A DNA stretch of 64,000 nt from Oscillospiraceae bacterium (GTDB taxonomy: Bacteria > Bacillota > Clostridia > Oscillospirales > Ruminococcaceae): positions 124,001-188,000 of the forward strand of contig JAJQBX010000018.1 in NCBI GenBank assembly GCA_021203065.1, given 5' to 3'. The notes under the pieces are model-generated. The model ran no database searches and was not told where the DNA came from. It saw only the letters and a list, made by a program, of their open reading frames with translations. How positions within the stretch are numbered: the stretch's first letter is position 1; each line of letters opens with the position of its first letter. Of this stretch, positions 1 through 64,000 are shown piece after piece. Position numbers and translations under genes: made by a program.

Positions 1-626
1 GCTACAGGGATTTCTTCGGGAATATTCTATGCAAGGGCGGTATATACGACCGCATAGATAATTTCTGCTGTGAAGATGACATGCTTGCCGCTCCTCTTTT
101 TTGTGTTCTTCGGAACGTATCAACCGATACAACCGACTACCTGAGAATGGACAGCTTTCCGATATGCGAGAGAAAAGCACTCCTGAAAGCAGGGATTTCT
201 GTTCCATACCTGATGAGCCCGATAGCTATCAACAACTCATACTATTGCGACGGAGCGATTATAGACAATGTGCCTATTTCTCCGTTAAGGCAAGTACCCT
301 TGGATCTGATTATCGTCATCCAGTTCGATAATTATGTCGATTCTCGTGAAGAAAGCAGATTTTCCTGCCCGATAATCTATCTGAACCTACAGCGTGACAA
401 CATAAGGCTCAACAGCTTTTCGATGGATTCAGGCAGTATTGACGAAATGATAAGCTATGGCGAGCAATCGGCAGATGTCATCATTTCGTATATTGAAAAC
501 CACAGCACGACTTTTCCGGACGATTTATCAAATCTTGCCGGTAAAATCAACTGCGGCATGAAGCAAGGCAGACCAAGCGGTGATGCCCTGATGCGAAGAA
601 TCAATCATTTATCAAGACTATTCTGA
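1..626 (+). CDS. patatin-like phospholipase, C-terminal part (5' end outside window)
   Basis: The reading frame is open from base 3 at the left edge, so this is the C-terminal part (about 207 residues) of a larger protein. The segment YCDGAIIDNVPI, about 85 residues after the first internal Met, matches the patatin Asp block (DG[GA]..N.P), which supplies the aspartate of the Ser-Asp dyad. The GxSxG serine elbow would lie upstream and is not visible. Patatin-like proteins are acyl hydrolases acting on membrane lipids; the substrate here is unknown. No signal peptide can be judged. It ends 16 bp before a small membrane-peptide gene, and both may share a transcript with the next gene. Family assignment is good; function is inferred from the family only. 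Confidence 0.75.
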   Translation, partial: YRDFFGNILCKGGIYDRIDNFCCEDDMLAAPLFCVLRNVSTDTTDYLRMDSFPICERKALLKAGISVPYLMSPIAINNSYYCDGAIIDNVPISPLRQVPLDLIIVIQFDNYVDSREESRFSCPIIYLNLQRDNIRLNSFSMDSGSIDEMISYGEQSADVIISYIENHSTTFPDDLSNLAGKINCGMKQGRPSGDALMRRINHLSRLF

Positions 627-642
627 GAGGAGTATATGCAAA

Positions 643-771
643 ATGAAAAAGATACTAGCAATAATAATCTCTGTCATCTTGCTTCTTGCGGCTACAACCG
701 CTTCAGCATGTGCTATTGCAAAAATAGTATCAAACAGGAAGCTTATAGAATGTGAAGACGACAACTGCTGA
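643..771 (+). CDS. 42-residue secreted or membrane-anchored peptide
   Basis: The ATG at 643 has AGGAG at 628-632, ten bases upstream. The product starts MKKILAIIISVILLLAATT, a typical signal-type hydrophobic helix, followed by a short tail rich in Lys, Glu and Asp and ending in Cys. There is a Cys after SA (SAC), but it is not a clear lipobox. The gene sits in a tight same-strand run between the patatin-like gene and the superinfection-immunity-like gene (18 bp to the next start), so it is probably co-transcribed. I do not recognise a family and assign no function. Confidence 0.5.
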   Translation: MKKILAIIISVILLLAATTASACAIAKIVSNRKLIECEDDNC

Positions 772-789
772 TAAGTAAGGAGAACGATT

Positions 790-1014
790 ATGGAAGAAGC
801 TATAGGGGCACTGATACTGATCATATTATTGATAGCACTTATTGCGGCTTGCATTGCGCTGTACTTTTTACCTACAATTATAGCCGTAAAAAATAACCAC
901 TCAAGCAAATCAACCATCATTCTTATAAACATATTCTTGGGATGGACTTTCGCCGGATGGGTAGCCACTTTCGTATGGGCTCTCGACGGCTCGACGTATC
1001 AGCGAAATGGATAA
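790..1014 (+). CDS. superinfection-immunity family membrane peptide
   Basis: A 74-residue protein with AAGGAG just upstream of the ATG. It has two hydrophobic helices, about residues 5-30 and 42-65, joined by a short polar loop. The stretch LYFLPTIIAVKNNH followed by NIFLGWTFAGWVATFVWAL is the hallmark of the Imm_superinfect family, named after phage T4 Imm, which blocks DNA entry of a second phage. Bacterial members are common and few have been tested, so a role in phage exclusion is only suggested by the family. It closes the operon with the two preceding genes and is followed by a hairpin at 1063-1096. Confidence 0.7.
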   Translation: MEEAIGALILIILLIALIAACIALYFLPTIIAVKNNHSSKSTIILINIFLGWTFAGWVATFVWALDGSTYQRNG

Positions 1015-1062
1015 ATTGTCGTAAAAGCAGTAAGTTACAATTTTCATGACATAGAGTAAGAA

Positions 1063-1096
1063 CCAAGCCGTAGCAAAATTAATTGTTACGGCTTGG
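1063..1096 (+). terminator. hairpin terminator after the immunity-peptide gene
   Basis: The 14-base arm CCAAGCCGTAGCAA at 1063-1076 pairs with TTGTTACGGCTTGG at 1083-1096 with a single G-T wobble, and CTCTTTGT follows. The stem is strong; the T-tract is short. It lies between this plus-strand operon and the convergent lipoprotein gene. Confidence 0.6.
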
Positions 1097-1124
1097 CTCT
1101 TTGTACTTAAATATGGGTGTGTGT

Positions 1125-1511
1125 TTAGTTTTCTGTCAATCCCTGATATTCCCCATCCACCCGCAAAATTGCGGCATAATAAGTGCCATCAATCTCTACA
1201 AGATAGACGTTCTCCGTCTCCTGCGGAGCATAAGCATACATCGGCATATCGGTCTCAGAGTAAACAACTTCATAAGTATTGTTGCCGGTGGATTCAAGGA
1301 AACCAATGAAGTCTCCGCAGAGGTCGGCGGTGAGCTCACTGGGAAGCCCGCAGGCTTCAAGCACACTCCCCTCACCCGTTTCTCCCGCTCCGCAAATCCA
1401 GTATTCGTTGCCGTTGTAGTAGAGCTTCTGGGCAGTGTCGCCGGTGGTGCAGGCGGTGAAGCAGAGGGTTGCTGTTACGATTGCTAAAACTATAGATAAT
1501 ATTTTTCTCAT
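1125..1511 (-). CDS. putative lipoprotein, unknown function
   Basis: A 128-residue protein beginning MRKILSIVLAIVTATLCFTAC. The signal helix ends in a lipobox-like LCFTAC, so the mature protein would start at Cys21 and be lipid-anchored outside the membrane. The rest is acidic and shows no family I recognise; GNEYWICGAGE and the Tyr-rich C-terminal part suggest a small beta-rich domain. A GGAGG-type site precedes the ATG. It lies 76 bp downstream of the XRE/membrane regulator on the same strand and may be transcribed with it. Confidence 0.6.
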   Translation of the reverse strand: MRKILSIVLAIVTATLCFTACTTGDTAQKLYYNGNEYWICGAGETGEGSVLEACGLPSELTADLCGDFIGFLESTGNNTYEVVYSETDMPMYAYAPQETENVYLVEIDGTYYAAILRVDGEYQGLTEN

Positions 1512-1587
1512 GGTGATGCCTCCTTAAATCGTTCTCTATAAGTAATACAATTTGGGAGGCGGGATTATTGCATCTGAGAAAAATTTT

Positions 1588-2550
1588 TTACTTTTTCACT
1601 GCTGAGAGGATAGTGCGGAGGGCGGCGAATAGGGCGGCGGCGATGGGGAAGATGATCCACGAGATTCCCCAATTCAGGGCACCGGTGAAGCTGACTGCAA
1701 GATATATTGTGACGACTATCAGCCAGTAGGCTTTGGTGAATACTTCAAGGCGCTTTTCCTCCTGCTTATTCTCAACCGTAAAATCTCCCTGCTGTAGGAG
1801 GGTGTCATAGCCTTCCTTGCGGTTGGCGACACGGACAATCATGTACACACCGAGGGCGATAAGTGCAAGCATAAGGGCACACGCAAAGCCATCAATGCCT
1901 TCAATTACAGCGGTAATAACCACAAACGGCACGACTGAAATCACGCAGAGTGCCACTCCGAAAGCGATTCCTCTATAGAAAATCGGGCGATACTCTTTCA
2001 GTTCCTTCTCAACTATGCCGGCAACGCCGTAGGAAAGGCGGAATTCCTCTTTTTCGAGATATTCGTATTCCTCCATCTTCAGACCGTTCGTGATAAAGAT
2101 AATAACAGCAATCGCTATTATCACGAACAGCGCAACCAACCCGACTGCATTTCCGACATCTGAACCATCGGCAACCAGACCATTGGCAACCAGAAGCGGC
2201 ACGGGAGAGAGGATGCAGAGAGCCACGCCAAGGGCGAAACGCTTCGCACTGCGTCCCACCAATGAAAGATATTCAGTCGCCGTTTCGAGGGAGATTTCCC
2301 GGATGCTGTCCGGCTGAAACTCATCCACAACAACCTCTGCGGGGAGTTCTTCGACCTCGTCTTTAAGAAGGTAGTCGGTGCTGACGCCGTAAATCTCGGA
2401 TATTTTCAAAATCTTGTCGATTTCGGGGATGGAGCTACCCGATTCCCATTTGGAGACCGACTGGCGGGAGACGTCGAGCTTCTCCGCAAGGTCTTCCTGA
2501 CTGAGCCCTGCCTTGGTTCTGAGGGCTAAAAGTTTTTCCGATAAAATCAT
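1588..2550 (-). CDS. XRE-family HTH regulator fused to a membrane domain
   Basis: The start is placed at the ATG at 2550 (MILSEKLLALRTKAG) because AAAGGAAA lies just upstream and the HTH begins at once; the frame stays open further upstream but lacks HTH homology there. It gives 320 residues. Residues 5-60 form a Cro/CI HTH (LSQEDLAEKLDVSRQSVSKWE). After an acidic linker come several hydrophobic segments, grouped as two helices near 105-155, two near 195-240 and two at the C terminus. This HTH-plus-membrane architecture is common in Firmicutes and is thought to couple envelope state to transcription. A perfect CCCGAA/TTCGGG hairpin lies at 2571-2586, upstream of the start. Confidence 0.75.
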   Translation of the reverse strand: MILSEKLLALRTKAGLSQEDLAEKLDVSRQSVSKWESGSSIPEIDKILKISEIYGVSTDYLLKDEVEELPAEVVVDEFQPDSIREISLETATEYLSLVGRSAKRFALGVALCILSPVPLLVANGLVADGSDVGNAVGLVALFVIIAIAVIIFITNGLKMEEYEYLEKEEFRLSYGVAGIVEKELKEYRPIFYRGIAFGVALCVISVVPFVVITAVIEGIDGFACALMLALIALGVYMIVRVANRKEGYDTLLQQGDFTVENKQEEKRLEVFTKAYWLIVVTIYLAVSFTGALNWGISWIIFPIAAALFAALRTILSAVKK

Positions 2551-2775
2551 AGTAAGGTTTCCTTTCTTTGCCCGAATCTGTTCGGGTTCTGCCAATATTG
2601 TAGCAAAAACTGCGGTTGCAGACCACCAATCGGGGTTGGAAATTTCGGGATTTCGACGCAACTGACGGTTGCAAAACCGCTAAACTGCGTTTCCACGCCG
2701 CAAGTATACCATAAAAGCGTTTAAATATCAATAGTTGGTGGGGAAACTTAATATATTCTTAATGATTGTAAAGGC

Positions 2776-2813
2776 TTGACTTTTGACATGTAACTCCATT
2801 ATAATAATGGTGT
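2776..2813 (+). promoter_or_regulatory. merR promoter with MerR-type operator
   Basis: A -35 TTGACT at 2776-2781 and a -10 TATAAT at 2800-2805 are spaced by 18 bp. A 21-bp near-perfect palindrome at 2793-2813 (arms ACTCCATTAT and ATAATGGTGT around a central A) overlaps the -10. The same palindrome in perfect form sits in the MATE promoter at 5106-5126, so the MerR protein encoded here probably binds both. Autoregulation is inferred. Confidence 0.7.
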
Positions 2814-2826
2814 ATAAGGAGGGCTT

Positions 2827-3633
2827 ATGAAAGATTATCTTACCATCAGCGAATTTGCGAGGCTTCGGGGCGTTAATATCAATTCGCTTCTTTACTATGA
2901 GAAGCTTGGGATACTGATGCCTGCTTATGTTGAGCCGAGGACGAAATATCGGTATTATGCGACAGAACAGCTGTCGACCTTGGACATTATACTTCTTTGC
3001 ATAAGCCTTGACATACCGCTCAAGGAGCTTCGGGAGTATCAGGACGAGGGAGCTTTCTGGCAGAAGAAGATGCTCGAGGACGGGAGGCGGATTGCGGAGG
3101 AGAAAATTTGCAGGATGCAGACCGACCTTAAGAAGATCGAATACACGATGAAGTGTCAGGAGGAGCAGGACAGGTTTTCAACCTGCTCCGGAATCTATAG
3201 ACGGGAGATTTCGAAGAGATTCTTTATTGTCGAGGAGTATGTCGGGGAGCTTAAGAACATCACCCAGTTCGGGGGGATTTCGACCGGGCTTTTTGACTAT
3301 GCCGAGAGAAAAGGGTTCTCTGCCGTACTGCCGACAGGATTTATGTTTGCAATCGACGGAGGCGAGGTAAGGCAGTATCTCTACTATGAAGTCCTGCCGC
3401 CTGAGAAAGAGGACGAAAAAGTTATTGAGATTCCCGGTGGGCTCTGCTCCTGCTTGCAGATTGAGTTTGAGCCGGAAATGAAGCACATTGAGTTTATCGA
3501 GGAGAACTTCGGGAAGTCGGAAAAGCGGCTCGCCATCGTTTCAAATCTTCTCCGGGACAAGCTACAGATTGATACAAGGTATAACGAGATTCAGGTTTAT
3601 GACGGATATACAATACCGGACAGCCACGATTAA
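2827..3633 (+). CDS. MerR-family regulator with effector-binding C-terminal domain
   Basis: A 268-residue protein with AAGGAGG upstream of the ATG. The N-terminal winged HTH is typical of MerR (TISEFARLRGVNINSLLYYEK, then TKYRYYATEQLSTLDIILL), followed by a dimerisation helix rich in Glu and Arg near residues 75-115. The C-terminal 150 residues resemble the BltR/GyrI-like effector-binding half seen in multidrug-sensing MerR regulators. The convergent MATE pump gene is the obvious target: both promoters carry one palindrome and the pump promoter has the 19-bp spacer that MerR regulators correct by twisting DNA. The ligand is probably a drug or bile-like compound; this is inference. Confidence 0.85.
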   Translation: MKDYLTISEFARLRGVNINSLLYYEKLGILMPAYVEPRTKYRYYATEQLSTLDIILLCISLDIPLKELREYQDEGAFWQKKMLEDGRRIAEEKICRMQTDLKKIEYTMKCQEEQDRFSTCSGIYRREISKRFFIVEEYVGELKNITQFGGISTGLFDYAERKGFSAVLPTGFMFAIDGGEVRQYLYYEVLPPEKEDEKVIEIPGGLCSCLQIEFEPEMKHIEFIEENFGKSEKRLAIVSNLLRDKLQIDTRYNEIQVYDGYTIPDSHD

Positions 3634-3653
3634 GTGACTGCCCGGTATTTTTT
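3613..3653 (+). terminator. intrinsic terminator overlapping the merR 3' end
   Basis: ATACCGGACAG at 3613-3623 pairs with CTGCCCGGTAT at 3638-3648 and runs straight into a T-tract. The last codons and stop of merR lie within the hairpin. The convergent MATE gene ends at 3658. Confidence 0.75.
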
Positions 3654-3657
3654 GGAT

Positions 3658-5064
3658 TCAAGAAAGGAGAGATGATTTTTCTTCGCTGAAAATCTTTTTC
3701 CAGTAAATTCTCAGGAGCACAACGGAGATTATGAATGCAATTCCGTCGGCGATCGGTTCTGCCCATAAGGGACCGGTTACTCCGATAGTATATGCGAGCG
3801 CAACCATTCCGACCGGGACAAGAAGTATCTGCTTGACAAATGTGTTGACGAAAGCCTGTCGGGGTCTTCCGACTGACTGGAAGAAGATGCTGGTGCAGGT
3901 CTGAAGACCGTTGCAGACGCAGAGCATCAGGAAGATTCTTATGCACATGACGGCGAATTCGTTGTAGAGCTCCGATTCTGAGCCGAAAAGCGAGATTATC
4001 GACATCGGGAAGCCCTCGAAAACTATTGTAGCAAGAGCCATGAAAGCTGCGCTCGAGATTACTGCTATCTTGAATGTCTTCTTGGTGCGCTCATACTTCC
4101 CTGCCCCGTAGTTATAGCCGATTATCGGCTGGGAGCCGGTTATTATGCCCTGAACGACGTTTACGACGACCTGATTTACTTTTATCGTGATTCCGATTGC
4201 CGCAACGGTGATGTCAGAACCGTACTTCGAGAGCTCGCCCTGAATGGCGAGCATGTTGTTTGCTATAGCGTAGATGAGTGCATAGGAGAGCTGCAAAACA
4301 CATGTTGAAACTCCGAGACCTGCGATGGTCTTGATTGCCTGAAAGTTGGGTCGAAAGTACTCTTTTTTGATGTCGATGGTTTTGAAACGGGGAATGTATG
4401 CCAAGACCCAGATAACGTTTATAGTCTGCCCCAAGAGAGTTGCGAACGCCGCACCCTTTACTCCCCAGCCGAAGCCGATGCAGAAAAGTGCATCGAGGAG
4501 GATATTTGAGCCGCAGGCAACCAAGAGTCCTACCATTCCATAGGTCGCTCCGCCGTCAACACGGATGCAGGATGTGACAGGGTTTAAAATCGCCATGAAC
4601 GGGAAGCCTAAGACTATTATGTAGCCGTACTGCATTGCATAGGAAAGGGAATTTTCCGACGCTCCGAATAGTAAGCACAGGGGCTTCATGAAGATAAGCG
4701 AAATCGCCATGATGACGAGCCCCAGTATAAACGACATCAGAAAAGCATTGCACACGCCTCTTGATGCGCTTTCACGGTTTCCTCTGCCTAATTGCAGGCT
4801 GGCGTAGGATGAACAGCCGTCTCCCCAGAGGATTGCAACTGCAAGCATTATCACCATCAGAGGGTTTACAATGTTGGTTGCGGCGTTGCCGAGGTAGCCT
4901 ACTGTCTGACCTATAAAAATCTGGTCTACAATATTATATAGTGCGTTCACAACCAAGGCGATAGTTGCGGGAACAGCATAGTGTGGGATGAGCTTTCTTA
5001 TCGGATCTGTCCCGAGCGGGTTTTGGGCAAGCCCATCGCTTTCAATAGCATTTTCTTCTGTCAT
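3658..5064 (-). CDS. MATE-family multidrug efflux transporter
   Basis: The start is set at the ATG at 5064 (MTEENAIESDG), behind a GGAGGAGG-like site; 28 upstream in-frame codons are ignored because they cover the promoter. It gives 468 residues with about twelve hydrophobic segments in two halves. Typical MatE features are PLGTDPIRKLIPHYAVPATIALVVNALYN in pieces near the N terminus and GSQPIIGYNYGAGKYER in the second half, close to the MepA/CDF branch. MATE pumps export cationic drugs using Na+ or H+ gradients at the cell membrane. The minus-strand promoter at 5099-5129 carries a perfect palindrome that also occurs upstream of the convergent merR gene, so regulation by that MerR is very likely. 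Confidence 0.9.
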   Translation of the reverse strand: MTEENAIESDGLAQNPLGTDPIRKLIPHYAVPATIALVVNALYNIVDQIFIGQTVGYLGNAATNIVNPLMVIMLAVAILWGDGCSSYASLQLGRGNRESASRGVCNAFLMSFILGLVIMAISLIFMKPLCLLFGASENSLSYAMQYGYIIVLGFPFMAILNPVTSCIRVDGGATYGMVGLLVACGSNILLDALFCIGFGWGVKGAAFATLLGQTINVIWVLAYIPRFKTIDIKKEYFRPNFQAIKTIAGLGVSTCVLQLSYALIYAIANNMLAIQGELSKYGSDITVAAIGITIKVNQVVVNVVQGIITGSQPIIGYNYGAGKYERTKKTFKIAVISSAAFMALATIVFEGFPMSIISLFGSESELYNEFAVMCIRIFLMLCVCNGLQTCTSIFFQSVGRPRQAFVNTFVKQILLVPVGMVALAYTIGVTGPLWAEPIADGIAFIISVVLLRIYWKKIFSEEKSSLLS

Positions 5065-5098
5065 ATAAGTTCCTCCTCCATTAAAAGCTATCTTTTCT

Positions 5099-5129
5099 AT
5101 TGTAAACTCCATTATAATAATGGAGTCAA
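5099..5129 (-). promoter_or_regulatory. MATE promoter with perfect MerR operator and 19-bp spacer
   Basis: Reading the minus strand, the -35 TTGACT lies at 5129-5124 and the -10 TACAAT at 5104-5099, with a 19-bp spacer. The spacer is filled by a perfect palindrome at 5106-5126 (arms ACTCCATTAT and ATAATGGAGT). A 19-bp spacer with a centred dyad is the classic layout of a MerR-activated promoter. Confidence 0.8.
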
Positions 5130-5188
5130 GAGGGTTTTGAATTTTCATCTTTCTTTCACAGATGGAGGCTTAAATTTTCCGGGAGTTA

Positions 5189-5217
5189 TTGACATATGTC
5201 ATAAACAGGAGTATAAT
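5189..5217 (+). promoter_or_regulatory. consensus promoter with palindrome over the -35
   Basis: Perfect TTGACA at 5189-5194, 17-bp spacer and perfect TATAAT at 5212-5217. The 12-bp perfect palindrome TGACATATGTCA at 5190-5201 overlaps the -35, a plausible repressor site. It drives the DUF134-NifX gene starting at 5245. The DUF134 HTH itself is a candidate regulator; this is untested. Confidence 0.7.
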
Positions 5218-5244
5218 ATAAGCCGTAATAAGCGAGGTGATTTG

Positions 5245-6033
5245 ATGCCGAGACCGGTTAAATGCAGAACTATCTGCGAGATGCCGAAGACTCTTGAATT
5301 TGCGCCGTTGACTGCGTGGGAGGAAGATGAGCTTGTTATTCTGACTGTCGACGAATTCGAGACAATATGCCTCATCGACAACGAGGGACTGTCTCAGGAG
5401 GAGTGCGCCGGGAGGATGCAGGTTGCAAGGACGACGGTGCAGAAGATTTACGATTCGGCGAGGAAGAAGCTTGCAAACGCTCTTGTTAACGGGCTTCCAC
5501 TTAAGATTGAGGGCGGAGAGTACCGTACATGCGACGGCACAAATCACCTTTGCAGTGCAAGATGCCATGTGGCAAATTGCCGCAGCAGAATAGAACACAC
5601 TCTTACTAAATTGAAGGGAGAAAATACAATGAGAATTGCAGTTACCTATGAAAATGGTCAGGTTTTCCAGCATTTCGGGCACACCCAAACATTCAAGATT
5701 TTTGACGTTGAGGACGGAAAGATTATCTCGGCGGACGTTGTCAGCACCAACGGACAGGGTCACGGTGCGCTGGCTGATCTTCTCAACGAGATTCAGACAG
5801 ATGTTATCATCTGCGGAGGAATCGGCGCAGGAGCAAAGAATGCCCTTGAGAATGTCGGAATAAAGATGTATGGCGGAGTTACCGGCGACGCTGACGAGGC
5901 TGTAAATGCTTACCTTGCAGGAAACCTTGACTATAACCCCGATGTCAAGTGCGACCACCATTCGGAGGAGCACCATCACGACCATGATTGTGGCGATAAT
6001 CATGAGTGCAAGCACGGGCACTGTGGGGAATAA
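5245..6033 (+). CDS. DUF134 HTH protein fused to NifX/NifB-like dinitrogenase-cofactor domain
   Basis: The start at 5245 (MPRPVKCRTICEMP) follows AGCGAGGTG and the promoter at 5189-5217. Residues 1-95 are a DUF134/UPF0251 domain: Cys-containing N terminus, then a sigma-region-4-like HTH (LSQEECAGRMQVARTTVQKIY). A short Cys-rich hinge follows (CDGTNHLCSARCHVANC). From Met129 (MRIAVTYENGQVFQHFGH) comes a dinitrogenase Fe-Mo cofactor domain with CGGIGAGAKNAL, ending in a His-rich tail with several HH and HHH clusters. Members bind metal or Fe-S clusters and occur outside nitrogen fixers. AAGGGAG lies just before the Met129 codon (5629), so the C-terminal half may also be made alone. A metal or redox-linked regulator is the best guess. 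Confidence 0.85.
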   Translation: MPRPVKCRTICEMPKTLEFAPLTAWEEDELVILTVDEFETICLIDNEGLSQEECAGRMQVARTTVQKIYDSARKKLANALVNGLPLKIEGGEYRTCDGTNHLCSARCHVANCRSRIEHTLTKLKGENTMRIAVTYENGQVFQHFGHTQTFKIFDVEDGKIISADVVSTNGQGHGALADLLNEIQTDVIICGGIGAGAKNALENVGIKMYGGVTGDADEAVNAYLAGNLDYNPDVKCDHHSEEHHHDHDCGDNHECKHGHCGE

Positions 6034-6046
6034 ATCCACGAGCTTT

Positions 6047-6084
6047 AGCCTTCCCGTCCGTAATATCACCGTTCGGCGAAGGCT
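6047..6084 (+). terminator. hairpin after the DUF134-NifX gene
   Basis: AGCCTTCCCG at 6047-6056 pairs with CGGCGAAGGCT at 6074-6084 with one bulge. The T-run after it is short (TTTAG), so termination may be partial, leaving some readthrough into the SDR gene at 6116. Confidence 0.45.
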
Positions 6085-6115
6085 TTAGAAATACAAAATT
6101 TAAGGAGAGTTCAAT

Positions 6116-6871
6116 ATGGACCGATTAAAAGGAAAGGTATCTCTGATTACCGGCGCAAACTCTGGTATCGGACGCAGAACAGCAGAGGTTTTCGCTGAGG
6201 AGGGCTCAGATCTCATTCTCGTCGCAAGAAGAATGGAGAAGCTTCTCGAAGTTGAGGAGTACTGCAAGTCAAAGGGCGTCAGGGCTATCTCTGTTTCCGC
6301 AGACGTCACAAAGCTTGAAGACTGCGAGCGTGCTGTTCAGGCTGCTATCGACGAATTCGGAAGAATCGACGTTCTGGTCAACAACGCCGGTATCGCAGAC
6401 GACTTCCAGTCAGTAACCTATGTCTCCCACGAGTTCTGGGACAAGGTTGTCAAGCTCGACCTCTACAGTGTCTTCTACATGATGAAAGAGGCACTTAAGT
6501 ATATGGTTCCCGCAGGCAAGGGAAGCATCATCAACATTTCCTCAATCGGCGGCACACGCTCGGTTGCGGGCGTTTCCTACTCAGCAGCCAAGGCTGGCGT
6601 TATTGCGGCTACCAAGAACGTTGCTCTCCAGTTCGCAGGAACCGACATCAGAGCTAACGTTGTTGCTCCCGGTCCTACCCCGTCTCCTCTCTGGGACATG
6701 ATGGGCGACGTCGACGTGAAGATGGCTGAGATTTCCGACAAGCACATCGACCGCACCTTACAGCCCGCAACCTCTGACGATCAGGCAAAGGCAATTCTCT
6801 ACTTTGCAAGCGACGATTCCATCGCCGTCACCGGTCAGACTATTGTGGTTGACAGAGGTACTTCACTCTGA
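6116..6871 (+). CDS. short-chain dehydrogenase/reductase
   Basis: A 251-residue classical SDR with AAGGAGAG before the ATG. Visible motifs are the nucleotide-binding TGANSGIG at residues 12-19, NNAG at 89-92, Ser142 or Ser143 in the INISS strand, and the catalytic Tyr155-x3-Lys159 (YSAAK). RR after the glycine motif and the basic RRMEK segment fit NADP(H) preference, though this is weak evidence. Length and layout match FabG/7-alpha-hydroxysteroid-dehydrogenase-type enzymes; the substrate cannot be deduced. It stands alone between a weak hairpin and a strong terminator at 6901-6930. Confidence 0.85.
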   Translation: MDRLKGKVSLITGANSGIGRRTAEVFAEEGSDLILVARRMEKLLEVEEYCKSKGVRAISVSADVTKLEDCERAVQAAIDEFGRIDVLVNNAGIADDFQSVTYVSHEFWDKVVKLDLYSVFYMMKEALKYMVPAGKGSIINISSIGGTRSVAGVSYSAAKAGVIAATKNVALQFAGTDIRANVVAPGPTPSPLWDMMGDVDVKMAEISDKHIDRTLQPATSDDQAKAILYFASDDSIAVTGQTIVVDRGTSL

Positions 6872-6900
6872 TTTTCGGACGATTTTTTCGGACTTAACTT

Positions 6901-6930
6901 AAAACCCGTCGCAGATTTGCGGCGGGTTTT
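6901..6930. terminator. bidirectional terminator between SDR and GNAT genes
   Basis: AAAACCCGTCGCA at 6901-6913 pairs with TGCGGCGGGTTTT at 6918-6930 with one wobble. A and T runs flank both sides, so it can end both the plus-strand SDR transcript and the minus-strand GNAT transcript. Confidence 0.8.
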
Positions 6931-6943
6931 GCTGTCTGAAAAA

Positions 6944-7354
6944 TTATCTCTTATCCGAAAAGTTGCAGAGCTGCAGGCAAGCTCCGTCCTCCATCTGCTT
7001 AAAGCCGAAACGCTCATAGAAAGCGGCGTTTTTGCTCTCCTCCGGCATTACTTCGATATAGAGGAAGTTTTTATACTTCTCTTTCACCATCTCGATCATG
7101 TGGTTCGCTATCCCCTGATGACGGTAGTCGGGGTGGACGATGACATAGTGCATATAGGCGAGCATTTCGCTGTCATCGATGACCCGGACGAGCCCGACAA
7201 GACGGTCGCCGTCCCATGCGGTGATGACGGTTGACGAGTTCATGAGGGCTTTGTGAAGCCGGGTCGGATACTGCCCCGAAACCCAGTTTTCGGAGAGGAA
7301 GAGGGATTGGACTTGCTGAACGGTGAAGATTTTTTGGGTGGTGTAGGTAATCAT
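6944..7354 (-). CDS. GNAT-family N-acetyltransferase
   Basis: The start is the ATG at 7354 (MITYTTQKIF) behind TAAGGAGC; 54 further in-frame codons upstream run through the end of the DUF3791 gene and are not counted. It gives 136 residues. The acetyl-CoA pyrophosphate loop appears as VHPDYRHQGIANHMIEM (Q/RxxGxG/A type), followed by the FYERFGF C-terminal strand common in GNATs. GNATs transfer an acetyl group from acetyl-CoA to amines of small molecules or proteins; the target here is unknown. It follows the DUF3791/DUF3990 genes on the same strand with about 40 bp between. Confidence 0.85.
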   Translation of the reverse strand: MITYTTQKIFTVQQVQSLFLSENWVSGQYPTRLHKALMNSSTVITAWDGDRLVGLVRVIDDSEMLAYMHYVIVHPDYRHQGIANHMIEMVKEKYKNFLYIEVMPEESKNAAFYERFGFKQMEDGACLQLCNFSDKR

Positions 7355-7394
7355 GGGGTGCTCCTTAATGCTGATTTGGGATATTATAGCTTTA

Positions 7395-7607
7395 CTATGC
7401 ATATTCTCCGGCTTTTTCCTGACAGAACAGTCCAAAGATAAATAGTGCCGATTGTCCATATAAGCCTGTATCAGAATCGGATAATGATTCAGCCGTTCCG
7501 GAAGTATAGAACTCATCCATAGCCTCTTCTTCCGAAATGCTATATTTCTCTGAAATCATCCTGATGATCTCCGGTATCAGGGTCGCTCTTATTGTTGCAT
7601 GTTCCAT
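7395..7607 (-). CDS. DUF3791 small protein (second copy in the module)
   Basis: A 70-residue protein with GGAGG upstream of the ATG at 7607, only 3 bp after the DUF3990 gene. It is all-helical with the DUF3791 signature (IRMISEKYSISEEEAMDEFYTSG, then LYGQSALFIFGLF). It resembles the 67-residue protein encoded upstream of the DUF3990 gene, so the enzyme is flanked by one small partner on each side. In such modules the small proteins are predicted antitoxins or cofactors; this is known from genomic context only. Confidence 0.7.
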   Translation of the reverse strand: MEHATIRATLIPEIIRMISEKYSISEEEAMDEFYTSGTAESLSDSDTGLYGQSALFIFGLFCQEKAGEYA

Positions 7608-7610
7608 AAG

Positions 7611-8105
7611 CTAAGCCTCCACAATATAGCTCTCTACAAACGTCAATTCACGAAGAGCTGCTTCTGTGCAAAACGCAATCTGGTTATTGATCTTCTCAAA
7701 TTTCAACCGTTCCACTGCGTCCTCTTTTCGCATGATTCCCTGAACAACATAGGACACCGTTTCACCCACATTGTCATTTGCAATCTTTCCTGTAACAATA
7801 TCGTACCCATGCTGGTATCCGGCATCACTTCTGCACTTTACTACCATGTCAAGCCAATCCAGAGAAGCAGAGCGAAAAATCTTTTCATTCAAAATATGGT
7901 CTTCTCTCCACTCATAAACATTTACGATTGCCTGCTCTTTTTTGCTGCTGATGCGTGACAGAATTTTTGCACGACGAACCGCCCAGCGTTCCGCCTGCTC
8001 TTTTATATCTGTTGTATAGAAAGCAAACCCAAAATCCCTGCCAATTTCATTCGTGATAATCTTCGGATGCTGTATTTCCAACGTCGTTCCATGATACACT
8101 AACAT
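7611..8105 (-). CDS. DUF3990 protein, ADP-ribosyltransferase-like toxin candidate
   Basis: A 164-residue protein starting MLVYHGTTLE. YHGT at residues 4-7 and GRDFGFAFYTTD near 22-33 match the first two motifs of the ADP-ribosyltransferase fold (H..., then G.GFY.T), followed by a helix with QAERWA. DUF3990 belongs to this fold in family classifications; enzymatic activity is not established in the sequence alone. The start overlaps the upstream DUF3791 gene by 7 bp and has GGAGGAAAC in front, so translation is coupled. It has no signal peptide, so it would act on a cytoplasmic target such as protein or nucleic acid. Confidence 0.75.
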   Translation of the reverse strand: MLVYHGTTLEIQHPKIITNEIGRDFGFAFYTTDIKEQAERWAVRRAKILSRISSKKEQAIVNVYEWREDHILNEKIFRSASLDWLDMVVKCRSDAGYQHGYDIVTGKIANDNVGETVSYVVQGIMRKEDAVERLKFEKINNQIAFCTEAALRELTFVESYIVEA

Positions 8106-8302
8106 TTGCTGTTTCCTCCCAGATACTGATCGATAAGTTGCATCATATACTCCATGCTCATACCATGGAGATCGTCGTAGTCACTGCGAAGCATGTCCAA
8201 AACCTTTTCTTCTTTAAATAATTCATACACTTTTTCGCTCGGCTGATTCGTATGCTCTGCGTAATACTCCACACAAAACGACACAAATGATAGCTTGCTC
8301 AT
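8099..8302 (-). CDS. DUF3791 small protein (first gene of the toxin-like module)
   Basis: A 67-residue helical, acidic protein with AGGAGGTGAT six bases before the ATG. It carries the DUF3791 pattern (FVSFCVEYYAEHTNQPSEKVYELF, then YDDLHGMSMEYMMQLIDQYL). It opens a three-gene operon with the DUF3990 enzyme and another DUF3791 protein. Placed before the putative toxin with overlapping stop and start codons, it is the likeliest antitoxin, but either small protein could neutralise the enzyme. A TATAAG-like -10 lies about 40 bp upstream. Confidence 0.7.
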   Translation of the reverse strand: MSKLSFVSFCVEYYAEHTNQPSEKVYELFKEEKVLDMLRSDYDDLHGMSMEYMMQLIDQYLGGNSKC

Positions 8303-8354
8303 CCGATCACCTCCTGAAGATGCGTTAATTTCTTATAGCTTACCACAAACCCGG

Positions 8355-10340
8355 CTATAAATCAAGTGGTTGTATCTGAATTCTGTTGGGGAAACGAGGT
8401 GCCAAGTCTTCCACTATTGCAATAATCGGGGCGCTTGCCCATGGGTGGCAGAGGCTGGTGTTCCACTTCTGGGGCTTGCCCCATGCTTCGAAGCAGGTGG
8501 TGGCGTCTTCACGGAGCATGTTTACCCATGAATGGTCGGTCTCATTCGTCAGAAGCTTGAGCTCCGCTTCGTGTTCGCCGAGGTTGGCGAGTGCTTTCAG
8601 GACGAAATATGAGAACTGGACGCCACAGGAAAGCCCCTTTTCTTTGATGAACTCTGCAATACGGTTGCCGCTCGGGAGAATCCCGAAAAATGCAGGGAGG
8701 GCGTTTGAGTGGAGTGCGGAGTGGGCTTTGTCCTCAAGATCGCAGAAAAGACCGGTTTTTTGGTCGTAAAAAGCGTTGATATAGGCGGATTTATGGCGGT
8801 CAATGTCTTGCCGGGGATTTTCGCCGATTATCTTTGCAAGCTCGTTTTCCGTCTGCATTGCGCCGATGTAAAATGCGTTTATGACGTTGTGACATGGGAT
8901 GAAGCCCTCTCGCTCATTCGGGAGGGTGTAGCCGTCACGGAAATTGGGCGACCAGTCGACAATGTTCCACTTTCCCATCTCGCCGCAGATAAGACCGTCG
9001 GGGCGTTCAAACCCCCGGAAGAAGTCGAGGACTCCTCTGACTGTCGGGAAGAGCTGACGGACGGTTTCAGTGTCGCCGGTGTACTTATAATAGTTCAGAA
9101 CTTGCAGTGGGTATTGAAGCGAAAAATCGGCTATCTCCTGCATATAGCCCGACGGTGCAACCGCCATGAGTCCGGTGCAGATTTTGGCAGAATCGGCGAA
9201 GTCGAAAAGGGTTTTACGGTATATCTCTGCGTCGCCGGTCAGATAAAGATACGCAAGCCCACTGACTGTGAAGTCGCCGAGGTATTGACCTTTTTCGCGT
9301 GTCGGGCAGTCGAGAAAGCCCTCCTGAGTGCCGATTTTAAGGGCGTTACGGCAGATTTGCCATATTTTTTCAAGATGCTTTATGTCGCTTTTCAGGGCGA
9401 TTTTCTCGCTGAAATGGTGATTTCGGGCTACTATATGGAAGCTTTCCGGGTCGAGATTGTCAATATCTGTACTTATATTTATGTAGCGGAAGGCTTTGTA
9501 GGTGAAATAGTCGAGGGTGTCGACGTTGCCGGAGAGGGTGTGCTCATCAAGATAGCGGCAGTTGCAACGCATATCGAATTTTGCGTGATTATCTTCAGCT
9601 TCCTCGCCATAGGCTATTGTGAGCTTCTGACCACTCTCGCCTTTTATGGTCATCCGCAGACTTCCGGCGACTTCACAGCCAAGATCTATGAAGTACTCCC
9701 CTGCTCCAAGCTTTATGACTGATTCTGGCTTGAGCTCGTAAACTTCGATTGGCTCTGTGGGGGCATCTTTGAAGATGTGGTCGTCGTGAATATCCACTAA
9801 AGCGTTCTCAAAAGTACTTTCTGAAATACGGAAGTCGATATTTTCGGAGGTGACTGTGCCGTAGGAGTTCTCGGCGTGGGTTCTGCCGTGAAGAACGGCG
9901 TATTCCCAGCTCTGGTCGGTGCTTAAAATCGTCTCTCCATTCTGGATTACGTCGGCTATCAGACCCTGACGGTTGTCGCCACTGCACCATTCACGGTTGA
10001 TTTCGCCCTGATAGAAGACGAGAACTGAGATTTCATTCTCGCCGTTTCTCAGAAAGTGAGAAATATCGACTTCGTTATAGTTGTATGAGAAAAAGTACGC
10101 CTGCGCAGGTCCCTGACATACGAAAATGCCGTTTATGTAGAGCTTATAGTAGTCGTCTGCGGAGATGCGTATAGTGGTGTTTTCGGGCGAATCAAGAGTG
10201 AATCTACGCCTGAAAAGGGCATAGCAGTTCCTTATCCCGCAGTTTTCCGGCTCGAAATCCTCAAGCTCACGGTGGAAGACGTTTGCGGGGGATTCATTGA
10301 TAAAATCTTTTGTCGTGATCCAGTTGCCGTTAAATTTCAT
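8355..10340 (-). CDS. GH78-type alpha-L-rhamnosidase-like enzyme, cytoplasmic
   Basis: A 661-residue protein without signal peptide. The N-terminal third is a beta-sandwich with sugar-binding features (RISADDYYKLYINGIFVCQGP, typical of GH78 N-terminal domains). The six-hairpin barrel carries the family block DCPTREKGQYLGDF near residues 343-356 and the C-terminal HPWASAP segment. GH78 enzymes cleave alpha-L-rhamnose by inversion; the acid/base glutamates cannot be fixed by eye. It starts 16 bp after the TSUP fusion gene, so the two are one operon. A cytoplasmic rhamnosidase implies import of rhamnosylated oligosaccharides or flavonoids, but no transporter lies beside it. Confidence 0.8.
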   Translation of the reverse strand: MKFNGNWITTKDFINESPANVFHRELEDFEPENCGIRNCYALFRRRFTLDSPENTTIRISADDYYKLYINGIFVCQGPAQAYFFSYNYNEVDISHFLRNGENEISVLVFYQGEINREWCSGDNRQGLIADVIQNGETILSTDQSWEYAVLHGRTHAENSYGTVTSENIDFRISESTFENALVDIHDDHIFKDAPTEPIEVYELKPESVIKLGAGEYFIDLGCEVAGSLRMTIKGESGQKLTIAYGEEAEDNHAKFDMRCNCRYLDEHTLSGNVDTLDYFTYKAFRYINISTDIDNLDPESFHIVARNHHFSEKIALKSDIKHLEKIWQICRNALKIGTQEGFLDCPTREKGQYLGDFTVSGLAYLYLTGDAEIYRKTLFDFADSAKICTGLMAVAPSGYMQEIADFSLQYPLQVLNYYKYTGDTETVRQLFPTVRGVLDFFRGFERPDGLICGEMGKWNIVDWSPNFRDGYTLPNEREGFIPCHNVINAFYIGAMQTENELAKIIGENPRQDIDRHKSAYINAFYDQKTGLFCDLEDKAHSALHSNALPAFFGILPSGNRIAEFIKEKGLSCGVQFSYFVLKALANLGEHEAELKLLTNETDHSWVNMLREDATTCFEAWGKPQKWNTSLCHPWASAPIIAIVEDLAPRFPNRIQIQPLDL

Positions 10341-10355
10341 ATAGAAAGTTCCCCA

Positions 10356-11870
10356 TCAAAAGCTCAGCATCAGGTATATCGCAACGGCGGCGATTGTCGG
10401 AACGGTCACGGTGTCGTAGCCCTTTTTGGTGAGAGCCTCGGTGACGGTGGCGGCTGCTGCTCCTACAAACGCTGTCGGAAGAGCCTCAAGGAAGCCTAAC
10501 CCAGCTATCAGAAGCACTATCATAACCGCTACAAACGAGACTATAAGCATGCCGAGGCTGCCCTCATAGGTCTTGTGATGGTCGGCAAAATGTCCGCCGA
10601 TTTTGTGCTTGCCGATACGCTTGCCGATAAGTGCGGCGGCTTCGTCTCCAAGCCCCCATGCTAAAACTGCGCAGATTACCGTCAGCTCTGAGCCAAGAAG
10701 TCCCCAGAAAACGGTTATCAGGACGGCTGTCATTCCAAAAAGAAGAATCAGGCTTCTGCGGACTTCGCCGGCGGAGCGTTCCTGAAAAAGCTTCGTGTAG
10801 AAAGGCTTCTTCTCGAGGAGCTTGAGTATAGGATAGACGACCACTGCGAAGAGAACAGAGATAAGTGCAGGGACGAACCAGTGCTCAGAGACTGCGACTA
10901 TCACGACGATTATGAGATAGGCTATTGTGTGGAGGAACTTGCGGCGTGCTTCACCCTCTACATGCAGGAATCTGAAGCAGAGAAGTGCGACCGGGACGGC
11001 TATAACCAAGAATATTATCATCGCTCCGGCGGTTTTCAGGAGCTCCGAAACTATTGCCGGGAGGACTATGTCGCTGTCGTGAAAATAATTAAGGTAGATC
11101 ATCGCCGCACCGAGGACGGTGAGGATGACGCCTGTTACACGCCCGACGGTCTTGTTATTGACCTTATTTGCGAACTTCGCAGAGATGAGCGACGCCGCCG
11201 TGGCGGTGACTATGCAGATGATGAGGACGTCCCATCTCTCGAGTATTATCGCCGGATGGATGAGCGAATGGCTGATGAAGCCGATGAGGGCTGTGAAAGT
11301 CATTATGAATGTGCTCGTGCCGACGGCGGTCTTTAAGTCATATCCCAGAAACGCCGTGAAGACGACCAGCATCATCATTCCTCCGCCTGTGCCGACGAAG
11401 CCAGTTCCGAAGCCGATTGTGAGTCCGAAAAATATCGAAATTATTATCTCTTTCACTCCGAGACGGACATCCCGGCTGTCTGCGCCCGATTTCGAGGTGT
11501 CCGGCTTGACGAGAAATCTTATACCGATGCAGAATGTGAGCAGAAGCGTGAAGCCGCCCAGCACCACATTCCCGACGATATACGCCGCATAGCTTCCGAC
11601 TGCGCTGAGTGCGATTATGCACGCCATCATCACCCAGCCGTGCCTGAGGTCAATCTTCTTGTTTCTTGCATAGACCGACGAGGTCACCGCCGAGCCCAAA
11701 ATGTCAGACGCCAGTGCGATCGCCGTCGCCTGATATGCGCCATAATCCCCTCTGAATGACGGGCAAAGAACTATCAATATGGGCACCATGACCGTTGCCG
11801 CCGATAATCCGGCAAGTCCTGTTCCCACTCCCGCTCCCAGAGCGGCTACAATATACCAAAAATATTCCAT
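10356..11870 (-). CDS. TSUP (TauE/SafE) permease fused to a polyprenol/DAG kinase-like membrane domain
   Basis: A 504-residue membrane protein. Residues 1-255 match TSUP permeases (GAGVGTGLAGLSAATVMVP at the start and TIGFGTGFVGTGGGMMML in the second repeat), which carry small sulfur or organic anions. Residues from about 265 carry the signature of CTP-dependent dolichol/phytol/DAG kinases: RRKFLHT at the start of the domain, GDEAAALIGKRIGKHKI, then KTYEGSLGM and TEALT. The fusion is continuous with no frameshift. It is the first gene of an operon with the GH78-like enzyme and has its own promoter at 11906-11934. The link between a transporter and lipid phosphorylation is not obvious. Confidence 0.8.
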   Translation of the reverse strand: MEYFWYIVAALGAGVGTGLAGLSAATVMVPILIVLCPSFRGDYGAYQATAIALASDILGSAVTSSVYARNKKIDLRHGWVMMACIIALSAVGSYAAYIVGNVVLGGFTLLLTFCIGIRFLVKPDTSKSGADSRDVRLGVKEIIISIFFGLTIGFGTGFVGTGGGMMMLVVFTAFLGYDLKTAVGTSTFIMTFTALIGFISHSLIHPAIILERWDVLIICIVTATAASLISAKFANKVNNKTVGRVTGVILTVLGAAMIYLNYFHDSDIVLPAIVSELLKTAGAMIIFLVIAVPVALLCFRFLHVEGEARRKFLHTIAYLIIVVIVAVSEHWFVPALISVLFAVVVYPILKLLEKKPFYTKLFQERSAGEVRRSLILLFGMTAVLITVFWGLLGSELTVICAVLAWGLGDEAAALIGKRIGKHKIGGHFADHHKTYEGSLGMLIVSFVAVMIVLLIAGLGFLEALPTAFVGAAAATVTEALTKKGYDTVTVPTIAAVAIYLMLSF

Positions 11871-11905
11871 CAGAACGCCTTGCTTTCAGAATAATATCTG
11901 GTACT

Positions 11906-11934
11906 ATTATAATACAAATCGGGCAGGGGCGCAA
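11906..11934 (-). promoter_or_regulatory. promoter of the TSUP-GH78 operon
   Basis: On the minus strand, -35 TTGCGC at 11934-11929 and -10 TATAAT at 11911-11906 are spaced by 17 bp. The -10 is perfect and the -35 is weak. The TSUP start codon lies about 35 bp downstream. Confidence 0.6.
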
Positions 11935-11955
11935 GAGACAGTTCTGGCGTAATTG

Positions 11956-11985
11956 TATAAAAAAGTCCGAGGGTCACTCGGACTT
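11956..11985 (-). terminator. intrinsic terminator built from the last codons of the SANT-like gene
   Basis: AAGTCCGAG at 11985-11977 pairs with CTCGGACTT at 11971-11963 (minus strand), followed by TTTTTT. The last two coding triplets and the TGA stop (11976-11974) are inside the hairpin, so coding sequence and terminator are one. Confidence 0.85.
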
Positions 11986-12207
11986 GGTCTTCTTTCTCTC
12001 GTTGAGCCGCTTTTGCTGGATTGATTTTACCGAGCGGTGGATCTCGGCTGAAAGCTCGCTGTCGGGGATGGAGTGCTCCATCACCCGGGCTGTCTCCTCA
12101 GCCGTCCACGGATGCCTTGGATAGAGGCAGGATGTCTTTGCATAATACCGCCTGCGGCACTCCCGCTTCTGGGTTCTTTGTTTTTCGGTTTTGGGGGTGG
12201 AGGGCAT
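11974..12207 (-). CDS. small basic protein with SANT/Myb-like helical motif
   Basis: The start is the ATG at 12207 (MPSTPKTEKQ) behind GAGGTGA; more distant in-frame Mets lie inside the upstream gene. It gives 77 residues, strongly basic. The segment HPWTAEETARVMEHSIPDSE followed by LSAEIHRSVKSIQQKR resembles SANT/Myb-type repeats found in small phage and bacterial DNA-binding proteins (W..EE......D.ELA..L.RS..AIQ.RR). It begins 10 bp after the Thr-rich lipoprotein gene on the same strand and ends in an intrinsic terminator, so it is the last gene of that operon. Its target is unknown. Confidence 0.6.
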   Translation of the reverse strand: MPSTPKTEKQRTQKRECRRRYYAKTSCLYPRHPWTAEETARVMEHSIPDSELSAEIHRSVKSIQQKRLNERKKTKSE

Positions 12208-12217
12208 TGTGGTCACC

Positions 12218-12829
12218 TCACGTAATCGGAACTGCCGGCAGCTCATAGCTCCCGTCATCATTCTGCTTGACAGATGACGAGCTTCCGCTGTCAGAGCTAC
12301 TACTGGATGAGCTGTCGCCAGAATCTGAACTACTTGTATCAGTATCAATCTCAGTCTCAATCCACACATACGACGTAGTAAAACTTGGATAGTAGTAATA
12401 GTAACTCGTAGTAGTGCTGTTTGTTGTAGAGGTTGCCGCCGTAGTCACCGCCGCTTCTTCCTCGTCAAGCACCACCTCGTCCTCTTCGTCCAGAATCACA
12501 ACATCTTCATCGTCAACAGTCGTTGTAGTCGCTGTCGTAGTCGCCTTTGTGGTTGTCGTTGTAGCCTTGGTTGTAGCTTTCGTGGTGGTCGTCGCCTCGG
12601 TTGTGGTTGTCACTGCAGTTGTAGTCTCAACTGTGGTTGCTTCCGTAGTTGCCGGCGCAGTGGTAGTGACCGGCTCAGTAGTGGTTTCCGGGACTGTGGT
12701 AACCTCCGCAGTAGTCGTTGTAGCTTCCGAAGTCGTCGTTGTCGGCTCAGAGACCTCAACATTTTCAACATTCGAGCAACCGCAGAGTAACGAAAGCATC
12801 AGCGTTGCAATAATTATTTTTGTTTTCAT
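12218..12829 (-). CDS. Thr-rich lipoprotein
   Basis: A 203-residue protein: signal helix and lipobox LLCGCS near residues 14-19 (lipid anchor on the second Cys), then a mucin-like tract of Thr, Ala, Glu and Val at about 30-105 built from TTTT and EATTT units. An acidic stretch (DDEDVVILDEEDEVVLDEEE) follows, and then a Ser, Asp and Tyr-rich tail. Such low-complexity Thr tracts serve as extended, often glycosylated, wall-spanning linkers in Ruminococcus surface proteins. There is no catalytic domain. GGGGGC precedes the ATG and a terminator at 12843-12873 separates it from the gene upstream. Confidence 0.7.
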   Translation of the reverse strand: MKTKIIIATLMLSLLCGCSNVENVEVSEPTTTTSEATTTTAEVTTVPETTTEPVTTTAPATTEATTVETTTAVTTTTEATTTTKATTKATTTTTKATTTATTTTVDDEDVVILDEEDEVVLDEEEAAVTTAATSTTNSTTTSYYYYYPSFTTSYVWIETEIDTDTSSSDSGDSSSSSSSDSGSSSSVKQNDDGSYELPAVPIT

Positions 12830-12842
12830 GCTATTGCCCCCT

Positions 12843-12873
12843 ATAAAAACCGGGCGAGCTTGAGCCCGCCCGG
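12843..12873 (-). terminator. GC-rich terminator between the 43-residue ORF and the Thr-rich lipoprotein
   Basis: CCGGGCG at 12873-12867 pairs with CGCCCGG at 12856-12850 (minus strand), followed by TTTTTAT. The lipoprotein start is only 14 bp beyond, so any transcript reaching it must read through or start nearby. Confidence 0.75.
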
Positions 12874-12880
12874 GATGGGA

Positions 12881-13012
12881 TTATTGGTCGCTTAATTCAG
12901 GCTTGCTTCCGGCAATGGGTAGCTCACCGCCACTCTTTTGAGCTGCGGCGATGAAAGCGTCATCCTCAGTAAATCTGATTATCTCCATTTCATGTGAATC
13001 GTATTTATACAT
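12881..13012 (-). CDS. 43-residue ORF with EMEIIRF motif
   Basis: ATG at 13012 with AAAGGAGACG seven to ten bases upstream; stop TAA at 12883-12881. The product begins MYKYDSHEMEIIRFTEDDA and ends with GGELPIAGSKPELSDQ. It begins 16 bp after the stop of the large secreted protein and ends just before a strong terminator, so it is the second gene of that operon. Short ORFs with an EMEII.F.EDD core accompany cell-surface or peptide-secretion genes in Clostridia (recalled, not checked). It could be a peptide precursor or a chaperone-like partner; there is no signal peptide and no Cys. Confidence 0.65.
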   Translation of the reverse strand: MYKYDSHEMEIIRFTEDDAFIAAAQKSGGELPIAGSKPELSDQ

Positions 13013-13028
13013 TCTACTCGTCTCCTTT

Positions 13029-15341
13029 TCAGCCATTGTTGCTAAAATATGTTTCAGCTGCTTGATAGTAGTTGTACATTGCTATGACAAGATTCTTTAA
13101 ACTTGTGTCAGAAGAAGAAACGCTGAGGGTCGTATATGCATAGCTCATAACGCTGTAACCACTGATACTATCAGAAGCACCAGTAGAATCAGTTACCACA
13201 ATCTTATGAGTTTCATTCCAGTCTTCGACGAGAATGTCATCAATCTCGACATAGTACTTTCCAGTTGTATCGTCGTAAGTCGGAGTAACGGACACATCAT
13301 CAACAGTAACCGTACTAATCGTTACATCAGTAGCGGTGATGTAGAACTTCAATTTGCAAGTATCATCAAGAACGAGAGTAGGTGCAATTTCGATTCCAGT
13401 TGAACCATTATTGGTGGTGCACTCATAGCTTTCCAAAGTACTTGCAGTAATATCAGTTGACATTGCGCTCAGCTCTTTGTCAGCCAAATCATCAGTGTTC
13501 TTATTTGCCCACGTCTGACCATAAGCACCATAGTGAAGCATAGCAACCAAAAGGTTTGCAAGATCAGTGTCATCACTGTACTTTGCCGTTGCCGCAGTAT
13601 AGTACGCCTTGACAGAGTAGTTACTGATAGTCTCAACTACTTCGTCATCGCTATCATACAGTACTGCAGTTATATCCTGTGCCATCTGGTAGAAGTAAAC
13701 CCTGCAGGTAGCGGCATAATAGCCATTTCTTGCGCTAAGGTAAACTGTCTGAGTATTTGTGGTGTCATCACCAACAGTGAATACAACATAGTAGCTCGTC
13801 GGATCAACGCTTGACAGCGCACTGAAATCGAAGTAGTAATTTACTCCAATCTTACCGCCAAGGCTGAGGGAGCGACCGTAGAGGAGGGTGGAGGAGGCAT
13901 TTACAGTTAAAGTGCCGTCACCGTTTGTTGTATATCCATACCCCTCTGCAAGGCACGCCTCAACTGATGATTCAAGATCTTCTGAGTATGTGCCACCATA
14001 GACGGTTACGCCTGTACCCAATGCTGCAGAAAGATTGGTTGCGTCTTCCATGGTATAAGTGCCGCTATAAACATTTGCGTAGTTAAATAAGCAATAACTT
14101 GCACTTGAGGATGTTGTATTTGTTGTCACGGTTGCTGTGAGGTTACTGATTTCGGCAGGACTGTCTTCATTGCTTTTTACTGCATAAGCTCCGCCATTGG
14201 ACGAAACAGAAATATTTCCTCCCGTGATAGTCGTGCTACCACTTTCAGCGTTGATTCCATAGTAGGCAACTGCAATACTGCTGTCTCTCGTACATTCGAC
14301 AGTAAGCTCACCGCCGCTCATGGTAATTGAGGAATTACTGCAACTAGTATTTGTTCCAACAGCAGCAGTAGCAGCACTCGCAGGAGATGATACGCTGATA
14401 GTACCTGATTTGATGTTTATGCTTGTATTATCAGCATTGTTGTAAATACCATAAGAGGTATAGTATGTAGAAGTCTTTTCGACAACAACTGAAGCTCCAT
14501 CCAAAGTTGTCGATGCTCCACTGGTAGTATTAACAACACACCAAAGCTTCATTTTTGAGCTTGTGGACTTAGTAGATACCTCTATAGTTCCGCCATTCAG
14601 ATTTAATGTTCCTGCATTTCTGATTGCGGCAAGAAAAACAGTGGCAGATGAAATTGTACTCGTGTTACTTGCAATTACTGAAATTGTACCAGTCTGAGCA
14701 GTACTGGAATCAACAATTGTAAGCGTACCATTATTAGTAATCAAAGATGATGTTGAAGTTCCGCTGTAAGTTTTAGAAAGAGTGTAACCATTCAAATCAA
14801 GAATAACATTCTTACCGGCTGTAACAGTGAGAACTGATGAGGAGGAATAAGTTACAGATCTCAGCAAAGTGATAGTATCACCGTCATTAGCCGCAGCTAT
14901 TGCATCACTCCACGAGGCGTATATAGTATCGCCAATCTGGAATGTATCGGTTGCAACCATAATGAGCCCATTAAAATAATCAGCCAAGGTTTCCAAGGCG
15001 GTGAGGTCAACTTGGGCTTGTTCTTCTTCTGTTAAATCATAAAAAGCATCCCAGATAGCAGATGCCTGATAGTATACCTCATTCTGCCCCTCTGTGTCCA
15101 TTGTGGCTACTTCGTCAACCGTCGGCAGGGCGTCGATTGCGGCTTGAACGGCTTGAGCGGCTTCGGAGACTGTGACCTCCTCCGGCTCTTCTTCATTTTC
15201 TTCCTCAGTTTCTTCCACATTTTCATTTTCAGACACAGCAAGAACAGCCTCGCCGGTGTCTTCGGTCGCAAATGCGCCGGTTGGAAGGAGTGAGATGATC
15301 ATCAAAACGCTTATTATTACGCAAATAAGCCTTTTTGCCAT
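13029..15341 (-). CDS. large secreted beta-helix-like surface protein
   Basis: A 770-residue protein with AAGGAGG before the ATG and a clear signal peptide (MAKRLICVIISVLMIISLLP, cleavage near GAFA-TE). An acidic Glu-rich linker (about 35-60) and a helical segment follow. Residues near 140-480 hold short repeats rich in Ser, Thr, Gly and Asn with strands such as LTIVDSSTAQTG and INIKSGTISV, the pattern of a right-handed parallel beta-helix. The C-terminal 280 residues look like immunoglobulin-like or substrate-binding domains with Tyr-rich strands. No LPXTG or dockerin is visible. A role as adhesin or glycan binder is inferred. It has a strong promoter and a long leader of about 200 bases. 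Confidence 0.75.
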   Translation of the reverse strand: MAKRLICVIISVLMIISLLPTGAFATEDTGEAVLAVSENENVEETEEENEEEPEEVTVSEAAQAVQAAIDALPTVDEVATMDTEGQNEVYYQASAIWDAFYDLTEEEQAQVDLTALETLADYFNGLIMVATDTFQIGDTIYASWSDAIAAANDGDTITLLRSVTYSSSSVLTVTAGKNVILDLNGYTLSKTYSGTSTSSLITNNGTLTIVDSSTAQTGTISVIASNTSTISSATVFLAAIRNAGTLNLNGGTIEVSTKSTSSKMKLWCVVNTTSGASTTLDGASVVVEKTSTYYTSYGIYNNADNTSINIKSGTISVSSPASAATAAVGTNTSCSNSSITMSGGELTVECTRDSSIAVAYYGINAESGSTTITGGNISVSSNGGAYAVKSNEDSPAEISNLTATVTTNTTSSSASYCLFNYANVYSGTYTMEDATNLSAALGTGVTVYGGTYSEDLESSVEACLAEGYGYTTNGDGTLTVNASSTLLYGRSLSLGGKIGVNYYFDFSALSSVDPTSYYVVFTVGDDTTNTQTVYLSARNGYYAATCRVYFYQMAQDITAVLYDSDDEVVETISNYSVKAYYTAATAKYSDDTDLANLLVAMLHYGAYGQTWANKNTDDLADKELSAMSTDITASTLESYECTTNNGSTGIEIAPTLVLDDTCKLKFYITATDVTISTVTVDDVSVTPTYDDTTGKYYVEIDDILVEDWNETHKIVVTDSTGASDSISGYSVMSYAYTTLSVSSSDTSLKNLVIAMYNYYQAAETYFSNNG

Positions 15342-15551
15342 AAAAAATTCCTCCTTGGTTTTGTACCCGGAGGAAAAAACAGATATTAAAAATCCCCCGG
15401 TGCACTCTATAATAGTGTCGGAGGTTTGGCTTGGGTACGAATGTCGGAATTATGAGACTTCTCCGGATTTGGATTTCGGGACGAAATCCAGTACCCCCCG
15501 CAATGATAATGGCGGTTAAGCATATCTTCTTTGCCGCCTCATCATGTGATA
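15342..15551 (-). promoter_or_regulatory. long, structured 5' leader of the secreted-protein gene
   Basis: Between the promoter (-10 at 15557-15552) and the ATG at 15341 lie about 200 transcribed bases. Reading the minus strand they hold GGCGG...CCGCC, then a GGGTAC...GTACCC closing helix (near 15495 and 15431) enclosing GGATTTCG/CGAAATCC, then CACT...AGTG, and a last hairpin ACCGGGGGA...TCCTCCGGGT ending about 20 bases before the ribosome site. I could not match it to a known riboswitch class; in particular the GEMM-I core is absent. It may be a cis-regulatory RNA. I see no ORF in it. Confidence 0.5.
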
Positions 15552-15596
15552 ATTATAAACCCCCATGAACGACTTGTCAAGAGCTTTTCATGGGGG
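15552..15596 (-). promoter_or_regulatory. consensus promoter with -35 inside a 10-bp inverted repeat
   Basis: Perfect TTGACA (15580-15575), 17-bp spacer and perfect TATAAT (15557-15552) on the minus strand. The perfect inverted repeat CCCCCATGAA at 15560-15569 and TTCATGGGGG at 15587-15596 brackets the -35, with 17 bp between arms. This looks like a two-half-site repressor operator. It drives the secreted-protein operon. The remaining bases to 15667 hold nothing else I can identify. Confidence 0.7.
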
Positions 15597-15667
15597 AACT
15601 TTAATTTTTCGCAAATTTTTTTCGTGGGGCGCAAATTATAAGGGAGGTTGATTGAAATTTGGTGATT

Positions 15668-17542
15668 TTATACTATCTCGTACTCACCTGTCGCAAGATC
15701 GATGGTCACCGAAGTGCCGTCGGAGAAGGTCGTGCGCTGACGGGTATATCCTCCACCAAGAAATTCATGGCGGAGCATCTCGCACTTTGCGACCTTTTCC
15801 TGAAGATCTGTAACAACCCGGCAACGGGAAATTTCCTCGTCAAGACGCTTTTCGGCTTCACTGTCAAATGAACCGTCGGTGTTCGGATAGGCTCCGTCAC
15901 GGTCGAGATAGGGAGAACCGGCATTGAGGAGGGCGTAGAGCATGTAGTCCTCCGTGTCCGTTTTGTCCATGAACCACGGGAGAATCATGCAGTCGTGGTA
16001 GACGAGGTTGAAGAGCGGAACGGGGACGCCACGCCGGGGACTTCCGGGGCTCTCGAGCATGAAATCGTATGGTCCGTAGTGGCAGAAGACGAGCGAACGC
16101 ATCGCCCAATCTCCGCACTCCTCGCTGCTCGGGAGGATGCCCTTTGACCAGAGATAGTTGAAGCATGCACTGCGGTATTCAAGGCACTCTTTGCGGGTCA
16201 TCCGATGCCTCGGATGGGCGCACTCGTCCGGCTCGTTGCAGGTGAAAACGTCGAGATAGGACGCCTCGAGGCGGATGCCGTGCCGCAAAACCTCCTCAAA
16301 ATTGCGCTTTACGTAGTAGGGAGCTTGGGTGGCGCAGAGGTAGTTCTGGCGTCCTCCTGCCCAGACGGACATTTCGAAAACAGAGCCGTCGGGGGCGTGC
16401 AGAGCGAATTCTTTGTCATAGGTGGCGGCGTCCATGTAGTAGTCACGGTATTGGTCGTGAAGACCGAAGAGGTAGCCGCAGTCAGCGATGGCGTCCGAAA
16501 GCTCCTTGAAGCCCTCCCAGCCGCCGGCTTCGGGGCATGCAGGGAGATAGTCGGGGTGCTGGTTGTCATAGCCGGGTGCTCCCCAGCCGTCAAGGTGGAG
16601 ATAGAGCTTCGGGACGCCTTTACTGTGGTATCTCTGAATCTCAACAGTGCGGGCGTGGAACGGGACAACGAGGTCGTTATTTTCGGGGTTTTCTTTATCG
16701 AAATATCTCGAATCAGGGGAAACATGCTTCTTGATGCCCTTGTGGACGATGACAGAGCCGATGAGCTCGTCAACGAGTGGATTGCGGGCGACTTTCTCTT
16801 TCAGAGTCGTCAGAAGACCGGTTTCGATGGCGTAGCTACGGTAAACCTTGCATAAATCATTATAGTCACAGTTTTCGAGGAAGACGTAGCGAAGGCTTCG
16901 GCGGTAGGAGAATTCGCCGAGGCTTGGTAGGAAATAAGCTCCCACGTGGGTGTATGGTCCACCTGCAGGGTGACAGGCGTAGTAGCCGGCGTCCCAAGGC
17001 GTCTCACAGATGGCGATGTAGCCGCTTCCATCCTCGATCTGCCCGAACCACGGCATATATGCGCCGGATGAGCAGAACTGACCATCGAACGGGAGCTTTC
17101 CAACCTCGTTCTCCCAAGTATTCGGGATAAGAATCCCCTGCAGAACCGGCATCACGGTGTAGGCGGTGTCGGCTTTTTTCTCAAAGGAGAAGTGCCCGGG
17201 ATAGATGATTTTTTTGAACGGAACCGAGCCCTCGCCCGGTATCAGCTCAAAGTGCACCGCATGCGTTGCGAATTCAACCCAAGCGAGAGTCTCGAACGAG
17301 AAGCCGGTTTCAAACCATTTATAATGCGAGAGAATCCCCTCCCCAACGCCGCTTTTGTAAGGGGTGTGGGTGATTTCGTCCGCCGAAAGAAACGGCATGG
17401 TGCTTCCGTCTTTCATGATGAAGTGAGGGCAGAACGAGTCCGGCTGCCGCCAGATGTGAGTGGGTGTGGCAATGGTGTATTGGAGGGTGGAAGAAGAAAG
17501 AGAGAGCTTTACAGATTCTGTGGTTAAGTGTATATCGGACAT
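15668..17542 (-). CDS. DUF5696/GH101-like glycosidase, cytoplasmic
   Basis: A 624-residue protein without signal peptide; GGAGGTCTGCAC precedes the ATG. The N-terminal 240 residues look like a beta-sandwich (galactose-mutarotase-like). The rest resembles a TIM barrel: LYLHLDGWGAPGYDNQHPDYLP, GLHDQYRDYYMDAATYDKEF, LEASYLDVFTCNEPDECAHP and SSEECGDWA, each ending a strand with acidic residues as in GH31/36/101-type alpha-glycosidases. I recognise similarity to the DUF5696 group, with Asp in YLDVF and Glu in SSEECGD as candidate catalytic residues; this is by eye. The substrate is unknown. A TATAAT-like -10 lies about 45 bp upstream. Confidence 0.6.
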   Translation of the reverse strand: MSDIHLTTESVKLSLSSSTLQYTIATPTHIWRQPDSFCPHFIMKDGSTMPFLSADEITHTPYKSGVGEGILSHYKWFETGFSFETLAWVEFATHAVHFELIPGEGSVPFKKIIYPGHFSFEKKADTAYTVMPVLQGILIPNTWENEVGKLPFDGQFCSSGAYMPWFGQIEDGSGYIAICETPWDAGYYACHPAGGPYTHVGAYFLPSLGEFSYRRSLRYVFLENCDYNDLCKVYRSYAIETGLLTTLKEKVARNPLVDELIGSVIVHKGIKKHVSPDSRYFDKENPENNDLVVPFHARTVEIQRYHSKGVPKLYLHLDGWGAPGYDNQHPDYLPACPEAGGWEGFKELSDAIADCGYLFGLHDQYRDYYMDAATYDKEFALHAPDGSVFEMSVWAGGRQNYLCATQAPYYVKRNFEEVLRHGIRLEASYLDVFTCNEPDECAHPRHRMTRKECLEYRSACFNYLWSKGILPSSEECGDWAMRSLVFCHYGPYDFMLESPGSPRRGVPVPLFNLVYHDCMILPWFMDKTDTEDYMLYALLNAGSPYLDRDGAYPNTDGSFDSEAEKRLDEEISRCRVVTDLQEKVAKCEMLRHEFLGGGYTRQRTTFSDGTSVTIDLATGEYEIV

Positions 17543-17618
17543 GTGCAGACCTCCGGAAATAATGGTATACGCCCATTATAGCACATTTGGGAGAAGAAAG
17601 ATAGAGGGAACTTTGGGA

Positions 17619-18155
17619 TCAGGGGGTTTTGGAGTCATTTTTAAACACCACAAACCTCTGCCCAAAATAGTTCAACGCCACAAACAGGCACATTCCAACG
17701 AGCATGGCTATGTTGTCCTGAACAGTCTCGCCAAAGCTGGATAGAACGTACCTTACTGCGGGTTTTGCTACGCCGTAGGCTATCAGGTAGCAGATGCTGA
17801 TGTTTACGATGAACTTAAGGACAGTTCTGAAGCTTCTGTCTTTGTTGGTCGCTTCATCGACCACTGCCCAAACCAGCACCAGGAACACAAACCGCCAATC
17901 AACACCAAACCCCTTCAAAGTAAGGGATAAAAGCACCGAGAAAAAGCTTATATCATTTCTTGCGTGCTGTGTCTGCCAGTAGCAGGTCAGACCGGGACGC
18001 ACAAGAAGTCGCTGACGCTCAAAATCGCCGTACTGCTCAACCTCTCTTGGGAGGGCAGGACGAGGTCCGACGATGCTCATGTCCCCTCTCAGAATGTTCA
18101 CGAGCTGGGGGAGTTCTGTGGGACGGAACAAAAAATTAGCGTAAAATAAACTCAT
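17619..18155 (-). pseudogene. chimeric remnant: end of a bacterial sugar transferase joined to a GtrA-like fragment
   Basis: A 178-residue frame without a convincing start. Residues 13-70 match the C-terminal core of undecaprenyl-phosphate sugar transferases (ELPQLVNILRGDMSIVGPRP, then RPGLTCYWQ), but the preceding membrane helix and catalytic segment are missing. From about residue 105 the sequence is GtrA-like, with hydrophobic helices near 112-130 and 145-162 and the final NYFGQRFVVFKND typical of GtrA ends. Both parent families normally occur as separate full proteins, so this looks like a deletion joining two exopolysaccharide genes. Expression is possible but function is unlikely. Confidence 0.65.
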
Positions 18156-18182
18156 CTTTTCGGGTCAGGCTGAAAAAAGAGT

Positions 18183-18209
18183 AAAAAAATAAGCCCTCCG
18201 AAGAGGGCT
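18183..18209 (-). terminator. terminator after the RNA ligase gene
   Basis: AGCCCTC at 18209-18203 pairs perfectly with GAGGGCT at 18198-18192 around TTCG, a stable tetraloop on the minus strand, followed by TATTTTTTT. Confidence 0.85.
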
Positions 18210-18257
18210 ATACACCTGAATGAACATAATCTTTAATTGTAGCGAGCCTGATCGTTC

Positions 18258-18845
18258 CTACTCATTCGTGTCTCTGATCTTTGCAGTGCTCCAAGGAAAT
18301 CCGAAATCTTTCCTCTTAATTTTGCACTTCGGCTCGCCATCTTTCCAAAAGACAATGCCTTCGATGTAATTGTTCCTGAGATATTCACGGATACCTTCAA
18401 AAGTGCGCCCGACTTCAATTACGTCCTTACCGTGTAGCTTCAGGGTGTCTTGTTCCAATCCATACGGATTGGTCTGAAAATGCGGTCCCAGCGCCTCATA
18501 GGTGCCGTCGGGCTTTTCTTCAAGGTAGTTGTCATAAGCCGCCCAGAACCATCTGTCGGCGGGATTACCGCGGTCACACTTCACCCAGCACGGAAGATGT
18601 CCAGTCACCGGATCGGGAGTTTCTTCACACCGAATAGCACCTTCCGGAACCTTTTTGCCACGCTTTGCGTCGTATCTCTTGTAAAATTCACCACCAATTA
18701 TGGCGCAGCACGCACCATCCCACTTAACCGTAGCAATGCCCTCTCCTTCCAAAACCCATTCAAGACCGGGCGTAACTTCAGGAGAGATTTCGACCACAAT
18801 GTGATTTTCAAATTTTCGGGCGAAAAGTGTAGGAATCTTTTTCAT
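18258..18845 (-). CDS. RNA ligase (DUF5565-like nucleotidyltransferase)
   Basis: A 195-residue protein with AAAGGAGCC before the ATG. KWDG at residues 41-44 is motif I of the ligase superfamily, with Lys41 the expected AMP-accepting lysine. YEALGPHFQTNPYG near 116-129 fits motif IIIa, EGIVFW at 162-167 motif IV, and KCKIKRKDF at 173-181 motif V. This set and the short length match the DUF5565/RNA ligase group rather than NAD-dependent DNA ligases. The enzyme would seal RNA or nicked duplexes using ATP. It is monocistronic with its own promoter and terminator. It lies just outside the presumed left edge of the conjugative element. Confidence 0.8.
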   Translation of the reverse strand: MKKIPTLFARKFENHIVVEISPEVTPGLEWVLEGEGIATVKWDGACCAIIGGEFYKRYDAKRGKKVPEGAIRCEETPDPVTGHLPCWVKCDRGNPADRWFWAAYDNYLEEKPDGTYEALGPHFQTNPYGLEQDTLKLHGKDVIEVGRTFEGIREYLRNNYIEGIVFWKDGEPKCKIKRKDFGFPWSTAKIRDTNE

Positions 18846-18887
18846 GAGGCTCCTTTATGGTTATCTAAGATAGTTGACGTTAAAGTC

Positions 18888-18916
18888 ATTATAACATATA
18901 GGACTAACGAATGCAA
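18888..18916 (-). promoter_or_regulatory. promoter of the RNA ligase gene
   Basis: -35 TTGCAT at 18916-18911, 17-bp spacer, perfect -10 TATAAT at 18893-18888, on the minus strand; start codon at 18845. Confidence 0.65.
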
Positions 18917-18951
18917 GTTGAGCCTGTTATTTCAACTTAGACGTTTAAAAT

Positions 18952-18984
18952 GAAATAAGGAGGCTGAAAACTCGCCTTTATTTC
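18952..18984. terminator. hairpin at the presumed left end of the mobile element
   Basis: GAAATAAGGAGGC at 18952-18964 pairs with GCCTTTATTTC at 18974-18984 with a two-base bulge. It lies just beyond the stop of the Rpn-like gene (19001), read on the minus strand, and probably ends that operon. It also marks the change from chromosomal genes to element genes. Confidence 0.5.
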
Positions 18985-19000
18985 AATTTCATTATTCCTT

Positions 19001-19669
19001 TTATCTTATAGAATACGAAATGCACCGAAGAAGTTCTTTTGCCAGGTTTCCCATATGAGCATATGCTTCGCTCAAAAGAAACCCTTGCATCTTTGTGGCA
19101 TCATCGCAGATCTTTGCAAAACTCAGAACTCCGCCCAAGTCATCGGATAGCTCTGCTATCGTATCCTCAGTCAATTTTGCCGGCTCTATCATATTCAGGG
19201 TATAATCAGGAGCAAGCTTTATCAGTGCTTCGTTTGAGTTCTTATACATCTCATGCAGATGATAATATCCTCCCCAATTATCTGGATTTAAGTACAGTAC
19301 AAATGTAAGGCAAGGCAACAGCCCACCCTCAGACAAAGCATCCCATGTTTCTGTCTCTGTTTCATACAGTCCACTTTCAAACGAAAACGCCTTTATGGGT
19401 AAATCATAGCTTATTTCTGTCTCTACCAATAAAGCACAATAAAGTCTTTCTGTCTTCATCAGAAAAATATTCTTGTACTCATTTTGAAATTCTTCTATAG
19501 TTCGCCCACTTCCGTATTCTCTGAGTTTACGAAAAATAGGCATAAGGTCTACCGGTAACATTTCCGACGGATTCACATTCTCTTCTTTCAGTATGAAATG
19601 ATTGATAAGTTCTGCAATCACGTCGGCTTGACAAAAATAATCCTTGATGGCATCGTCTAAACTGCTCAC
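19001..19669 (-). CDS. Rpn-like PD-(D/E)XK nuclease/transposase-family protein, copy 1
   Basis: The start is placed at the GTG at 19669 (VSSLDDAIKDYF), because AAAGGGAGAG lies upstream and the paralogue at 28791-29432 begins at the same residue; an ATG at 19693 in frame is possible. The segment DYFCQADVIAELINHFILKE, then the hydrophobic strand LYCALLVETEISYDLPIKAF resemble the restriction-like fold of Rpn recombination-promoting nucleases, with Glu in LLVETE as the likely metal ligand. Copy 2 shares nearly every motif. It is the last gene of the minus-strand operon running from the RepA-like ATPase. Role unknown. Confidence 0.6.
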   Translation of the reverse strand: MSSLDDAIKDYFCQADVIAELINHFILKEENVNPSEMLPVDLMPIFRKLREYGSGRTIEEFQNEYKNIFLMKTERLYCALLVETEISYDLPIKAFSFESGLYETETETWDALSEGGLLPCLTFVLYLNPDNWGGYYHLHEMYKNSNEALIKLAPDYTLNMIEPAKLTEDTIAELSDDLGGVLSFAKICDDATKMQGFLLSEAYAHMGNLAKELLRCISYSIR

Positions 19670-19685
19670 TGCATCCACTCTCCCT

Positions 19686-20054
19686 TTATTCATCAGCCAA
19701 CAGTACCGCCTCATTCAGATTGAACTCAACAATACCATGCTCCGAATACAGGACACCGTCCATATGATATGTATAACCTGAATCCCAACCGTATCGTTTC
19801 CAAAGCATTCTGAGTAGCACATCACTATAGATACGAAACTCGACTTCTTTAGATTCATAAATGGGAACCTTGAAGCAGTCAATGGTCTTCTTTTCGCACG
19901 CCTGAATTGCCAAGCATCCCTTTTCAGTGTTTATAAGGAACTTGATGTATTTTGGCTCAGACAACGCCTGCATCGTTGAACGGAAAACTACAATCTTCCC
20001 GTATTTCTTTGAAAGAGAAATGCCGGGAATGAAATTATCATTACTCCCCTGCAT
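19686..20054 (-). CDS. small recombinase-associated protein carrying the shared accessory domain
   Basis: A 122-residue protein that consists almost wholly of a domain also present at the C terminus of the serine recombinase encoded upstream. Shared positions include an IKFLINTEKGCLAIQACEK strand, the LWKRYGWDSGYTYHMDG segment (compare LYSLMGWNSDCGYRMRG) and a final EFNLNEAVLL (compare LFDLNEPEI). It overlaps the 255-residue gene by 14 bp, so translation is coupled. No catalytic motif is visible. A DNA-binding or recombination-directionality role is possible but not shown. Confidence 0.6.
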   Translation of the reverse strand: MQGSNDNFIPGISLSKKYGKIVVFRSTMQALSEPKYIKFLINTEKGCLAIQACEKKTIDCFKVPIYESKEVEFRIYSDVLLRMLWKRYGWDSGYTYHMDGVLYSEHGIVEFNLNEAVLLADE

Positions 20055-20808
20055 TTATGTCACCTTCCTCTGTCGCTATCCTATCCGGAAACATATCGTA
20101 CTGGGCATAGCCTTCTCTTATATCCACCTGCAACGCCGTCCTGTGCTCTACCACCGGCAGTCCATAAGAGTTTTCCCACTGCTCCGGCAAATATCCCTTT
20201 CGAGATTGCTTTCTTGTTTCGGCGGCAATCTTCTCAAGTTCTTCAGCCTGTTCATCAGACATAGGAATAACAGTACCGTCCGTACCAACGGATGTACCTT
20301 CTTCTGTGCCGACAGGCTTTTTCTTTTTGCCCAAATCAAGAAAGATTTCGGTTTCTAAGAGATCGAAGATATAGATTGTCTCTTCTTCGAATGAAATCCT
20401 GTAGCCAAGGATCTTATACCTATAATCGGCATTCCAGTCCATATCCTTGTAGAGCTTTGCCGTGAATACCTTTCCTGTAATCTTACGGCTTGTTCTTTTG
20501 TCCGGTTTCGCTACACACCAACGGATAGCATCCTTGTCGTTCTCTTCGCACTTCCTGACGACCATCTTCTGCTTTTCGGAATTAACCAAGATGTGTATGT
20601 ATACAGCATCTTCTAACCCACCGATGCAAGCAGTATTGAATGTAATGCCATCCCGTCGGATTACTACCGCCGGATCTCTCAAATGTGCAAACAATTCTTT
20701 GCGAACAACCTGATACCCGTCGTAGCTGAAATCCTTTGCAAGCTCTTGCGCTTTCTGGTCAATAAGCTCGTTTCTATCTGTTGCTGAATCTTGTAAAATT
20801 TCGTTCAT
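20041..20808 (-). CDS. recombinase-associated protein with the shared accessory domain
   Basis: A 255-residue protein overlapping the recombinase gene by 4 bp (ATGA), with GAGGAAAG in front. Residues 25-155 repeat the recombinase C-terminal domain: YQVVRKELFAHL, GITFNTACIGGLEDAVYIHI, AIRWCVAKPDKRTSRKI, LYKDMDWNADYRYKILG and IYIFDLLETEIFL. A charged C-terminal tail of about 100 residues follows. With the 122-residue neighbour it gives three genes in a row carrying one domain. Function is unknown; co-translation with the recombinase suggests a role in integration or excision. Confidence 0.65.
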   Translation of the reverse strand: MNEILQDSATDRNELIDQKAQELAKDFSYDGYQVVRKELFAHLRDPAVVIRRDGITFNTACIGGLEDAVYIHILVNSEKQKMVVRKCEENDKDAIRWCVAKPDKRTSRKITGKVFTAKLYKDMDWNADYRYKILGYRISFEEETIYIFDLLETEIFLDLGKKKKPVGTEEGTSVGTDGTVIPMSDEQAEELEKIAAETRKQSRKGYLPEQWENSYGLPVVEHRTALQVDIREGYAQYDMFPDRIATEEGDINAGE

Positions 20809-22670
20809 ACGGCTTTCCTCATCCTATCTATTAATTCTTGTGCCTTATCCATCAGAGCATCGACTTTTTCTCTGGTGAAGTCTTGCACATTTTCAACAGC
20901 TTTAGCCGGGCGTAGAACGTCCCAATTACCTGAATACTTTATCCGTTCCAGAAGATGAATCTTGTCTGCTTCGTCACCGTAACGGTCTGTCCAGCTTAGA
21001 GGGTAGAGAGTGATTATCTTTGCACAGCTTCTTTTAGGCTCTACTTGAGCTTTTGCCTCATTAACAGTTTCGACAGCTTCCTCCTGTTCCTCACGAACGG
21101 TAATCTCAGGTTCATTCAAGTCAAAGAGCATGAGCTTTTCACCGTTGCGTTCCATGAACTGTCCACGCATCCGGTATCCGCAGTCAGAGTTCCATCCCAT
21201 AAGACTGTACAGTGGTTCAGCAAATCCTCTACAGCTCTTAGGAAGAACAGCCCACCGCCCGTCTTCCTTTAAAGTTCCCCAACGGATAGCATTGGGATTG
21301 CTCTTTTCGCAAGGACGGATAGCTATACATTTCTCCACAGTGTTCAGCAATAGCTCAACGTACTCCACATCCTCAAATTTCTTAAGGCACGCAGTATTAA
21401 ACCGAATCTTATCATCTGAGATGGTCATAGCGGATTCTCGATTGGTCGAGAAGAACTGCGATCGTACAACCTCATATCCACTCAAATCAAAATGGGAGAG
21501 GCTTGGGAAAGCAGACTCTGCTCCATCGTTTTCATTGTAAACGCTCTTAGAAGCATTCGCATAATCTTCCTCTGAAAAGCCCGTCCAAGAACGATTTACA
21601 GGTACAAAGCCACGCAAAGCTCCGGTATCCACCACTTCAAGAGTGGGTAACGGACAGCCTCGTGCTCCATATTTGTGAGCTTCAATCATTCTCTGTGCAG
21701 CATTCCACTCTTCGTGAGTTACAATAGCCTCGTGGTGATCTACCTGCTTCTTTCTTGGTCTCTTTCCACGGTTTTTGCGAGACTTATGCTCCAAGTAGTC
21801 ATAGGTGTATGTTTTCCAACTGATGATGTCGCCACAATGACGTTCATTCTGTAGAATACCAAGAACACTCTTTGCATTCCAGACTGTGTTACCGAATTTG
21901 GTCTCACGCTTTAAATCGGTCAGGATCTCAGCAATATCTGATGTTGAGAAGCCTCCAAGAAACAGATAATAGATAAGGCGAACTGTGTCAGCCTCATCTT
22001 CATTGATCACAAGATTTCCATCCTCATCTTTGTCGTAGCCAAGAAGTTCAGGAGTGAGGAAGATGCCTTTTTCAAATCTGTGTTTGAGTGAAGATACCAT
22101 AATCTCACTTTTCACATGAGATTCTTCCTGTGCAGTCGCCGACAATACTGTCATGATAATGTCGTTGCCGGAATCCATAGAATTTAGATTCTCGGTTTCA
22201 AAGTACACGCCGACCGGCGGCTTCATGCTTGCAAGCTTGCGCTGAGTTAGGAGACTGTCAACCGTGTTTCTTGCAAAACGAGATATGCTCTTGGTTATGA
22301 TTAAGTCTATCTTGCCCGCTTCACAGTCGGCAATAAGCTTATTGAACTGGACTCTATGCTGTAGTGAAGTACCGGAGATTCCTTCATCGGCATAAATGCC
22401 GACAAGTTCCCAACCTTCATGCTCTTCGACCATATCTCTGTAAGAGTTTATTTGGAGCTCGAAAGAGGATGTCTGGTTTTCATCATCAGTAGAAACACGG
22501 ACATATATTGCTACACGAAGATTCTCACGCTTTATGTTTGGAACCTCGTCGACGTAGTTTTCGTCCGGAGGTAGAGTTTCAAGCAAGTCTGGGTCTACAC
22601 CTTTGTATCTCTCACGGATTCTATTTTTACGCTCCTCTTTACTGAGCTGACGCATATCCTTTGTACTCAC
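20805..22670 (-). CDS. large serine recombinase with unusual C-terminal domain
   Basis: The start is the GTG at 22670, whose GTGA overlaps the stop of the upstream gene; AAGGAGG lies 8 bases before it. An ATG 12 codons further upstream lies within the RepA gene. It gives 621 residues. The resolvase domain (about 52-200) has Ser60 in YVRVSTDD and the SRFARN arginines, followed by a recombinase domain (to about 345) containing NTVWNAKSVLGILQNERHCG. The usual zinc ribbon and coiled coil are absent. In their place, after residue about 400, comes the domain shared with the two downstream genes. It is likely the integrase of this element or of one nested in it. Confidence 0.85.
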   Translation of the reverse strand: MSTKDMRQLSKEERKNRIRERYKGVDPDLLETLPPDENYVDEVPNIKRENLRVAIYVRVSTDDENQTSSFELQINSYRDMVEEHEGWELVGIYADEGISGTSLQHRVQFNKLIADCEAGKIDLIITKSISRFARNTVDSLLTQRKLASMKPPVGVYFETENLNSMDSGNDIIMTVLSATAQEESHVKSEIMVSSLKHRFEKGIFLTPELLGYDKDEDGNLVINEDEADTVRLIYYLFLGGFSTSDIAEILTDLKRETKFGNTVWNAKSVLGILQNERHCGDIISWKTYTYDYLEHKSRKNRGKRPRKKQVDHHEAIVTHEEWNAAQRMIEAHKYGARGCPLPTLEVVDTGALRGFVPVNRSWTGFSEEDYANASKSVYNENDGAESAFPSLSHFDLSGYEVVRSQFFSTNRESAMTISDDKIRFNTACLKKFEDVEYVELLLNTVEKCIAIRPCEKSNPNAIRWGTLKEDGRWAVLPKSCRGFAEPLYSLMGWNSDCGYRMRGQFMERNGEKLMLFDLNEPEITVREEQEEAVETVNEAKAQVEPKRSCAKIITLYPLSWTDRYGDEADKIHLLERIKYSGNWDVLRPAKAVENVQDFTREKVDALMDKAQELIDRMRKAV

Positions 22671-23680
22671 TTTTCTTCCTCCTTCGGCTTCAGGCTCCAA
22701 TACCACGATTGCATTTTACGGTAACAACGGACGCCTATTGCCTTTTTCGTGTCTTCAGCAGTTCTGTGTCCTATCCCCTGCTCTTTTAATCGTTCATATA
22801 TTTCTTTAGACGACATATCTCTATCAGCTAATAGCTGTTTAATGAGATATGCCGCTTTTTCCATTTTAGTTGTAAACGCTTGTGGCTTATCTTTATCTTC
22901 AGATATTAGTCGCTGAGGTTCAGGTGAAAGATCACAACCAAGCCACTTGAATCCAGTCTCAGACCTTATCTCAAAACTGAAAGTTTCGCCGGTTGGTCCG
23001 AGGCTGTTCTTGATTTGATGAACAGTTCGTATGCACGGGTCTTCTTCATCACGTTCCACCTGCAAGACACTTCTTGCGGCAGCAACTACATCTATACTTC
23101 CGAAACTTCTATAGAGGTCTTTCTGACCCTCTTTTTTGTTTAAGTGCCCAATGAGGACAATCGCGCACTCATAAACGCTCGCCCACATACTTAGCCTGCT
23201 CATAAGTTTCCTTGCTCTGCCTGCTACTTGTAAGTCAGCACTTCCACCAATGTAGGCTTGTATTGGATCTATTACAACAAGACGGGGTCTATACTCGACT
23301 ATAGCTTGACGAAGACGCTCATCGTCCAATGTCAACGCTCCGCCTGTTTCCTCATTAATGAAACCGACATTACGGCAATCTGCACCACATTTTTCGAGTC
23401 TTGGCTTTATGGTGTCCTCCAAACCGTCTTCTGAACACTGGTATAAAACACGTCTTGGAACTCCAAGAGCTTTTCCGTCCGGAGTAGCTCCTCCTGTTGA
23501 AATCTCAGCAATTAAGTTCAGCATCATGGTTGACTTCCCGTCTCCGGGGTCGCCTTGCAGTATTGTAATCTTACCGATTGCAATAAAAGGATACCACAGC
23601 CATCTCACAGTCTTCGACTGTATTTCGTTATATGATGTGACGAGATTTGAGCCGTAGTTACCTTGCATTTGCATTTTCAC
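22667..23680 (-). CDS. RepA-like AAA ATPase (replicative helicase family)
   Basis: A 337-residue protein; the GTG at 23680 or the ATG at 23674, which sits five bases after GAGG, can start it. Walker A is GDPGDGKST (43-51) and Walker B is RLVVIDPIQAYIG near 130-142, with IVLIGHLNKKEG after it, all as in RepA/KaiC-type hexameric helicases. The C-terminal 70 residues form a winged-helix region (MSSKEIYERLKEQGIGHRTAED) as in primase-helicase partners. It probably unwinds element DNA during its replication. It leads the operon with the recombinase, directly behind the palindromic operators at 23753-23799. Confidence 0.8.
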   Translation of the reverse strand: MKMQMQGNYGSNLVTSYNEIQSKTVRWLWYPFIAIGKITILQGDPGDGKSTMMLNLIAEISTGGATPDGKALGVPRRVLYQCSEDGLEDTIKPRLEKCGADCRNVGFINEETGGALTLDDERLRQAIVEYRPRLVVIDPIQAYIGGSADLQVAGRARKLMSRLSMWASVYECAIVLIGHLNKKEGQKDLYRSFGSIDVVAAARSVLQVERDEEDPCIRTVHQIKNSLGPTGETFSFEIRSETGFKWLGCDLSPEPQRLISEDKDKPQAFTTKMEKAAYLIKQLLADRDMSSKEIYERLKEQGIGHRTAEDTKKAIGVRCYRKMQSWYWSLKPKEEEK

Positions 23681-23752
23681 CTCGCATAAAAGTTTGTAAC
23701 TGTAGTATTTTGTTCTCCATAATTATTTTACCCTATTACTGACGATTTGACT

Positions 23753-23799
23753 GTGACCTATAGGTCACATGAAGCTCAAAAATGTGACTTATAGGTCAC
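23753..23799. promoter_or_regulatory. paired palindromic operators between repA and the XRE gene, copy 1
   Basis: Two 16-bp palindromes: GTGACCTATAGGTCAC at 23753-23768 (perfect) and GTGACTTATAGGTCAC at 23784-23799 (one mismatch), centres 31 bp apart, about three helical turns. They lie in the 265-bp divergent region between the RepA operon and the XRE gene. A paralogous pair of the same half-site type is found at 29494-29538. Binding by the XRE proteins is inferred. Confidence 0.75.
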
Positions 23800-23945
23800 A
23801 AAAACGGTTAAGACAACGTTATAGCTGAGGGTGGGAGTGCGGTGTTGTCTAAAAGGAAAATATAGTTTCCTTACTACTTGCTATATACAAAATTTTAGCT
23901 AATAATAGAATTACTTATGCAGGTCGTAAACAATAGGAGGTAGTT

Positions 23946-24286
23946 ATGACCATAGACTACATAATATTAGGGCAACGCATCGGTTACTTGCGCAGAAAAA
24001 AGGCTTTTCACAAGAAACTCTTGCGGAAGGAGCAAATCTCTCACGGGAATTTATCAGCAGAGTTGAAACTGGAAAAATGAGTTTTTCAATAGACGTTCTG
24101 ATCGATATTGCAAATTCACTCGGCGTTTCTGCCGACGACATACTCGTTGACTATTTGGAACACTCAGTATCCACAGCAGACAGTGACCTGCACCGATTGC
24201 TTTTAGACTGTACAAAAGAGGAGGAATACATACTCACTCATACGATAAAAGCACTAAAAGCGATACTCTCATCACAAGGAATCTAA
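23946..24286 (+). pseudogene. XRE-family regulator, copy 1, interrupted by a frameshift (mutation or programmed)
   Basis: The ATG at 23946 has AGGAGG upstream and starts MTIDYIILGQRIGYLRRKK, almost identical to copy 2 at 29663. After codon 19 the zero frame diverges and stops at 24078-24080. The homologous sequence continues in the -1 frame as GFSQETLAEGANLSREFISR and runs to the normal stop at 24286. The break coincides with A-AAA-AAG (around 23995-24001) in the correct phase for -1 slippage, with a small CAAGA/TCTTG stem just downstream. It is either a one-base G deletion or a programmed frameshift; length and content of the joined protein match the 113-residue copy. Confidence 0.75.
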
Positions 24287-24311
24287 CACATAGGAACTTA
24301 AAACAATCTCC

Positions 24312-24370
24312 TGCATAAGCCACAACTGCACTTTGGATTTCGCATCCGGGTGCTGTCTGTGGTTTATGTA
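24312..24370. repeat. long imperfect palindrome after XRE copy 1
   Basis: TGCATAAGCCACAACTGCAC near 24312-24331 pairs with the arm ending GTGGTTTATGTA at 24370, with a few mismatches. The same element, better preserved, follows XRE copy 2 at 30029-30086. It probably acts as a terminator; the conservation in both copies shows it was duplicated with the gene. Confidence 0.6.
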
Positions 24371-24404
24371 GACTGTTCAACAAAATACCGTTTTTAAAAA
24401 TCCT

Positions 24405-24497
24405 CAAAATCATAGTGAATACTCTGATTTCGTGGGATTTTAAAAATAATCGTTTCTGAATTTGCACAAAATCATTGTATTTTCTCTGACTTTGTGG
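24405..24497 (+). repeat. pair of 31-bp direct repeats upstream of abiEi
   Basis: The repeats at 24405-24435 and 24467-24497 share CAAAATCAT..GT, CTCTGA and T.GTGG, with about seven mismatches, and start 62 bp apart (six helical turns). The second ends about 28 bp before the abiEi start and overlaps the likely promoter (GGTAAAATAG region). AbiEi proteins repress their own operons through upstream repeats, so these are the likely operators. Confidence 0.55.
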
Positions 24498-24524
24498 TAA
24501 AATAGAAACGAAGGAGGGATTGCA

Positions 24525-25289
24525 ATGGATCTGTATAAAGAATTATCTGCTTTACGTTGCTTCACCTATAATGACATAATCCAGCTCACTGGTTCGGAAA
24601 GTTCAGCGCAGTGGCAGATAAAGAACTATCTTGAAAAAGGATACATCGAAAGAGTGCGGCGGAATTTGTATGCCGTCATAAGCATGGAGACAGCGCAACC
24701 GATACCAAGCCGGTTTCAAATCGCATCGCGCATAACCGACGATGCCTGCGTGTCTCACCACAGTGCTTTTGAATTTTATGGGTATGCAAATCAGGTGTTT
24801 TACGACGTGTACTTCACAACGGAGAAGACTGTGCAACCGTTTGACTATGACGGCGTTCATTATCAGCCTGTAATATGGCGTGGTGACACGGGTATTGTCG
24901 AAACAAATATAGGAGTACGGGTAACTTCCCTTGAACGAACCGTGATAGACAGCATAGCTGATTTCACAAAAATCGGCGGATTGGAAGAGTTGCTTCGTTG
25001 CCTCTCTCTGATACCTTCACTTGATGAAAATAAGCTTCTCGAAGCATTGAAAATGCACAATCGAAGTCAGCTTTATCAGAAGACGGGGTATATTCTCGAA
25101 GCGTATGCTGAGGAACTGTCACTGTCGGATGAATTTTTCTCTCAATGTGTGGCTAAATCGTCCTCCAGTAAAACCTACCTGTTTAATAAGCAGGATGACT
25201 TCGTGTTTCATAAAAAGTGGCGACTTTATGCGCCGGCAGACTTGAGAAAACTTATTAATAAGGGGGTAGACGACTATGATGCAGTTTGA
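24525..25289 (+). CDS. abiEi: AbiEi-type antitoxin/transcription repressor
   Basis: A 254-residue protein with GAAGGAGGG before the ATG. The N-terminal winged HTH (CFTYNDIIQLTGSESSAQWQIKNYLEKGYIERVRRNLYA) followed by VSHHSAFEFYGY and the SLERTVIDSI helix is typical of AbiEi antitoxins of type IV systems. AbiEi represses its own operon and counters the toxin without binding it. The gene overlaps the toxin gene by 14 bp and has direct repeats upstream that may be its operators. It sits as cargo between the integration module and the CBASS-like unit. Confidence 0.85.
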   Translation: MDLYKELSALRCFTYNDIIQLTGSESSAQWQIKNYLEKGYIERVRRNLYAVISMETAQPIPSRFQIASRITDDACVSHHSAFEFYGYANQVFYDVYFTTEKTVQPFDYDGVHYQPVIWRGDTGIVETNIGVRVTSLERTVIDSIADFTKIGGLEELLRCLSLIPSLDENKLLEALKMHNRSQLYQKTGYILEAYAEELSLSDEFFSQCVAKSSSSKTYLFNKQDDFVFHKKWRLYAPADLRKLINKGVDDYDAV

Positions 25290-26229
25290 CCGCATATCGC
25301 TCGGCAGACAGGCGAAGGAATTGGGCTTTGTCAGAGATACTTTTGAAAAAGTTTGCAGGCTTGCGGACGTTCTATCTTTCATGGAAAGTGACAACCTGCT
25401 GTCTAAAAGTCTTGCACTGAAAGGTGGTACGGCAATAAATCTGACCGTATTTGACCTGCCACGCCTTTCCGTGGATATTGACTTAGATTACTCCCGAAAC
25501 GTGCCAAGAGAAGCGATGCTACAGGAACGGGAGCAGATAAACAATCGTATTCAGAAATACATGGTCGCTTCGGGATATGTTCTAAGCCCAAAATCAAAAC
25601 AGTATCATGCTCTGGATTCTTTCGTGTTTGAGTATATCAATGCCGGCGGGATGAGGGATAATCTGAAAATCGAAATCAACTATATGTTACGGTGTCATGT
25701 CTTCCCTACTTCTCGCAGGGCTGTGAAACTGCCTTGGAGTGAAAGTGAGCTTACTGTACTTAGCATTGATCCTATGGAAATCTTCTCAGCCAAAGTAGTC
25801 GCTTTGTTCAATCGGGCAGCCGCAAGGGATTTGTACGACATTTTCAATTTGCAGAAATACAAGCTATTTGACGAGTCGCAAGAGGAACTGTTCAAGAAGT
25901 GCATCATCTTCTACTTCGCCATAGCTTCAGAAACAGTGCCAGAACACTTTGACTTTGACAAGATTGAAAGAATCTCAGCGCAGAAGATAAGAACGGATTT
26001 AGTTCCCGTGCTGCGAAAAGCTGAACGCTTCAATCTTTTTGAGGCACAGGAACAGGTGGAGGAATATCTGAAAGGAATTCTTCTGCCGGAGGGCGATTTG
26101 TCGTTCTGGACTGAATTTGCAAAAGGTAAATACAAGTCGGAATTGCTGTTTAATGATGCTGAAATATTGGCGAGAATTGGGCAACATCCGATGGCGGTTT
26201 GGAAGTGTAGTAAGAAAACGCAGAAATAA
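25276..26229 (+). CDS. abiEii: AbiEii-type nucleotidyltransferase toxin
   Basis: A 317-residue protein. The nucleotidyltransferase motifs are KGGTAINL (49-56) and SVDIDLDY (65-72, with the metal-binding Asp pair D67/D69). The later MEIFSAKVVALFNRAAARDLYDIFNL block is the conserved helical region of AbiEii/AbiGii toxins. Family members transfer nucleotides to tRNA or other acceptors and cause reversible growth arrest upon phage infection. The sequence looks intact. It is translationally coupled to abiEi and followed by a strong hairpin at 26239-26264. Confidence 0.88.
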   Translation: MMQFDRISLGRQAKELGFVRDTFEKVCRLADVLSFMESDNLLSKSLALKGGTAINLTVFDLPRLSVDIDLDYSRNVPREAMLQEREQINNRIQKYMVASGYVLSPKSKQYHALDSFVFEYINAGGMRDNLKIEINYMLRCHVFPTSRRAVKLPWSESELTVLSIDPMEIFSAKVVALFNRAAARDLYDIFNLQKYKLFDESQEELFKKCIIFYFAIASETVPEHFDFDKIERISAQKIRTDLVPVLRKAERFNLFEAQEQVEEYLKGILLPEGDLSFWTEFAKGKYKSELLFNDAEILARIGQHPMAVWKCSKKTQK

Positions 26230-26238
26230 ATAAAAACT

Positions 26239-26264
26239 GAGCGGTCGCTGTAATTTGACCGCTC
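26239..26264 (+). terminator. terminator after abiEii
   Basis: GAGCGGTC at 26239-26246 pairs perfectly with GACCGCTC at 26257-26264; a short T-rich stretch follows. Confidence 0.65.
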
Positions 26265-26325
26265 TTGCCTTTCAACACTAAACTCGCCAAAAGATTTCGG
26301 AGAAGAGTCTACGTCAATCAAAAAA

Positions 26326-26361
26326 GCCCGCCTGATTACAACTTAATGCAATCAAGCGGGC
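26326..26361 (-). terminator. terminator after the CD-NTase gene
   Basis: GCCCGCTTGATT (26361-26350) pairs with AATCAGGCGGGC (26337-26326) on the minus strand with one mismatch, followed by TTTTTT. The stop of the CD-NTase gene is about 18 bp before it. Confidence 0.85.
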
Positions 26362-26379
26362 ATTACCTTTATAGGAGTA

Positions 26380-27684
26380 TTATTCAATTGGAACCTCAAT
26401 TCTGTCCCTCGCTATGCAGACGCCATTCTTTATAATGTAGCACTCCACAAAATGCGGTCCAGAAAAGGATGTGTTCTCAATTTGTGAAGTTCTGTTTGTA
26501 CGGTTAATCTGTCCTCGAATTTGATTTCTCCGAATGGCTTCTGCCCCAACATTACGAACCTTCCAATATATATCACTTCCATTTGGGTAGTCATCGGAGT
26601 TAATATAAAACTCAAGATGTTTATTAATTGGTAATTTCGTGCCATATTTATTAAGAAACGTCCGTAGTGTGTATGTTCTAAAACCATTCTGCGTTACCTT
26701 ACAATCTATTGATAGTCGGTACCTAATATCAACAGGAAACATGTCCTCAATGAATTGCTCTGTCTGTGACATATTACTTTGTGAATCATATCGCAAGCTG
26801 GCACATTCTTCAGCCTTAGTAATTTGTTTTGGAAATTCATTTCCAAACAAATCAATCAGCACGTCATTTATCCGATTATCGCCAACTTCTGCTAAAACTT
26901 CGTAGGCTTTTTGAGCCTCGTCAACAAAAGCACCCTGCCCAGAATTCATTACATGCTGATTACTTCCCACGGCAAACCAGTAACTCTGTTCTGGATTCAA
27001 TCCTTTCAAATAAGCAAATAGGGATTTAAGAATATCCAAATAGTCATTATAGCCCTTATCACTAAAATTGTCATTATTTGAAAAATGGTTATAAACCAAC
27101 GTATCTATCAATAAGCCACCGAACAAAAATCCCTTTTTATTCTTCCAGCTTCTTACCATGTGGCAAAAATCATAATATACGCCATTTGAACTGCTATTAC
27201 ATGAACCACATTCTTTCTGCTCTTCTAAAGGCTTTGTTATTTTCCAACTCCCACCGTCGTGTGTATCTGGATATTTAAAACTATCATCTGCCTGCTTAAA
27301 ACCTGGCACAAGCTCAACAGTATATCCAGTAAAATCAATTACTACAACCTGACCATCACCTCGAATGTCAGTCTTCGGATATCTTGATTTTAGAACTTCT
27401 TTTACCTCTTGGAGAAGAGATGACTGTCCATTGGAGCTATATTTATCAAACCTGTCATAAACTTCGGAAGGCAGATCGAAAAGAATATCCAAATCGCTTG
27501 CACCATCAATAGCAGTTCCCCTGCCAACGGAGCCAACTATATATAAATGTGATGTGTTATCCTTCTCTAAGCCATAATATTCCTTATTTAATTTCTTTGC
27601 AATTTCCCCAGCCGAAATTTCCATATTGTCCTGATTTTGAAGCCGTATTTCTTTGCAAAATGTCTCGAAATCATCCTTTAACAT
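26380..27684 (-). CDS. CD-NTase (SMODS) with C-terminal AGS-C sensor domain
   Basis: A 434-residue protein. GSVGRGT at 51-57 and SDLDILFD at 63-70 (D64 and D66) are the polymerase-beta-like active-site motifs, with Glu124 in VELVPGF as the third acid, as in SMODS cyclic-oligonucleotide synthases. The middle is the helical OAS1-like region. The C-terminal 95 residues (KVRNVGAEAIRRNQIRG, then HFVECYIIKNG) match the AGS-C sensor domain. It is the second gene of a two-gene unit, overlapping the SLATT effector gene by 7 bp. The nucleotide product cannot be predicted. It is a CBASS-like defence enzyme. Confidence 0.85.
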   Translation of the reverse strand: MLKDDFETFCKEIRLQNQDNMEISAGEIAKKLNKEYYGLEKDNTSHLYIVGSVGRGTAIDGASDLDILFDLPSEVYDRFDKYSSNGQSSLLQEVKEVLKSRYPKTDIRGDGQVVVIDFTGYTVELVPGFKQADDSFKYPDTHDGGSWKITKPLEEQKECGSCNSSSNGVYYDFCHMVRSWKNKKGFLFGGLLIDTLVYNHFSNNDNFSDKGYNDYLDILKSLFAYLKGLNPEQSYWFAVGSNQHVMNSGQGAFVDEAQKAYEVLAEVGDNRINDVLIDLFGNEFPKQITKAEECASLRYDSQSNMSQTEQFIEDMFPVDIRYRLSIDCKVTQNGFRTYTLRTFLNKYGTKLPINKHLEFYINSDDYPNGSDIYWKVRNVGAEAIRRNQIRGQINRTNRTSQIENTSFSGPHFVECYIIKNGVCIARDRIEVPIE

Positions 27685-28274
27685 TCGTCACCTTCATTAG
27701 TAGTTTGAACAGTCACATTTTTTAGAGGATCAGGAAGCAATTTATCAAGCTCATCCTCATCAAAAGTATTATCATTTTTAATCTTCAATGCAATCCCGGC
27801 TTTATGTACTGCCTTGCTTGTTGTCTGTGGACACTCCTGATACAGACTATGCAATTCATCCGTCAACTTTTCATGTGCTGTCATTAAATCATGTACCGTT
27901 CCATCTCTTAGCCTTATTCTCACAATTAGATTAGAAAACTGATCTCTTTTAGCTAACAGTTTATTAGCCGCAGTTTTATGATTTGCAGCCATACTTTTCA
28001 AATCAAAAGATTTAAGATAAGCACTTATAAATAAAGAAACAACTGATACCACAGCGGATATAACCCTTACCCATGTTTCATCATAAAAGATAGCCGATAT
28101 GATTCCAGCAGAAGTTATTGCTGTTGTTACTACCTGAACTGTCTGCATCACAGCATAACGACCAGCATATATATCGCCCTGCTTTTCTTGGATTTTATGT
28201 GTCCATACGACTCGCGCATAGGTATCCTTAACGCTTTTTTCTAAAAGCTCATATTTTTGTTCCTCGTCCTGCAT
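27678..28274 (-). CDS. SLATT-domain two-helix membrane effector
   Basis: A 198-residue protein with GAGGTGG before the ATG. An amphipathic N-terminal helix (about 1-35) is followed by two membrane helices at about 42-62 and 69-87 and a cytoplasmic helical tail, the layout of SLATT domains, which are pore-type effectors in nucleotide-signalling defence. The adjacent gene encodes the CD-NTase with overlapping start, so the pair would work as sensor-synthase plus membrane-permeabilising effector. No ancillary Cap2 or Cap3 genes are present, so this would be a minimal type I-like CBASS arrangement. Confidence 0.8.
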   Translation of the reverse strand: MQDEEQKYELLEKSVKDTYARVVWTHKIQEKQGDIYAGRYAVMQTVQVVTTAITSAGIISAIFYDETWVRVISAVVSVVSLFISAYLKSFDLKSMAANHKTAANKLLAKRDQFSNLIVRIRLRDGTVHDLMTAHEKLTDELHSLYQECPQTTSKAVHKAGIALKIKNDNTFDEDELDKLLPDPLKNVTVQTTNEGDEC

Positions 28275-28353
28275 TATTCCACCTCAGTTCTATTGTCTGG
28301 ATACATATTTCAACCCTTCCAAATCAAAATTGATATTTGTGTTCTTCACGTTT

Positions 28354-28458
28354 TTATTTCAGGCAACCGTCAATCATATCCCATACATCGTTAGGTAAGT
28401 CCTCGATTTTCTTCCACTAGTCAATGTCCTGTAATCGTATCATACTTTCGACAGTCAT
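28354..28458 (-). pseudogene. short coding remnant with an in-frame stop
   Basis: Reading the minus strand, MTVESMIRLQDID, a TAG at 28419-28417, then WKKIEDLPNDVWDMIDGCLK and a stop. The part after the TAG has the look of a real protein C terminus. The parent family is unknown to me. It lies in the 515-bp stretch 28275-28790, which otherwise holds only the recombinase remnant at 28588-28694 and unassignable DNA. Confidence 0.35.
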
Positions 28459-28587
28459 TAAATATATACTGCACTTTAAATGCTCCGTCGGCACGGTCAA
28501 AACTATCAGATTACGAGCTATATAGTGGTCACCTACAATATTCCCATATATCACATGAAATGTTCGTATGTTCTTTATCCATTTTTA

Positions 28588-28694
28588 TTATACCACGTTT
28601 GTCAAGCCCTCAACTCCATCCTCATGTAACACCTTTTCCGCTTCCGCCACGTCATTAAAAGCTTTCTCAATCAATTCTTTACGCTTTCATGTTA
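28588..28694 (-). pseudogene. remnant of the 3' end of a serine recombinase gene
   Basis: Translated on the minus strand it gives KRKELIEKAFNDVAEAEKV followed by LHEDGVEGLTNVV and a stop. This aligns with the extreme C terminus of the recombinase encoded at 31761-33401 (KCEDLVEKALDEAAEAEEV, then MSEVEVERMVG). The upstream coding part is gone. It shows that a second copy of such a recombinase gene once stood here, to the left of the Rpn/XRE block. Confidence 0.6.
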
Positions 28695-28790
28695 TAGCGA
28701 GAATATCTCCACTGTCTAAGCTTTGATTGACGATAAATTTTCCGATGTTTGGCGAATTAAATCCGACGATTGGCGAAAGCAGAAGCCGAA

Positions 28791-29432
28791 CTATTTTTGA
28801 CTCAGGTAATCCGAAAAGCTCTGAATAAGTTCTCTCGCAGAATTACCCATCCGGGCATATGCTTCACCAGAAAGGAACTCTTGCTTCTTCTCTATATCAT
28901 TGCTGATTCTTATAAGTCTCAGCACTCCGCCTAAATCTTCGGACAACTCTGCTATCGTGTCATTAGTAATTTTTGCCGGCTCTATCATGTAGAAATAATA
29001 ATCCGCAGGCTGTTCACTTGCTATATCATGCAGATGATTTTGTTTTGGGCTTAAGTACAATACAACCGTCATGCATGGCAACAGTCCGCCATTGTCCAAG
29101 CAATTCCACGTTTCTATCTCCGTAGCATACAGACCGTTTTCAAATAAGCATAACTTTATAGGTAGCGCATTGCTCATTTCTGTCTCCACCAAGAGTACGC
29201 AATAAAACTTTTCCGCCTTCATTAAAAACAAATTTCTGTACATACTCTGAAATTTCTCAAGTGTCAGTTTACTGCCGTAATCCTTAAGTTTATAGAAGAT
29301 AGGCATAATGTCCACCGGAACCATTTCAGAAGGATTCACTTCTTCTTTAAGTATAAAGTGATTTATAAGTTCTGCAATCACTTCCTTCTGCCCAAAATAG
29401 CCCTTAACAGCATCATCTAAACTGCTCATCAC
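28791..29432 (-). CDS. Rpn-like nuclease-family protein, copy 2
   Basis: A 213-residue paralogue of the protein encoded at 19001-19669. Start codons GTG (29432) and ATG (29429) are adjacent, with GGGGG upstream; I cannot choose between them. Shared blocks are SSLDDA, EVIAELINHFILKEE, FYCVLLVETEMSNALPIKL, GGLLPCMTVVLYLSP, MIEPAKITNDTIAELSEDLGGVL and the GEAYARMGNSARELI end. The family resembles Rpn PD-(D/E)XK nucleases. Unlike copy 1 it directly faces the XRE gene across the operator region, with no recombinase between, so the recombinase segment seems to have been lost from this copy. Confidence 0.6.
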   Translation of the reverse strand: MMSSLDDAVKGYFGQKEVIAELINHFILKEEVNPSEMVPVDIMPIFYKLKDYGSKLTLEKFQSMYRNLFLMKAEKFYCVLLVETEMSNALPIKLCLFENGLYATEIETWNCLDNGGLLPCMTVVLYLSPKQNHLHDIASEQPADYYFYMIEPAKITNDTIAELSEDLGGVLRLIRISNDIEKKQEFLSGEAYARMGNSARELIQSFSDYLSQK

Positions 29433-29493
29433 ATTAATCCCCCGTTTTTCATCAGATAGCCTTTTATTCTACTATTCTGGCGACGATTTGACT

Positions 29494-29538
29494 GTGACAT
29501 ATACTTCACCTAAACGAAAAAAGTGAAGTTGGATTCAC
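29494..29538. promoter_or_regulatory. paired palindromic operators, copy 2
   Basis: GTGACATATACTTCAC at 29494-29509 and GTGAAGTTGGATTCAC at 29523-29538, centres 29 bp apart. Half-sites are GTGA(A/C) and its complement. They occupy the same place as the pair at 23753-23799, and the flanking CGACGATTTGACT is identical in both copies. The core differs (TTCAC instead of GTCAC), so the two XRE proteins may have diverged in specificity. Confidence 0.7.
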
Positions 29539-29662
29539 AGCACAGGAGATAAAACAACGTTACCTCTGATTGCAAGGCTTATTAAAATCCTCTTGCTATG
29601 TGTGAAAGTATGAGTTAATAATAGAAACACTTATGCAGAAACATATATTAGGAGGAAAAATC

Positions 29663-30004
29663 ATGACCATTGACTACATAATACTTGGACAACGTATCGG
29701 ATATTTGCGGAGGCAGAAGGGACTTTCGCAGGAAGAACTCGCAGAAAGAGCAGACCTTTCACGGGAGTTTATCAACATGATAGAAAACAACAAGACAAGA
29801 CTCGGAGTTGATTCGCTCATAAACATCGCGAACTCACTTGGAGTCTCAGCTGATGACATTCTTGTAGATTGTTTGGAACATTCGACATCTACCGCAGACA
29901 GTGAATTGCATCGATTGCTTTTGGACTGTACGGAGACCGAGGAATACATACTCACACATATGGCAAAAGCGTTGAAAGCAATTCTCTCATCACGGGGAAT
30001 CTAA
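29663..30004 (+). CDS. XRE-family regulator, copy 2 (intact)
   Basis: The start is the ATG at 29663 (MTIDYIILGQRIGYLRR), which has AGGAGG seven bases upstream; an ATG 10 codons earlier is unlikely. It gives 113 residues: an HTH near 10-65 (KGLSQEELAERADLSREFINMIENNKTRLGVDSLINIANSLGVSADDIL) and an all-helical C-terminal tail. The tail matches that of copy 1 closely. It lies divergent to the Rpn-like gene across a pair of palindromic operators, as expected for a regulator of element genes. Auto-repression is likely. Confidence 0.85.
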   Translation: MTIDYIILGQRIGYLRRQKGLSQEELAERADLSREFINMIENNKTRLGVDSLINIANSLGVSADDILVDCLEHSTSTADSELHRLLLDCTETEEYILTHMAKALKAILSSRGI

Positions 30005-30028
30005 CCACAAAGTAACATAAAATAAAAC

Positions 30029-30086
30029 TGCATAAGACACAACCGCACTCGGGATTTGATGCCTAAGTGCAGTTTGTGTTTATGCA
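30029..30086. repeat. long palindrome after XRE copy 2
   Basis: The 21-base arm at 30029-30049 (starts TGCATAAGACACAACC) pairs with 30066-30086 (ends GTTTGTGTTTATGCA) with two or three mismatches, loop 16 bases. It is the counterpart of 24312-24370 and probably a transcription terminator. A smaller palindrome (CCATAT/ATATGG with GGTG/CACC outside) lies at about 30103-30133. Confidence 0.65.
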
Positions 30087-30153
30087 GAAAAATATGCCCA
30101 GTAGGTGTTCCATATTCCGATATGGGACGCACCAACTTGGCTAATTTTCTGTG

Positions 30154-31656
30154 TTAATCCTGAAGAGTATACCTAACTGCTCTTGATGTGCCTACTCGCT
30201 TTACAATACCAAAGCCAATCATATCGTTTAGGATTGTAACCGCTCTTCTGCGCTTTACCTGCAAGAGTGCTTCGACCTCAGCCGCAGTAATTTGGTCATG
30301 TTCTTTCATGTAAGCATATACCTGCTGTTGCTGTTCAGAAAGGTCATAACTTTCTTTGCCCTTTTCTTGCTCTTTTCTTGCACTTTCTTGCACTTTGCTT
30401 GCACTTTCATGTATTGGTCTTTCCGAACTGCTTACGAAAGAAAGAGTCAAAATTGTTCGGTCTGGTCCATATTGCTCCTCTACCACAGGTTCTTTCCAAC
30501 CTTGCTGTTTCCAAGTAGCAAAAATATCTGGAACCCCACTGCCTGCTCTTTCACCTATTCCAATCAGATTAAGCATTTTCAATATAGACTCGTTTCTCGG
30601 ATCGGAAATTCCTCCTCTTAACATCTGGGTCTTTCCTGTCCGAATATTGCCTGGATTTTCAAAGATAATCGTATCTGCGTTCTTTTTGATTACAACACCT
30701 CTTGGAAGATAAAAATCCGTATTTACAAGACAGTTTGCCAACGCTTCACGTATAGATTTGTGTACAGGAGTATCATCTACCCTTATAGCACCATCTAAAG
30801 CAAACGGTATCTTTACATCTTTGGCGAGCTTGCTGTTTACACGGAAGAAGAAATCAAAAAGATTTCCCGACCAGTCTCCAGAACTCGACTGAAGCCTGTC
30901 TGTCCACCTTATGGTCGGATCAAGAACTTCACGATAATCCAAAAAATAATGAGGGAACTCCCGAACTATGTCATACTCGTTGCCGAACATCAGCATTCCA
31001 GCAGCGGTGGGATGTATCTTTCCATCTATCTTTGACTCAGCAGCTGCTCCTATATTCTTTAGATATTCTTCATCTTCAAGCATTTCCCAGACATGACCTG
31101 GTCTCCAGCTTCTGTGTAAATTGCGATATGACTTTATCGACTCCTTATTAAGATTACTTATAGACCAATCCTCCAGGATTTTCGAATCCATGGAGTTTTG
31201 AGACTCATCTCTGAGCATCCCAAGTACCTCTTCACGAGTGCAGTGATAGTCTCCTTCCCAGTTTCGACGATATGAACCGCCAAATATATCTCCATTGATA
31301 TATACAGGCTTTTGGCTTCTGTCAGCTTTCGGGACATGAATCACCAATACAATATTCCCATCATCCATCTCAAATGATTCTACATCTTTATCCGTCAATA
31401 TATTTTGCGAAACCTTGTTTTTATTATTGATTGTGTCCCAGAACTCTTTTCTTAACCGAGCTTCATCTTGCAAACCAGTAGTGTGCCAACTTCCGTCATT
31501 ACTTTCTGAAACACCTAAGATGATAATGCCGCCGTAGCAGTTGGCGAACGATGAATACGTTTCCCACAATGACGACGGCAAACCAACCTTTGCTTTCTTG
31601 ACCTCTATTCTGTTATCTTCTCTATAAGAATCAAATTTCTTCATATCAAAATACAT
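30154..31656 (-). CDS. AlbA_2 (Schlafen-like) / HATPase / winged-helix regulator
   Basis: The start is the ATG at 31656 (MYFDMKKFDSYREDNRIEVKKA) behind AGAGGTGAT; earlier in-frame codons are not supported. It gives 500 residues. Residues 10-140 form an AlbA_2 domain (EDNRIEVKKA, YGGIIILGVSE). The middle third has a GHKL-like ATP-binding pattern (IREALANCLVNTDF, FENPGNIRTGKTQMLRGGISDPRN, ERAGSGVPDIF). A low-complexity Glu, Ser and Lys linker leads to a C-terminal winged helix (ITAAEVEALLQVKRRRAVTIL). The family comprises putative transcriptional regulators or nucleic-acid-binding ATPases common on mobile elements, some linked to defence. Confidence 0.75.
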   Translation of the reverse strand: MYFDMKKFDSYREDNRIEVKKAKVGLPSSLWETYSSFANCYGGIIILGVSESNDGSWHTTGLQDEARLRKEFWDTINNKNKVSQNILTDKDVESFEMDDGNIVLVIHVPKADRSQKPVYINGDIFGGSYRRNWEGDYHCTREEVLGMLRDESQNSMDSKILEDWSISNLNKESIKSYRNLHRSWRPGHVWEMLEDEEYLKNIGAAAESKIDGKIHPTAAGMLMFGNEYDIVREFPHYFLDYREVLDPTIRWTDRLQSSSGDWSGNLFDFFFRVNSKLAKDVKIPFALDGAIRVDDTPVHKSIREALANCLVNTDFYLPRGVVIKKNADTIIFENPGNIRTGKTQMLRGGISDPRNESILKMLNLIGIGERAGSGVPDIFATWKQQGWKEPVVEEQYGPDRTILTLSFVSSSERPIHESASKVQESARKEQEKGKESYDLSEQQQQVYAYMKEHDQITAAEVEALLQVKRRRAVTILNDMIGFGIVKRVGTSRAVRYTLQD

Positions 31657-31760
31657 TGACGATATCACCTCTTGTACTGACACTAAATATCTAAAATCTC
31701 TTATCACGTTTTTATTTTACCACAAATTCAGGATATAATCAAGGGTGGCTTGGAGATTTT

Positions 31761-33401
31761 TCATCCCACCATCCTCTCCACTTCAACCTCACTCATAACT
31801 TCTTCCGCTTCTGCTGCTTCATCCAACGCCTTCTCAACCAAATCCTCACACTTCCACGCTATCTCAATACACCATTTGTCATAGACTGTGACCTTCTCGA
31901 TGAAAGTATCTGCCATTTTGCAAGTGATTCTCGTTTCGTTTTCAAACAACTGTACATTTTCCATCAAATAGTCAAGCTCAGGCTTGCGACGATTTCTGGT
32001 CTTTCGAAGCTTTGCCTCTTTTTCGTGAAGCTTATTCAACTCACTTCTGATAAATTCAATCTCTGTGGATAGCTTTTCTTTATCTTTTGCAAAATCTTCT
32101 TTACTTATCTGACCGTCACTGTAACACTCATACAGTTCAACTTTTTTAGATTGGATAGCTTTAAATTCAGCTTGGAGGTTTTCTGCTTCATCATTTAGAA
32201 TCCGTAATCCCTCCCATCGCTTTTGTTCTGCTTCATCTACGTTTCCACAAGCGGTTTCTAAGAGCATCATCCAGGATTTAAGTTGCGTGAAGACTCTTGC
32301 GTTGAGAAATTCCTCTGGCATATGTTCTTCAGTGCAACCGACTTTCTTTCCCGTCTGTCTTGCTTGAGTACAGTAATAGTAGCATTCATCATAAATGTTG
32401 TCCTTATAAGCCATCGCATAACCGCAGTTGCCGCAGAATACTTTTGCCCTCAGCGGATAACGCTTTGACGAACACTTGGGTTTCTTGCTACTAAATACCT
32501 CCTGTGCTTTCTCGAATGTTTCCATGTCTACGATTGCCGGATGATTGTTCGGTATTCTCGTCGGATTTTCAACCCTTACGGATTTCTTCATTCCGACTAC
32601 AACTCTCTTCCTTCGTTGAAAGACATAGGTTCCTGCGTAAAACTCATTGTACAAGATATTCGCCACTTTCTTCCCAGTCCATGCCGCAAACTCACTTTTC
32701 TCTACCCTGTTATCTTTTCCTTTTACTTGATGCGCTTTGTTATATGCGAGTATTGTAGGAACATTCTCTCTATTCAATATTCTGACTATATCGCATTGAC
32801 GATTGCCTTTACAAGCAAGTGAGAAAACATATCTCACAATCTTTGCAGCTTCTTCGTCGATGAGTACTTTGCCTGGATGTTTTTCATCTTTAACGTACCC
32901 GAACGGCAAATTGAAGAACAATTCTCCATGCTCTCGCTTCATATTTAAAGTCGTGGTGACTTTTCGGGATAAATCCTGTGAGTAGTAAGAGTTGACAATG
33001 TTCTTCATCGCAACTTCCATCTGCCGGTCTTCGTTTGTTCTGCCAGTGTCATAGTTGTCTGCGACAGAGATAAACCGTGTGCCGAGGAACGGGAATAGCT
33101 TTTCCAAGTAATCTGCACACTCGACATAGTTTCTGCCAAAGCGGGAGAAGTCTTTGACTATCACGGTCGTGACGACTCTCTTTTTAATGAGTGCTAACAT
33201 TCTCTGAAATGCGGGTCTCTGAAAGTTCGTCCCACTGTAGCCGTCGTCAATAAATTCCTCAACATCTTCGCTTCGCAAATCCGGAGACTCTTCAAGATAT
33301 TCATTCAGAAGTCTTCTCTGATTTTCCACGCTGTTGCTTACCTGCTTATACTCATCAACGTCATCATCAAGACGTGAAAGCCTCATGTACAAACCAACCA
33401 T
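31761..33401 (-). CDS. large serine recombinase (third of three)
   Basis: A 546-residue protein with AAAGGAGC before the ATG. The resolvase domain has Ser9 in YMRLSRLDDD and DFSRFGRN. A recombinase domain follows (TGKKVANILYNEFYAG), then a zinc ribbon (CGNCGYAM ... C ... C), a coiled-coil region about residues 390-480 and a C-terminal DNA-contact region. It resembles TndX/TnpX-type recombinases that excise and insert elements through a circular intermediate. Its start overlaps the end of the upstream recombinase by 35 bp. A remnant of a similar gene end lies at 28588-28694. Confidence 0.9.
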   Translation of the reverse strand: MVGLYMRLSRLDDDVDEYKQVSNSVENQRRLLNEYLEESPDLRSEDVEEFIDDGYSGTNFQRPAFQRMLALIKKRVVTTVIVKDFSRFGRNYVECADYLEKLFPFLGTRFISVADNYDTGRTNEDRQMEVAMKNIVNSYYSQDLSRKVTTTLNMKREHGELFFNLPFGYVKDEKHPGKVLIDEEAAKIVRYVFSLACKGNRQCDIVRILNRENVPTILAYNKAHQVKGKDNRVEKSEFAAWTGKKVANILYNEFYAGTYVFQRRKRVVVGMKKSVRVENPTRIPNNHPAIVDMETFEKAQEVFSSKKPKCSSKRYPLRAKVFCGNCGYAMAYKDNIYDECYYYCTQARQTGKKVGCTEEHMPEEFLNARVFTQLKSWMMLLETACGNVDEAEQKRWEGLRILNDEAENLQAEFKAIQSKKVELYECYSDGQISKEDFAKDKEKLSTEIEFIRSELNKLHEKEAKLRKTRNRRKPELDYLMENVQLFENETRITCKMADTFIEKVTVYDKWCIEIAWKCEDLVEKALDEAAEAEEVMSEVEVERMVG

Positions 33402-35103
33402 TGAATTGTGCTCCTTTCATAGTCAATAGCTTCTCTACATAGTCCTCGCATTTAAAAATAATTTTGAAACTACCGTCAACGCTGTATTCCAACCGTTCGA
33501 CAAAAGTCTCTAAGAGTTCTCTCGTCAAGCCTTTTCGGAGGAGCCGTTCAACCATATCCGGCTCATCGTCTTCAATTATTTCCACACTCGAAGTTTCGGT
33601 GAACTGTATCGTTCCGACACTCTCACCACCAAAGTCATCGATAAACAACTTCTTCTTTAGCTCTGCCCATGGGTCTGCGCCACTGTCCACATTCTTATCT
33701 GAGTTTAACTCTTCTTGAACTGCTTTCAGCTGTTCAGCATAAGCAGTGCGGATTTCTATGTACTCATCCTCAGTTATTATCTCGTCAGCATAATCTTCGT
33801 AAAGTCTTCGAAGCTTCTGTTTAATTTCCGCTTCCCTTTTTGTGATAGTAGCTGTCTGTTTCTTTTTCTCTTTGGAGTCTTCTCTCATCAACTGTTCAAG
33901 CTTTTCAAGTTCAAGCCCTGCCCTTAGTTGTGCCCTTATCTGATCGAGAACGAATTTGTATACAACATGGTCAGATATGCTTTTACGAGTTATTGCACAC
34001 GGTGGAGCCCCTTTATCACCTTTTCTGTATAAGCTGTATCCACCACAGCGATACCTGTAGTTTCTAATCACTGTCCCACATCTGACTTTATCGTAAAACA
34101 TTGCCCGTCCGCAATCTCCACAATAGAAAACTCCTTGCAAGACGTTACTACTTGACGTCTTTTTCTTCTTTCTCTCTCCCCGTTCTTCCATGTCCAAGCT
34201 GATGGCTTCAAACGTTGCTTCATCCACCAACGCCTCATGTGTATTGGGGATGATTTTGTGCTCGCCTTTGCCAAAGTTATTGTAAATAGTCGCCCCCGTG
34301 TATGTCCTGTTTTTTAGAATATGCCGTACATTTAAGTAGTTCCACTTGTTATTGCTCTCAAGATTCTTGTACTTTCCCTTCGATTTCATGTAACCAAGAG
34401 GTGTTGGAGCACCAATCTCATTCAAACGATCTGCTATCGCTACAAGTCCAAATCCTCCTGATTTCATAGTGAAAATAAGGCGAACGTAGTCGGCGACTTC
34501 AGTGTCTACTAAAAGGTGATAGTTACAATCCGGGTCAATTACATAACCATATGTAACCGCCATGATAGCTCTTTCATTTTTCTTTTCCTTTGCTCTGAAA
34601 GTCGCCAGAACTTTTCTCTGAACATCCCGTGCATACAGCTCGTTAATCATGTTTTTTAGCGGCACCATGATGTCGCCGTTTTTCTTTCCGTCCATCGAAT
34701 CAAAATTATCATTGATTGAGATGAAACGAACATCTAACTGCGGGAAGATAGATTCAAGATAATAACCTGCTTCAACGTGATTTCTTCCGAATCGGGATAG
34801 GTCTTTTACTACTATGCAGTTTACCATGCCGTCTTTTACATCTTCCATCATCCTCTGGAACTCGGATCTTTCAAAGTTCATACCACTCTGACCGTTGTCC
34901 ACATAACGGTCAACAAGAGCTAAGTCCGGATGCTTGCTTATGTACTCTTCGAGATATTTAATCTGATTCTGAAGTGAGCGCTCATCTTCAAAGCCGTTAT
35001 TCTCATTAGAGAGTCGTGCATAAAGAGCCGTCTTCCATTCTGCTGTTTGGGTTCTTTTTAAATACCTCTCTGTAGACTGCGCTACTCTTTCTCTTCTGCT
35101 CAT
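33367..35103 (-). CDS. large serine recombinase (second of three)
   Basis: The start is set at the ATG at 35103 (MSRRERVAQSTERYL), which has AAGGAGG nine bases upstream; a TTG at 35142 overlapping the upstream gene is less likely. It gives 578 residues. The resolvase Ser is in LYARLSNENNG (about residue 32), with DLSRFGRNHVEAG, and a zinc ribbon CGDCGRAMFY near residue 330, a long coiled coil (380-460) and a C-terminal tail. It lies in an operon of overlapping recombinase genes. All active-site residues I can see are intact. Confidence 0.9.
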   Translation of the reverse strand: MSRRERVAQSTERYLKRTQTAEWKTALYARLSNENNGFEDERSLQNQIKYLEEYISKHPDLALVDRYVDNGQSGMNFERSEFQRMMEDVKDGMVNCIVVKDLSRFGRNHVEAGYYLESIFPQLDVRFISINDNFDSMDGKKNGDIMVPLKNMINELYARDVQRKVLATFRAKEKKNERAIMAVTYGYVIDPDCNYHLLVDTEVADYVRLIFTMKSGGFGLVAIADRLNEIGAPTPLGYMKSKGKYKNLESNNKWNYLNVRHILKNRTYTGATIYNNFGKGEHKIIPNTHEALVDEATFEAISLDMEERGERKKKKTSSSNVLQGVFYCGDCGRAMFYDKVRCGTVIRNYRYRCGGYSLYRKGDKGAPPCAITRKSISDHVVYKFVLDQIRAQLRAGLELEKLEQLMREDSKEKKKQTATITKREAEIKQKLRRLYEDYADEIITEDEYIEIRTAYAEQLKAVQEELNSDKNVDSGADPWAELKKKLFIDDFGGESVGTIQFTETSSVEIIEDDEPDMVERLLRKGLTRELLETFVERLEYSVDGSFKIIFKCEDYVEKLLTMKGAQFNGWFVHEAFTS

Positions 35104-35131
35104 TTGTAATATATCCTCCTTCTTGTTGTCA

Positions 35132-35602
35132 CTACTGTTCAACGGTGCGCATGAACTCGCTGTTCTTTTTCTTCAAGTAGCTTTCTAAGTCACCGTCAAT
35201 AGTATCATAGTCTGCTTCAACATCAATAAAACGAATACCGCAGGGTGCGAAATAATCTTTGACTGCGTATGAAAATCCCGCAAAGCTCGGAGCGACAGTT
35301 CTTGCGGCATATATAACTACAACCTCAACCACTGATGTCTCAGCATCTGAAAGAAGTCTTTTCCACGCATCGTTGCCTTCTGCACTATACGAATGACCTC
35401 TCATCTTATTTTCACCTTCACCGGGTTTAACAACCTTGACCTGTTCATCTCTGTAGATACGCATGAGTTTCAAGTCTTCGTGTTTTAAGATAAAAGATTT
35501 ACACTTATCTAATGCTTCCTCCAAACCCACCGGCTCACCGTAAGCAGATGGTGCTATGTAGATTGCTGTTCTTTTACCTGACTTTTCTGATTCTCGAATC
35601 AT
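35132..35602 (-). CDS. degenerate resolvase-like protein without catalytic arginines
   Basis: A 156-residue protein with GAGGAGGTAG before the ATG, overlapping the upstream recombinase gene by 29 bp. The fold order of a resolvase catalytic domain is visible: AIYIAPSA where active paralogues have AIYLRLSR, then KLMRIYRDE, VVVIYAARTVAPSFAGF where they have IIVKDLSRFGRNYIEV, and IRFIDVEADYDTIDGD matching VRLVAINDNFDT. A Ser is still at the aligned position, but the Arg before it and the two SRFGRN arginines are lost, and there is no DNA-binding part. It is probably inactive as a recombinase. It may act as a partner or directionality factor for the others. Confidence 0.65.
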   Translation of the reverse strand: MIRESEKSGKRTAIYIAPSAYGEPVGLEEALDKCKSFILKHEDLKLMRIYRDEQVKVVKPGEGENKMRGHSYSAEGNDAWKRLLSDAETSVVEVVVIYAARTVAPSFAGFSYAVKDYFAPCGIRFIDVEADYDTIDGDLESYLKKKNSEFMRTVEQ

Positions 35603-37256
35603 AAATAACTACCTCCTCAATAATTTCGTTATATCCATAAGCTTCAAGGGTCGCCTCTATGAAATTCGTGTCTTTAAACACAATCTCCATCTTTCCGCCC
35701 GGATAAACAAGTACCTGTTCCAAAAGCTCGGCGAGGATTGGACGCTCAAGACTTGTAATGTTCCTATACTTCTTGAAAGTCTTAATCCACTTGGCTTCTT
35801 CAAAGTTTGCAATCGCCCGTTTGCGTTCGTCTGCCACATTACGCATTGTTTCTTTTGTCTTATCTATCTTCGCTTTGTACATTTGAGAATAGTCCATGTA
35901 CTCTTCCCGACTCAAGATTCCAACTTTATAGTCTTCATAAAGTCCGTTTTTAATTCGGGCGTATCTTTCCATTTCTTCTTGAAGCTGAACAAGCTGACCA
36001 TCAAGTCTTATGGCTTCTCTACTCTGCCCCGGCAAGCTATCTGCTACATCAATCAGTGTTTCCATTCTTACAGCAATTTCAGCCGTCTTTCGGATTGCTT
36101 CAAGAATTGCCGCATATGCTTTTTTCTCACTCACACGTTTTGTCTTCCGACTTTCGTCACGACAATCCTTACAGGTGTAGTAGTTGTACTTCTTACCTTT
36201 GTAATATGAAGGTTGCAATATGAGTTGTCTGCCACAATCTCCGCAGAATAGAAATCCGGAAAGCAACGCCACTGTAGTTCTGTTTCCGGCTACTCTCGTT
36301 TCCTTCTCCATTATTTCCTGAACCATGTCATAGAGTTCCGGTTCTACGATTGCCTCATGTGTATCCTCAACTCTTATCCATTCCTCTTTAGGCAAAAGTA
36401 CCTTTTCCTTGGAATGGCAGTCAAGCCTTTTTCTTTTGCCCTGCACCATTGTCCCCTTGTAGTACTCGTTATGCAGGATGTTATATACACTTCCTCTTGC
36501 CCATTGAGCTTTGTCCAAATGTTTTAGGTTTCCCGATACATAATTACCCATAGCTGTCTGGTACTCATATGGTGAAAGAACTCCTTGCTCGTTTAACTTA
36601 TCTGCAATAGCTTTGTCACTGTACCCTTCCAATTTCCAAATGAATATTTGCTTTACGTTCCCTGCTACATTCTCATCTACAATTAGCTTTAAATGGTCTT
36701 TCGGGTTTCTCTTATATCCGTATGGAATACAAGAGGATACGCATTCGCCTCTCACTCTCATTGCCGCAAGCTGAGTGGAAACTTTCTTCGAGATGTCCTT
36801 GCAGTAGATGTCGTTGATGAGATTTTTCATCGGCACGGTAAGGGCATCGCCATTCTGCCACTCGTTCAACGTATCGAAGTTATCGTTGATGGCGACAAGA
36901 CGAACGCCTAAGACAGGAAAAATCATCTGGAGGTATCTGCCGACCTCTATGTAATTTCTGCCGAAGCGGGAGAGGTCTTTTACGATGATACAGTTTACCG
37001 CTCCGCACTCCAAGTCCTCATAAAGTTGTTTCCACGCAGGTCTTTCAAAATTAGAACCGGAGTAACCGTCATCAACGTATTCATCCACCAAGCAAAACTC
37101 AGACTTGTTTTCAATATAGTCCGTAATAAGTTTTCTCTGATTTGAGATAGAATCACTTTCAAACTTGTCGCCGTCATCACGGGAAAGGCGCAGATAGATA
37201 GCGGTTCTGTATATTGTCTGATTTGTTTTTCTTATTGGGCTATACTCTGTAACCAT
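35574..37256 (-). CDS. large serine recombinase (first of three)
   Basis: A 560-residue protein with GAGGAGGCGG before the ATG. Catalytic Ser25 lies in YLRLSRDDGDKFESDS, with DLSRFGRNYIEVG intact. The recombinase domain includes ARGSVYNILHNEYYKG; the zinc ribbon is CGDCGRQL...C..C near 345-375, and a coiled coil spans about 405-490. It is closest in layout to the other two large recombinases here. It follows the DUF6870 gene by about 40 bp and starts the run of overlapping recombinase genes. Confidence 0.9.
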   Translation of the reverse strand: MVTEYSPIRKTNQTIYRTAIYLRLSRDDGDKFESDSISNQRKLITDYIENKSEFCLVDEYVDDGYSGSNFERPAWKQLYEDLECGAVNCIIVKDLSRFGRNYIEVGRYLQMIFPVLGVRLVAINDNFDTLNEWQNGDALTVPMKNLINDIYCKDISKKVSTQLAAMRVRGECVSSCIPYGYKRNPKDHLKLIVDENVAGNVKQIFIWKLEGYSDKAIADKLNEQGVLSPYEYQTAMGNYVSGNLKHLDKAQWARGSVYNILHNEYYKGTMVQGKRKRLDCHSKEKVLLPKEEWIRVEDTHEAIVEPELYDMVQEIMEKETRVAGNRTTVALLSGFLFCGDCGRQLILQPSYYKGKKYNYYTCKDCRDESRKTKRVSEKKAYAAILEAIRKTAEIAVRMETLIDVADSLPGQSREAIRLDGQLVQLQEEMERYARIKNGLYEDYKVGILSREEYMDYSQMYKAKIDKTKETMRNVADERKRAIANFEEAKWIKTFKKYRNITSLERPILAELLEQVLVYPGGKMEIVFKDTNFIEATLEAYGYNEIIEEVVIYDSRIRKVR

Positions 37257-37297
37257 CTGTCCGCCTCCTCTCTAAGGACTTTGATTTTTTCTAATAG

Positions 37298-37612
37298 TCA
37301 ACTACAAACTGTCCGAATGTAATGACGAAGTGACTCCTCCATAGATTTCTTTCCGGTGAAGCTAATTTTAATCACCATTCCGTGGTCGAGATAACAATAC
37401 GGGTTCTTAATCTGACGTATGTAATCTACAATTCTTTCCACCGGCGGGAGCGAAGTGTCAATCTCGACTGTGCTGATGTCAACGAGCGTTGACTTATCCA
37501 CCGTTCGAATATCTACGTTCTTCATTTCCTCTAATTGCTTTAGAAGCTCTCTTGCTTCCTCTTGGGTTACGGGTGTGTACTCTTTTTTCTGCTCAGTTTT
37601 CTTTTTTGCCAT
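37298..37612 (-). CDS. DUF6870-like small protein leading the recombinase operon
   Basis: The start is the ATG at 37612 (MAKKKTEQKKEYTP) behind CAGGAGGAAC; 14 in-frame codons upstream are disregarded. It gives 104 residues: a basic N terminus, a helix (EEARELLKQLEEM), then DIRTVDKSTLVDISTVEID and a C-terminal region with KNPYCYLDHGMVIKISF. Proteins of this kind are found upstream of serine recombinase clusters in clostridial conjugative elements. Its function is unknown. It reads away from the hairpin-rich region at 37731-37845. Confidence 0.7.
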   Translation of the reverse strand: MAKKKTEQKKEYTPVTQEEARELLKQLEEMKNVDIRTVDKSTLVDISTVEIDTSLPPVERIVDYIRQIKNPYCYLDHGMVIKISFTGKKSMEESLRHYIRTVCS

Positions 37613-38074
37613 TACTCTTGTTCCTCCTGAAGTATAACACATTTTGCTTTGCAAGTCAATGCTTTAAAGCAATAAAATCTTATTTCCTTGCAAATGTCTT
37701 TTTGAAGGAGGAAACCCTATAGGTTTTTAACCCCTTCACTAATACTGAAAAATTGGGGGTCTTGACAAGCTGTTTTTTGAAATTTTTTTAAAAATTTTTT
37801 CGAGTAGCTTGTCAAGAGGGGTTTGAAATCAGTATTAGTGAGGGGATAAGTTTTCAAGAGCAAGATTCTCCCTGTCGAACATTTACCCAAAACGAGTAAA
37901 CGCCGACGGACTCTCTTGATGGGAATTGCAGCTTCCCATACCCTCGACTTACGCAAAACTGAAAAGTTTTGATTTTGGTTCCCATTAAAATGGTCACAGC
38001 GGATCTGTCGAAGACATCCCGATCACGGTTCCCGTGTGTTCTGCCTGTGGCTAAAAAAGAAAAGAGGTTTTATT
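37613..38074. other. hairpin-rich non-coding region, probable oriT
   Basis: This 462-bp gap between DUF6870 (minus) and mobC (plus) has no gene. It holds the nested inverted repeat described at 37731-37845, followed by perfect small hairpins: ATGGGAA/TTCCCAT near 37919-37941 and CAAAACT/AGTTTTG near 37954-37971. Origins of transfer usually sit just upstream of mobC and relaxase genes and contain inverted repeats, so this is the best oriT candidate in the window. The nick site cannot be assigned. The mobC promoter must also lie here. Confidence 0.6.
37731..37845. repeat. large nested inverted repeat upstream of mobC
   Basis: Outer arms at 37731-37748 (CCCCTTCACTAATACTGA) and 37829-37845 (TCAGTATTAGTGAGGGG) differ by one inserted base. 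Inner arms TCTTGACAAGCT at 37760-37771 and AGCTTGTCAAGA at 37806-37817 are perfect complements. The centre (37772-37805) is a run of T and A. The whole could extrude as a long cruciform. The inner arms also contain TTGACA in both directions. Confidence 0.85.
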
Positions 38075-38479
38075 ATGGCGCAGCCGAAAAAAGATGCCGA
38101 CTTAGTACGTCAGCATCGAGTTGCATTCCGTTTATCTGATGTAGAGTATGAGATAGTCAAAAAGCGATCAGAAAGTGCAGGAGTAGGTATGTCCGAGTAT
38201 ATGCGAAAAGCTTTGCTCGGTGGAAAGCTCACTATCACTCACGAGATAGTAGCAGAGTTTCCAGACATCCGTGAGGAGATGAAGAAGATTAGTTTTCTTC
38301 TCAGCAACATTGCAAACAACATCAATCAGATTGCGAGATACTTTAATACCGGCGGTCTGCGCTCTCAGGCAGTCACTGCTGAGTTAGAGAAAGCTCTTGA
38401 TGCTGTTTTCAAAATACACTTCGACGTAGTAAGGATGGTGGATGAGGTTCATGGCAATCTTAAAGCACGGTACAAGTAA
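38075..38479 (+). CDS. mobC: MobC-type relaxosome accessory protein
   Basis: The start is the ATG at 38075 (MAQPKKDADLVRQHRV) with AAGAGG upstream; the in-frame ATG at 38036 lacks a ribosome site. It gives 134 residues. An N-terminal ribbon-helix-helix-like segment (RVAFRLSDVEYEIVKKRSESAGVGMSEYMRKALLG) precedes a helical MobC domain with LLSNIANNINQIARYFNTGG, the standard family signature. MobC binds oriT and helps the relaxase to melt and nick it. It overlaps the relaxase gene by 29 bp. Confidence 0.9.
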   Translation: MAQPKKDADLVRQHRVAFRLSDVEYEIVKKRSESAGVGMSEYMRKALLGGKLTITHEIVAEFPDIREEMKKISFLLSNIANNINQIARYFNTGGLRSQAVTAELEKALDAVFKIHFDVVRMVDEVHGNLKARYK

Positions 38480-40136
38480 GAATTCCAATTACAATGACGT
38501 TTTTTCTTATCTCCTATATGAGCATGACGAGTATACAATGAAGCCTATTCTCGATAAGAATGGTGACATGGTACGAAGGCGAGGATACATACTAGATGGG
38601 ATCAACTGCAATCCATTCACTTACGCAGAAGAGTGCAGAGAACTGAATAGACAATATCGCAAAAATCAAAAAGCAAGCGAAACTAAAGCCCACCACTACA
38701 TCATCAGCTTCGACCCGCTTGACCAGAGTGAGTGTGGACTGACCGGTGAGAAAGCACAAGAACTGGGTATAGAATTTGCAAAAAAGAATTTTCCCGGACA
38801 TCAGACTTTGGTATGCACTCATATGGACGGACACAACGGGAGTGGCAATATTCATGTTCATATTGTCTTTAACAGTTTGAGAAAATACGACATTGAACAG
38901 CCTGACTATTCAGAGCGTTCTTGTGACAGTCGTGCCGGATATAAGCATCATCCTACGTTAGAGTATTTGGACAGTATGCGGGCATCCCTTATGGAAATCT
39001 GCAACCGAGAAGGATTACATCAAGTTGAATTGCTTACCCCTTCGGAGAATAAGATTTCAGAACGAGAGTATTGGGTAAAGAAGCGGGGACAGGCTGAGCT
39101 TGATAAGACAAACAAGGAAGTAATTGAATTTGGTCTCACTCCTGCAAAGACCGTCTTCCAAACGCAGAAGCAATTTCTTAGAGATGCGATTTCTGTCGTT
39201 TCGAATTCAGCGACCTCTTTTGAAGAATTTCAGAAAATACTTTTCGAAAAGTATTCGATTCAGGTCACGGATAAAAAATACCGCTACACTTATCTCCACC
39301 CTGAGCGGAGTAAGAATATAACGGAACGAGCTTTGGGTACGAATTACGGCAAAGAGTACCTTATGAAGTTACTTGAAGAGAACTCACTGAAGTATAAAGT
39401 TGAAGAAAGCCTTCTTGAAGAAAATACCCTTGATTCATCTGAAGACGAAAACGACATCCAAGACATTCAGATTGATTATTCATTCTCGCCGACCATCTTT
39501 GGGGATTCACCTCCGGACTACGTTGAAGTCTTCTTCCTGAAATCCGATTTGAGACTTGTCGTTGACTTACAGAGCAACGTCAAGGCACAGCAAAGCAGAG
39601 CATATGCGCAGAAAGTCAAGCTCACGAACCTAAAGCAAATGGCGCAGACTATCATTTACGTTCAGCAAAACGGTTACGATACAAGAGAAGCTCTCCAGAG
39701 TTCTTACGATGAGATACTTGCCAAGAGAATCGAAGCCCGACAAGAGCTTCGTGAAGCGGAAGATAAATTGAAAGAAGTCAACGAAGTTATCCATTACATG
39801 GGACAGTATCTCTCAAACAAAAAAGTTTTCGGTGAAATGCTTTCAGCAAAGAATAAAAAGAAGTTCCGTGAGGCGCACTCGCCGGAGATTGAGGTGTACG
39901 AAACAGCGGTGAAGTTCTTGAAGGGACGTTATACCGACGGCAAGATTCCGTCTATGAAGACCTTGCAACAGGAGAAGCAAAGTCTGACTATCCGTAGGGA
40001 TGCTAAGCAGAACACTTACAATTATCTCAGGGATTATGCGAATGAGTTGAAGACGGTTTGCTCGAATGTGGATGCTATTTTGAATCCTCAGCAAGAGAAG
40101 GAAGTTAAGAAGGCGAAACAGCAGGAGATTTCTTGA
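38451..40136 (+). CDS. MobA/VirD2-family relaxase
   Basis: The start is the ATG at 38451 (MAILKHGTSKNSNYNDV), the usual N terminus of this family; an ATG three codons earlier is in frame. It gives 561 residues. The relaxase domain covers about 1-250 with the metal-binding block GNIHVHIVFN (His135 and His137, with His128 before) and candidate nicking tyrosines at Tyr20 and Tyr23 in YLLYEHD. The C-terminal part is a coiled-coil-rich tail (about 400-560). The enzyme nicks oriT and pilots the strand through the mating channel. It follows mobC and the putative oriT, and is the only relaxase in view. Confidence 0.9.
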   Translation: MAILKHGTSKNSNYNDVFSYLLYEHDEYTMKPILDKNGDMVRRRGYILDGINCNPFTYAEECRELNRQYRKNQKASETKAHHYIISFDPLDQSECGLTGEKAQELGIEFAKKNFPGHQTLVCTHMDGHNGSGNIHVHIVFNSLRKYDIEQPDYSERSCDSRAGYKHHPTLEYLDSMRASLMEICNREGLHQVELLTPSENKISEREYWVKKRGQAELDKTNKEVIEFGLTPAKTVFQTQKQFLRDAISVVSNSATSFEEFQKILFEKYSIQVTDKKYRYTYLHPERSKNITERALGTNYGKEYLMKLLEENSLKYKVEESLLEENTLDSSEDENDIQDIQIDYSFSPTIFGDSPPDYVEVFFLKSDLRLVVDLQSNVKAQQSRAYAQKVKLTNLKQMAQTIIYVQQNGYDTREALQSSYDEILAKRIEARQELREAEDKLKEVNEVIHYMGQYLSNKKVFGEMLSAKNKKKFREAHSPEIEVYETAVKFLKGRYTDGKIPSMKTLQQEKQSLTIRRDAKQNTYNYLRDYANELKTVCSNVDAILNPQQEKEVKKAKQQEIS

Positions 40137-40148
40137 TATAAAAAAGAA

Positions 40149-40200
40149 GCCCGGACGATTGCTATCTGCCACTTTCATGGTGAGATATAACCGTCGGGAC
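40149..40200 (+). terminator. hairpin after the relaxase gene
   Basis: CCCGGACGATT near 40152 pairs imperfectly with AACCGTCGGG near 40190, and ATTTTTATT follows. The converging cargo genes start at 40244. Confidence 0.4.
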
Positions 40201-40243
40201 TTATAGATTTTTATTCTATTAGGTACCAATCCTATAGCAGGTA

Positions 40244-40945
40244 CTACACCAAATTCAACAACTGCCCCTCCAAAACGCGCACCGCCTCAACCAAGTAACC
40301 ATACGCCTCTATATTCTGATTTCTTATGTACGATAATTTGCTGTACTTACTATTTGGCATTGGTACGTCTATATATTTTTCTGGATCTTCAATCCTCTGG
40401 AACAACTTGTTCTTCAAAATACAAGCTGCAAGATACATCACCATACAAGCACCAATGGCTGCTGATTCTCCGGAAAATCTTCCACCATAGATGTGCGTCC
40501 TTATGCCTTTGATTCCACCAGAAAGAAGTTGGTAATCTTCCCGATTGATCGAACCTCTTGACACAACACACGCAGCAGTCTCAATTGTGTCATTCAGACA
40601 GTCTACCGCACTGCAATCATTTCCTCGATAAGCAATTTCCGCTTCTACAGTTCTCATATATGAATCGTATACATCCTGAAAATTATCGCATACATCAGCA
40701 AGCGAAATTACGTCAAACAGTTGCTTGATTATTTCCAGCTCTTTATTTATTCCGTAAGGTATCCCTGTTGTATGTGGAGCAAAGGCAGTCAATTTGTCGC
40801 CAAGAATGCAGTTTACACTTGGAACTGTAACTTTTAGGTAAGGCTCATCTGTGATTAACAAGTCGTTCTTTATCTCTTTTTCAACAACAGAACTGTAGTG
40901 GTTTTTATACTTCCTTATTGTTTCTGATTTTGTCGCCAAGAACAT
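40244..40945 (-). pseudogene. AbiEii-like toxin lacking its N-terminal catalytic domain
   Basis: A 233-residue frame beginning at ATG 40945 (or TTG 40948), overlapping the end of the DUF6577 gene. From about residue 38 (LKVTVPSVNCILGDKLTAFAPHTTGIPYG, then EIIKQLFDVISL and AEIAYRGNDC) it matches the C-terminal two-thirds of the nucleotidyltransferase toxins that pair with DUF6577 antitoxins. The GG(S/T) and DID motifs, which would occupy about 150 residues before this point in family members as I recall them, are missing. The toxin is therefore likely dead, the catalytic half having been deleted up to the antitoxin stop. Confidence 0.65.
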
Positions 40946-41651
40946 CAATCATAACGTCCTGCTTATTCCTTCGTCTCGCATAGCGAAGCAACTTAGCATC
41001 ATCGACAAGGTACTTGTCATACATATCATTTACGATCTGTGGCACCTCACCAACGCTGATTAAACTTCTCAAAATCTTGTTGGCTTCAAGCTCTACCATG
41101 ATTTTCTCTAACGGAACAGAGCCTTTTTTATCTCCCTTTGGAGCCTCAGTAATCAACCGCCCTATCACAATAGTGCCGTCTTTTCCGTAGCGATACACCT
41201 GCTCAACAGTAGGTTTCAGAAGAAGCTCACCATCGTACTTATCTCTGAGTTCTTCATATACAAACTCACAGCCTTCCTTTTCAACATCAAGGAAGATGAC
41301 ATTTTCAGCTACAAGATGGTTCAGAAATTCGTTAAGCCAACGCAATTCCCACACCTGAAAAGGTAATAGCGGGAATCTTTCCGCTACGTCATTCACCAAA
41401 TTCTCTGCTCTTTCTGAGTACATACCAGAATAGACTTTTTTTATGTTTTGCTTTTCAGAGTTTTTGGTATAACTAACATAGCGACCTCTTCCAACACGGC
41501 TGATTTTTTCATTTGACATCAGCTCACCCAAAAGATTCCTGAGAAGTGTCTCCCGAAAAGTATCATCCACACTTTTTGCAATATTGCAAATGTCCTGGCG
41601 AGTCATCTCAACACCGGGTTCAAGACTTTTTTCTATTAACTCAATATTCAT
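40905..41651 (-). CDS. DUF6577 protein, AbiEi-like antitoxin
   Basis: The start is the ATG at 41651 (MNIELIEKSLEPG) behind AGAGGTGATT. It gives 248 residues. The N terminus is a winged helix (EMTRQDICNIAK, then LLGELMSNEKISRVGRGRYVSY), followed by VWELRWLNEFLNHLVAENVIFLDVEKEG and a C-terminal MYDKYLVDDAKLLRYARRRNKQ, all typical of DUF6577 antitoxins of type IV-like systems. Its partner at 40244-40945 is truncated, so an antitoxin may persist without an active toxin. It is a second AbiE-type locus besides 24525-26229. Confidence 0.7.
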   Translation of the reverse strand: MNIELIEKSLEPGVEMTRQDICNIAKSVDDTFRETLLRNLLGELMSNEKISRVGRGRYVSYTKNSEKQNIKKVYSGMYSERAENLVNDVAERFPLLPFQVWELRWLNEFLNHLVAENVIFLDVEKEGCEFVYEELRDKYDGELLLKPTVEQVYRYGKDGTIVIGRLITEAPKGDKKGSVPLEKIMVELEANKILRSLISVGEVPQIVNDMYDKYLVDDAKLLRYARRRNKQDVMIDVLGDKIRNNKEV

Positions 41652-41729
41652 GCAATCACCTCTAACCATATCGGCAAAAAAATTAAATTTTGTCGATGTG
41701 GTTAGTTTGAATCCATTGTCTTTTAAATT

Positions 41730-43547
41730 CTACTGTACTCCTTTGTCCTCCTGTGATTCTTTCCAAAAATGATAAATCGGAAAATCCCTAAACGCCTTTT
41801 GCTCTTGCTCTGACATTCTATCGAAATGCCTTTGAGCCGTTTGTTGCGCATCCAACAGCAAATAAGCAGCAGTTTTGCAATCCTCAGGGCAACTTTCGTC
41901 CTCAGTCATTGAATATAGTTCTTCCTTCTCTATATCATTCAAGGTGCCTTTTCTTTTTGTAGCCTGAAGGTAATTCAGGCGGCGTATCCGTTTGTCTAGT
42001 TCTGAATCGTCGGCTGTTTGTATCCACTCTGCAAATAAAATAGCGGAATCCAAGAGATCTTGACGCTTTTGAGCAGACATATCGTATGCTTTCAAAAGTT
42101 CCAGCAAAAACAAATTCACTCGATTCATTGTATCTTTGTGTCTTGGTTGTTTCTGGAATGAAGGGAGAAATACCTCGGCTCTTAAATTTGTCAAGCTGCA
42201 TATATCATCTGCACTCAACAAGAAATACTGAGAAATCGGTAGTCTCTCTTTGCCATCAGAATCATATGCTACTTGTAACTCTGTTTTAAAGAAATCATAT
42301 ACCTCATACTCTTGCGAAGCCTCACATGGTCTTATGTAGAGTGCAAATGAAGCATCTTCTACTTTCATTTTAACAACACGAGGCGTCTTAAATCCAAGGT
42401 TTTTCAGATGTTTTTTCTCGACGAGTGCTGTTACAAGGAATCTAAGGTTGCTATCGTCCTCTGGAGTCAATTTGCTTAAATCAAGATCTTCATGATAGCC
42501 TAACAAGTCAAGCACCTCGACTACTTTTTTCAAGTATTCTAAACGTGCTTTCTGTTTTTCGATGTCAAAATTCGATTGATCCACATGTTCGTAATCAAAT
42601 GAGAAACATGCATCACCAATATAAAATTTCCCAATATCCATGTATAAGAGTATAAACTCTAAATCTTTAGTTAATGCGCGCAGTGTTTTTGCCTCTGTAT
42701 AGCGCATAGTAAGCGATTCACCGTTTCTAGGAAATGTCATTGTAAGGCTTGATCCAATTTGGATAGAGACGTTGTCCCTTGCTTCAATCGCTTTATATTC
42801 GGAATATAGTTGTTTTCCACCAACAATTATAGATTCCTTTCTTGGCTTAACCTTTTCTATTTTGCCTATTTTCACTTCCAAAGGTTGGGGTATTGCACTG
42901 CCTTTCACGCGAGCATATAAATAAATGTCAGTATCAAACAATGCGTTTTCGGGATTATCACCAAATGTAGATACAAATAAACTCAGTCCTTCAAGCATAT
43001 TGTTTTGACGTAATGTCTCAATAGAGTATAGATTTGCCTCAGAAAAGCTACTCTGCCTTTTACTATTTTCGTAGAAGTTGAGAAATATATCGGATTTTCT
43101 TTTATTATCACGAGGAAATTCTTTTAGCTCTACAAACTTACTTTTCTGCTTTATATCACTTGGAATCAGCATACGTAAATTGATAGGTGTCAATTCGGAA
43201 TAATAAATTTTACGATGTATGCTTTCGTCAGAGCTGTTGATATACACAACAAAAAGTATGGCTCCACCATCTCGAAGATAATTTCGCAAATCAACGACTT
43301 CCATTGGATATGAAATCTTGTCCCTTGAAAAGTCATCTTTCAAAGCTCCCTTAACCTGCACTGGCACACGTCCAATTAAATTCTCTTTTTTCTTTCCCTT
43401 TTTATCATATATGTATATGTGACCATCCCACGAGGGTTCCTTGTCGTTGTCCGATATATACGGATTAAGATATTCTGACATTAAAATGCTATCTTTCACG
43501 GCACTGATAGCAAAATTTTCTATAGCGATGTTATCCAAATTATACAC
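41730..43547 (-). CDS. large DUF4365 protein, putative defence nuclease
   Basis: A 605-residue protein. GTG at 43547 or TTG at 43538 can start it; AAAGGAA favours the latter. The N-terminal 160 residues match DUF4365, a PD-(D/E)XK-like nuclease domain: SWDGHIYIYDKKG (candidate acidic ligand), then RVPVQVKG as the Q-x-K motif, and a strand GGAILFVVYINSS. The rest (about 170-605) is a unique region with beta-rich and helical parts that I do not recognise. DUF4365 is often seen in defence genes. Placed between the relaxase and transfer genes next to an AbiE-type pair, it is likely cargo. Confidence 0.6.
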   Translation of the reverse strand: MYNLDNIAIENFAISAVKDSILMSEYLNPYISDNDKEPSWDGHIYIYDKKGKKKENLIGRVPVQVKGALKDDFSRDKISYPMEVVDLRNYLRDGGAILFVVYINSSDESIHRKIYYSELTPINLRMLIPSDIKQKSKFVELKEFPRDNKRKSDIFLNFYENSKRQSSFSEANLYSIETLRQNNMLEGLSLFVSTFGDNPENALFDTDIYLYARVKGSAIPQPLEVKIGKIEKVKPRKESIIVGGKQLYSEYKAIEARDNVSIQIGSSLTMTFPRNGESLTMRYTEAKTLRALTKDLEFILLYMDIGKFYIGDACFSFDYEHVDQSNFDIEKQKARLEYLKKVVEVLDLLGYHEDLDLSKLTPEDDSNLRFLVTALVEKKHLKNLGFKTPRVVKMKVEDASFALYIRPCEASQEYEVYDFFKTELQVAYDSDGKERLPISQYFLLSADDICSLTNLRAEVFLPSFQKQPRHKDTMNRVNLFLLELLKAYDMSAQKRQDLLDSAILFAEWIQTADDSELDKRIRRLNYLQATKRKGTLNDIEKEELYSMTEDESCPEDCKTAAYLLLDAQQTAQRHFDRMSEQEQKAFRDFPIYHFWKESQEDKGVQ

Positions 43548-43687
43548 TTCCTTTGCTTTGTTATCCTATCAACTAAGCCATCAAGCCTAACCGCCTGAAA
43601 ACCATTAGTTTCCTATTTATAGTTTACCATAGATGTAGCTACAAATCAAGATTTGCACATAAGTTTTGTGCCATAATGGCATAAAAA

Positions 43688-43721
43688 AGCCTCCGACACC
43701 CACACATGAGTGCCAGAGACT
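43688..43721 (-). terminator. terminator at the end of the transfer operon
   Basis: On the minus strand AGTCTCTGGCACTCA (43721-43707) pairs imperfectly with TGGGTGTCGGAGGCT (43702-43688), followed by TTTTTTAT. It ends the long minus-strand operon whose last gene stops at 43731. The bases from 43722 to 43548 hold no other feature I can support. Confidence 0.7.
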
Positions 43722-43730
43722 TCTCATTAT

Positions 43731-44567
43731 TCATTTACGTTTTCTTTCCGCTTCCTGTTCCATCATCACCTGTGGTACAGCCTTACCACTTCTCCGTGCA
43801 ATCTCAGCCTGTTTGTCGTGAAGTTTCTTCAAGACAGACGGGCGTTTTTCGCTTTTCGGCTTCGGCTTCTTTGGATTGTTTTTGTTTCCATCTACAAAGG
43901 AATAATTCTGTTCCTCTGAACCTTCTACGGTTCTGACGTACTCGCCATTTTCATAATACCTTTGCCAGTTCTCCTTTAGTGGGTGTGTTGGTTGTGTTAG
44001 TGTTGGGCGGAGAAACTCCCTGATCTTCTGTATTGCAGACTCGTTGAACTTTTCCGCCTCATTAACGATTACTTTGCCAGCATCATTTACGATGACACAA
44101 GCGGCAGAGTTTTTCATCTGCTCATTCTGCATCAGGAAGAATTGCTTACCGTCCACAATGTTATCATCGCAAGCAAGCCATGTTCCCGGCTTACCATCAA
44201 TTTTAAAGCCTTTGGTATCCATTGAGACCAACGCTCCCGATGAGTTCATCCTCAGAAAACCTGCAAGGGTTATGAGCTTATCCTTGTCAACATAGTATGC
44301 TGAGACAGATCCCGCTTTGTTCATCACTATAACGTCGCTCACGCTGATGCTGTGACCTCTGAACGACTTCGGAATCTTTTCCTCAAGCCGTTTCCTTATC
44401 GTCTGCGCCGAATCATCCGGTGACATCTGCGAAATATACACTTGCTCATAGTTACCGACATCAACACGCAGATTATTTTTCTCTAACTCAGAATAAGGAC
44501 GGAAGCGCAGAGTTCTAAACTCTGCGCCCATCTTTACTTGGTAGACTGCAAATTGATTGATGTTCAT
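43731..44567 (-). CDS. YodL/DUF4316-domain protein
   Basis: A 278-residue protein with an N-terminal YodL domain: FAVYQVKMGAEFRTLRFRPYSEL and then RGHSISVSDVIVMNKAGSVSAYYVDK, the latter shared with the 936-residue protein encoded upstream (GHSLSVSDVIVTVRDGEVKANYVDS). A DUF4316-type segment and a basic Lys-rich tail follow (PKKPKPKSEKRPSVLKKLHDKQAEI). Such proteins are encoded in the transfer regions of Tn4549-like elements; their role is unknown. It overlaps the TTRAP gene by 4 bp and is the last gene before the terminator. Confidence 0.75.
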   Translation of the reverse strand: MNINQFAVYQVKMGAEFRTLRFRPYSELEKNNLRVDVGNYEQVYISQMSPDDSAQTIRKRLEEKIPKSFRGHSISVSDVIVMNKAGSVSAYYVDKDKLITLAGFLRMNSSGALVSMDTKGFKIDGKPGTWLACDDNIVDGKQFFLMQNEQMKNSAACVIVNDAGKVIVNEAEKFNESAIQKIREFLRPTLTQPTHPLKENWQRYYENGEYVRTVEGSEEQNYSFVDGNKNNPKKPKPKSEKRPSVLKKLHDKQAEIARRSGKAVPQVMMEQEAERKRK

Positions 44568-44797
44568 TCGTCCACCGGCTCCTGCTTGTATTCTTCAAGG
44601 TCAAGTCTGGCAAACTCCTCATCAGACATCATCTTCAGCTTTTCAATCGTTCCGATTACAAGGGATTCAACCTCAGTATCATCCTTTACGAAAGGTAAAA
44701 CATCTTCTATCTCCCTTATAGTATCCTGCCTGTTGTCTTTCTCGAACATCGCCAGTATAATAAGCTCGTCTTCCTCAAAAGTGATTTTCTTTATCAT
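44564..44797 (-). CDS. transposon-transfer assisting (TTRAP-like) small protein
   Basis: A 77-residue acidic protein, overlapping its neighbours on both sides by 4 bp. ITFEEDELIILAMFEKDNRQDTI, then IEDVLPFVKDDTEVESLVIGTIEKLKMMSDEEFARLD, matches the TTRAP family found in conjugative transposons. It is helical without membrane segment. The family is said to assist transposon transfer; the mechanism is unknown. The overlaps indicate one transcript with the large polyvalent proteins. Confidence 0.75.
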   Translation of the reverse strand: MIKKITFEEDELIILAMFEKDNRQDTIREIEDVLPFVKDDTEVESLVIGTIEKLKMMSDEEFARLDLEEYKQEPVDE

Positions 44798-47604
44798 AGC
44801 TCGTGGTCTCCTTTCTTGTGGGTCTGTGTTTTCGGTTTAGGTCTCTCTGTTTCCTGTTCCTTAAGTTTTGCCTGACGGTCACGGAGAGCTTGGACTACGG
44901 ATTCCTTGCGGTCAGTTGTGGGAATTTCTCTCCGTTCTTTTTGTACTGACTTTTCTTGCGGTTTAGTCTCAGCCGTTTCTTCCTCTTTCGTCTGCTCTGC
45001 TACTTGTGAAGCCTTATACTCCTCAATCTCAGAAACTGCTTTCTGCACCAAGGGATTTTCTTTCAAATGCGGGTTATTTTCTATCGCTTCATGGTTTACC
45101 GTTCCTTCCGACATAAGCTCATATGACTTAATGTCTCCTGTCAGAGTAAACCCGATTCCCTTGTTGCCGTCCGGCATTTGCTCATAAAGAGCCGTTGCCT
45201 CCTGCAAACTCCCAATATTCTCGTAGTATTCTCCGACAACAGGATGCTTCATATTCTCAGCAACGAAGAACTTCATTTCAGGCTCTTTCTCTGCCTCAAC
45301 TGGCTTCTGGTTGATGTCGGCTAATGCTACCTCTGCTTCCTCTAAAGAATCAAATGTTGGCATCCAACCGCTGTTATCGTGGTAGTATTCATCAAGCTTG
45401 TTGTCGTAGATGGCGTAGGGCGATTCAAAAGCATCTGAGGTTTCAACAACAGTAAAGCGTTCATGTTGCTCTGCTTCTTTCTCATCAAGATACTTCTCCG
45501 CACTTTCGAGATAATCTTCAAGCGTACCTGTCCTCTCCGTAGAAATCGGATTGATGTCAACGGAGATTCCGGCTACCGAAAGCCCTTCTTCATGAAGTGT
45601 GTTGAAGAAGTCATCCTCTCGGATATTTCCGGAATACGAGATAGCCACGTCAATATCTGACTGTTCTGAGTATAGCCCCTCACGGGTCCTGCTTCCGTAA
45701 ACCCTTGCTCCGTGTAGCTGAACATCATCATGCAGTCCCATTTCATCTATCTGCGCTTGTGCACAGCTTAGAACAGTCTCCTCAATGTCTGCCATGCTCT
45801 TTCCTTGTAAGGACGCTTCGGGTTCTGTACGGTCTGAAACCGGCGGTATAGCTTCAATCTTCGGCTTCTCAGATATTACCTGTTCCACTTCACGAGTGTT
45901 CTCAAGGCTTTCTCTGAACATATCTACAAATCCGTCAAGAATTGCAGGATGGCTCTGTACTGCCCATTCAGTTCTGATGTCATTCTCAGGATTGACTTCT
46001 GCTATCGTCGGAACAGATGCTGCCCAATCCTTATTCGACTGCGAGAAGCGTCCATCCCAGTCTTTTACCTGAATCGTTGAAGCGAGAACGAACGCAACAC
46101 GTTCTTTGCCGAAGTCCTCAATAACAGGCTCTACTGCACTGTGATTCAGATTCATCCCGTCGAAATTATCCGAGATAGCTTTCTCGATTGCTTCCTTACA
46201 AGCTATGTTCTCGTTCTTTGAAGCACGATACTCCTCAAGCTCACCGTGTTCATTAGCGTAAGCTCCCGTCCGCGTGTAGATTGGGACGAAGTCCTCCTCC
46301 ATTTCCTCATAAGCATCCATTACTTTTTGCTCGAACACGCTTGTGCGCTCTTCTACGAAAGCCGGTAGCTCCGTAAAACCTACACTGTCAACGTAATTTG
46401 CCTTTACTTCTCCATCACGAACTGTAACTATTACATCACTGACGGAAAGAGAATGCCCTGCAAAGTCTCTAGGAAGTTCCGTGTTAAACTTCACAAATAT
46501 GCCTTCTAACGTCTCTGTAGGTTCTAACTTGCCACTGTAAACCAGGTCATAATCACTACCCTTTACCGTCATATCGTGGCTCTGTATGAACTCCATGTCC
46601 ATGAATTTGTAGTCATTATCGCCCTCAATCTGGTAGATTGCATACCGTGGCTGACTATCCGTAAAGAGTAGCGTCTCATTCTCACGGATAGCAGTCCACT
46701 CCTGTTCTCTTTCCATGGTCTTGACTGTCTCGGTTATTCCATCAATCATATCAGATGAAGTATGGCGTATCGTATCCATTGAGGAACGAAGCTCCTTCAG
46801 CTCTTTACTGCTGCTCCAACTGGCTATATACGGGAAAGAGTAATCGGACGTGTCTATGCCGAAGTTTTGGCATACGGTGAACGCTACGCTTTCTGCTTCG
46901 CATTCTCTTGTCAACTGGTCTTTTTGGATGCCCTGATCCTTCATAAAATCCCTGTCATGGAGAATTGCGTGCGCAGTCTCATGAATCGCAGTTTTTAACG
47001 TCTGACTTTCGCTCATGCCCTGCTGTATTACTATTTCCTTTGAGATGTTGTCATAGTAGCCTTTCGCTCCATTTGAAATGTTGTCAAAGCGAATCGGCAC
47101 GGGTGAAACCTGTTCAATAGCCCGCATAAAGCTTTCGTAATTATCTACGTTTGCAGTCATTTCTTCAACGCCCAAATCCGGGAGCGGTTCGCCGAATGTC
47201 TGACTAACATCAAAGACTGTCGCCATTTTAAACTTTGGAATAACCTTAACGACTTCTTCCATCTCCGGTTGTCCGTCAGGACCGAGTATAGGCTCGCCGG
47301 TCTTTTTGTCTATCTTCTCCCGCATTTCTTTTTCCTTAACAGGTGCCGGGGATATTATCTGTATCCCCTTTTCACCACGCTTAACCTGACGGTTAAACTT
47401 CTTCTGCCACGCCTGATACCCCGCTACATGAGTAGCATCAGGCTTCTGCGCCACTATTAGGAGCGTGTTGTTAAAGCTGTAGTTATGGAACTGAGACATC
47501 GTTTTAAGATACTGTGTGTACCTCTCAGACGTAAACATTTCCTGTACCCCTTTTTCAAGTCGCTCCGTTATCTCATTCATTCTTTCATCACGATTAGATG
47601 CCAT
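44794..47604 (-). CDS. polyvalent protein: ArdC N-domain, HExxH peptidase-like, YodL, nucleotidyltransferase-like
   Basis: A 936-residue protein. Residues 1-125 match the ArdC N-terminal ssDNA-binding domain (FHNYSFNNTLLIVAQKPDATHVAGYQAWQKKFNRQVKRGEKGI). A zinc-peptidase-like domain with HETAHAILH lies near 205-215, followed by a downstream glutamate in RECEAES. A YodL domain is near 325-420, a DUF3849-like part near 450-570, and a nucleotidyltransferase-like core with YGSRTREGLYSEQSDIDVAISY near 637-658. Further small domains and a charged tail complete it. ArdC-type proteins protect incoming DNA from restriction, so this is probably an anti-defence polyvalent protein delivered or expressed early in the recipient. 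The catalytic state of the last domain is not known. Confidence 0.8.
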   Translation of the reverse strand: MASNRDERMNEITERLEKGVQEMFTSERYTQYLKTMSQFHNYSFNNTLLIVAQKPDATHVAGYQAWQKKFNRQVKRGEKGIQIISPAPVKEKEMREKIDKKTGEPILGPDGQPEMEEVVKVIPKFKMATVFDVSQTFGEPLPDLGVEEMTANVDNYESFMRAIEQVSPVPIRFDNISNGAKGYYDNISKEIVIQQGMSESQTLKTAIHETAHAILHDRDFMKDQGIQKDQLTRECEAESVAFTVCQNFGIDTSDYSFPYIASWSSSKELKELRSSMDTIRHTSSDMIDGITETVKTMEREQEWTAIRENETLLFTDSQPRYAIYQIEGDNDYKFMDMEFIQSHDMTVKGSDYDLVYSGKLEPTETLEGIFVKFNTELPRDFAGHSLSVSDVIVTVRDGEVKANYVDSVGFTELPAFVEERTSVFEQKVMDAYEEMEEDFVPIYTRTGAYANEHGELEEYRASKNENIACKEAIEKAISDNFDGMNLNHSAVEPVIEDFGKERVAFVLASTIQVKDWDGRFSQSNKDWAASVPTIAEVNPENDIRTEWAVQSHPAILDGFVDMFRESLENTREVEQVISEKPKIEAIPPVSDRTEPEASLQGKSMADIEETVLSCAQAQIDEMGLHDDVQLHGARVYGSRTREGLYSEQSDIDVAISYSGNIREDDFFNTLHEEGLSVAGISVDINPISTERTGTLEDYLESAEKYLDEKEAEQHERFTVVETSDAFESPYAIYDNKLDEYYHDNSGWMPTFDSLEEAEVALADINQKPVEAEKEPEMKFFVAENMKHPVVGEYYENIGSLQEATALYEQMPDGNKGIGFTLTGDIKSYELMSEGTVNHEAIENNPHLKENPLVQKAVSEIEEYKASQVAEQTKEEETAETKPQEKSVQKERREIPTTDRKESVVQALRDRQAKLKEQETERPKPKTQTHKKGDHEL

Positions 47605-47623
47605 ATGGCTCTACCTCCATTTC

Positions 47624-50600
47624 CTAAATTTCTTGTTCGTAAGATTTCTTCTTTGTTTGCTGCGGTTTTGTTTTCTCTGGCTGAGCTGACTGCTTCTCAT
47701 GCAGGTGTTCAATAATCGATGTCTTTTCTTCGAAAGCTAAGGCAGTTCTCGGCTTGTCAGCCGCTTTTTCCGATTGGTCTTCTTCATCAAGCCCAATCAC
47801 ATCGTTACTGACCTTGCTGTCCATGTTGAGCATACTATTCAGTTCTGCAAGTCGAGCCGACTTTTCTTCCAGTTCCTTAGCCTGCGGAAACGGTTTTAGA
47901 ACTTCCTCTTTTGCTGTCGCCAACTGACTTTGTAAGTTCTCAAGCTTCGCTTCTGCCTCCGGCAGTTTCTTCTCAATGCCCGCAAGAGCGTTAGTAATAC
48001 GCTGAATGTTACCGAGAGCGTCCTTGCCAACCTCAATCGTGTAACTGCACCGGCGTTTCAAAGTCAGCATATATTTCTGGTTGAGCATATCGAAGCTCGC
48101 CGTCATTGTGAATCCCTTATACTCACCAATCTGACCGGTTGTATTTACTGCTTTCAAGCCTGCACAAGCGGCTGTAATCGCTACTCCCGCTTCTTTCTTA
48201 TCCGTATAGGTCTTCCCGCCGACAACTATCCGGAAGTTTTCCTTATCCTGTTCCAAGATAGGCTTTGCCACTTCCAAATCGGATTTCAGCCCTGCAATCC
48301 GTTCTTTAGTAGCCGCAATCTCTTTCGGATACCTCTTTGCAATGTCTGATTCAAGCCTGTAAATCTGGCTTGTGTGACTGGATTTCAAGAGCTTTAACTT
48401 GCTCACCTGAATGTCTAAATCCATCTTCTCTTTAATATGCGGATTGCCGGTAGCAAGAGCCTTAATTTCCGCATAAGAGAGTGCCGTGTCGTCCACATCT
48501 TCGGCAGACCTTACAGGCGATTTCGAAGTCATTATCTGCGAAATGAACTTCTGCTTGTTTTCGAGCAACTGCCACATATACGCATCGAACGTACCCTCTG
48601 TTACATATCTGAATATCTTGACCTTGCTGTTTCGGTTTCCCTGACGAAGGATTCTTCCTTCCTGCTGTTCAAGATCAGACGGTTTCCACGGACAGTCCAA
48701 GTGATGCAGGGCAATAAGCCTGTCCTGAATGTTCGTGCCTGCGCCGAGCTTTGCTGTAGAGCCAAGAAGAATACGAACCTGACCTGAACGGACTTTAGCA
48801 AACAGTTCTGCTTTCTTTGTCTCTGTACCCGCTTCATGAATAAACGCTATTTCTTCTTTCGGGATTCCTTTTGCCACTAACTTTTCCCGCACGTCGTCAT
48901 AGACATTAAAGCTTCCGTCGGCTTTAGGCGTTGACAGGTCACAGAAAATGAGCTGAGTTGAGTGGTCTTCGGCGGTATCTTTCCAGATAGTGAAGGCATT
49001 ATCCACACAGCAGTTTACCTTACTATTCGGGTCGTCGGGGAGCATATCGCTTATGAGGCGTTGGTCAAGAGCACACTTTCTGCCGTCGTTTGTAATCTTG
49101 AGCATATTGTCAACTCTCGAATCGACACTTCCTTTACGGACATCCTCCGCACGTTCAGCGAAGCTCTCGACCATTTCTTTCTGAATGTCACTCGGTTTCA
49201 GTGCCACGTTGACATACTCTGCTTCCGGCACAGGGAGTTTCAGCATATCCGCTGTCTGAACATCTGCACATTCTTTGAAAAGGGATATGAGTTCGGGGAG
49301 GTTATAGAACTTGGCGAAACGTGTTTTGGCACGGTAGCCGGTTCCTTCGGGTGCAAGCTCTATTGCCGTTACCGTCTCTCCAAATGATGCCGCCCACGAA
49401 TCGAAATGTCCCATACCCATCTTTTGCAAGGTGTCGTACTGCAAATATCTCATGATTGTATACAGCTCAACCATGCTGTTTGAGACTGGAGTACCCGTTG
49501 CAAAGGTTACACCTCTGCCGCCGGTTATCTCATCAAGGTACTGGCACTTCATAAACATATCCGAGCTTTTCTGAGCGTCCGTCTGAGTAATACCTGCCAC
49601 ATTCCTCATCTTGGTGTAAAGAAACAGGTTCTTGTAGTTGTGCGACTCGTCTACAAACAGCCTGTCCACTCCGAGCTGTTCAAATGTGACTACATCGTCC
49701 TTTCTCGTCTGATTATTCAGCTTTTCAAGCCTTGTCTCAAGAGACCTCCTTGTTTTCTCCATCTGCTTGACTGTAGTTCGTGCACCGTCCTCTCTTTTTG
49801 CCATCTCTATTGCAATCGTAATGTCGTCAATCTGCTTCTCTATGGTTGCAACCTGCCGTTCTCTGGATAACGGTATTCTTTCAAACTGGCTGTGACCGAT
49901 TATTACGGCATCATAGTTGCCCGTTGCAATTCTTGAACAGAACTTCTTGCGGTTTGCGGGCTCGAAGTCCTTTTTCGTGGCAACAAGTACGTTAGCACCT
50001 GGATAAAGCCGCAAGAAATCGCTTCCCCACTGCTCCGTTAAATGGTTAGGCACAACATAGAGACTTTTCTGAGAAAGCCCTAAACGCTTACTTTCCATTC
50101 CCGCCGCTATCATCTGAAAAGTCTTGCCTGCACCAACGCAGTGGGCAAGTAGGGTATTGCCACCGTACAGCACATGGGCAACGGCATCTTTCTGGTGTTG
50201 CATAAGAGAGATTTCAGGTGTCATTCCACCAAACTGGATATGTGAACCGTCATACTCACGGGGACGGATTGAGTTAAAGAGGGTGTTATACGTTGTAACC
50301 AGATCCTCCCGCCGGTCAATATCTTTGAAAATCCATTCCTTGAACTCCGCCTTAATCTGCTCCTGTTTCTGCTGAGCAAGCATCGTCTCGCTCTTGTTGA
50401 TTACATGCCGTTCTTTACCATCTGGGTCTTCAACTGTATCGTAAATCTTCGTGTCCTTGAGATTCAGGGCATCTTCAAGTAGCCTATAGGCATTTACCTT
50501 TGTAGTTCCATATGTAGAGTTCACAAGCGGGTTCCAGTAGTCTTGGGTCTTGCCGGTTATTTCCCATGTGCCGTTGACAGCGGCGTAATGGACACCTATT

Positions 50601-53600
50601 ACGTTCCTTGCAAGCCTCCACGGTGTATGGAAAGTCTCCACCATAAACCGCTGTATGTACTCCGGTTTTATCCATGTAGCACCCAGTCGCACCTCAATAT
50701 CTGATGCTTCCAGGTCTTTCGGCTGTACACGTTCAAGATACGCTACATTGACTGAATACTCAGGGTAGGTTTCAGCAAACTGTCTCGCTACAGATAGCTT
50801 CTCACGGACATTTCCCGACAGGTACTCATCAGACGTTTCCCACCGATTCGTCAGAGGATTCTCAAAGATAACTCCAGACAGTTCTTCTTTAACTTCATCC
50901 TCTGTCTTTCCACATAACTGCGCCATAAACGGTAAATCCACTTTTGCTTTCTCTCCTATTGAGACCGCCAACGCTTCACTCGCTGTGTCTACAGTGGTCA
51001 CGGGCGTAGGTCTGCGAATTGTCCTTTTGGAGAATATATCCGCTTTCCGCTGTAGGTTGCCCTCCTCATCTACGAGTTCAAGCGACGCCAAGAGGCAATA
51101 ACTACTGTCCTGTGAGAAAGCTTTGCGGTTCGCACTGTTGCTGAGTAAGCCATACTGTGAGGTGAAAGTATCATACTGACTGTTCAACTTATCCTGCATT
51201 GCGGACAACTCCAAGTCGCTACAATCTTCCATCTGCATGGACAGAAGCTCCTGCGTCGTATTTCGGATTTCAATCATTCCTAAGACTCGCTCAGATGTTG
51301 CCTTTGGCAGTTCCATCAGATTCATCCTTGAATTTTCACGGTAATAAACCTGACCGTCCACATTGGCAAAGCTGAAATTCTTTACCGACGGATCTGCCGG
51401 AATAGACGTGTCAACGTCTTCAAGTTCCGAATCGTTCAGTTCAGGCTCAGTGATTGTGCCGTGGATATGTGAGACTGCTTCCTGCAACTGCTCTGAAAGA
51501 ACTGCTCCCTCAATCGGCTTCACTGTTGTTTCCTGCTTACCATACTGGGTATTCTCGGTTGAGAACTCGCCAAGCACCATTTCGGGGTGCTGTGCAAAGT
51601 ACGAATTGACGGTATACCCTTCTTTAGTTTGTCCAAGGTGTACCCAATCGGGTTCTTCCAAAACCGCACGGTCTCGTTTCTGGAAGAATAGAATATCTGC
51701 TACTACACCCGTATTGGCATTTCTCATGAAAGCGTTGTTCGGCAAACGGATTGCGCCTAACAGATCTGCTCGGTTCGCTAAATAGCGACGTACAGATTCA
51801 TTCTGCTTATCCATCGTGCCGGAGGAAGTAACAACAGCTACTACTCCGCCCGGTCTTACCAAATCCAAGCTCTTTGCGATGAAGTAATCATGAATGAGGA
51901 AGTTGTGACGGTCATATTTCGGGTCATTGAGCTTGTAATCTCCGAAAGGCACATTCCCGATTGTGCAGTCGAAAAAGCTTTCAGGGAAGTCCATTGTCTC
52001 AAATCCCTGCACGGCAATCTTATTCTTCTGATACAACTGCCCTGCAATCCTGCCGGATATGCTGTCCAGTTCAACGCCGTACATTTTCAGCCCGTCCATG
52101 CTTTCAGGGACAAGTCCCATAAAGTTTCCGACACCGCACGACGGCTCCAGTACGTTTCCTGACTTAAGCCCCATGTTTTCAAGAGCCGAATACATCGCCT
52201 TTATTACAGTCGGCGACGTATAAAAGGCATTCAGAGTGGAAGCCCGTGCTTCACGGTATTCTTCCGGGGTTAATAGTTCTTTAACCTCGGCATACTCTGA
52301 CGACCAAGCCTCGTTTTCTGAATCGAACGCCTGAGATATACCGCCCCAACCCACGAACCGAGAAAGCACTTCCTGTTCTTCAAGTGTTGCCAGTCGGTTA
52401 TCTGCTTCCAACTCCTTTAGAAGCTTTATAGCGTCGATGTTTGCCCTGAACTTTGTCTTCGGACCTCCTGCACCTAAGTCATCGTCGGTTATGTGGAAGT
52501 TGATGGGTTCGTGCGCAGTTGATTCTTGAACTGTATGTTGTGTTTCTTCCTCCTCCATATAAACAGAACGCACAAAGTCTACCGGCTCATTTCGAAAAAT
52601 GGGGTACCTTGCCTCCTTCGCCATCGTCATATCCTGTAGACTGACAACACCACGATTATTGTCTACACTGTCGATTCGAAACTCCCTGCCATCTATATGA
52701 ATTATGGCGTCGATGGGAAGATCAGGTTCCTGCTGAATCTTTACTTCCTCGGCATCAGGATGGACAGCAAGCACAGTTTGTTTTGCGTCTTCAAACGTAT
52801 CGAATGGTCCTGCACCCGCTACACCTGTTCCGAGTTCCTCATTGAAGCCGTAGTGGTTATAGAACTTACCGTCGGGATTTTTCAGGATAGCGATGTCCTC
52901 GACGTAGCCGTCCTCCATTCCGACTCTTGACGTATATCTACCGACTATTTCTCCGTTCTCCACTCTTTTAGGATTATTCGGAAGAGAGATTTCCTGCCTC
53001 CCAGCTTCTACTTCCATTCCTCTTAACCATTCAGGCGCATCGGGGTTATCCTTATTCAGTGCAACTGCATCCCTGCGGTCTGTCAGGTAGTCCTCATAAG
53101 TTCTCTGAAAAATGTCCTCTACAAGATAGTCAGTGAAGTTATCCCATTGCTCACTTGCCTCAAAAAACATCGGAGCAGTCTCAGCATTCTGTGCCATCAA
53201 TTCGGATACTTTCTCCTTGATGATGCTCTCCGCCATGTCCTCTGTAGTATCTCGGTCTCGCAACGCAGGATAAACTTCACTTTGCTGTATTGCCCTCAAA
53301 GTCGTATATAAGCACTCCTTGTACACACAGCGACTGTCTTTCAGGTTTGGATTTTCGCCAACCTTAAGGTGGTTGTTCAAAGGGTTTTCTGTCAGTTTCT
53401 CGTCGTACTCAGACTTCAGAACTACCCGCATAGCGGATGTCTGGTTCTCCATGTCTCTGAGGAAAATACTCTCCTTGTCCTCACGGTCTACCATAAACAG
53501 GTGGTCATCATCAAGATAAACGAAGGTTCCCGAATCCCTTATGTAGGATGATGATCCTTGCTGTGGCGGATTTTCTTCCACACTGAGAACATCAAAGAGA

Positions 53601-56305
53601 TTCGTCTGTATACCTGCAACCGGAGTAAACTCAACTTCGTGCTTTCTTTCCGGGAAGATTGTGAAAGTCCCGTCCACATACTGATGAAGCTCAGATAATA
53701 GCCGTGCATGGTCTTCGTAGCTCTCGAAATCTAAAGGAAGCGCCGCCAATGCACTGTCCATTTCTGCAAGTAGATTTTCCGCACGTTCTGTGTCAGCTAA
53801 AATCTCAGGCAACTCTTTTCTTGCAGCCTCGTTGAAGAAATCCCGTGTGAATGGACGAGTTATCTCATCCGGCAGTCTTAAGTAGAAAGATAATACCTTA
53901 GTCGCCATCTGCTCACGTTCAAACTCAGGCATACGGGAATAATCCGTGGGCTTTAAGAACCGGTCTGTTTCTATGAGGTGGTCTATCCTCTGAGCTACTT
54001 TCGACCATGTTAAGAAAACGCTTGAAGTCGATTCTCCGAAATTGCCACGGGCAAGTGTTAGTCCCTTTGCATCGTACTCAGCGTGAGACAAATCAGCACC
54101 AGATAGCGCATGACTGCTTCCACCCGTTCCGTACTGTTCTTTTATGTACGTTGCTTTCTCTGTATCCGTATGGTCTGCGATGAAATAGGCATAGGTTGAA
54201 AGCCTACCGTCACTGAACACTCCGCCTTTTGTAAGGAAAGAATCAATCTCGTCCTGAGTTATGAAATGCTGGTGTTCCTGCCAAGAGAAATCTTCTCTTG
54301 CCTGAAACGGCATAACTTCTTTTTCAAACTGCTTGAACTGCTCAGAAATCTTGTCCGGCTTGTAGTAATGAAACCGCATTATCTCCGGGTCTTCAGAATA
54401 AAAGAACGCCAGTCCCTCAAGCCTGTCATTTAAGTCAGCGAGAAATTCAGGCTGTTCTAAAAGCTTTGAAATCCGCTCTTTAGCATCGGGAAAGCTACCG
54501 TCGAATATTGAGGGGTCATCAAAGACTAACTCGGCGACTCCATCCGCAAGATCGCTTTTCATAAACACAAGTGCCTCTGCGTGCTCTGCTAAAGCATTCT
54601 GTCTGGCAGCATCTAAGACAACCTGCGGGGCGTATTCTCCCTGTTCGAGTAACTGCTGAATTCTTCCGCTTACATCTTCCCACGAGAGAAACGCCTTATC
54701 TAAGATATTGTCTTGAACCGTATTCCCGACTGCTATCTGCATTCCGAGTTCGTCCCACCAGACTGAGTATTCCTGCCCGCCAATCTCAATACCTCTGCCG
54801 CCGGTTCCGTACTCCCGCTTCACAAACTCCATATATTCTTCCGGCGTCTTCTCCGCCATGAAGTTATATATGAGCCTGAGATGTCCACGGTCTCGGTTAC
54901 TGCCCTGCCGAAGTACCTCGTCAACTACATCAGATGGAATAGCAATCTCTCCCGCATACCGAGCCGATTGCCGTTCCTCAATAGTTCGTTTCTGCTGATT
55001 CACTGTCGGGAGTTCGGGTAAAGACAAAGCAGAGGCTATTTCTTCCTCTGCTTCACTCAAATCCTGTTCTGTTGTTTCAGCGGTTAATTGTACACCAATT
55101 CCGTCAAGACGGTCTCCTCCGCCATCGCCGTCAGATTGTTCATGTGAGATATCCATGCTAACTGATCTTTCGACTTGTCCGGTGCCGGATACTTCTGAAG
55201 AAGCTTCTCTGTTAAGTTCTCCATCATCTCCTGAGCCGATGTCTCTATTTCCATTAAGTGCCGGTTCAGTTTTCCCGTCAGTGTCATGCTCGTATACCAA
55301 TTCGGGTGATTCTCCCGTAGGTACGTCTTCCGAAGCATCCCGTACTTCCCGATTACTGCCGGTTCTTCCTCTGTCACCTTGAGGTTCGGAAACAGGTAGT
55401 CCCCTTTCCGATGATAGCTCATTTCCATGTTCATGTCCTCCTTCAATTTGAATGGTCTGTCCTTCGTTTACACTCTCTTGCTTTAAATCCTTAAAGCTTG
55501 CATCTTTATTATACAACCTTTCAGCGGAATTTGCAAGCTCTCTCGATAATTTTTCTCTCTCGATTGCTCGCATTGTCGCCCCAATGTCTCGAAGCACCGG
55601 CTCACAGAGAGAACTTGTAGCGTTTCCGAGAAAACTCAGTACTGAAAGCTTATTGTATTCCGTAATCCCGGTGAAGTCTTCTTCACTGAGATATTCCATC
55701 GGGTCAAGCCCACAACGACAGGCAAGAGTGTAAAAGATACTGTTTGTAAGAAGTTCCTTGTAGTCAGCTCGGATTGTTTCTTCATCCAAGCCATCTAAAA
55801 AAGTACCCTCAAGCTCGTTTGAAAGCCCATAGATGGATTCCTCTAAGTCTTCTTCTGCCTGAGATTTTGCTATTGCAAGAAGCACATCTGCAACCGTGCC
55901 TAAATCCTTTTCTTCAAGCCCATACGCATCGGTTAAGTGTGCAAGAAGGTCGTTTTGAGATTCAGGCGTCAGTTGCCATATGAATAGGTTCCTTCCGCCG
56001 GGTACGGGGTGAGTGTCGGTAATATCGAAGACATACCGAAGTCTTTCCCTTGGACCTGTGTTGTCAAGGAGTGCAATGCCTTTCGCTCCCCTGTTTACCC
56101 ACCGAAGCATTTTATCGTTCCACAGCTCCAATTCAGCACAAGCTATAGCATTTGGTCTCTGTGCGTGAATCAGGAGACTGTCCTGAAATGAATATCTATA
56201 AACCCTTGACGCTGTGTCAAGGTATCCCATCCAGTCTTTAGGCGAACGGCTTATTTCCTGTGCGTGTACTTCAGCCAACGCCCGGATGTCGTGTATTTTA
56301 GCCAT
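47624..56305 (-). CDS. giant polyvalent protein: ArdC-like, N6-methyltransferase-like and SNF2-type helicase
   Basis: A 2893-residue protein. The N terminus (about 1-250) is ArdC-like (YRYSFQDSLLIHAQRPNAIACAELELWN). Low-complexity linkers and LPD-type repeats lead to a methyltransferase near 1380-1560 with LEPSCGVGNFMG (motif I) and IGNVPFGDY in place of the usual NPPF/Y (motif IV). A superfamily 2 helicase spans about 2030-2640: AHCVGAGKT near 2057, VDESHNYKN near 2216, TFATGTPVSNS, and the QQEGRILRQGNRN motif VI. A coiled coil and a basic tail end it. Homologues are standard in Tn4549/CTn-type elements. It probably protects or remodels transferred DNA. The altered motif IV leaves methylation uncertain. 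Confidence 0.85.
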   Translation of the reverse strand: MAKIHDIRALAEVHAQEISRSPKDWMGYLDTASRVYRYSFQDSLLIHAQRPNAIACAELELWNDKMLRWVNRGAKGIALLDNTGPRERLRYVFDITDTHPVPGGRNLFIWQLTPESQNDLLAHLTDAYGLEEKDLGTVADVLLAIAKSQAEEDLEESIYGLSNELEGTFLDGLDEETIRADYKELLTNSIFYTLACRCGLDPMEYLSEEDFTGITEYNKLSVLSFLGNATSSLCEPVLRDIGATMRAIEREKLSRELANSAERLYNKDASFKDLKQESVNEGQTIQIEGGHEHGNELSSERGLPVSEPQGDRGRTGSNREVRDASEDVPTGESPELVYEHDTDGKTEPALNGNRDIGSGDDGELNREASSEVSGTGQVERSVSMDISHEQSDGDGGGDRLDGIGVQLTAETTEQDLSEAEEEIASALSLPELPTVNQQKRTIEERQSARYAGEIAIPSDVVDEVLRQGSNRDRGHLRLIYNFMAEKTPEEYMEFVKREYGTGGRGIEIGGQEYSVWWDELGMQIAVGNTVQDNILDKAFLSWEDVSGRIQQLLEQGEYAPQVVLDAARQNALAEHAEALVFMKSDLADGVAELVFDDPSIFDGSFPDAKERISKLLEQPEFLADLNDRLEGLAFFYSEDPEIMRFHYYKPDKISEQFKQFEKEVMPFQAREDFSWQEHQHFITQDEIDSFLTKGGVFSDGRLSTYAYFIADHTDTEKATYIKEQYGTGGSSHALSGADLSHAEYDAKGLTLARGNFGESTSSVFLTWSKVAQRIDHLIETDRFLKPTDYSRMPEFEREQMATKVLSFYLRLPDEITRPFTRDFFNEAARKELPEILADTERAENLLAEMDSALAALPLDFESYEDHARLLSELHQYVDGTFTIFPERKHEVEFTPVAGIQTNLFDVLSVEENPPQQGSSSYIRDSGTFVYLDDDHLFMVDREDKESIFLRDMENQTSAMRVVLKSEYDEKLTENPLNNHLKVGENPNLKDSRCVYKECLYTTLRAIQQSEVYPALRDRDTTEDMAESIIKEKVSELMAQNAETAPMFFEASEQWDNFTDYLVEDIFQRTYEDYLTDRRDAVALNKDNPDAPEWLRGMEVEAGRQEISLPNNPKRVENGEIVGRYTSRVGMEDGYVEDIAILKNPDGKFYNHYGFNEELGTGVAGAGPFDTFEDAKQTVLAVHPDAEEVKIQQEPDLPIDAIIHIDGREFRIDSVDNNRGVVSLQDMTMAKEARYPIFRNEPVDFVRSVYMEEEETQHTVQESTAHEPINFHITDDDLGAGGPKTKFRANIDAIKLLKELEADNRLATLEEQEVLSRFVGWGGISQAFDSENEAWSSEYAEVKELLTPEEYREARASTLNAFYTSPTVIKAMYSALENMGLKSGNVLEPSCGVGNFMGLVPESMDGLKMYGVELDSISGRIAGQLYQKNKIAVQGFETMDFPESFFDCTIGNVPFGDYKLNDPKYDRHNFLIHDYFIAKSLDLVRPGGVVAVVTSSGTMDKQNESVRRYLANRADLLGAIRLPNNAFMRNANTGVVADILFFQKRDRAVLEEPDWVHLGQTKEGYTVNSYFAQHPEMVLGEFSTENTQYGKQETTVKPIEGAVLSEQLQEAVSHIHGTITEPELNDSELEDVDTSIPADPSVKNFSFANVDGQVYYRENSRMNLMELPKATSERVLGMIEIRNTTQELLSMQMEDCSDLELSAMQDKLNSQYDTFTSQYGLLSNSANRKAFSQDSSYCLLASLELVDEEGNLQRKADIFSKRTIRRPTPVTTVDTASEALAVSIGEKAKVDLPFMAQLCGKTEDEVKEELSGVIFENPLTNRWETSDEYLSGNVREKLSVARQFAETYPEYSVNVAYLERVQPKDLEASDIEVRLGATWIKPEYIQRFMVETFHTPWRLARNVIGVHYAAVNGTWEITGKTQDYWNPLVNSTYGTTKVNAYRLLEDALNLKDTKIYDTVEDPDGKERHVINKSETMLAQQKQEQIKAEFKEWIFKDIDRREDLVTTYNTLFNSIRPREYDGSHIQFGGMTPEISLMQHQKDAVAHVLYGGNTLLAHCVGAGKTFQMIAAGMESKRLGLSQKSLYVVPNHLTEQWGSDFLRLYPGANVLVATKKDFEPANRKKFCSRIATGNYDAVIIGHSQFERIPLSRERQVATIEKQIDDITIAIEMAKREDGARTTVKQMEKTRRSLETRLEKLNNQTRKDDVVTFEQLGVDRLFVDESHNYKNLFLYTKMRNVAGITQTDAQKSSDMFMKCQYLDEITGGRGVTFATGTPVSNSMVELYTIMRYLQYDTLQKMGMGHFDSWAASFGETVTAIELAPEGTGYRAKTRFAKFYNLPELISLFKECADVQTADMLKLPVPEAEYVNVALKPSDIQKEMVESFAERAEDVRKGSVDSRVDNMLKITNDGRKCALDQRLISDMLPDDPNSKVNCCVDNAFTIWKDTAEDHSTQLIFCDLSTPKADGSFNVYDDVREKLVAKGIPKEEIAFIHEAGTETKKAELFAKVRSGQVRILLGSTAKLGAGTNIQDRLIALHHLDCPWKPSDLEQQEGRILRQGNRNSKVKIFRYVTEGTFDAYMWQLLENKQKFISQIMTSKSPVRSAEDVDDTALSYAEIKALATGNPHIKEKMDLDIQVSKLKLLKSSHTSQIYRLESDIAKRYPKEIAATKERIAGLKSDLEVAKPILEQDKENFRIVVGGKTYTDKKEAGVAITAACAGLKAVNTTGQIGEYKGFTMTASFDMLNQKYMLTLKRRCSYTIEVGKDALGNIQRITNALAGIEKKLPEAEAKLENLQSQLATAKEEVLKPFPQAKELEEKSARLAELNSMLNMDSKVSNDVIGLDEEDQSEKAADKPRTALAFEEKTSIIEHLHEKQSAQPEKTKPQQTKKKSYEQEI

Positions 56306-56364
56306 AAAGCCTCCTATCTTTCTTTATACAGAATGGCGGATTTCTCCGCCATTCATATGCCTAT

Positions 56365-58443
56365 TTATTTCTTTTCAGACTTTCCTCCCTCACGCTTCGG
56401 AAAAACGAGATTGAATACAATTCGTCCGTCGCTTGCTACCATACAGAGATCTGCTTCAAACGTAGTACCTTTCTTTTCGGAATACAAGTCCTTGATATGT
56501 GTCTTGCCGTTATTCAAAAGCTCCTCCGCCATTTTGCGATCTACCTTCTTTCTCATACCGGCAAGATAACGATTGTCCTTCCAAAGTGCAAAGCGGCAGG
56601 ACTTATCCGAACAGTAGAAGTTTGTCTTGCTCTCATAAACCGGCTTGCCACAGACGGGGCAATCGCCGACGGGAACTCGCTCGTCAAATCTGTTTCTCTC
56701 CTTGTCGGGTATAAGCTCACAGTCGCTGAGCATGGTTGACAACAGTTCAGTAATGCCCTGAATAAATTCTTCCGGCGACAGTTCGCCTCGTTCGATCTGA
56801 AGCAGTTTGTTCTCCCACTCGGCGGTCATGCTTGCGGATTTGAGGTAGTCGGGGAGTAACCCAATTAGCTCCATCCCGTCTTTCGTCGGCAAAATCTGTC
56901 TGCCCTCTCTTATGGCATAGCCGGAATGTACAAGCTTTTCAATAATACTTGCCCTTGTCGCCGGTGTGCCGAGACCTTTCTTCTCAGTATCTGCCTCAAA
57001 CTCCTTGTTTCCCGCCGTCTCCATTGCAGAAAGCAGAGTGTCTTCACTGTACGGCTTCGGAGGCGAAGTGAAGTGCTGTGTCTTTTCGGCGGTTACGTTC
57101 GGAAGCATATCTCCCTCGGTAACAAATGCCTTAATCTCTGCATCGTCAGGCTTCTCTGAGTTATCTCGAAGTACATTCTCCACAGCCTTAAAGCCTTCCT
57201 CAATCGTCTTCTTGCCTTTTGCCCTGAAGATATGTCCCTCACAAGTGACTTCAATCTGTGTTTCTTCGTAAACATACTCGGACGACACTGCCTCTGCCAG
57301 ACGAATCGCTACTAACGAGAGAATATTCCTCTGACACTCGTTCAACTCGCCGAGGTTACTTTTTGCGGCTTCTTTTGTTGGGAGCAAAGCGTGATGGTCG
57401 GTTACTTTTGAGTTGTTTATAACCCTTCTGACGTTATCTCCGACGGGTACTCCATTTAAAGTGGGAACAATCTTCTTAAGATCAGAAAGAAGTTCTCTTA
57501 CCGTTTCTTCCATATCCTCGGTTATATACTGACTGTCGGTTCTCGGATAGGTCACGAGCTTCTTTTCGTAGAGTTCCTGCAAGGCATCTAAGGTCTCCTG
57601 CGCCGTGTAACCATAGTAACGGTTTGCTTCTCTCTGGAGAGTTGTGAGGTCATAAAGCTTCGGCGGTGCCGTCTGCTTTCTTGTCTTTTTTACACTCGTT
57701 ACTTCGGCGTACTGCCCTTGACAAAGATTTGCCAAGTCTGTTGCTTCTTCAGATTCAAAATCTTCCGACGTAACTGTCAAGCCTCTACTTGATAGTGAGA
57801 CCTTGTAGTACGGAGTCTTTTTGAAGCCGTCTATCTTCTCCTGCCTGTCTACCAAAAGTGCCAGTGTCGGTGTCTGAACTCGTCCTACAATAAGGCGTTT
57901 GAAATATACCGTAGTATATGCCCTTGTAGCGTTCATTCCAACAAGCCAGTCAGCCTTTGCCCTGCACTCGGCACTCTGATACAGGTTCTCATACTCCCCG
58001 CCGTCTCTTAAGTTTGCAAAGCCTTCCTTGATTGCACTGTCTTCCATACTGGAAATCCAAAGTCTCTTGATAGGAGCGTGACTTCCTGAGAGCAGATAAA
58101 CTCTACGGAAGATTGATTCACCTTCCCTTCCCGCATCGCAAGCGTTCACGGCATACTCTATATCCGACCTATTTAACAGTCCCGAAAGCACTTCAAATTG
58201 TCCTTTCTTCTGCGGAGAAACTGACATCTTCCACTGGGTCGGAACGATGGGAAGGTCGCTAAAGTTCCACTTCTCATACTTTTCATCATAGGCGTTCGGC
58301 TCTATGTACTCAGCTAAGTGTCCTAAGCACCAACTGACTATATAGCCATTGCCTTCCATGTACCCGTCTTTTCGGGTATTTGCTCCAAGCACCTTGGACA
58401 AACTCTTTGCAACACTCGGTTTCTCAGAAATAACTAAAATCAC
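56365..58443 (-). CDS. topB: DNA topoisomerase III
   Basis: A 692-residue type IA topoisomerase. The Toprim domain starts at once (VISEKPSVAKSLSKVLG) and includes NACDAGREGESIFRRVY; the catalytic Tyr is in LVTYPRTDSQYIT near residue 300. RVQTPTLALLV and the gate region are present. The C terminus has a zinc ribbon (CPVCGKPVYESKTNFYCSDKSCRFALWKD). Element-borne TopB relaxes or decatenates single-stranded intermediates during conjugative transfer. It lies 60 bp downstream of the promoter-proximal transfer genes and is followed by the giant helicase gene, on the same strand. Confidence 0.95.
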   Translation of the reverse strand: MILVISEKPSVAKSLSKVLGANTRKDGYMEGNGYIVSWCLGHLAEYIEPNAYDEKYEKWNFSDLPIVPTQWKMSVSPQKKGQFEVLSGLLNRSDIEYAVNACDAGREGESIFRRVYLLSGSHAPIKRLWISSMEDSAIKEGFANLRDGGEYENLYQSAECRAKADWLVGMNATRAYTTVYFKRLIVGRVQTPTLALLVDRQEKIDGFKKTPYYKVSLSSRGLTVTSEDFESEEATDLANLCQGQYAEVTSVKKTRKQTAPPKLYDLTTLQREANRYYGYTAQETLDALQELYEKKLVTYPRTDSQYITEDMEETVRELLSDLKKIVPTLNGVPVGDNVRRVINNSKVTDHHALLPTKEAAKSNLGELNECQRNILSLVAIRLAEAVSSEYVYEETQIEVTCEGHIFRAKGKKTIEEGFKAVENVLRDNSEKPDDAEIKAFVTEGDMLPNVTAEKTQHFTSPPKPYSEDTLLSAMETAGNKEFEADTEKKGLGTPATRASIIEKLVHSGYAIREGRQILPTKDGMELIGLLPDYLKSASMTAEWENKLLQIERGELSPEEFIQGITELLSTMLSDCELIPDKERNRFDERVPVGDCPVCGKPVYESKTNFYCSDKSCRFALWKDNRYLAGMRKKVDRKMAEELLNNGKTHIKDLYSEKKGTTFEADLCMVASDGRIVFNLVFPKREGGKSEKK

Positions 58444-58458
58444 TATAAATCTCTCCTT

Positions 58459-59274
58459 TTATTCTTCGCTTTGACTGCCGTCAAATTCTTTAACTTCGTC
58501 CTCGTTGATAGTTTCAAGCCCATCGCCAATCTCCATATTTTCGCTCCTGTAATTTTCTCCATCCTGCTTCGGTTTGTATACCTTTAAGTAGAAGTACGCA
58601 CCTCCGCCGACTGCCGCCGCTATAATAAGGACAACAATGACTACCGACATCCCGCCGGATGAGTCTTCATCAACCGTTACCGCAGAAGTTTCCGTGTCTG
58701 ATGTTTCTTCTATAGTCTCTACGGTTTCTTCTTCAAGAACTACACTTCCCTGTGAAGTGGTCGTAGTTGCTTCAGTTTCTTCTGCTTCCTCTATAAAGTC
58801 CTGCAAATCATACTCGTCAATCGTCGAAAGCATATACACATTGTCACTCGAACGGTCAATTATTAGGTAGAAGGTGTTTCCGTTCGCCGTGGTGATTGTC
58901 AAGAACTCCATTTCGGAATCGTCGGTTATGTCATCAAGAATTTCTCCGTTTCCTTCTACCGAGAAAGAGTTTTCAGACTTTGTTTCTTCTTCGGCTTCTT
59001 CCGTTTCAACTAAATCAGTCACTATGTCTACATCTCCTGAGATTATTGTAATCACAGGCTCTGTCGTTACCGATTCAGTTTCCGGTACTGTTACCGTTGT
59101 AGCGTGTGTAGACACCGGCACTGTTTCTACTTCTTTTACAGTAGTTACCGCTGATTCCGTTGCCGCCGGTTCGTCAAGAACCACGGCTTCTTCCTCATCG
59201 GCAAATACTGTTACCGTACCGACAAGCAAAGCGCAAATTACCACCAGTGCCGTCAGCATTCTTTTAATTCTCAT
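58459..59274 (-). CDS. DUF4366 membrane protein of the transfer region
   Basis: The start is the ATG at 59274 (MRIKRMLTALVVICALLVG), which has GAGGAGTACC before it. It gives 271 residues: signal peptide (about 1-24, ending VTVFA-DEE), an acidic Thr, Val and Glu-rich extracellular part, a small domain (FLTITTANGNTFYLIIDRSSDNVYMLSTIDEYDLQDF) that is the DUF4366 core, a membrane helix (VVIVVLIIAAAVGGGAYFY) and an acidic cytoplasmic tail. Proteins of this kind are a regular part of Tn4549-like transfer operons. It overlaps the DUF4315 gene by 11 bp. Confidence 0.8.
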   Translation of the reverse strand: MRIKRMLTALVVICALLVGTVTVFADEEEAVVLDEPAATESAVTTVKEVETVPVSTHATTVTVPETESVTTEPVITIISGDVDIVTDLVETEEAEEETKSENSFSVEGNGEILDDITDDSEMEFLTITTANGNTFYLIIDRSSDNVYMLSTIDEYDLQDFIEEAEETEATTTTSQGSVVLEEETVETIEETSDTETSAVTVDEDSSGGMSVVIVVLIIAAAVGGGAYFYLKVYKPKQDGENYRSENMEIGDGLETINEDEVKEFDGSQSEE

Positions 59275-59608
59275 TTTGGTACTCCTCACTTTCCGGTGCC
59301 GACTCCGGCACCTGTTCTTCGGGAACAGAATCATTACTGTCTGTCCCCTTTTCTGTCTTCTTTTTCTGCTCTTTAGCTTGGACGGCAGTCTCATCTTTGA
59401 CGAATTTTACGGTTCCGTCCTTGATGCCTTCAAGCATTTCAGCCAAGCCCCAGCCGGTTAAGTTAAGACCACGGATGCTCCTGATTATTTCCTGATCCTC
59501 ATCCTCTTTCAAGGATGCTTGCAAATCTTCAAGGTGCTTCTGAAGTGCCTTGAGCTTTGCCTCCGTTTTGTCTATGTCCCCTAACTGTCGGGTTATCTTT
59601 TTGTTCAT
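59264..59608 (-). CDS. DUF4315 coiled-coil protein
   Basis: A 114-residue protein: an N-terminal coiled coil (ITRQLGDIDKTEAKLKALQKHLEDLQASL), a conserved block IIRSIRGLNLTGWGLAEMLEGI, and a charged, low-complexity tail. This is the usual DUF4315 layout in conjugative transposons, where the gene stands next to DUF4366. Its role in the mating apparatus is unknown. It overlaps the DUF4366 start by 11 bp. Confidence 0.75.
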   Translation of the reverse strand: MNKKITRQLGDIDKTEAKLKALQKHLEDLQASLKEDEDQEIIRSIRGLNLTGWGLAEMLEGIKDGTVKFVKDETAVQAKEQKKKTEKGTDSNDSVPEEQVPESAPESEEYQNEN

Positions 59609-59623
59609 AAGTCTTGTCCTCCT

Positions 59624-61411
59624 TTATGTTTCACCAAACAGGTCACTGCGGTTTCCATATGTAGCATTGTATAGGTCGTATAGGCTTGCTTCGTCGGTTG
59701 TCATCCTATTACGAACAGTTTCATCGAAACCGTTATTAACGAGAGTTACTTTCAGTGTCCTGTACACATACTCAACCTCTGCCTCGTACTCGTAATAGAT
59801 TACTGTCAATTGTCCAGTATACGGGTCGGTTACAAGCATTGAGCCTATCTGTGTTTCAGTCCGTGTCCTTATTTCTGCCTCCTCCACTATTGTCAGCGTA
59901 TACTGCTGTAGGAACAGTGTCTGTAGCTCGGAAGCAACGTCTGAGTAGGTGAACTCGCCGTACTTTACCGTCAGGTAAGATATTAGCTGATACGGGTCGT
60001 GATAGATGTTGTCTATCTCGTAACTGTACTCGTCATAGCCCGGATAGTTGGCAACTGTGTTACATATCTGCGTATAGAGTGCCGTTTCCAAAGAGACGTA
60101 GGCGTTTTCCACAGCGTAGATGTCGTCGTCATCGCTTGAGTAGGTCGTAGAGATAAACGAGTTCTGGATGCCCTGAAATATTGCCGTACAGCTTGTGAAC
60201 ATTGCGGCGACAATCACGATTAACAACATAATGGCACCTAAGCCGATGAGAATACCCTTACTGTTCTTGATGACAGACTGTAGCACCTCTTTTGCCTTAT
60301 CTGCGACCTTCGCAGTTGCTTTTGCCGCATCTCCCGAAACGGTTTTGCCTTGCTTAGCCGCAGTGTAGGCTTCCTTGTACTGCTTCTTCTGCCAGACGTG
60401 CCTCGTAGCCTTTTTCTTTTCAGCAGTATCTTTTGAAGATTTAACACTGACAGGACCGGTTGTCTCTTTCCCTCCGCCTTCTTCTGCTGAAAACTTGAGT
60501 CTCCCCGATTTACTCTCGGTTTTCGTCTCCTGTTTCAGTTCACGTTTGGATTTACTCTCAGACTTACGGGATTTGGATTTGCCGGATACTTTGTGAACGC
60601 TGTTTTCCGTCAACAGTTCAGCTTGGTGTACACCCTCAATAGCACTATTGTCCTGTTCAGCTTCATTAAGCTTTGTGTGAATATAGCCTGCCGCAACCGA
60701 AGTCGCTCCCGAAACCACCCTCCTGCCGATACCCATTCCCGCACCGTGAACCATGCCGTCTTGTTCATCGTCGAAAGATAAACGTCCGGGCTTTTTCTTT
60801 GCTTCTCCTCTTTGTTCAGATGAACTGACCGAAGATTTCTTCTTGCCCTGTTTATCTTTCTGTTCCCGATTGGTACGCTCCCGTTTGGATTTCCAAGTTA
60901 TTTCGTCGGCATAATCCGTTAGATCAATGTCTTCCGGAATTATGCTCTCTGACAGTCTCGACGGAGATTCCAGAATATCTGTCTCCAAGTCTGGCTGAGC
61001 CTCTACAGCCTCTTTAAGAGTGCTTCTCATGTGAGATTCTAAACCCTTGTCAAGCTCCGAAAAGTCTCGCTTGATTGGAATTTCAGCGGTTTCTTCTTGA
61101 ACTTTCTCACCGTCGCCGAGAATTTCGGCTTCTGTTTCAGCTTCCGTGTTGGTTTCAGGAACTTCGGATTCCTTATCTTTAAGAGCTTTCCTGTTATACT
61201 CCTGAACCTGTTTCTTATTGCGGTTGTGCCGCATTTCCGAAGCAGTCTTAAGCGTAGCTCCGACGGTAGAATGCTCGCTTACTTCCGTCATTCTTGCAGA
61301 ATGTGCGGAAAGCTTCGTATCAGGTTCGGTCTCAGTAGCTTCGCTTTCCGTAGCAGTTAGCTCCGTCTGTTCAGGCTCCTTAAACACCTCATCAGCTTTT
61401 AGTTCCGCCAC
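59624..61411 (-). CDS. CD1108-family mobile-element membrane protein without the hydrolase domain
   Basis: A 595-residue protein. Residues 1-385 are charged and Lys, Ser and Glu-rich; one membrane helix is at about 385-408 (GLGAIMLLIVIVAAMFTSC); residues 420-580 form an extracellular domain ending with LYNATYGNRSDLFGET. CD1108-type proteins in related elements continue with an NlpC/P60 or CHAP-like wall-hydrolase domain. Here the stop comes before it, and no such gene lies downstream. The protein is probably the VirB6/B8-like or hydrolase-anchor component of the mating pore, but the wall-opening enzyme would need to come from elsewhere. Confidence 0.7.
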   Translation of the reverse strand: MAELKADEVFKEPEQTELTATESEATETEPDTKLSAHSARMTEVSEHSTVGATLKTASEMRHNRNKKQVQEYNRKALKDKESEVPETNTEAETEAEILGDGEKVQEETAEIPIKRDFSELDKGLESHMRSTLKEAVEAQPDLETDILESPSRLSESIIPEDIDLTDYADEITWKSKRERTNREQKDKQGKKKSSVSSSEQRGEAKKKPGRLSFDDEQDGMVHGAGMGIGRRVVSGATSVAAGYIHTKLNEAEQDNSAIEGVHQAELLTENSVHKVSGKSKSRKSESKSKRELKQETKTESKSGRLKFSAEEGGGKETTGPVSVKSSKDTAEKKKATRHVWQKKQYKEAYTAAKQGKTVSGDAAKATAKVADKAKEVLQSVIKNSKGILIGLGAIMLLIVIVAAMFTSCTAIFQGIQNSFISTTYSSDDDDIYAVENAYVSLETALYTQICNTVANYPGYDEYSYEIDNIYHDPYQLISYLTVKYGEFTYSDVASELQTLFLQQYTLTIVEEAEIRTRTETQIGSMLVTDPYTGQLTVIYYEYEAEVEYVYRTLKVTLVNNGFDETVRNRMTTDEASLYDLYNATYGNRSDLFGET

Positions 61412-61427
61412 TTACCTCACCTCCGCC

Positions 61428-64000
61428 TCAGTTTTGCTTCTCAGCTTCTTGCCGTGCCGCTACATCCTCGGGTCTTGTAGACATAATCGAGTAGAGCTTC
61501 AGAGACTTGTCGAAGTGATCCTTGAACGGGATAATGGTATTACCATAGAAAAGAAGCCCCTCGCCTGCACCGCTGTTTGTCACATAAGATAGCTGATACG
61601 GGCTTATGTTCAGTTGCTTCGCTAAGATTTGTCTGTCTCCTGCCGCCTGATTGAGCATCAGGATGAAGTCGCTGTTTTCAAAGATGTTCTCAATCTCACG
61701 GCTTGCGAGCAAGTCCTTGATGTTCTGCGTAATTCCCGTCGGGATGCCTCCCCACTTTCTGAATCGCTTCCAGATTTCAACCGAGTAGGCGGCTGTCTGT
61801 TCTTCTTTGAGCAAAAGATGGAACTCATCTATATAGTACCTGGTAGCTTTATGCTCCGAGCGGTTAATAGTTACTCTGTTCCAGACCTGATCCTGAATAA
61901 TGAGCATACCGAGCTTCTTTAACTGTTTTCCGAGGTCTTTAATGTCATAGCAGACAATTCGGTTATCCAGTCTCACGTTTGTCCGGTGGTTGAACACTTT
62001 TAGAGAACCGTTGACGTAGATTTCGAGTGCCGTTGCAATTCTCTGTGCCTGTGCTTCTTTCTGGTTTCTAAGACAGTTATACAGGTCTCCCAGAACCGGC
62101 ATATTTTCAGGAATCGGGTTCTCAAAATACTTCTGGTACACAAGCGGCAGACACCGGTCTATTACAGACTTTTCTTCCGCTTCTATGCCGTCCCTTGAAC
62201 CCATAATAAGCTCACACAGCGACAGGATGAAATCCGACTTCACTCCAAGAGGGTTATCGTCCTCAGAGTAGTTCATGTTGATGTCCATAGGGTTTATGTA
62301 ATCGTGGCTTGAAGCGGATATATGGATTACCTGTCCACCAAGCTCATGAACCAACGGATAATACTCTCCCTCCGGGTCGCTAATTATGATGTCGTCCTGA
62401 GTTACAAAGAACGCATTTGTTATTTCTCTCTTTGCCGCAAACGACTTACCACTACCAGGCGTTCCGAGGATAAGTCCGTTCGGGTTCTTGAGCCTCTTAC
62501 GGTCTACCATGATAACGTTATTAGAAAGAGCATTCAAACCGTAGTATAGCGACTCGCCAGACATGAACAGCTCCTGAGTTGTGAACGGCACGAAGATTGC
62601 CGTTGATGTTGTCGTCAGTCCTCGTTTAATAGGGATATGGTTTACTCCAAGCGGAAGACTGCTCATTAAGCCTTCTTCCTGCATGTAGTCGAGACGTCTT
62701 AAAACACAGTTATACTTCTGAGCTATACCTGCAATCTGGAATATTGCATTCTCAAGCTCCTGTTTCGTCTTTCCTGTGTTTAAGAACATTACCGTTGCAA
62801 GGAACATCCTCTCGTTACGGGACTGCAAATCGTCCAAGAGCTTCTTTGCTTCACCGCCGTATGTAGAAAGGTCTGATGGAATGATGTCCATGTCGTAGCC
62901 GGAACGAACTGCCTTTTTCTGCTCCTCAATCTTCATACGGTTGATGTCCGTCACCTTACTCTTTACAAGCTTTATAGCCTTTGCCTGATCAAGTGACTGG
63001 ACGTGAAGATTGACAATCAGGTTCTTGTCTACATCCAAAAACTCGGCGAGCATTTTGTCCGTCAGTTCTGGAGCCATAATCTGCAAGTATGATGCCGCAC
63101 CGTAAGTGTCTCCCATCATAAAGTCCTTGCCGGATTTAAAGAGAAAGCTCGTCGGGGCAACAAAATCCTTTGTGCCTAAGCCGGTCTTTAAAATCTGGTC
63201 ATAGGTAAACGTGAACGGTACCTGACAATCGGGATTAAAGGTCTCTCTTAGAATTGCAAGTCTCTCCACTCCGTTCAGCGGATATGCCATTACTCCGAGA
63301 ACCTTGAAGTTATTTAAGATGTCCGCTTCTATTCTTTCAAGCTTCGGTCTTGCTTTCTGTAAGCTCTCCGATTCAACAGAGAACGTGACATACTTGGATT
63401 TTACAAGCCCGTTATTACCCTTTGCGAGCTGATTGCGAAGCATCTGAGCGTACTCCATTCGCACATCGTCATAGTCGTCGTTCTGAGGAGCAATGCTGAT
63501 TACGTCCTCGTACTCCTTCATATTGCTCCTGTGGTTTACAAAGGATAACTGGAAGTGGATAGAGCTGTCGAAGTAGTTGAGGAAGTCGCACCAACCCTCA
63601 AAGATACTGTTCTTATCCTCGTTCTGCGCCAGCTGATAGTTAATATCATAAAAGCGGATGGTCTTTGAATAGGTATGGTCAGACACTCTACAGATGCCGT
63701 CCTTGCCCATTTCTTTATACGCAATAGTGTCCTGAACACTCATGCGTTTCTTCTTAGCCGCCTTGTCCTCTTTACGTCCGTTACCGCTGACAGGCTTCTT
63801 TTTACTACCGCTGTTTTTAGCAGAGTCTTTCTTCTTTACAGAGTTTTTCTTCTCCTTTGCCGAAGATGTCTCGACTACAGGCTCCGCAGTTGCGGCTTCG
63901 TACAGATTCTCCGTTTCGTAACGCCGAACGGCGGGTTTACGAAATCGCACATTGACAACGTTTTTCAAAACCTGTTCCAAGTGCAGTCCGTCTTTCTCAT
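61428..64000 (-). CDS. VirB4-family conjugation ATPase (5' end outside window)
   Basis: The frame is open to the right edge; the TTG at 63980 is the first possible start inside, but the true start probably lies beyond. At least 857 residues are present. A Lys-rich N-terminal tail is followed by a VirB4 N-domain and the ATPase domain: LGTPGSGKSFAAKREI (Walker A, near 506-521), DIIISDPEGEYYPLV (Walker B-like, near 530-545), YYIDEFHLLL and GITQNIKDLL. VirB4 powers the type IV secretion apparatus at the inner membrane. It is the most upstream transfer gene in view of the minus-strand operon. Confidence 0.92.
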   Translation of the reverse strand, partial: EKDGLHLEQVLKNVVNVRFRKPAVRRYETENLYEAATAEPVVETSSAKEKKNSVKKKDSAKNSGSKKKPVSGNGRKEDKAAKKKRMSVQDTIAYKEMGKDGICRVSDHTYSKTIRFYDINYQLAQNEDKNSIFEGWCDFLNYFDSSIHFQLSFVNHRSNMKEYEDVISIAPQNDDYDDVRMEYAQMLRNQLAKGNNGLVKSKYVTFSVESESLQKARPKLERIEADILNNFKVLGVMAYPLNGVERLAILRETFNPDCQVPFTFTYDQILKTGLGTKDFVAPTSFLFKSGKDFMMGDTYGAASYLQIMAPELTDKMLAEFLDVDKNLIVNLHVQSLDQAKAIKLVKSKVTDINRMKIEEQKKAVRSGYDMDIIPSDLSTYGGEAKKLLDDLQSRNERMFLATVMFLNTGKTKQELENAIFQIAGIAQKYNCVLRRLDYMQEEGLMSSLPLGVNHIPIKRGLTTTSTAIFVPFTTQELFMSGESLYYGLNALSNNVIMVDRKRLKNPNGLILGTPGSGKSFAAKREITNAFFVTQDDIIISDPEGEYYPLVHELGGQVIHISASSHDYINPMDINMNYSEDDNPLGVKSDFILSLCELIMGSRDGIEAEEKSVIDRCLPLVYQKYFENPIPENMPVLGDLYNCLRNQKEAQAQRIATALEIYVNGSLKVFNHRTNVRLDNRIVCYDIKDLGKQLKKLGMLIIQDQVWNRVTINRSEHKATRYYIDEFHLLLKEEQTAAYSVEIWKRFRKWGGIPTGITQNIKDLLASREIENIFENSDFILMLNQAAGDRQILAKQLNISPYQLSYVTNSGAGEGLLFYGNTIIPFKDHFDKSLKLYSIMSTRPEDVAARQEAEKQN

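Follow-up and report, generated by a model that had tools for sequence, protein, structure and literature searches.

Serine recombinases without a zinc ribbon or coiled coil: a C-terminal domain shared with two small neighbouring proteins in large mobile elements

Serine integrases are textbook single-protein machines, assisted by one directionality factor; the choice of site and the direction of the reaction are explained by the zinc ribbon and the coiled coil at their C-terminal end. XisF of the cyanobacterial fdxN element is a serine recombinase that needs two helpers, XisH and XisI. It is already known that one element can contain several serine recombinases. According to the accessible sections of a report on Streptococcus ICEs (PMC4701971), serine integrases occur there as triplets, the direct repeats measure 2-8 bp and the target gene is disrupted; a zinc ribbon is lacking in 10 of the 42 serine integrases, and no accessory domain or helper protein is mentioned. 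The three-resolvase module of phi1207.3 and phi-m46.1 has been described, in the sections available to us, as three named recombinases and an Orf3 to which no function is given (PMC4260502).

The window analysed here, the whole stretch of 64,000 nt from an Oscillospiraceae bacterium (GCA_021203065.1, JAJQBX010000018.1:124,001-188,000, forward strand), contains a serine recombinase (REC) followed by two small proteins, ACC2 and ACC3 (Table 1); 'ACC' is the name given here to the C-terminal domain of REC and its homologues. In comparison to the integrases of the phiC31, Bxb1, SPbeta YokA and A118 type, REC has no visible ribbon or coiled-coil hairpin and ends in a new C-terminal domain, and there are two homologous helper proteins and several recombinases per element. 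A ribbon-less family with a replacement domain in three copies is what is new here; no description of the ACC domain or of the three-gene order was found in the open-access literature. As in XisF-XisH-XisI, a serine recombinase stands with two further proteins, and help by ACC2 and ACC3 is what we propose. The match of REC to the XisF model is weak (E 1.6e-10) and falls well short of the model's cut-off. ACC2 and ACC3 match neither the XisH nor the XisI family at E<=1 in Pfam, which presumably contains both, and a remote kinship is possible.

Table 1. Features of the window around the recombinase module (window positions)
Feature	Position	Strand	Basis or remark
3' half of the cut host sugar-transferase gene	17619..18155	-	first about 13 codons element-derived; a later part of the frame has a match to GtrA as well
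Left junction core, GGGAG on + / CTCCC on -	18109..18113		these 5 bp are repeated at the right junction (C15:230851-230855, same genome)
237-aa protein, next gene past ACC3, overlapping the ACC3 gene	19001..19714	-	ORF
ACC3, 122-aa stand-alone ACC protein	19686..20054	-	ORF, BLASTP, profiles
ACC2, 255-aa stand-alone ACC protein	20041..20808	-	ORF, BLASTP, profiles
REC, serine recombinase, Resolvase (PF00239) + Recombinase (PF07508)	20805..22670	-	ORF, Pfam, BLASTP, profiles
AAA_25 ATPase, weakly RadA/replicative-helicase-like, directly upstream of REC	22667..23680	-	ORF, family matches
Zinc-ribbon serine recombinase 1, same element as REC	31761..33401	-	
Zinc-ribbon serine recombinase 2, same element	33367..35142	-	
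Zinc-ribbon serine recombinase 3, same element	35574..37256	-	

The first-pass annotation had described three overlapping genes, and the open reading frames, all on the minus strand, agree with it. REC and ACC2 overlap by 4 nt and ACC2 and ACC3 by 14 nt; because of these overlaps the three proteins would be co-translated. Read from a GTG at 22670, REC has 621 aa; this start codon and the TGA that ends the upstream ATPase gene share nucleotides within GTGA. An alternative open frame from 22706 would give 633 aa.

It had also been claimed that one domain occurs in all three proteins, and both BLASTP and pairwise profile comparison bore this out. The C-terminus of REC and ACC2 share 37% identity over 130 aa (E=2e-26), and ACC3 matches REC with E=2e-7 and ACC2 with E=8e-9. 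Profile against profile, the values are 3.6e-49 for REC-ACC2, 2e-21 for REC-ACC3 and 8e-20 for ACC2-ACC3, those of unrelated controls being 0.72-0.80. The domain spans residues about 394-525 of REC (621-aa form), followed by a conserved tail, and residues about 27-157 of ACC2, and in AlphaFold models of these two proteins the order of strands and helices in the domain is identical. The tail of REC is of a P..W..FG type and ACC2 may share it, as the profile match has E 1.9e-6 at a probability of only 79. Neither ACC2 and ACC3 nor the ACC domain of REC has a significant match in Pfam, NCBIfam, PHROG or PADLOC. Among solved structures the domain has no relative by sequence at E<=10. Fold searches gave no clear match, and no known directionality factor was prominent among the matches listed.

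One weak match in the fold search is B3-like, and residues 96-113 of ACC2 form a basic stretch with a mean net charge of +5.5 and a minimum of +3 among 98 proteins. Both observations would suit a role of ACC2 and ACC3 in regulating transcription, either of the recombination operon or of the element, with a fold akin to small DNA-binding barrels, in which case the copy in REC would only serve as a tether; the existence of orphan ACC proteins in other contexts, with no neighbouring recombinase (L026 and L028), would suit it too. However, the regular co-occurrence with REC and the split and fused pair described below favour a shared reaction, and regulators of the XRE type (some recognised by eye) already adjoin the module. 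We consider such a regulatory role very unlikely.

REC itself has the features of a serine recombinase and the Recombinase domain of a canonical large serine integrase, without ribbon or hairpin. Pfam matches are PF00239 (E 1e-24), PF07508 (E 2.2e-19) and a sub-threshold Spherulin4. Arg58, Arg106, Arg131, Arg134, Asp95, Glu183 and Lys127 are invariant in 73 of 73 REC proteins and Ser60 is present in 72 of them; we take these to be the catalytic residues of resolvases, and their conservation suggests that the family consists of active enzymes. The absence of the zinc ribbon and the coiled coil had been noticed at first reading and was confirmed, that of the coiled coil from the AlphaFold model. 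The zinc ribbon PF13408 gave no Pfam match in the REC of the window, none of the 73 REC proteins has two CxxC pairs after residue 300, and the AlphaFold model has no long helical hairpin. Past residue 375 it has helices at 426-431 and 481-491 and a terminal one at 600-620; the C-terminal region is modelled as the beta-rich ACC domain and a single long terminal helix.

The module is widespread. Relatives were found encoded in genome contigs (262) and in viral contigs (142), and 80 of each were kept for analysis, giving 160 loci or 138 after identical proteins were dropped; the plasmid collection gave one record. With the 255-aa protein alone as query, no relative had been confirmed among viral contigs; the 142 came from the alignment-based scan. 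The gene order seen in the window, REC-ACC2-ACC3, recurs in 104 of the 116 non-identical loci that have enough sequence on both sides, and in 10 of the 15 exceptional rows listed an extra gene (one of them broken) lies between REC and ACC2. REC and ACC2 overlap in 101 of 113 loci and ACC2 and ACC3 in 94 of 125, both counts being upper bounds because every frame was read from its first start codon. Blautia, Anaerostipes, Coprococcus, Faecalibacterium and Ruminococcus are among the named hosts. Within the family of the window's host, the 255-aa protein was matched in 12 of 197 genomes, 7 of which (its own genome included) have a long ACC2-like protein. XRE-type regulators, some of them recognised by eye, are found next to the module. 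Gut phages labelled Ca. Heliusvirales carry REC, ACC2 and ACC3 in the same order, annotated as 'hypothetical protein', with two further genes after ACC3; the window element is instead conjugative. The words integrase, recombinase and invertase are absent from the main text, as covered by a term search, of the paper on Ca. Heliusviridae (PMC9226167), which is presumably the same group.

It was also proposed at first reading that the domain had been duplicated as two stand-alone proteins, and the tree of the domain agrees. In this tree of 102 domains, built from few columns by a quick method, ACC2 (32 rows) and ACC3 (31 rows) each form one clade, with support of 100 and 98, which indicates that the duplications giving rise to them are old. 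ACC3 and eight stand-alone proteins fall on the same side of one branch; neither the REC domains nor the stand-alone proteins appear as a single clade, since each needs two changes on the tree. The lower conservation of ACC3 noted earlier also stands: it is the least conserved copy, with a mean pairwise identity of 0.29. This could be read as a sign that the extra copies are functionless leftovers of duplication, a reading that is hardly credible, as three ACC domains are kept, in separate clades, in 141 of 161 loci (the window and identical loci included, some loci ending at contig ends), four being found in 8 and two in 12. Distance matrices of the parts of the module correlate with r 0.77-0.87 (n=110); neighbouring genes correlate with them too (r 0.41-0.79), so the signal of co-evolution is partly one of shared descent.

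A second form of the system is split. In phage phi1207.3 (L011) the 370-aa ribbon-less recombinase Orf2 has no ACC domain and is adjoined by the 138-aa ACC protein Orf3, which matches 20 phage records by tblastn. Pairs of a short ribbon-less recombinase and an adjacent stand-alone ACC protein also occur in L016, L017, L027, L029 and L038, and with a profile of eight stand-alone ACC proteins each of the three copies in the window is recovered (E 3e-19, 8e-18 and 1.8e-14). Like the element of the window, phi1207.3 has a ribbon-less recombinase together with zinc-ribbon recombinases, two in the phage, and a stand-alone ACC protein, which is also present in phi-m46.1; unlike it, the phage form is split and has one ACC copy instead of three. 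Fusion in one lineage and adjacency in another is a classical sign of cooperating proteins, and recombinase and ACC therefore likely work together.

The leading rival to our reading takes ACC2, ACC3 or both as recombination directionality factors that bind the ACC domain of REC and switch the reaction from integration to excision. They are small proteins encoded beside a recombinase, and a heterodimer would be plausible given that helper and target domain are homologous. A direction switch is expected to be under regulation separate from the integrase, whereas the overlapping genes suggest joint expression with REC. In the split form the lone ACC protein would have to be domain and switch at once, and by sequence ACC has no relative among solved structures (E<=10). 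On the other side, the factor gp3 of phiC31 binds its integrase through the zinc domain, the part which ACC replaces here, according to the accessible portion of PMC5814800. On balance we regard the switch as unlikely; a role of ACC2 and ACC3 in direction or in the choice of target is possible.

The position of the module in its element could be read in the window and in part of the other loci. The window element is a conjugative insertion of 88,742 bp that holds the REC-ACC module and three zinc-ribbon recombinases. It interrupts a sugar-transferase gene, whose 5' half lies at C15:230796-231362 of the same genome; in six congeners an uninterrupted frame of 220-287 aa matches both halves, one directly after the other. 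The module is 1.6 kb from the junction. As in the Streptococcus ICE triplets, at least in the accessible sections of that report, there are several serine recombinases, a very short repeat (5 bp here) and a disrupted target gene; the window element has three zinc-ribbon recombinases and REC. Two nested elements in the window were also considered and rejected, the interrupted gene marking one 88.7-kb insertion with both groups of recombinases; an older nesting is possible.

In seven other loci (L049, L050, L052, L063, L066, L080 and L124) an apparently broken host gene recognised by Pfam or BLAST starts within about 250 nt past ACC3, and in L051 and L054 a broken-looking one was read by eye at the same distance; in L080 just the very start of the host gene would be missing. 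Of the nine loci, L049, L050, L051, L052, L054 and L124 have in common an arm GTTGTYYCT...TTnACA (GTTGTTCC...ACA arm) before the junction, within the 100-250 bp past ACC3. In each of two prophages an apparently truncated comEC lies about 3 kb away from REC, separated from it by other genes, and the ribbon-less recombinase of phi1207.3 is 0.9 kb from the phage end. Where ends could be read, REC-ACC sits near the end of the element. Four other genomes were searched for the missing half of the interrupted gene; candidate halves were found in that of L052 only, on different contigs, and this approach delimited no second complete element. Ten target flanks were scanned and 8 match polysaccharide-related families, a share that is no rate because these flanks were hand-picked from 34 loci (33 with ACC3), the contig ending or the family being unrecognised in the others; L056 has a Na/Ala symporter, L051 gave no match (opposite strand scanned), and for L065, L080 and L135 the cut of the host gene is putative. 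DegT and epimerase genes are also found outside polysaccharide operons.

The module is also accompanied by other recombinases. In a survey of 23 hand-chosen records (16 viral loci on long contigs and 7 phage records, several pairs being near-identical), other recombinases accompany REC in 21. Exactly three Recombinase-domain proteins were found in 18 records, one in 2, five in 2 and six in 1, and in 16 of the 18 three-protein records two of the three have a zinc ribbon. The arrangement varies: in the closely related L044 a single run contains three zinc-ribbon recombinases together with REC, ACC2 and ACC3, in L009 and L010 of the Ca. Heliusvirales type two zinc-ribbon recombinases face the module, and the four AAA-type viral records G197-G200 have their other Recombinase-domain matches on the strand of REC, about 6-11 kb upstream of it.

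Neighbouring genes raise the question whether REC-ACC could be a resolvase or maintenance system in its own right, resolving for instance dimers of the circular form and taking no part in integration, with AAA ATPase or ParB-like neighbours in the same function. A relative of the AAA ATPase is present in 32 of the 91 loci with >4 kb ahead of ACC2. Two further downstream genes, judged ParB-like by eye only, are present in 72 and 73 of the 107 loci with room; of the pair from L009, one is Pfam DUF6551 and the other has no Pfam match. The ATPase and the first of the downstream genes never occur together (0/91). Against such a system stand the position of the module near the junction, seen in nine loci (two by eye) besides the window, and the companion recombinases of 21 of 23 records, and we regard it as quite unlikely.

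The reading that we prefer, at a probability of roughly 0.6, is that REC, ACC2 and ACC3 form one trans-complemented recombinase for integration and excision, whose DNA-binding or synapsis end is present in several copies. The basic stretch of ACC2 also speaks for this reading. The three proteins would be subunits of one site-specific recombination machine, used for entry into the chromosome and exit from it by large mobile elements that comprise phages and conjugative elements and come mostly from Bacillota. REC would contribute a catalytic domain that is intact and, with its 'Recombinase' domain, the binding of DNA close to the core, and ACC would stand in for the zinc ribbon and coiled coil, making the distal DNA contact, the contact between recombinase subunits, or both. 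ACC2 and ACC3, as long-separated and non-interchangeable copies, would join REC in trans, as the single ACC protein would do in the phi1207.3 form, and would complete or modulate the complex on an attachment site near the same element end. The module would act together with the zinc-ribbon serine recombinases, two or three in number, that its element also encodes. The multi-component integrase that the first-pass annotation had suggested is thus supported in part: in its shared domain, in its gene order in unrelated elements and in the company of serine recombinases near the element end; that the parts interact physically, bind DNA through ACC, take part in synapsis and serve integration and excision is what we infer from these. 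A wider picture is tentative, and we lean against it as a whole: ACC would be a new recombination domain that replaced ribbon and coiled coil, multiplied into a hetero-oligomeric set and forms a mixed synaptic complex with the zinc-ribbon recombinases, integrating into surface-polysaccharide operons and at least once bringing a replacement polysaccharide cluster.

If the preferred reading is true, a natural family without ribbon and coiled coil would represent another way to build site recognition and synapsis, and a replacement domain in three copies could serve genome engineering. Three 'hypothetical' genes that recur in gut phages would thereby gain a functional hypothesis.

The neighbourhood of the recombinase module contains several other genes. 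The proteins encoded at 19001-19714 and 28791-29432 of the window are paralogues (59% identity) of no known family. This pair brackets the ATPase, REC and ACC genes together with the defence genes, and one of its genes overlaps ACC3. An RNA-ligase-like gene is located between the left junction and the module. Defence-like genes occupy 24525-31707, between the two recombinase groups. At nine exceptional loci (L069, L071, L075, L083, L086, L089, L090, L099 and L103) the interval between REC and ACC2 holds a protein of 240-268 aa; a Pfam search with the protein of L089 gave no match. The ACC2 fold itself may be more widely distributed; comparison of predicted structures revealed two phage proteins of 113-114 aa in BFVD which resemble the ACC2 model, A0A142F1T0 of Bacillus phage Mgbh1 (E 4e-4, target TM 0.61) and A0A7U0GBQ4 of Klebsiella phage vB_KpM_FBKp24 (E 6e-3, target TM 0.60).

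Features of the module-bearing element (C15, a contig of the same genome; G612, a related genome; L numbers, loci)
Feature	Coordinates	Remark
Module-bearing conjugative element	window 18109 to C15:230855	
RNA-ligase-like gene	window 18258-18845	phrog_14301, E 3.4e-54
AbiE pair	window 24525-26229	defence-like cargo
CBASS-type cyclase with 2TM effector	window 26380-28274	defence-like cargo
Schlafen/AlbA-type protein	window 30154-31707	defence-like cargo
Polysaccharide genes of the element	C15:208086-230786	L209, L210
Shortened element version	G612:C20:9209-67267	L258-L261

In a hand-picked, non-random set of 10 host flanks adjoining the module end, polysaccharide-related families (Bac_transf, Polysacc_synt_2, DegT, pyruvyl transferase) were observed in eight (L049, L050, L052, L063, L080, L124, L135 and L065), the flanking host gene of L065, L080 and L135 being only a candidate for truncation.

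In G612, REC and ACC2 of the shortened element are both broken. It adjoins the same right-hand chromosomal gene as the window element (91% identity); no right junction was found in G612. The right-end genes of the two versions share 95% and 77% identity, whereas most of the polysaccharide genes in between differ.

The surface-polysaccharide cluster inside the conjugative element encodes NeuB, a cytidylyltransferase, a GDP-mannose dehydratase, a flippase, a Wzy-type protein, WecG/TagA and the element's own sugar transferase, which at the right junction lies immediately behind the cut host sugar transferase. The module-bearing conjugative element looks like a polysaccharide-switching element.
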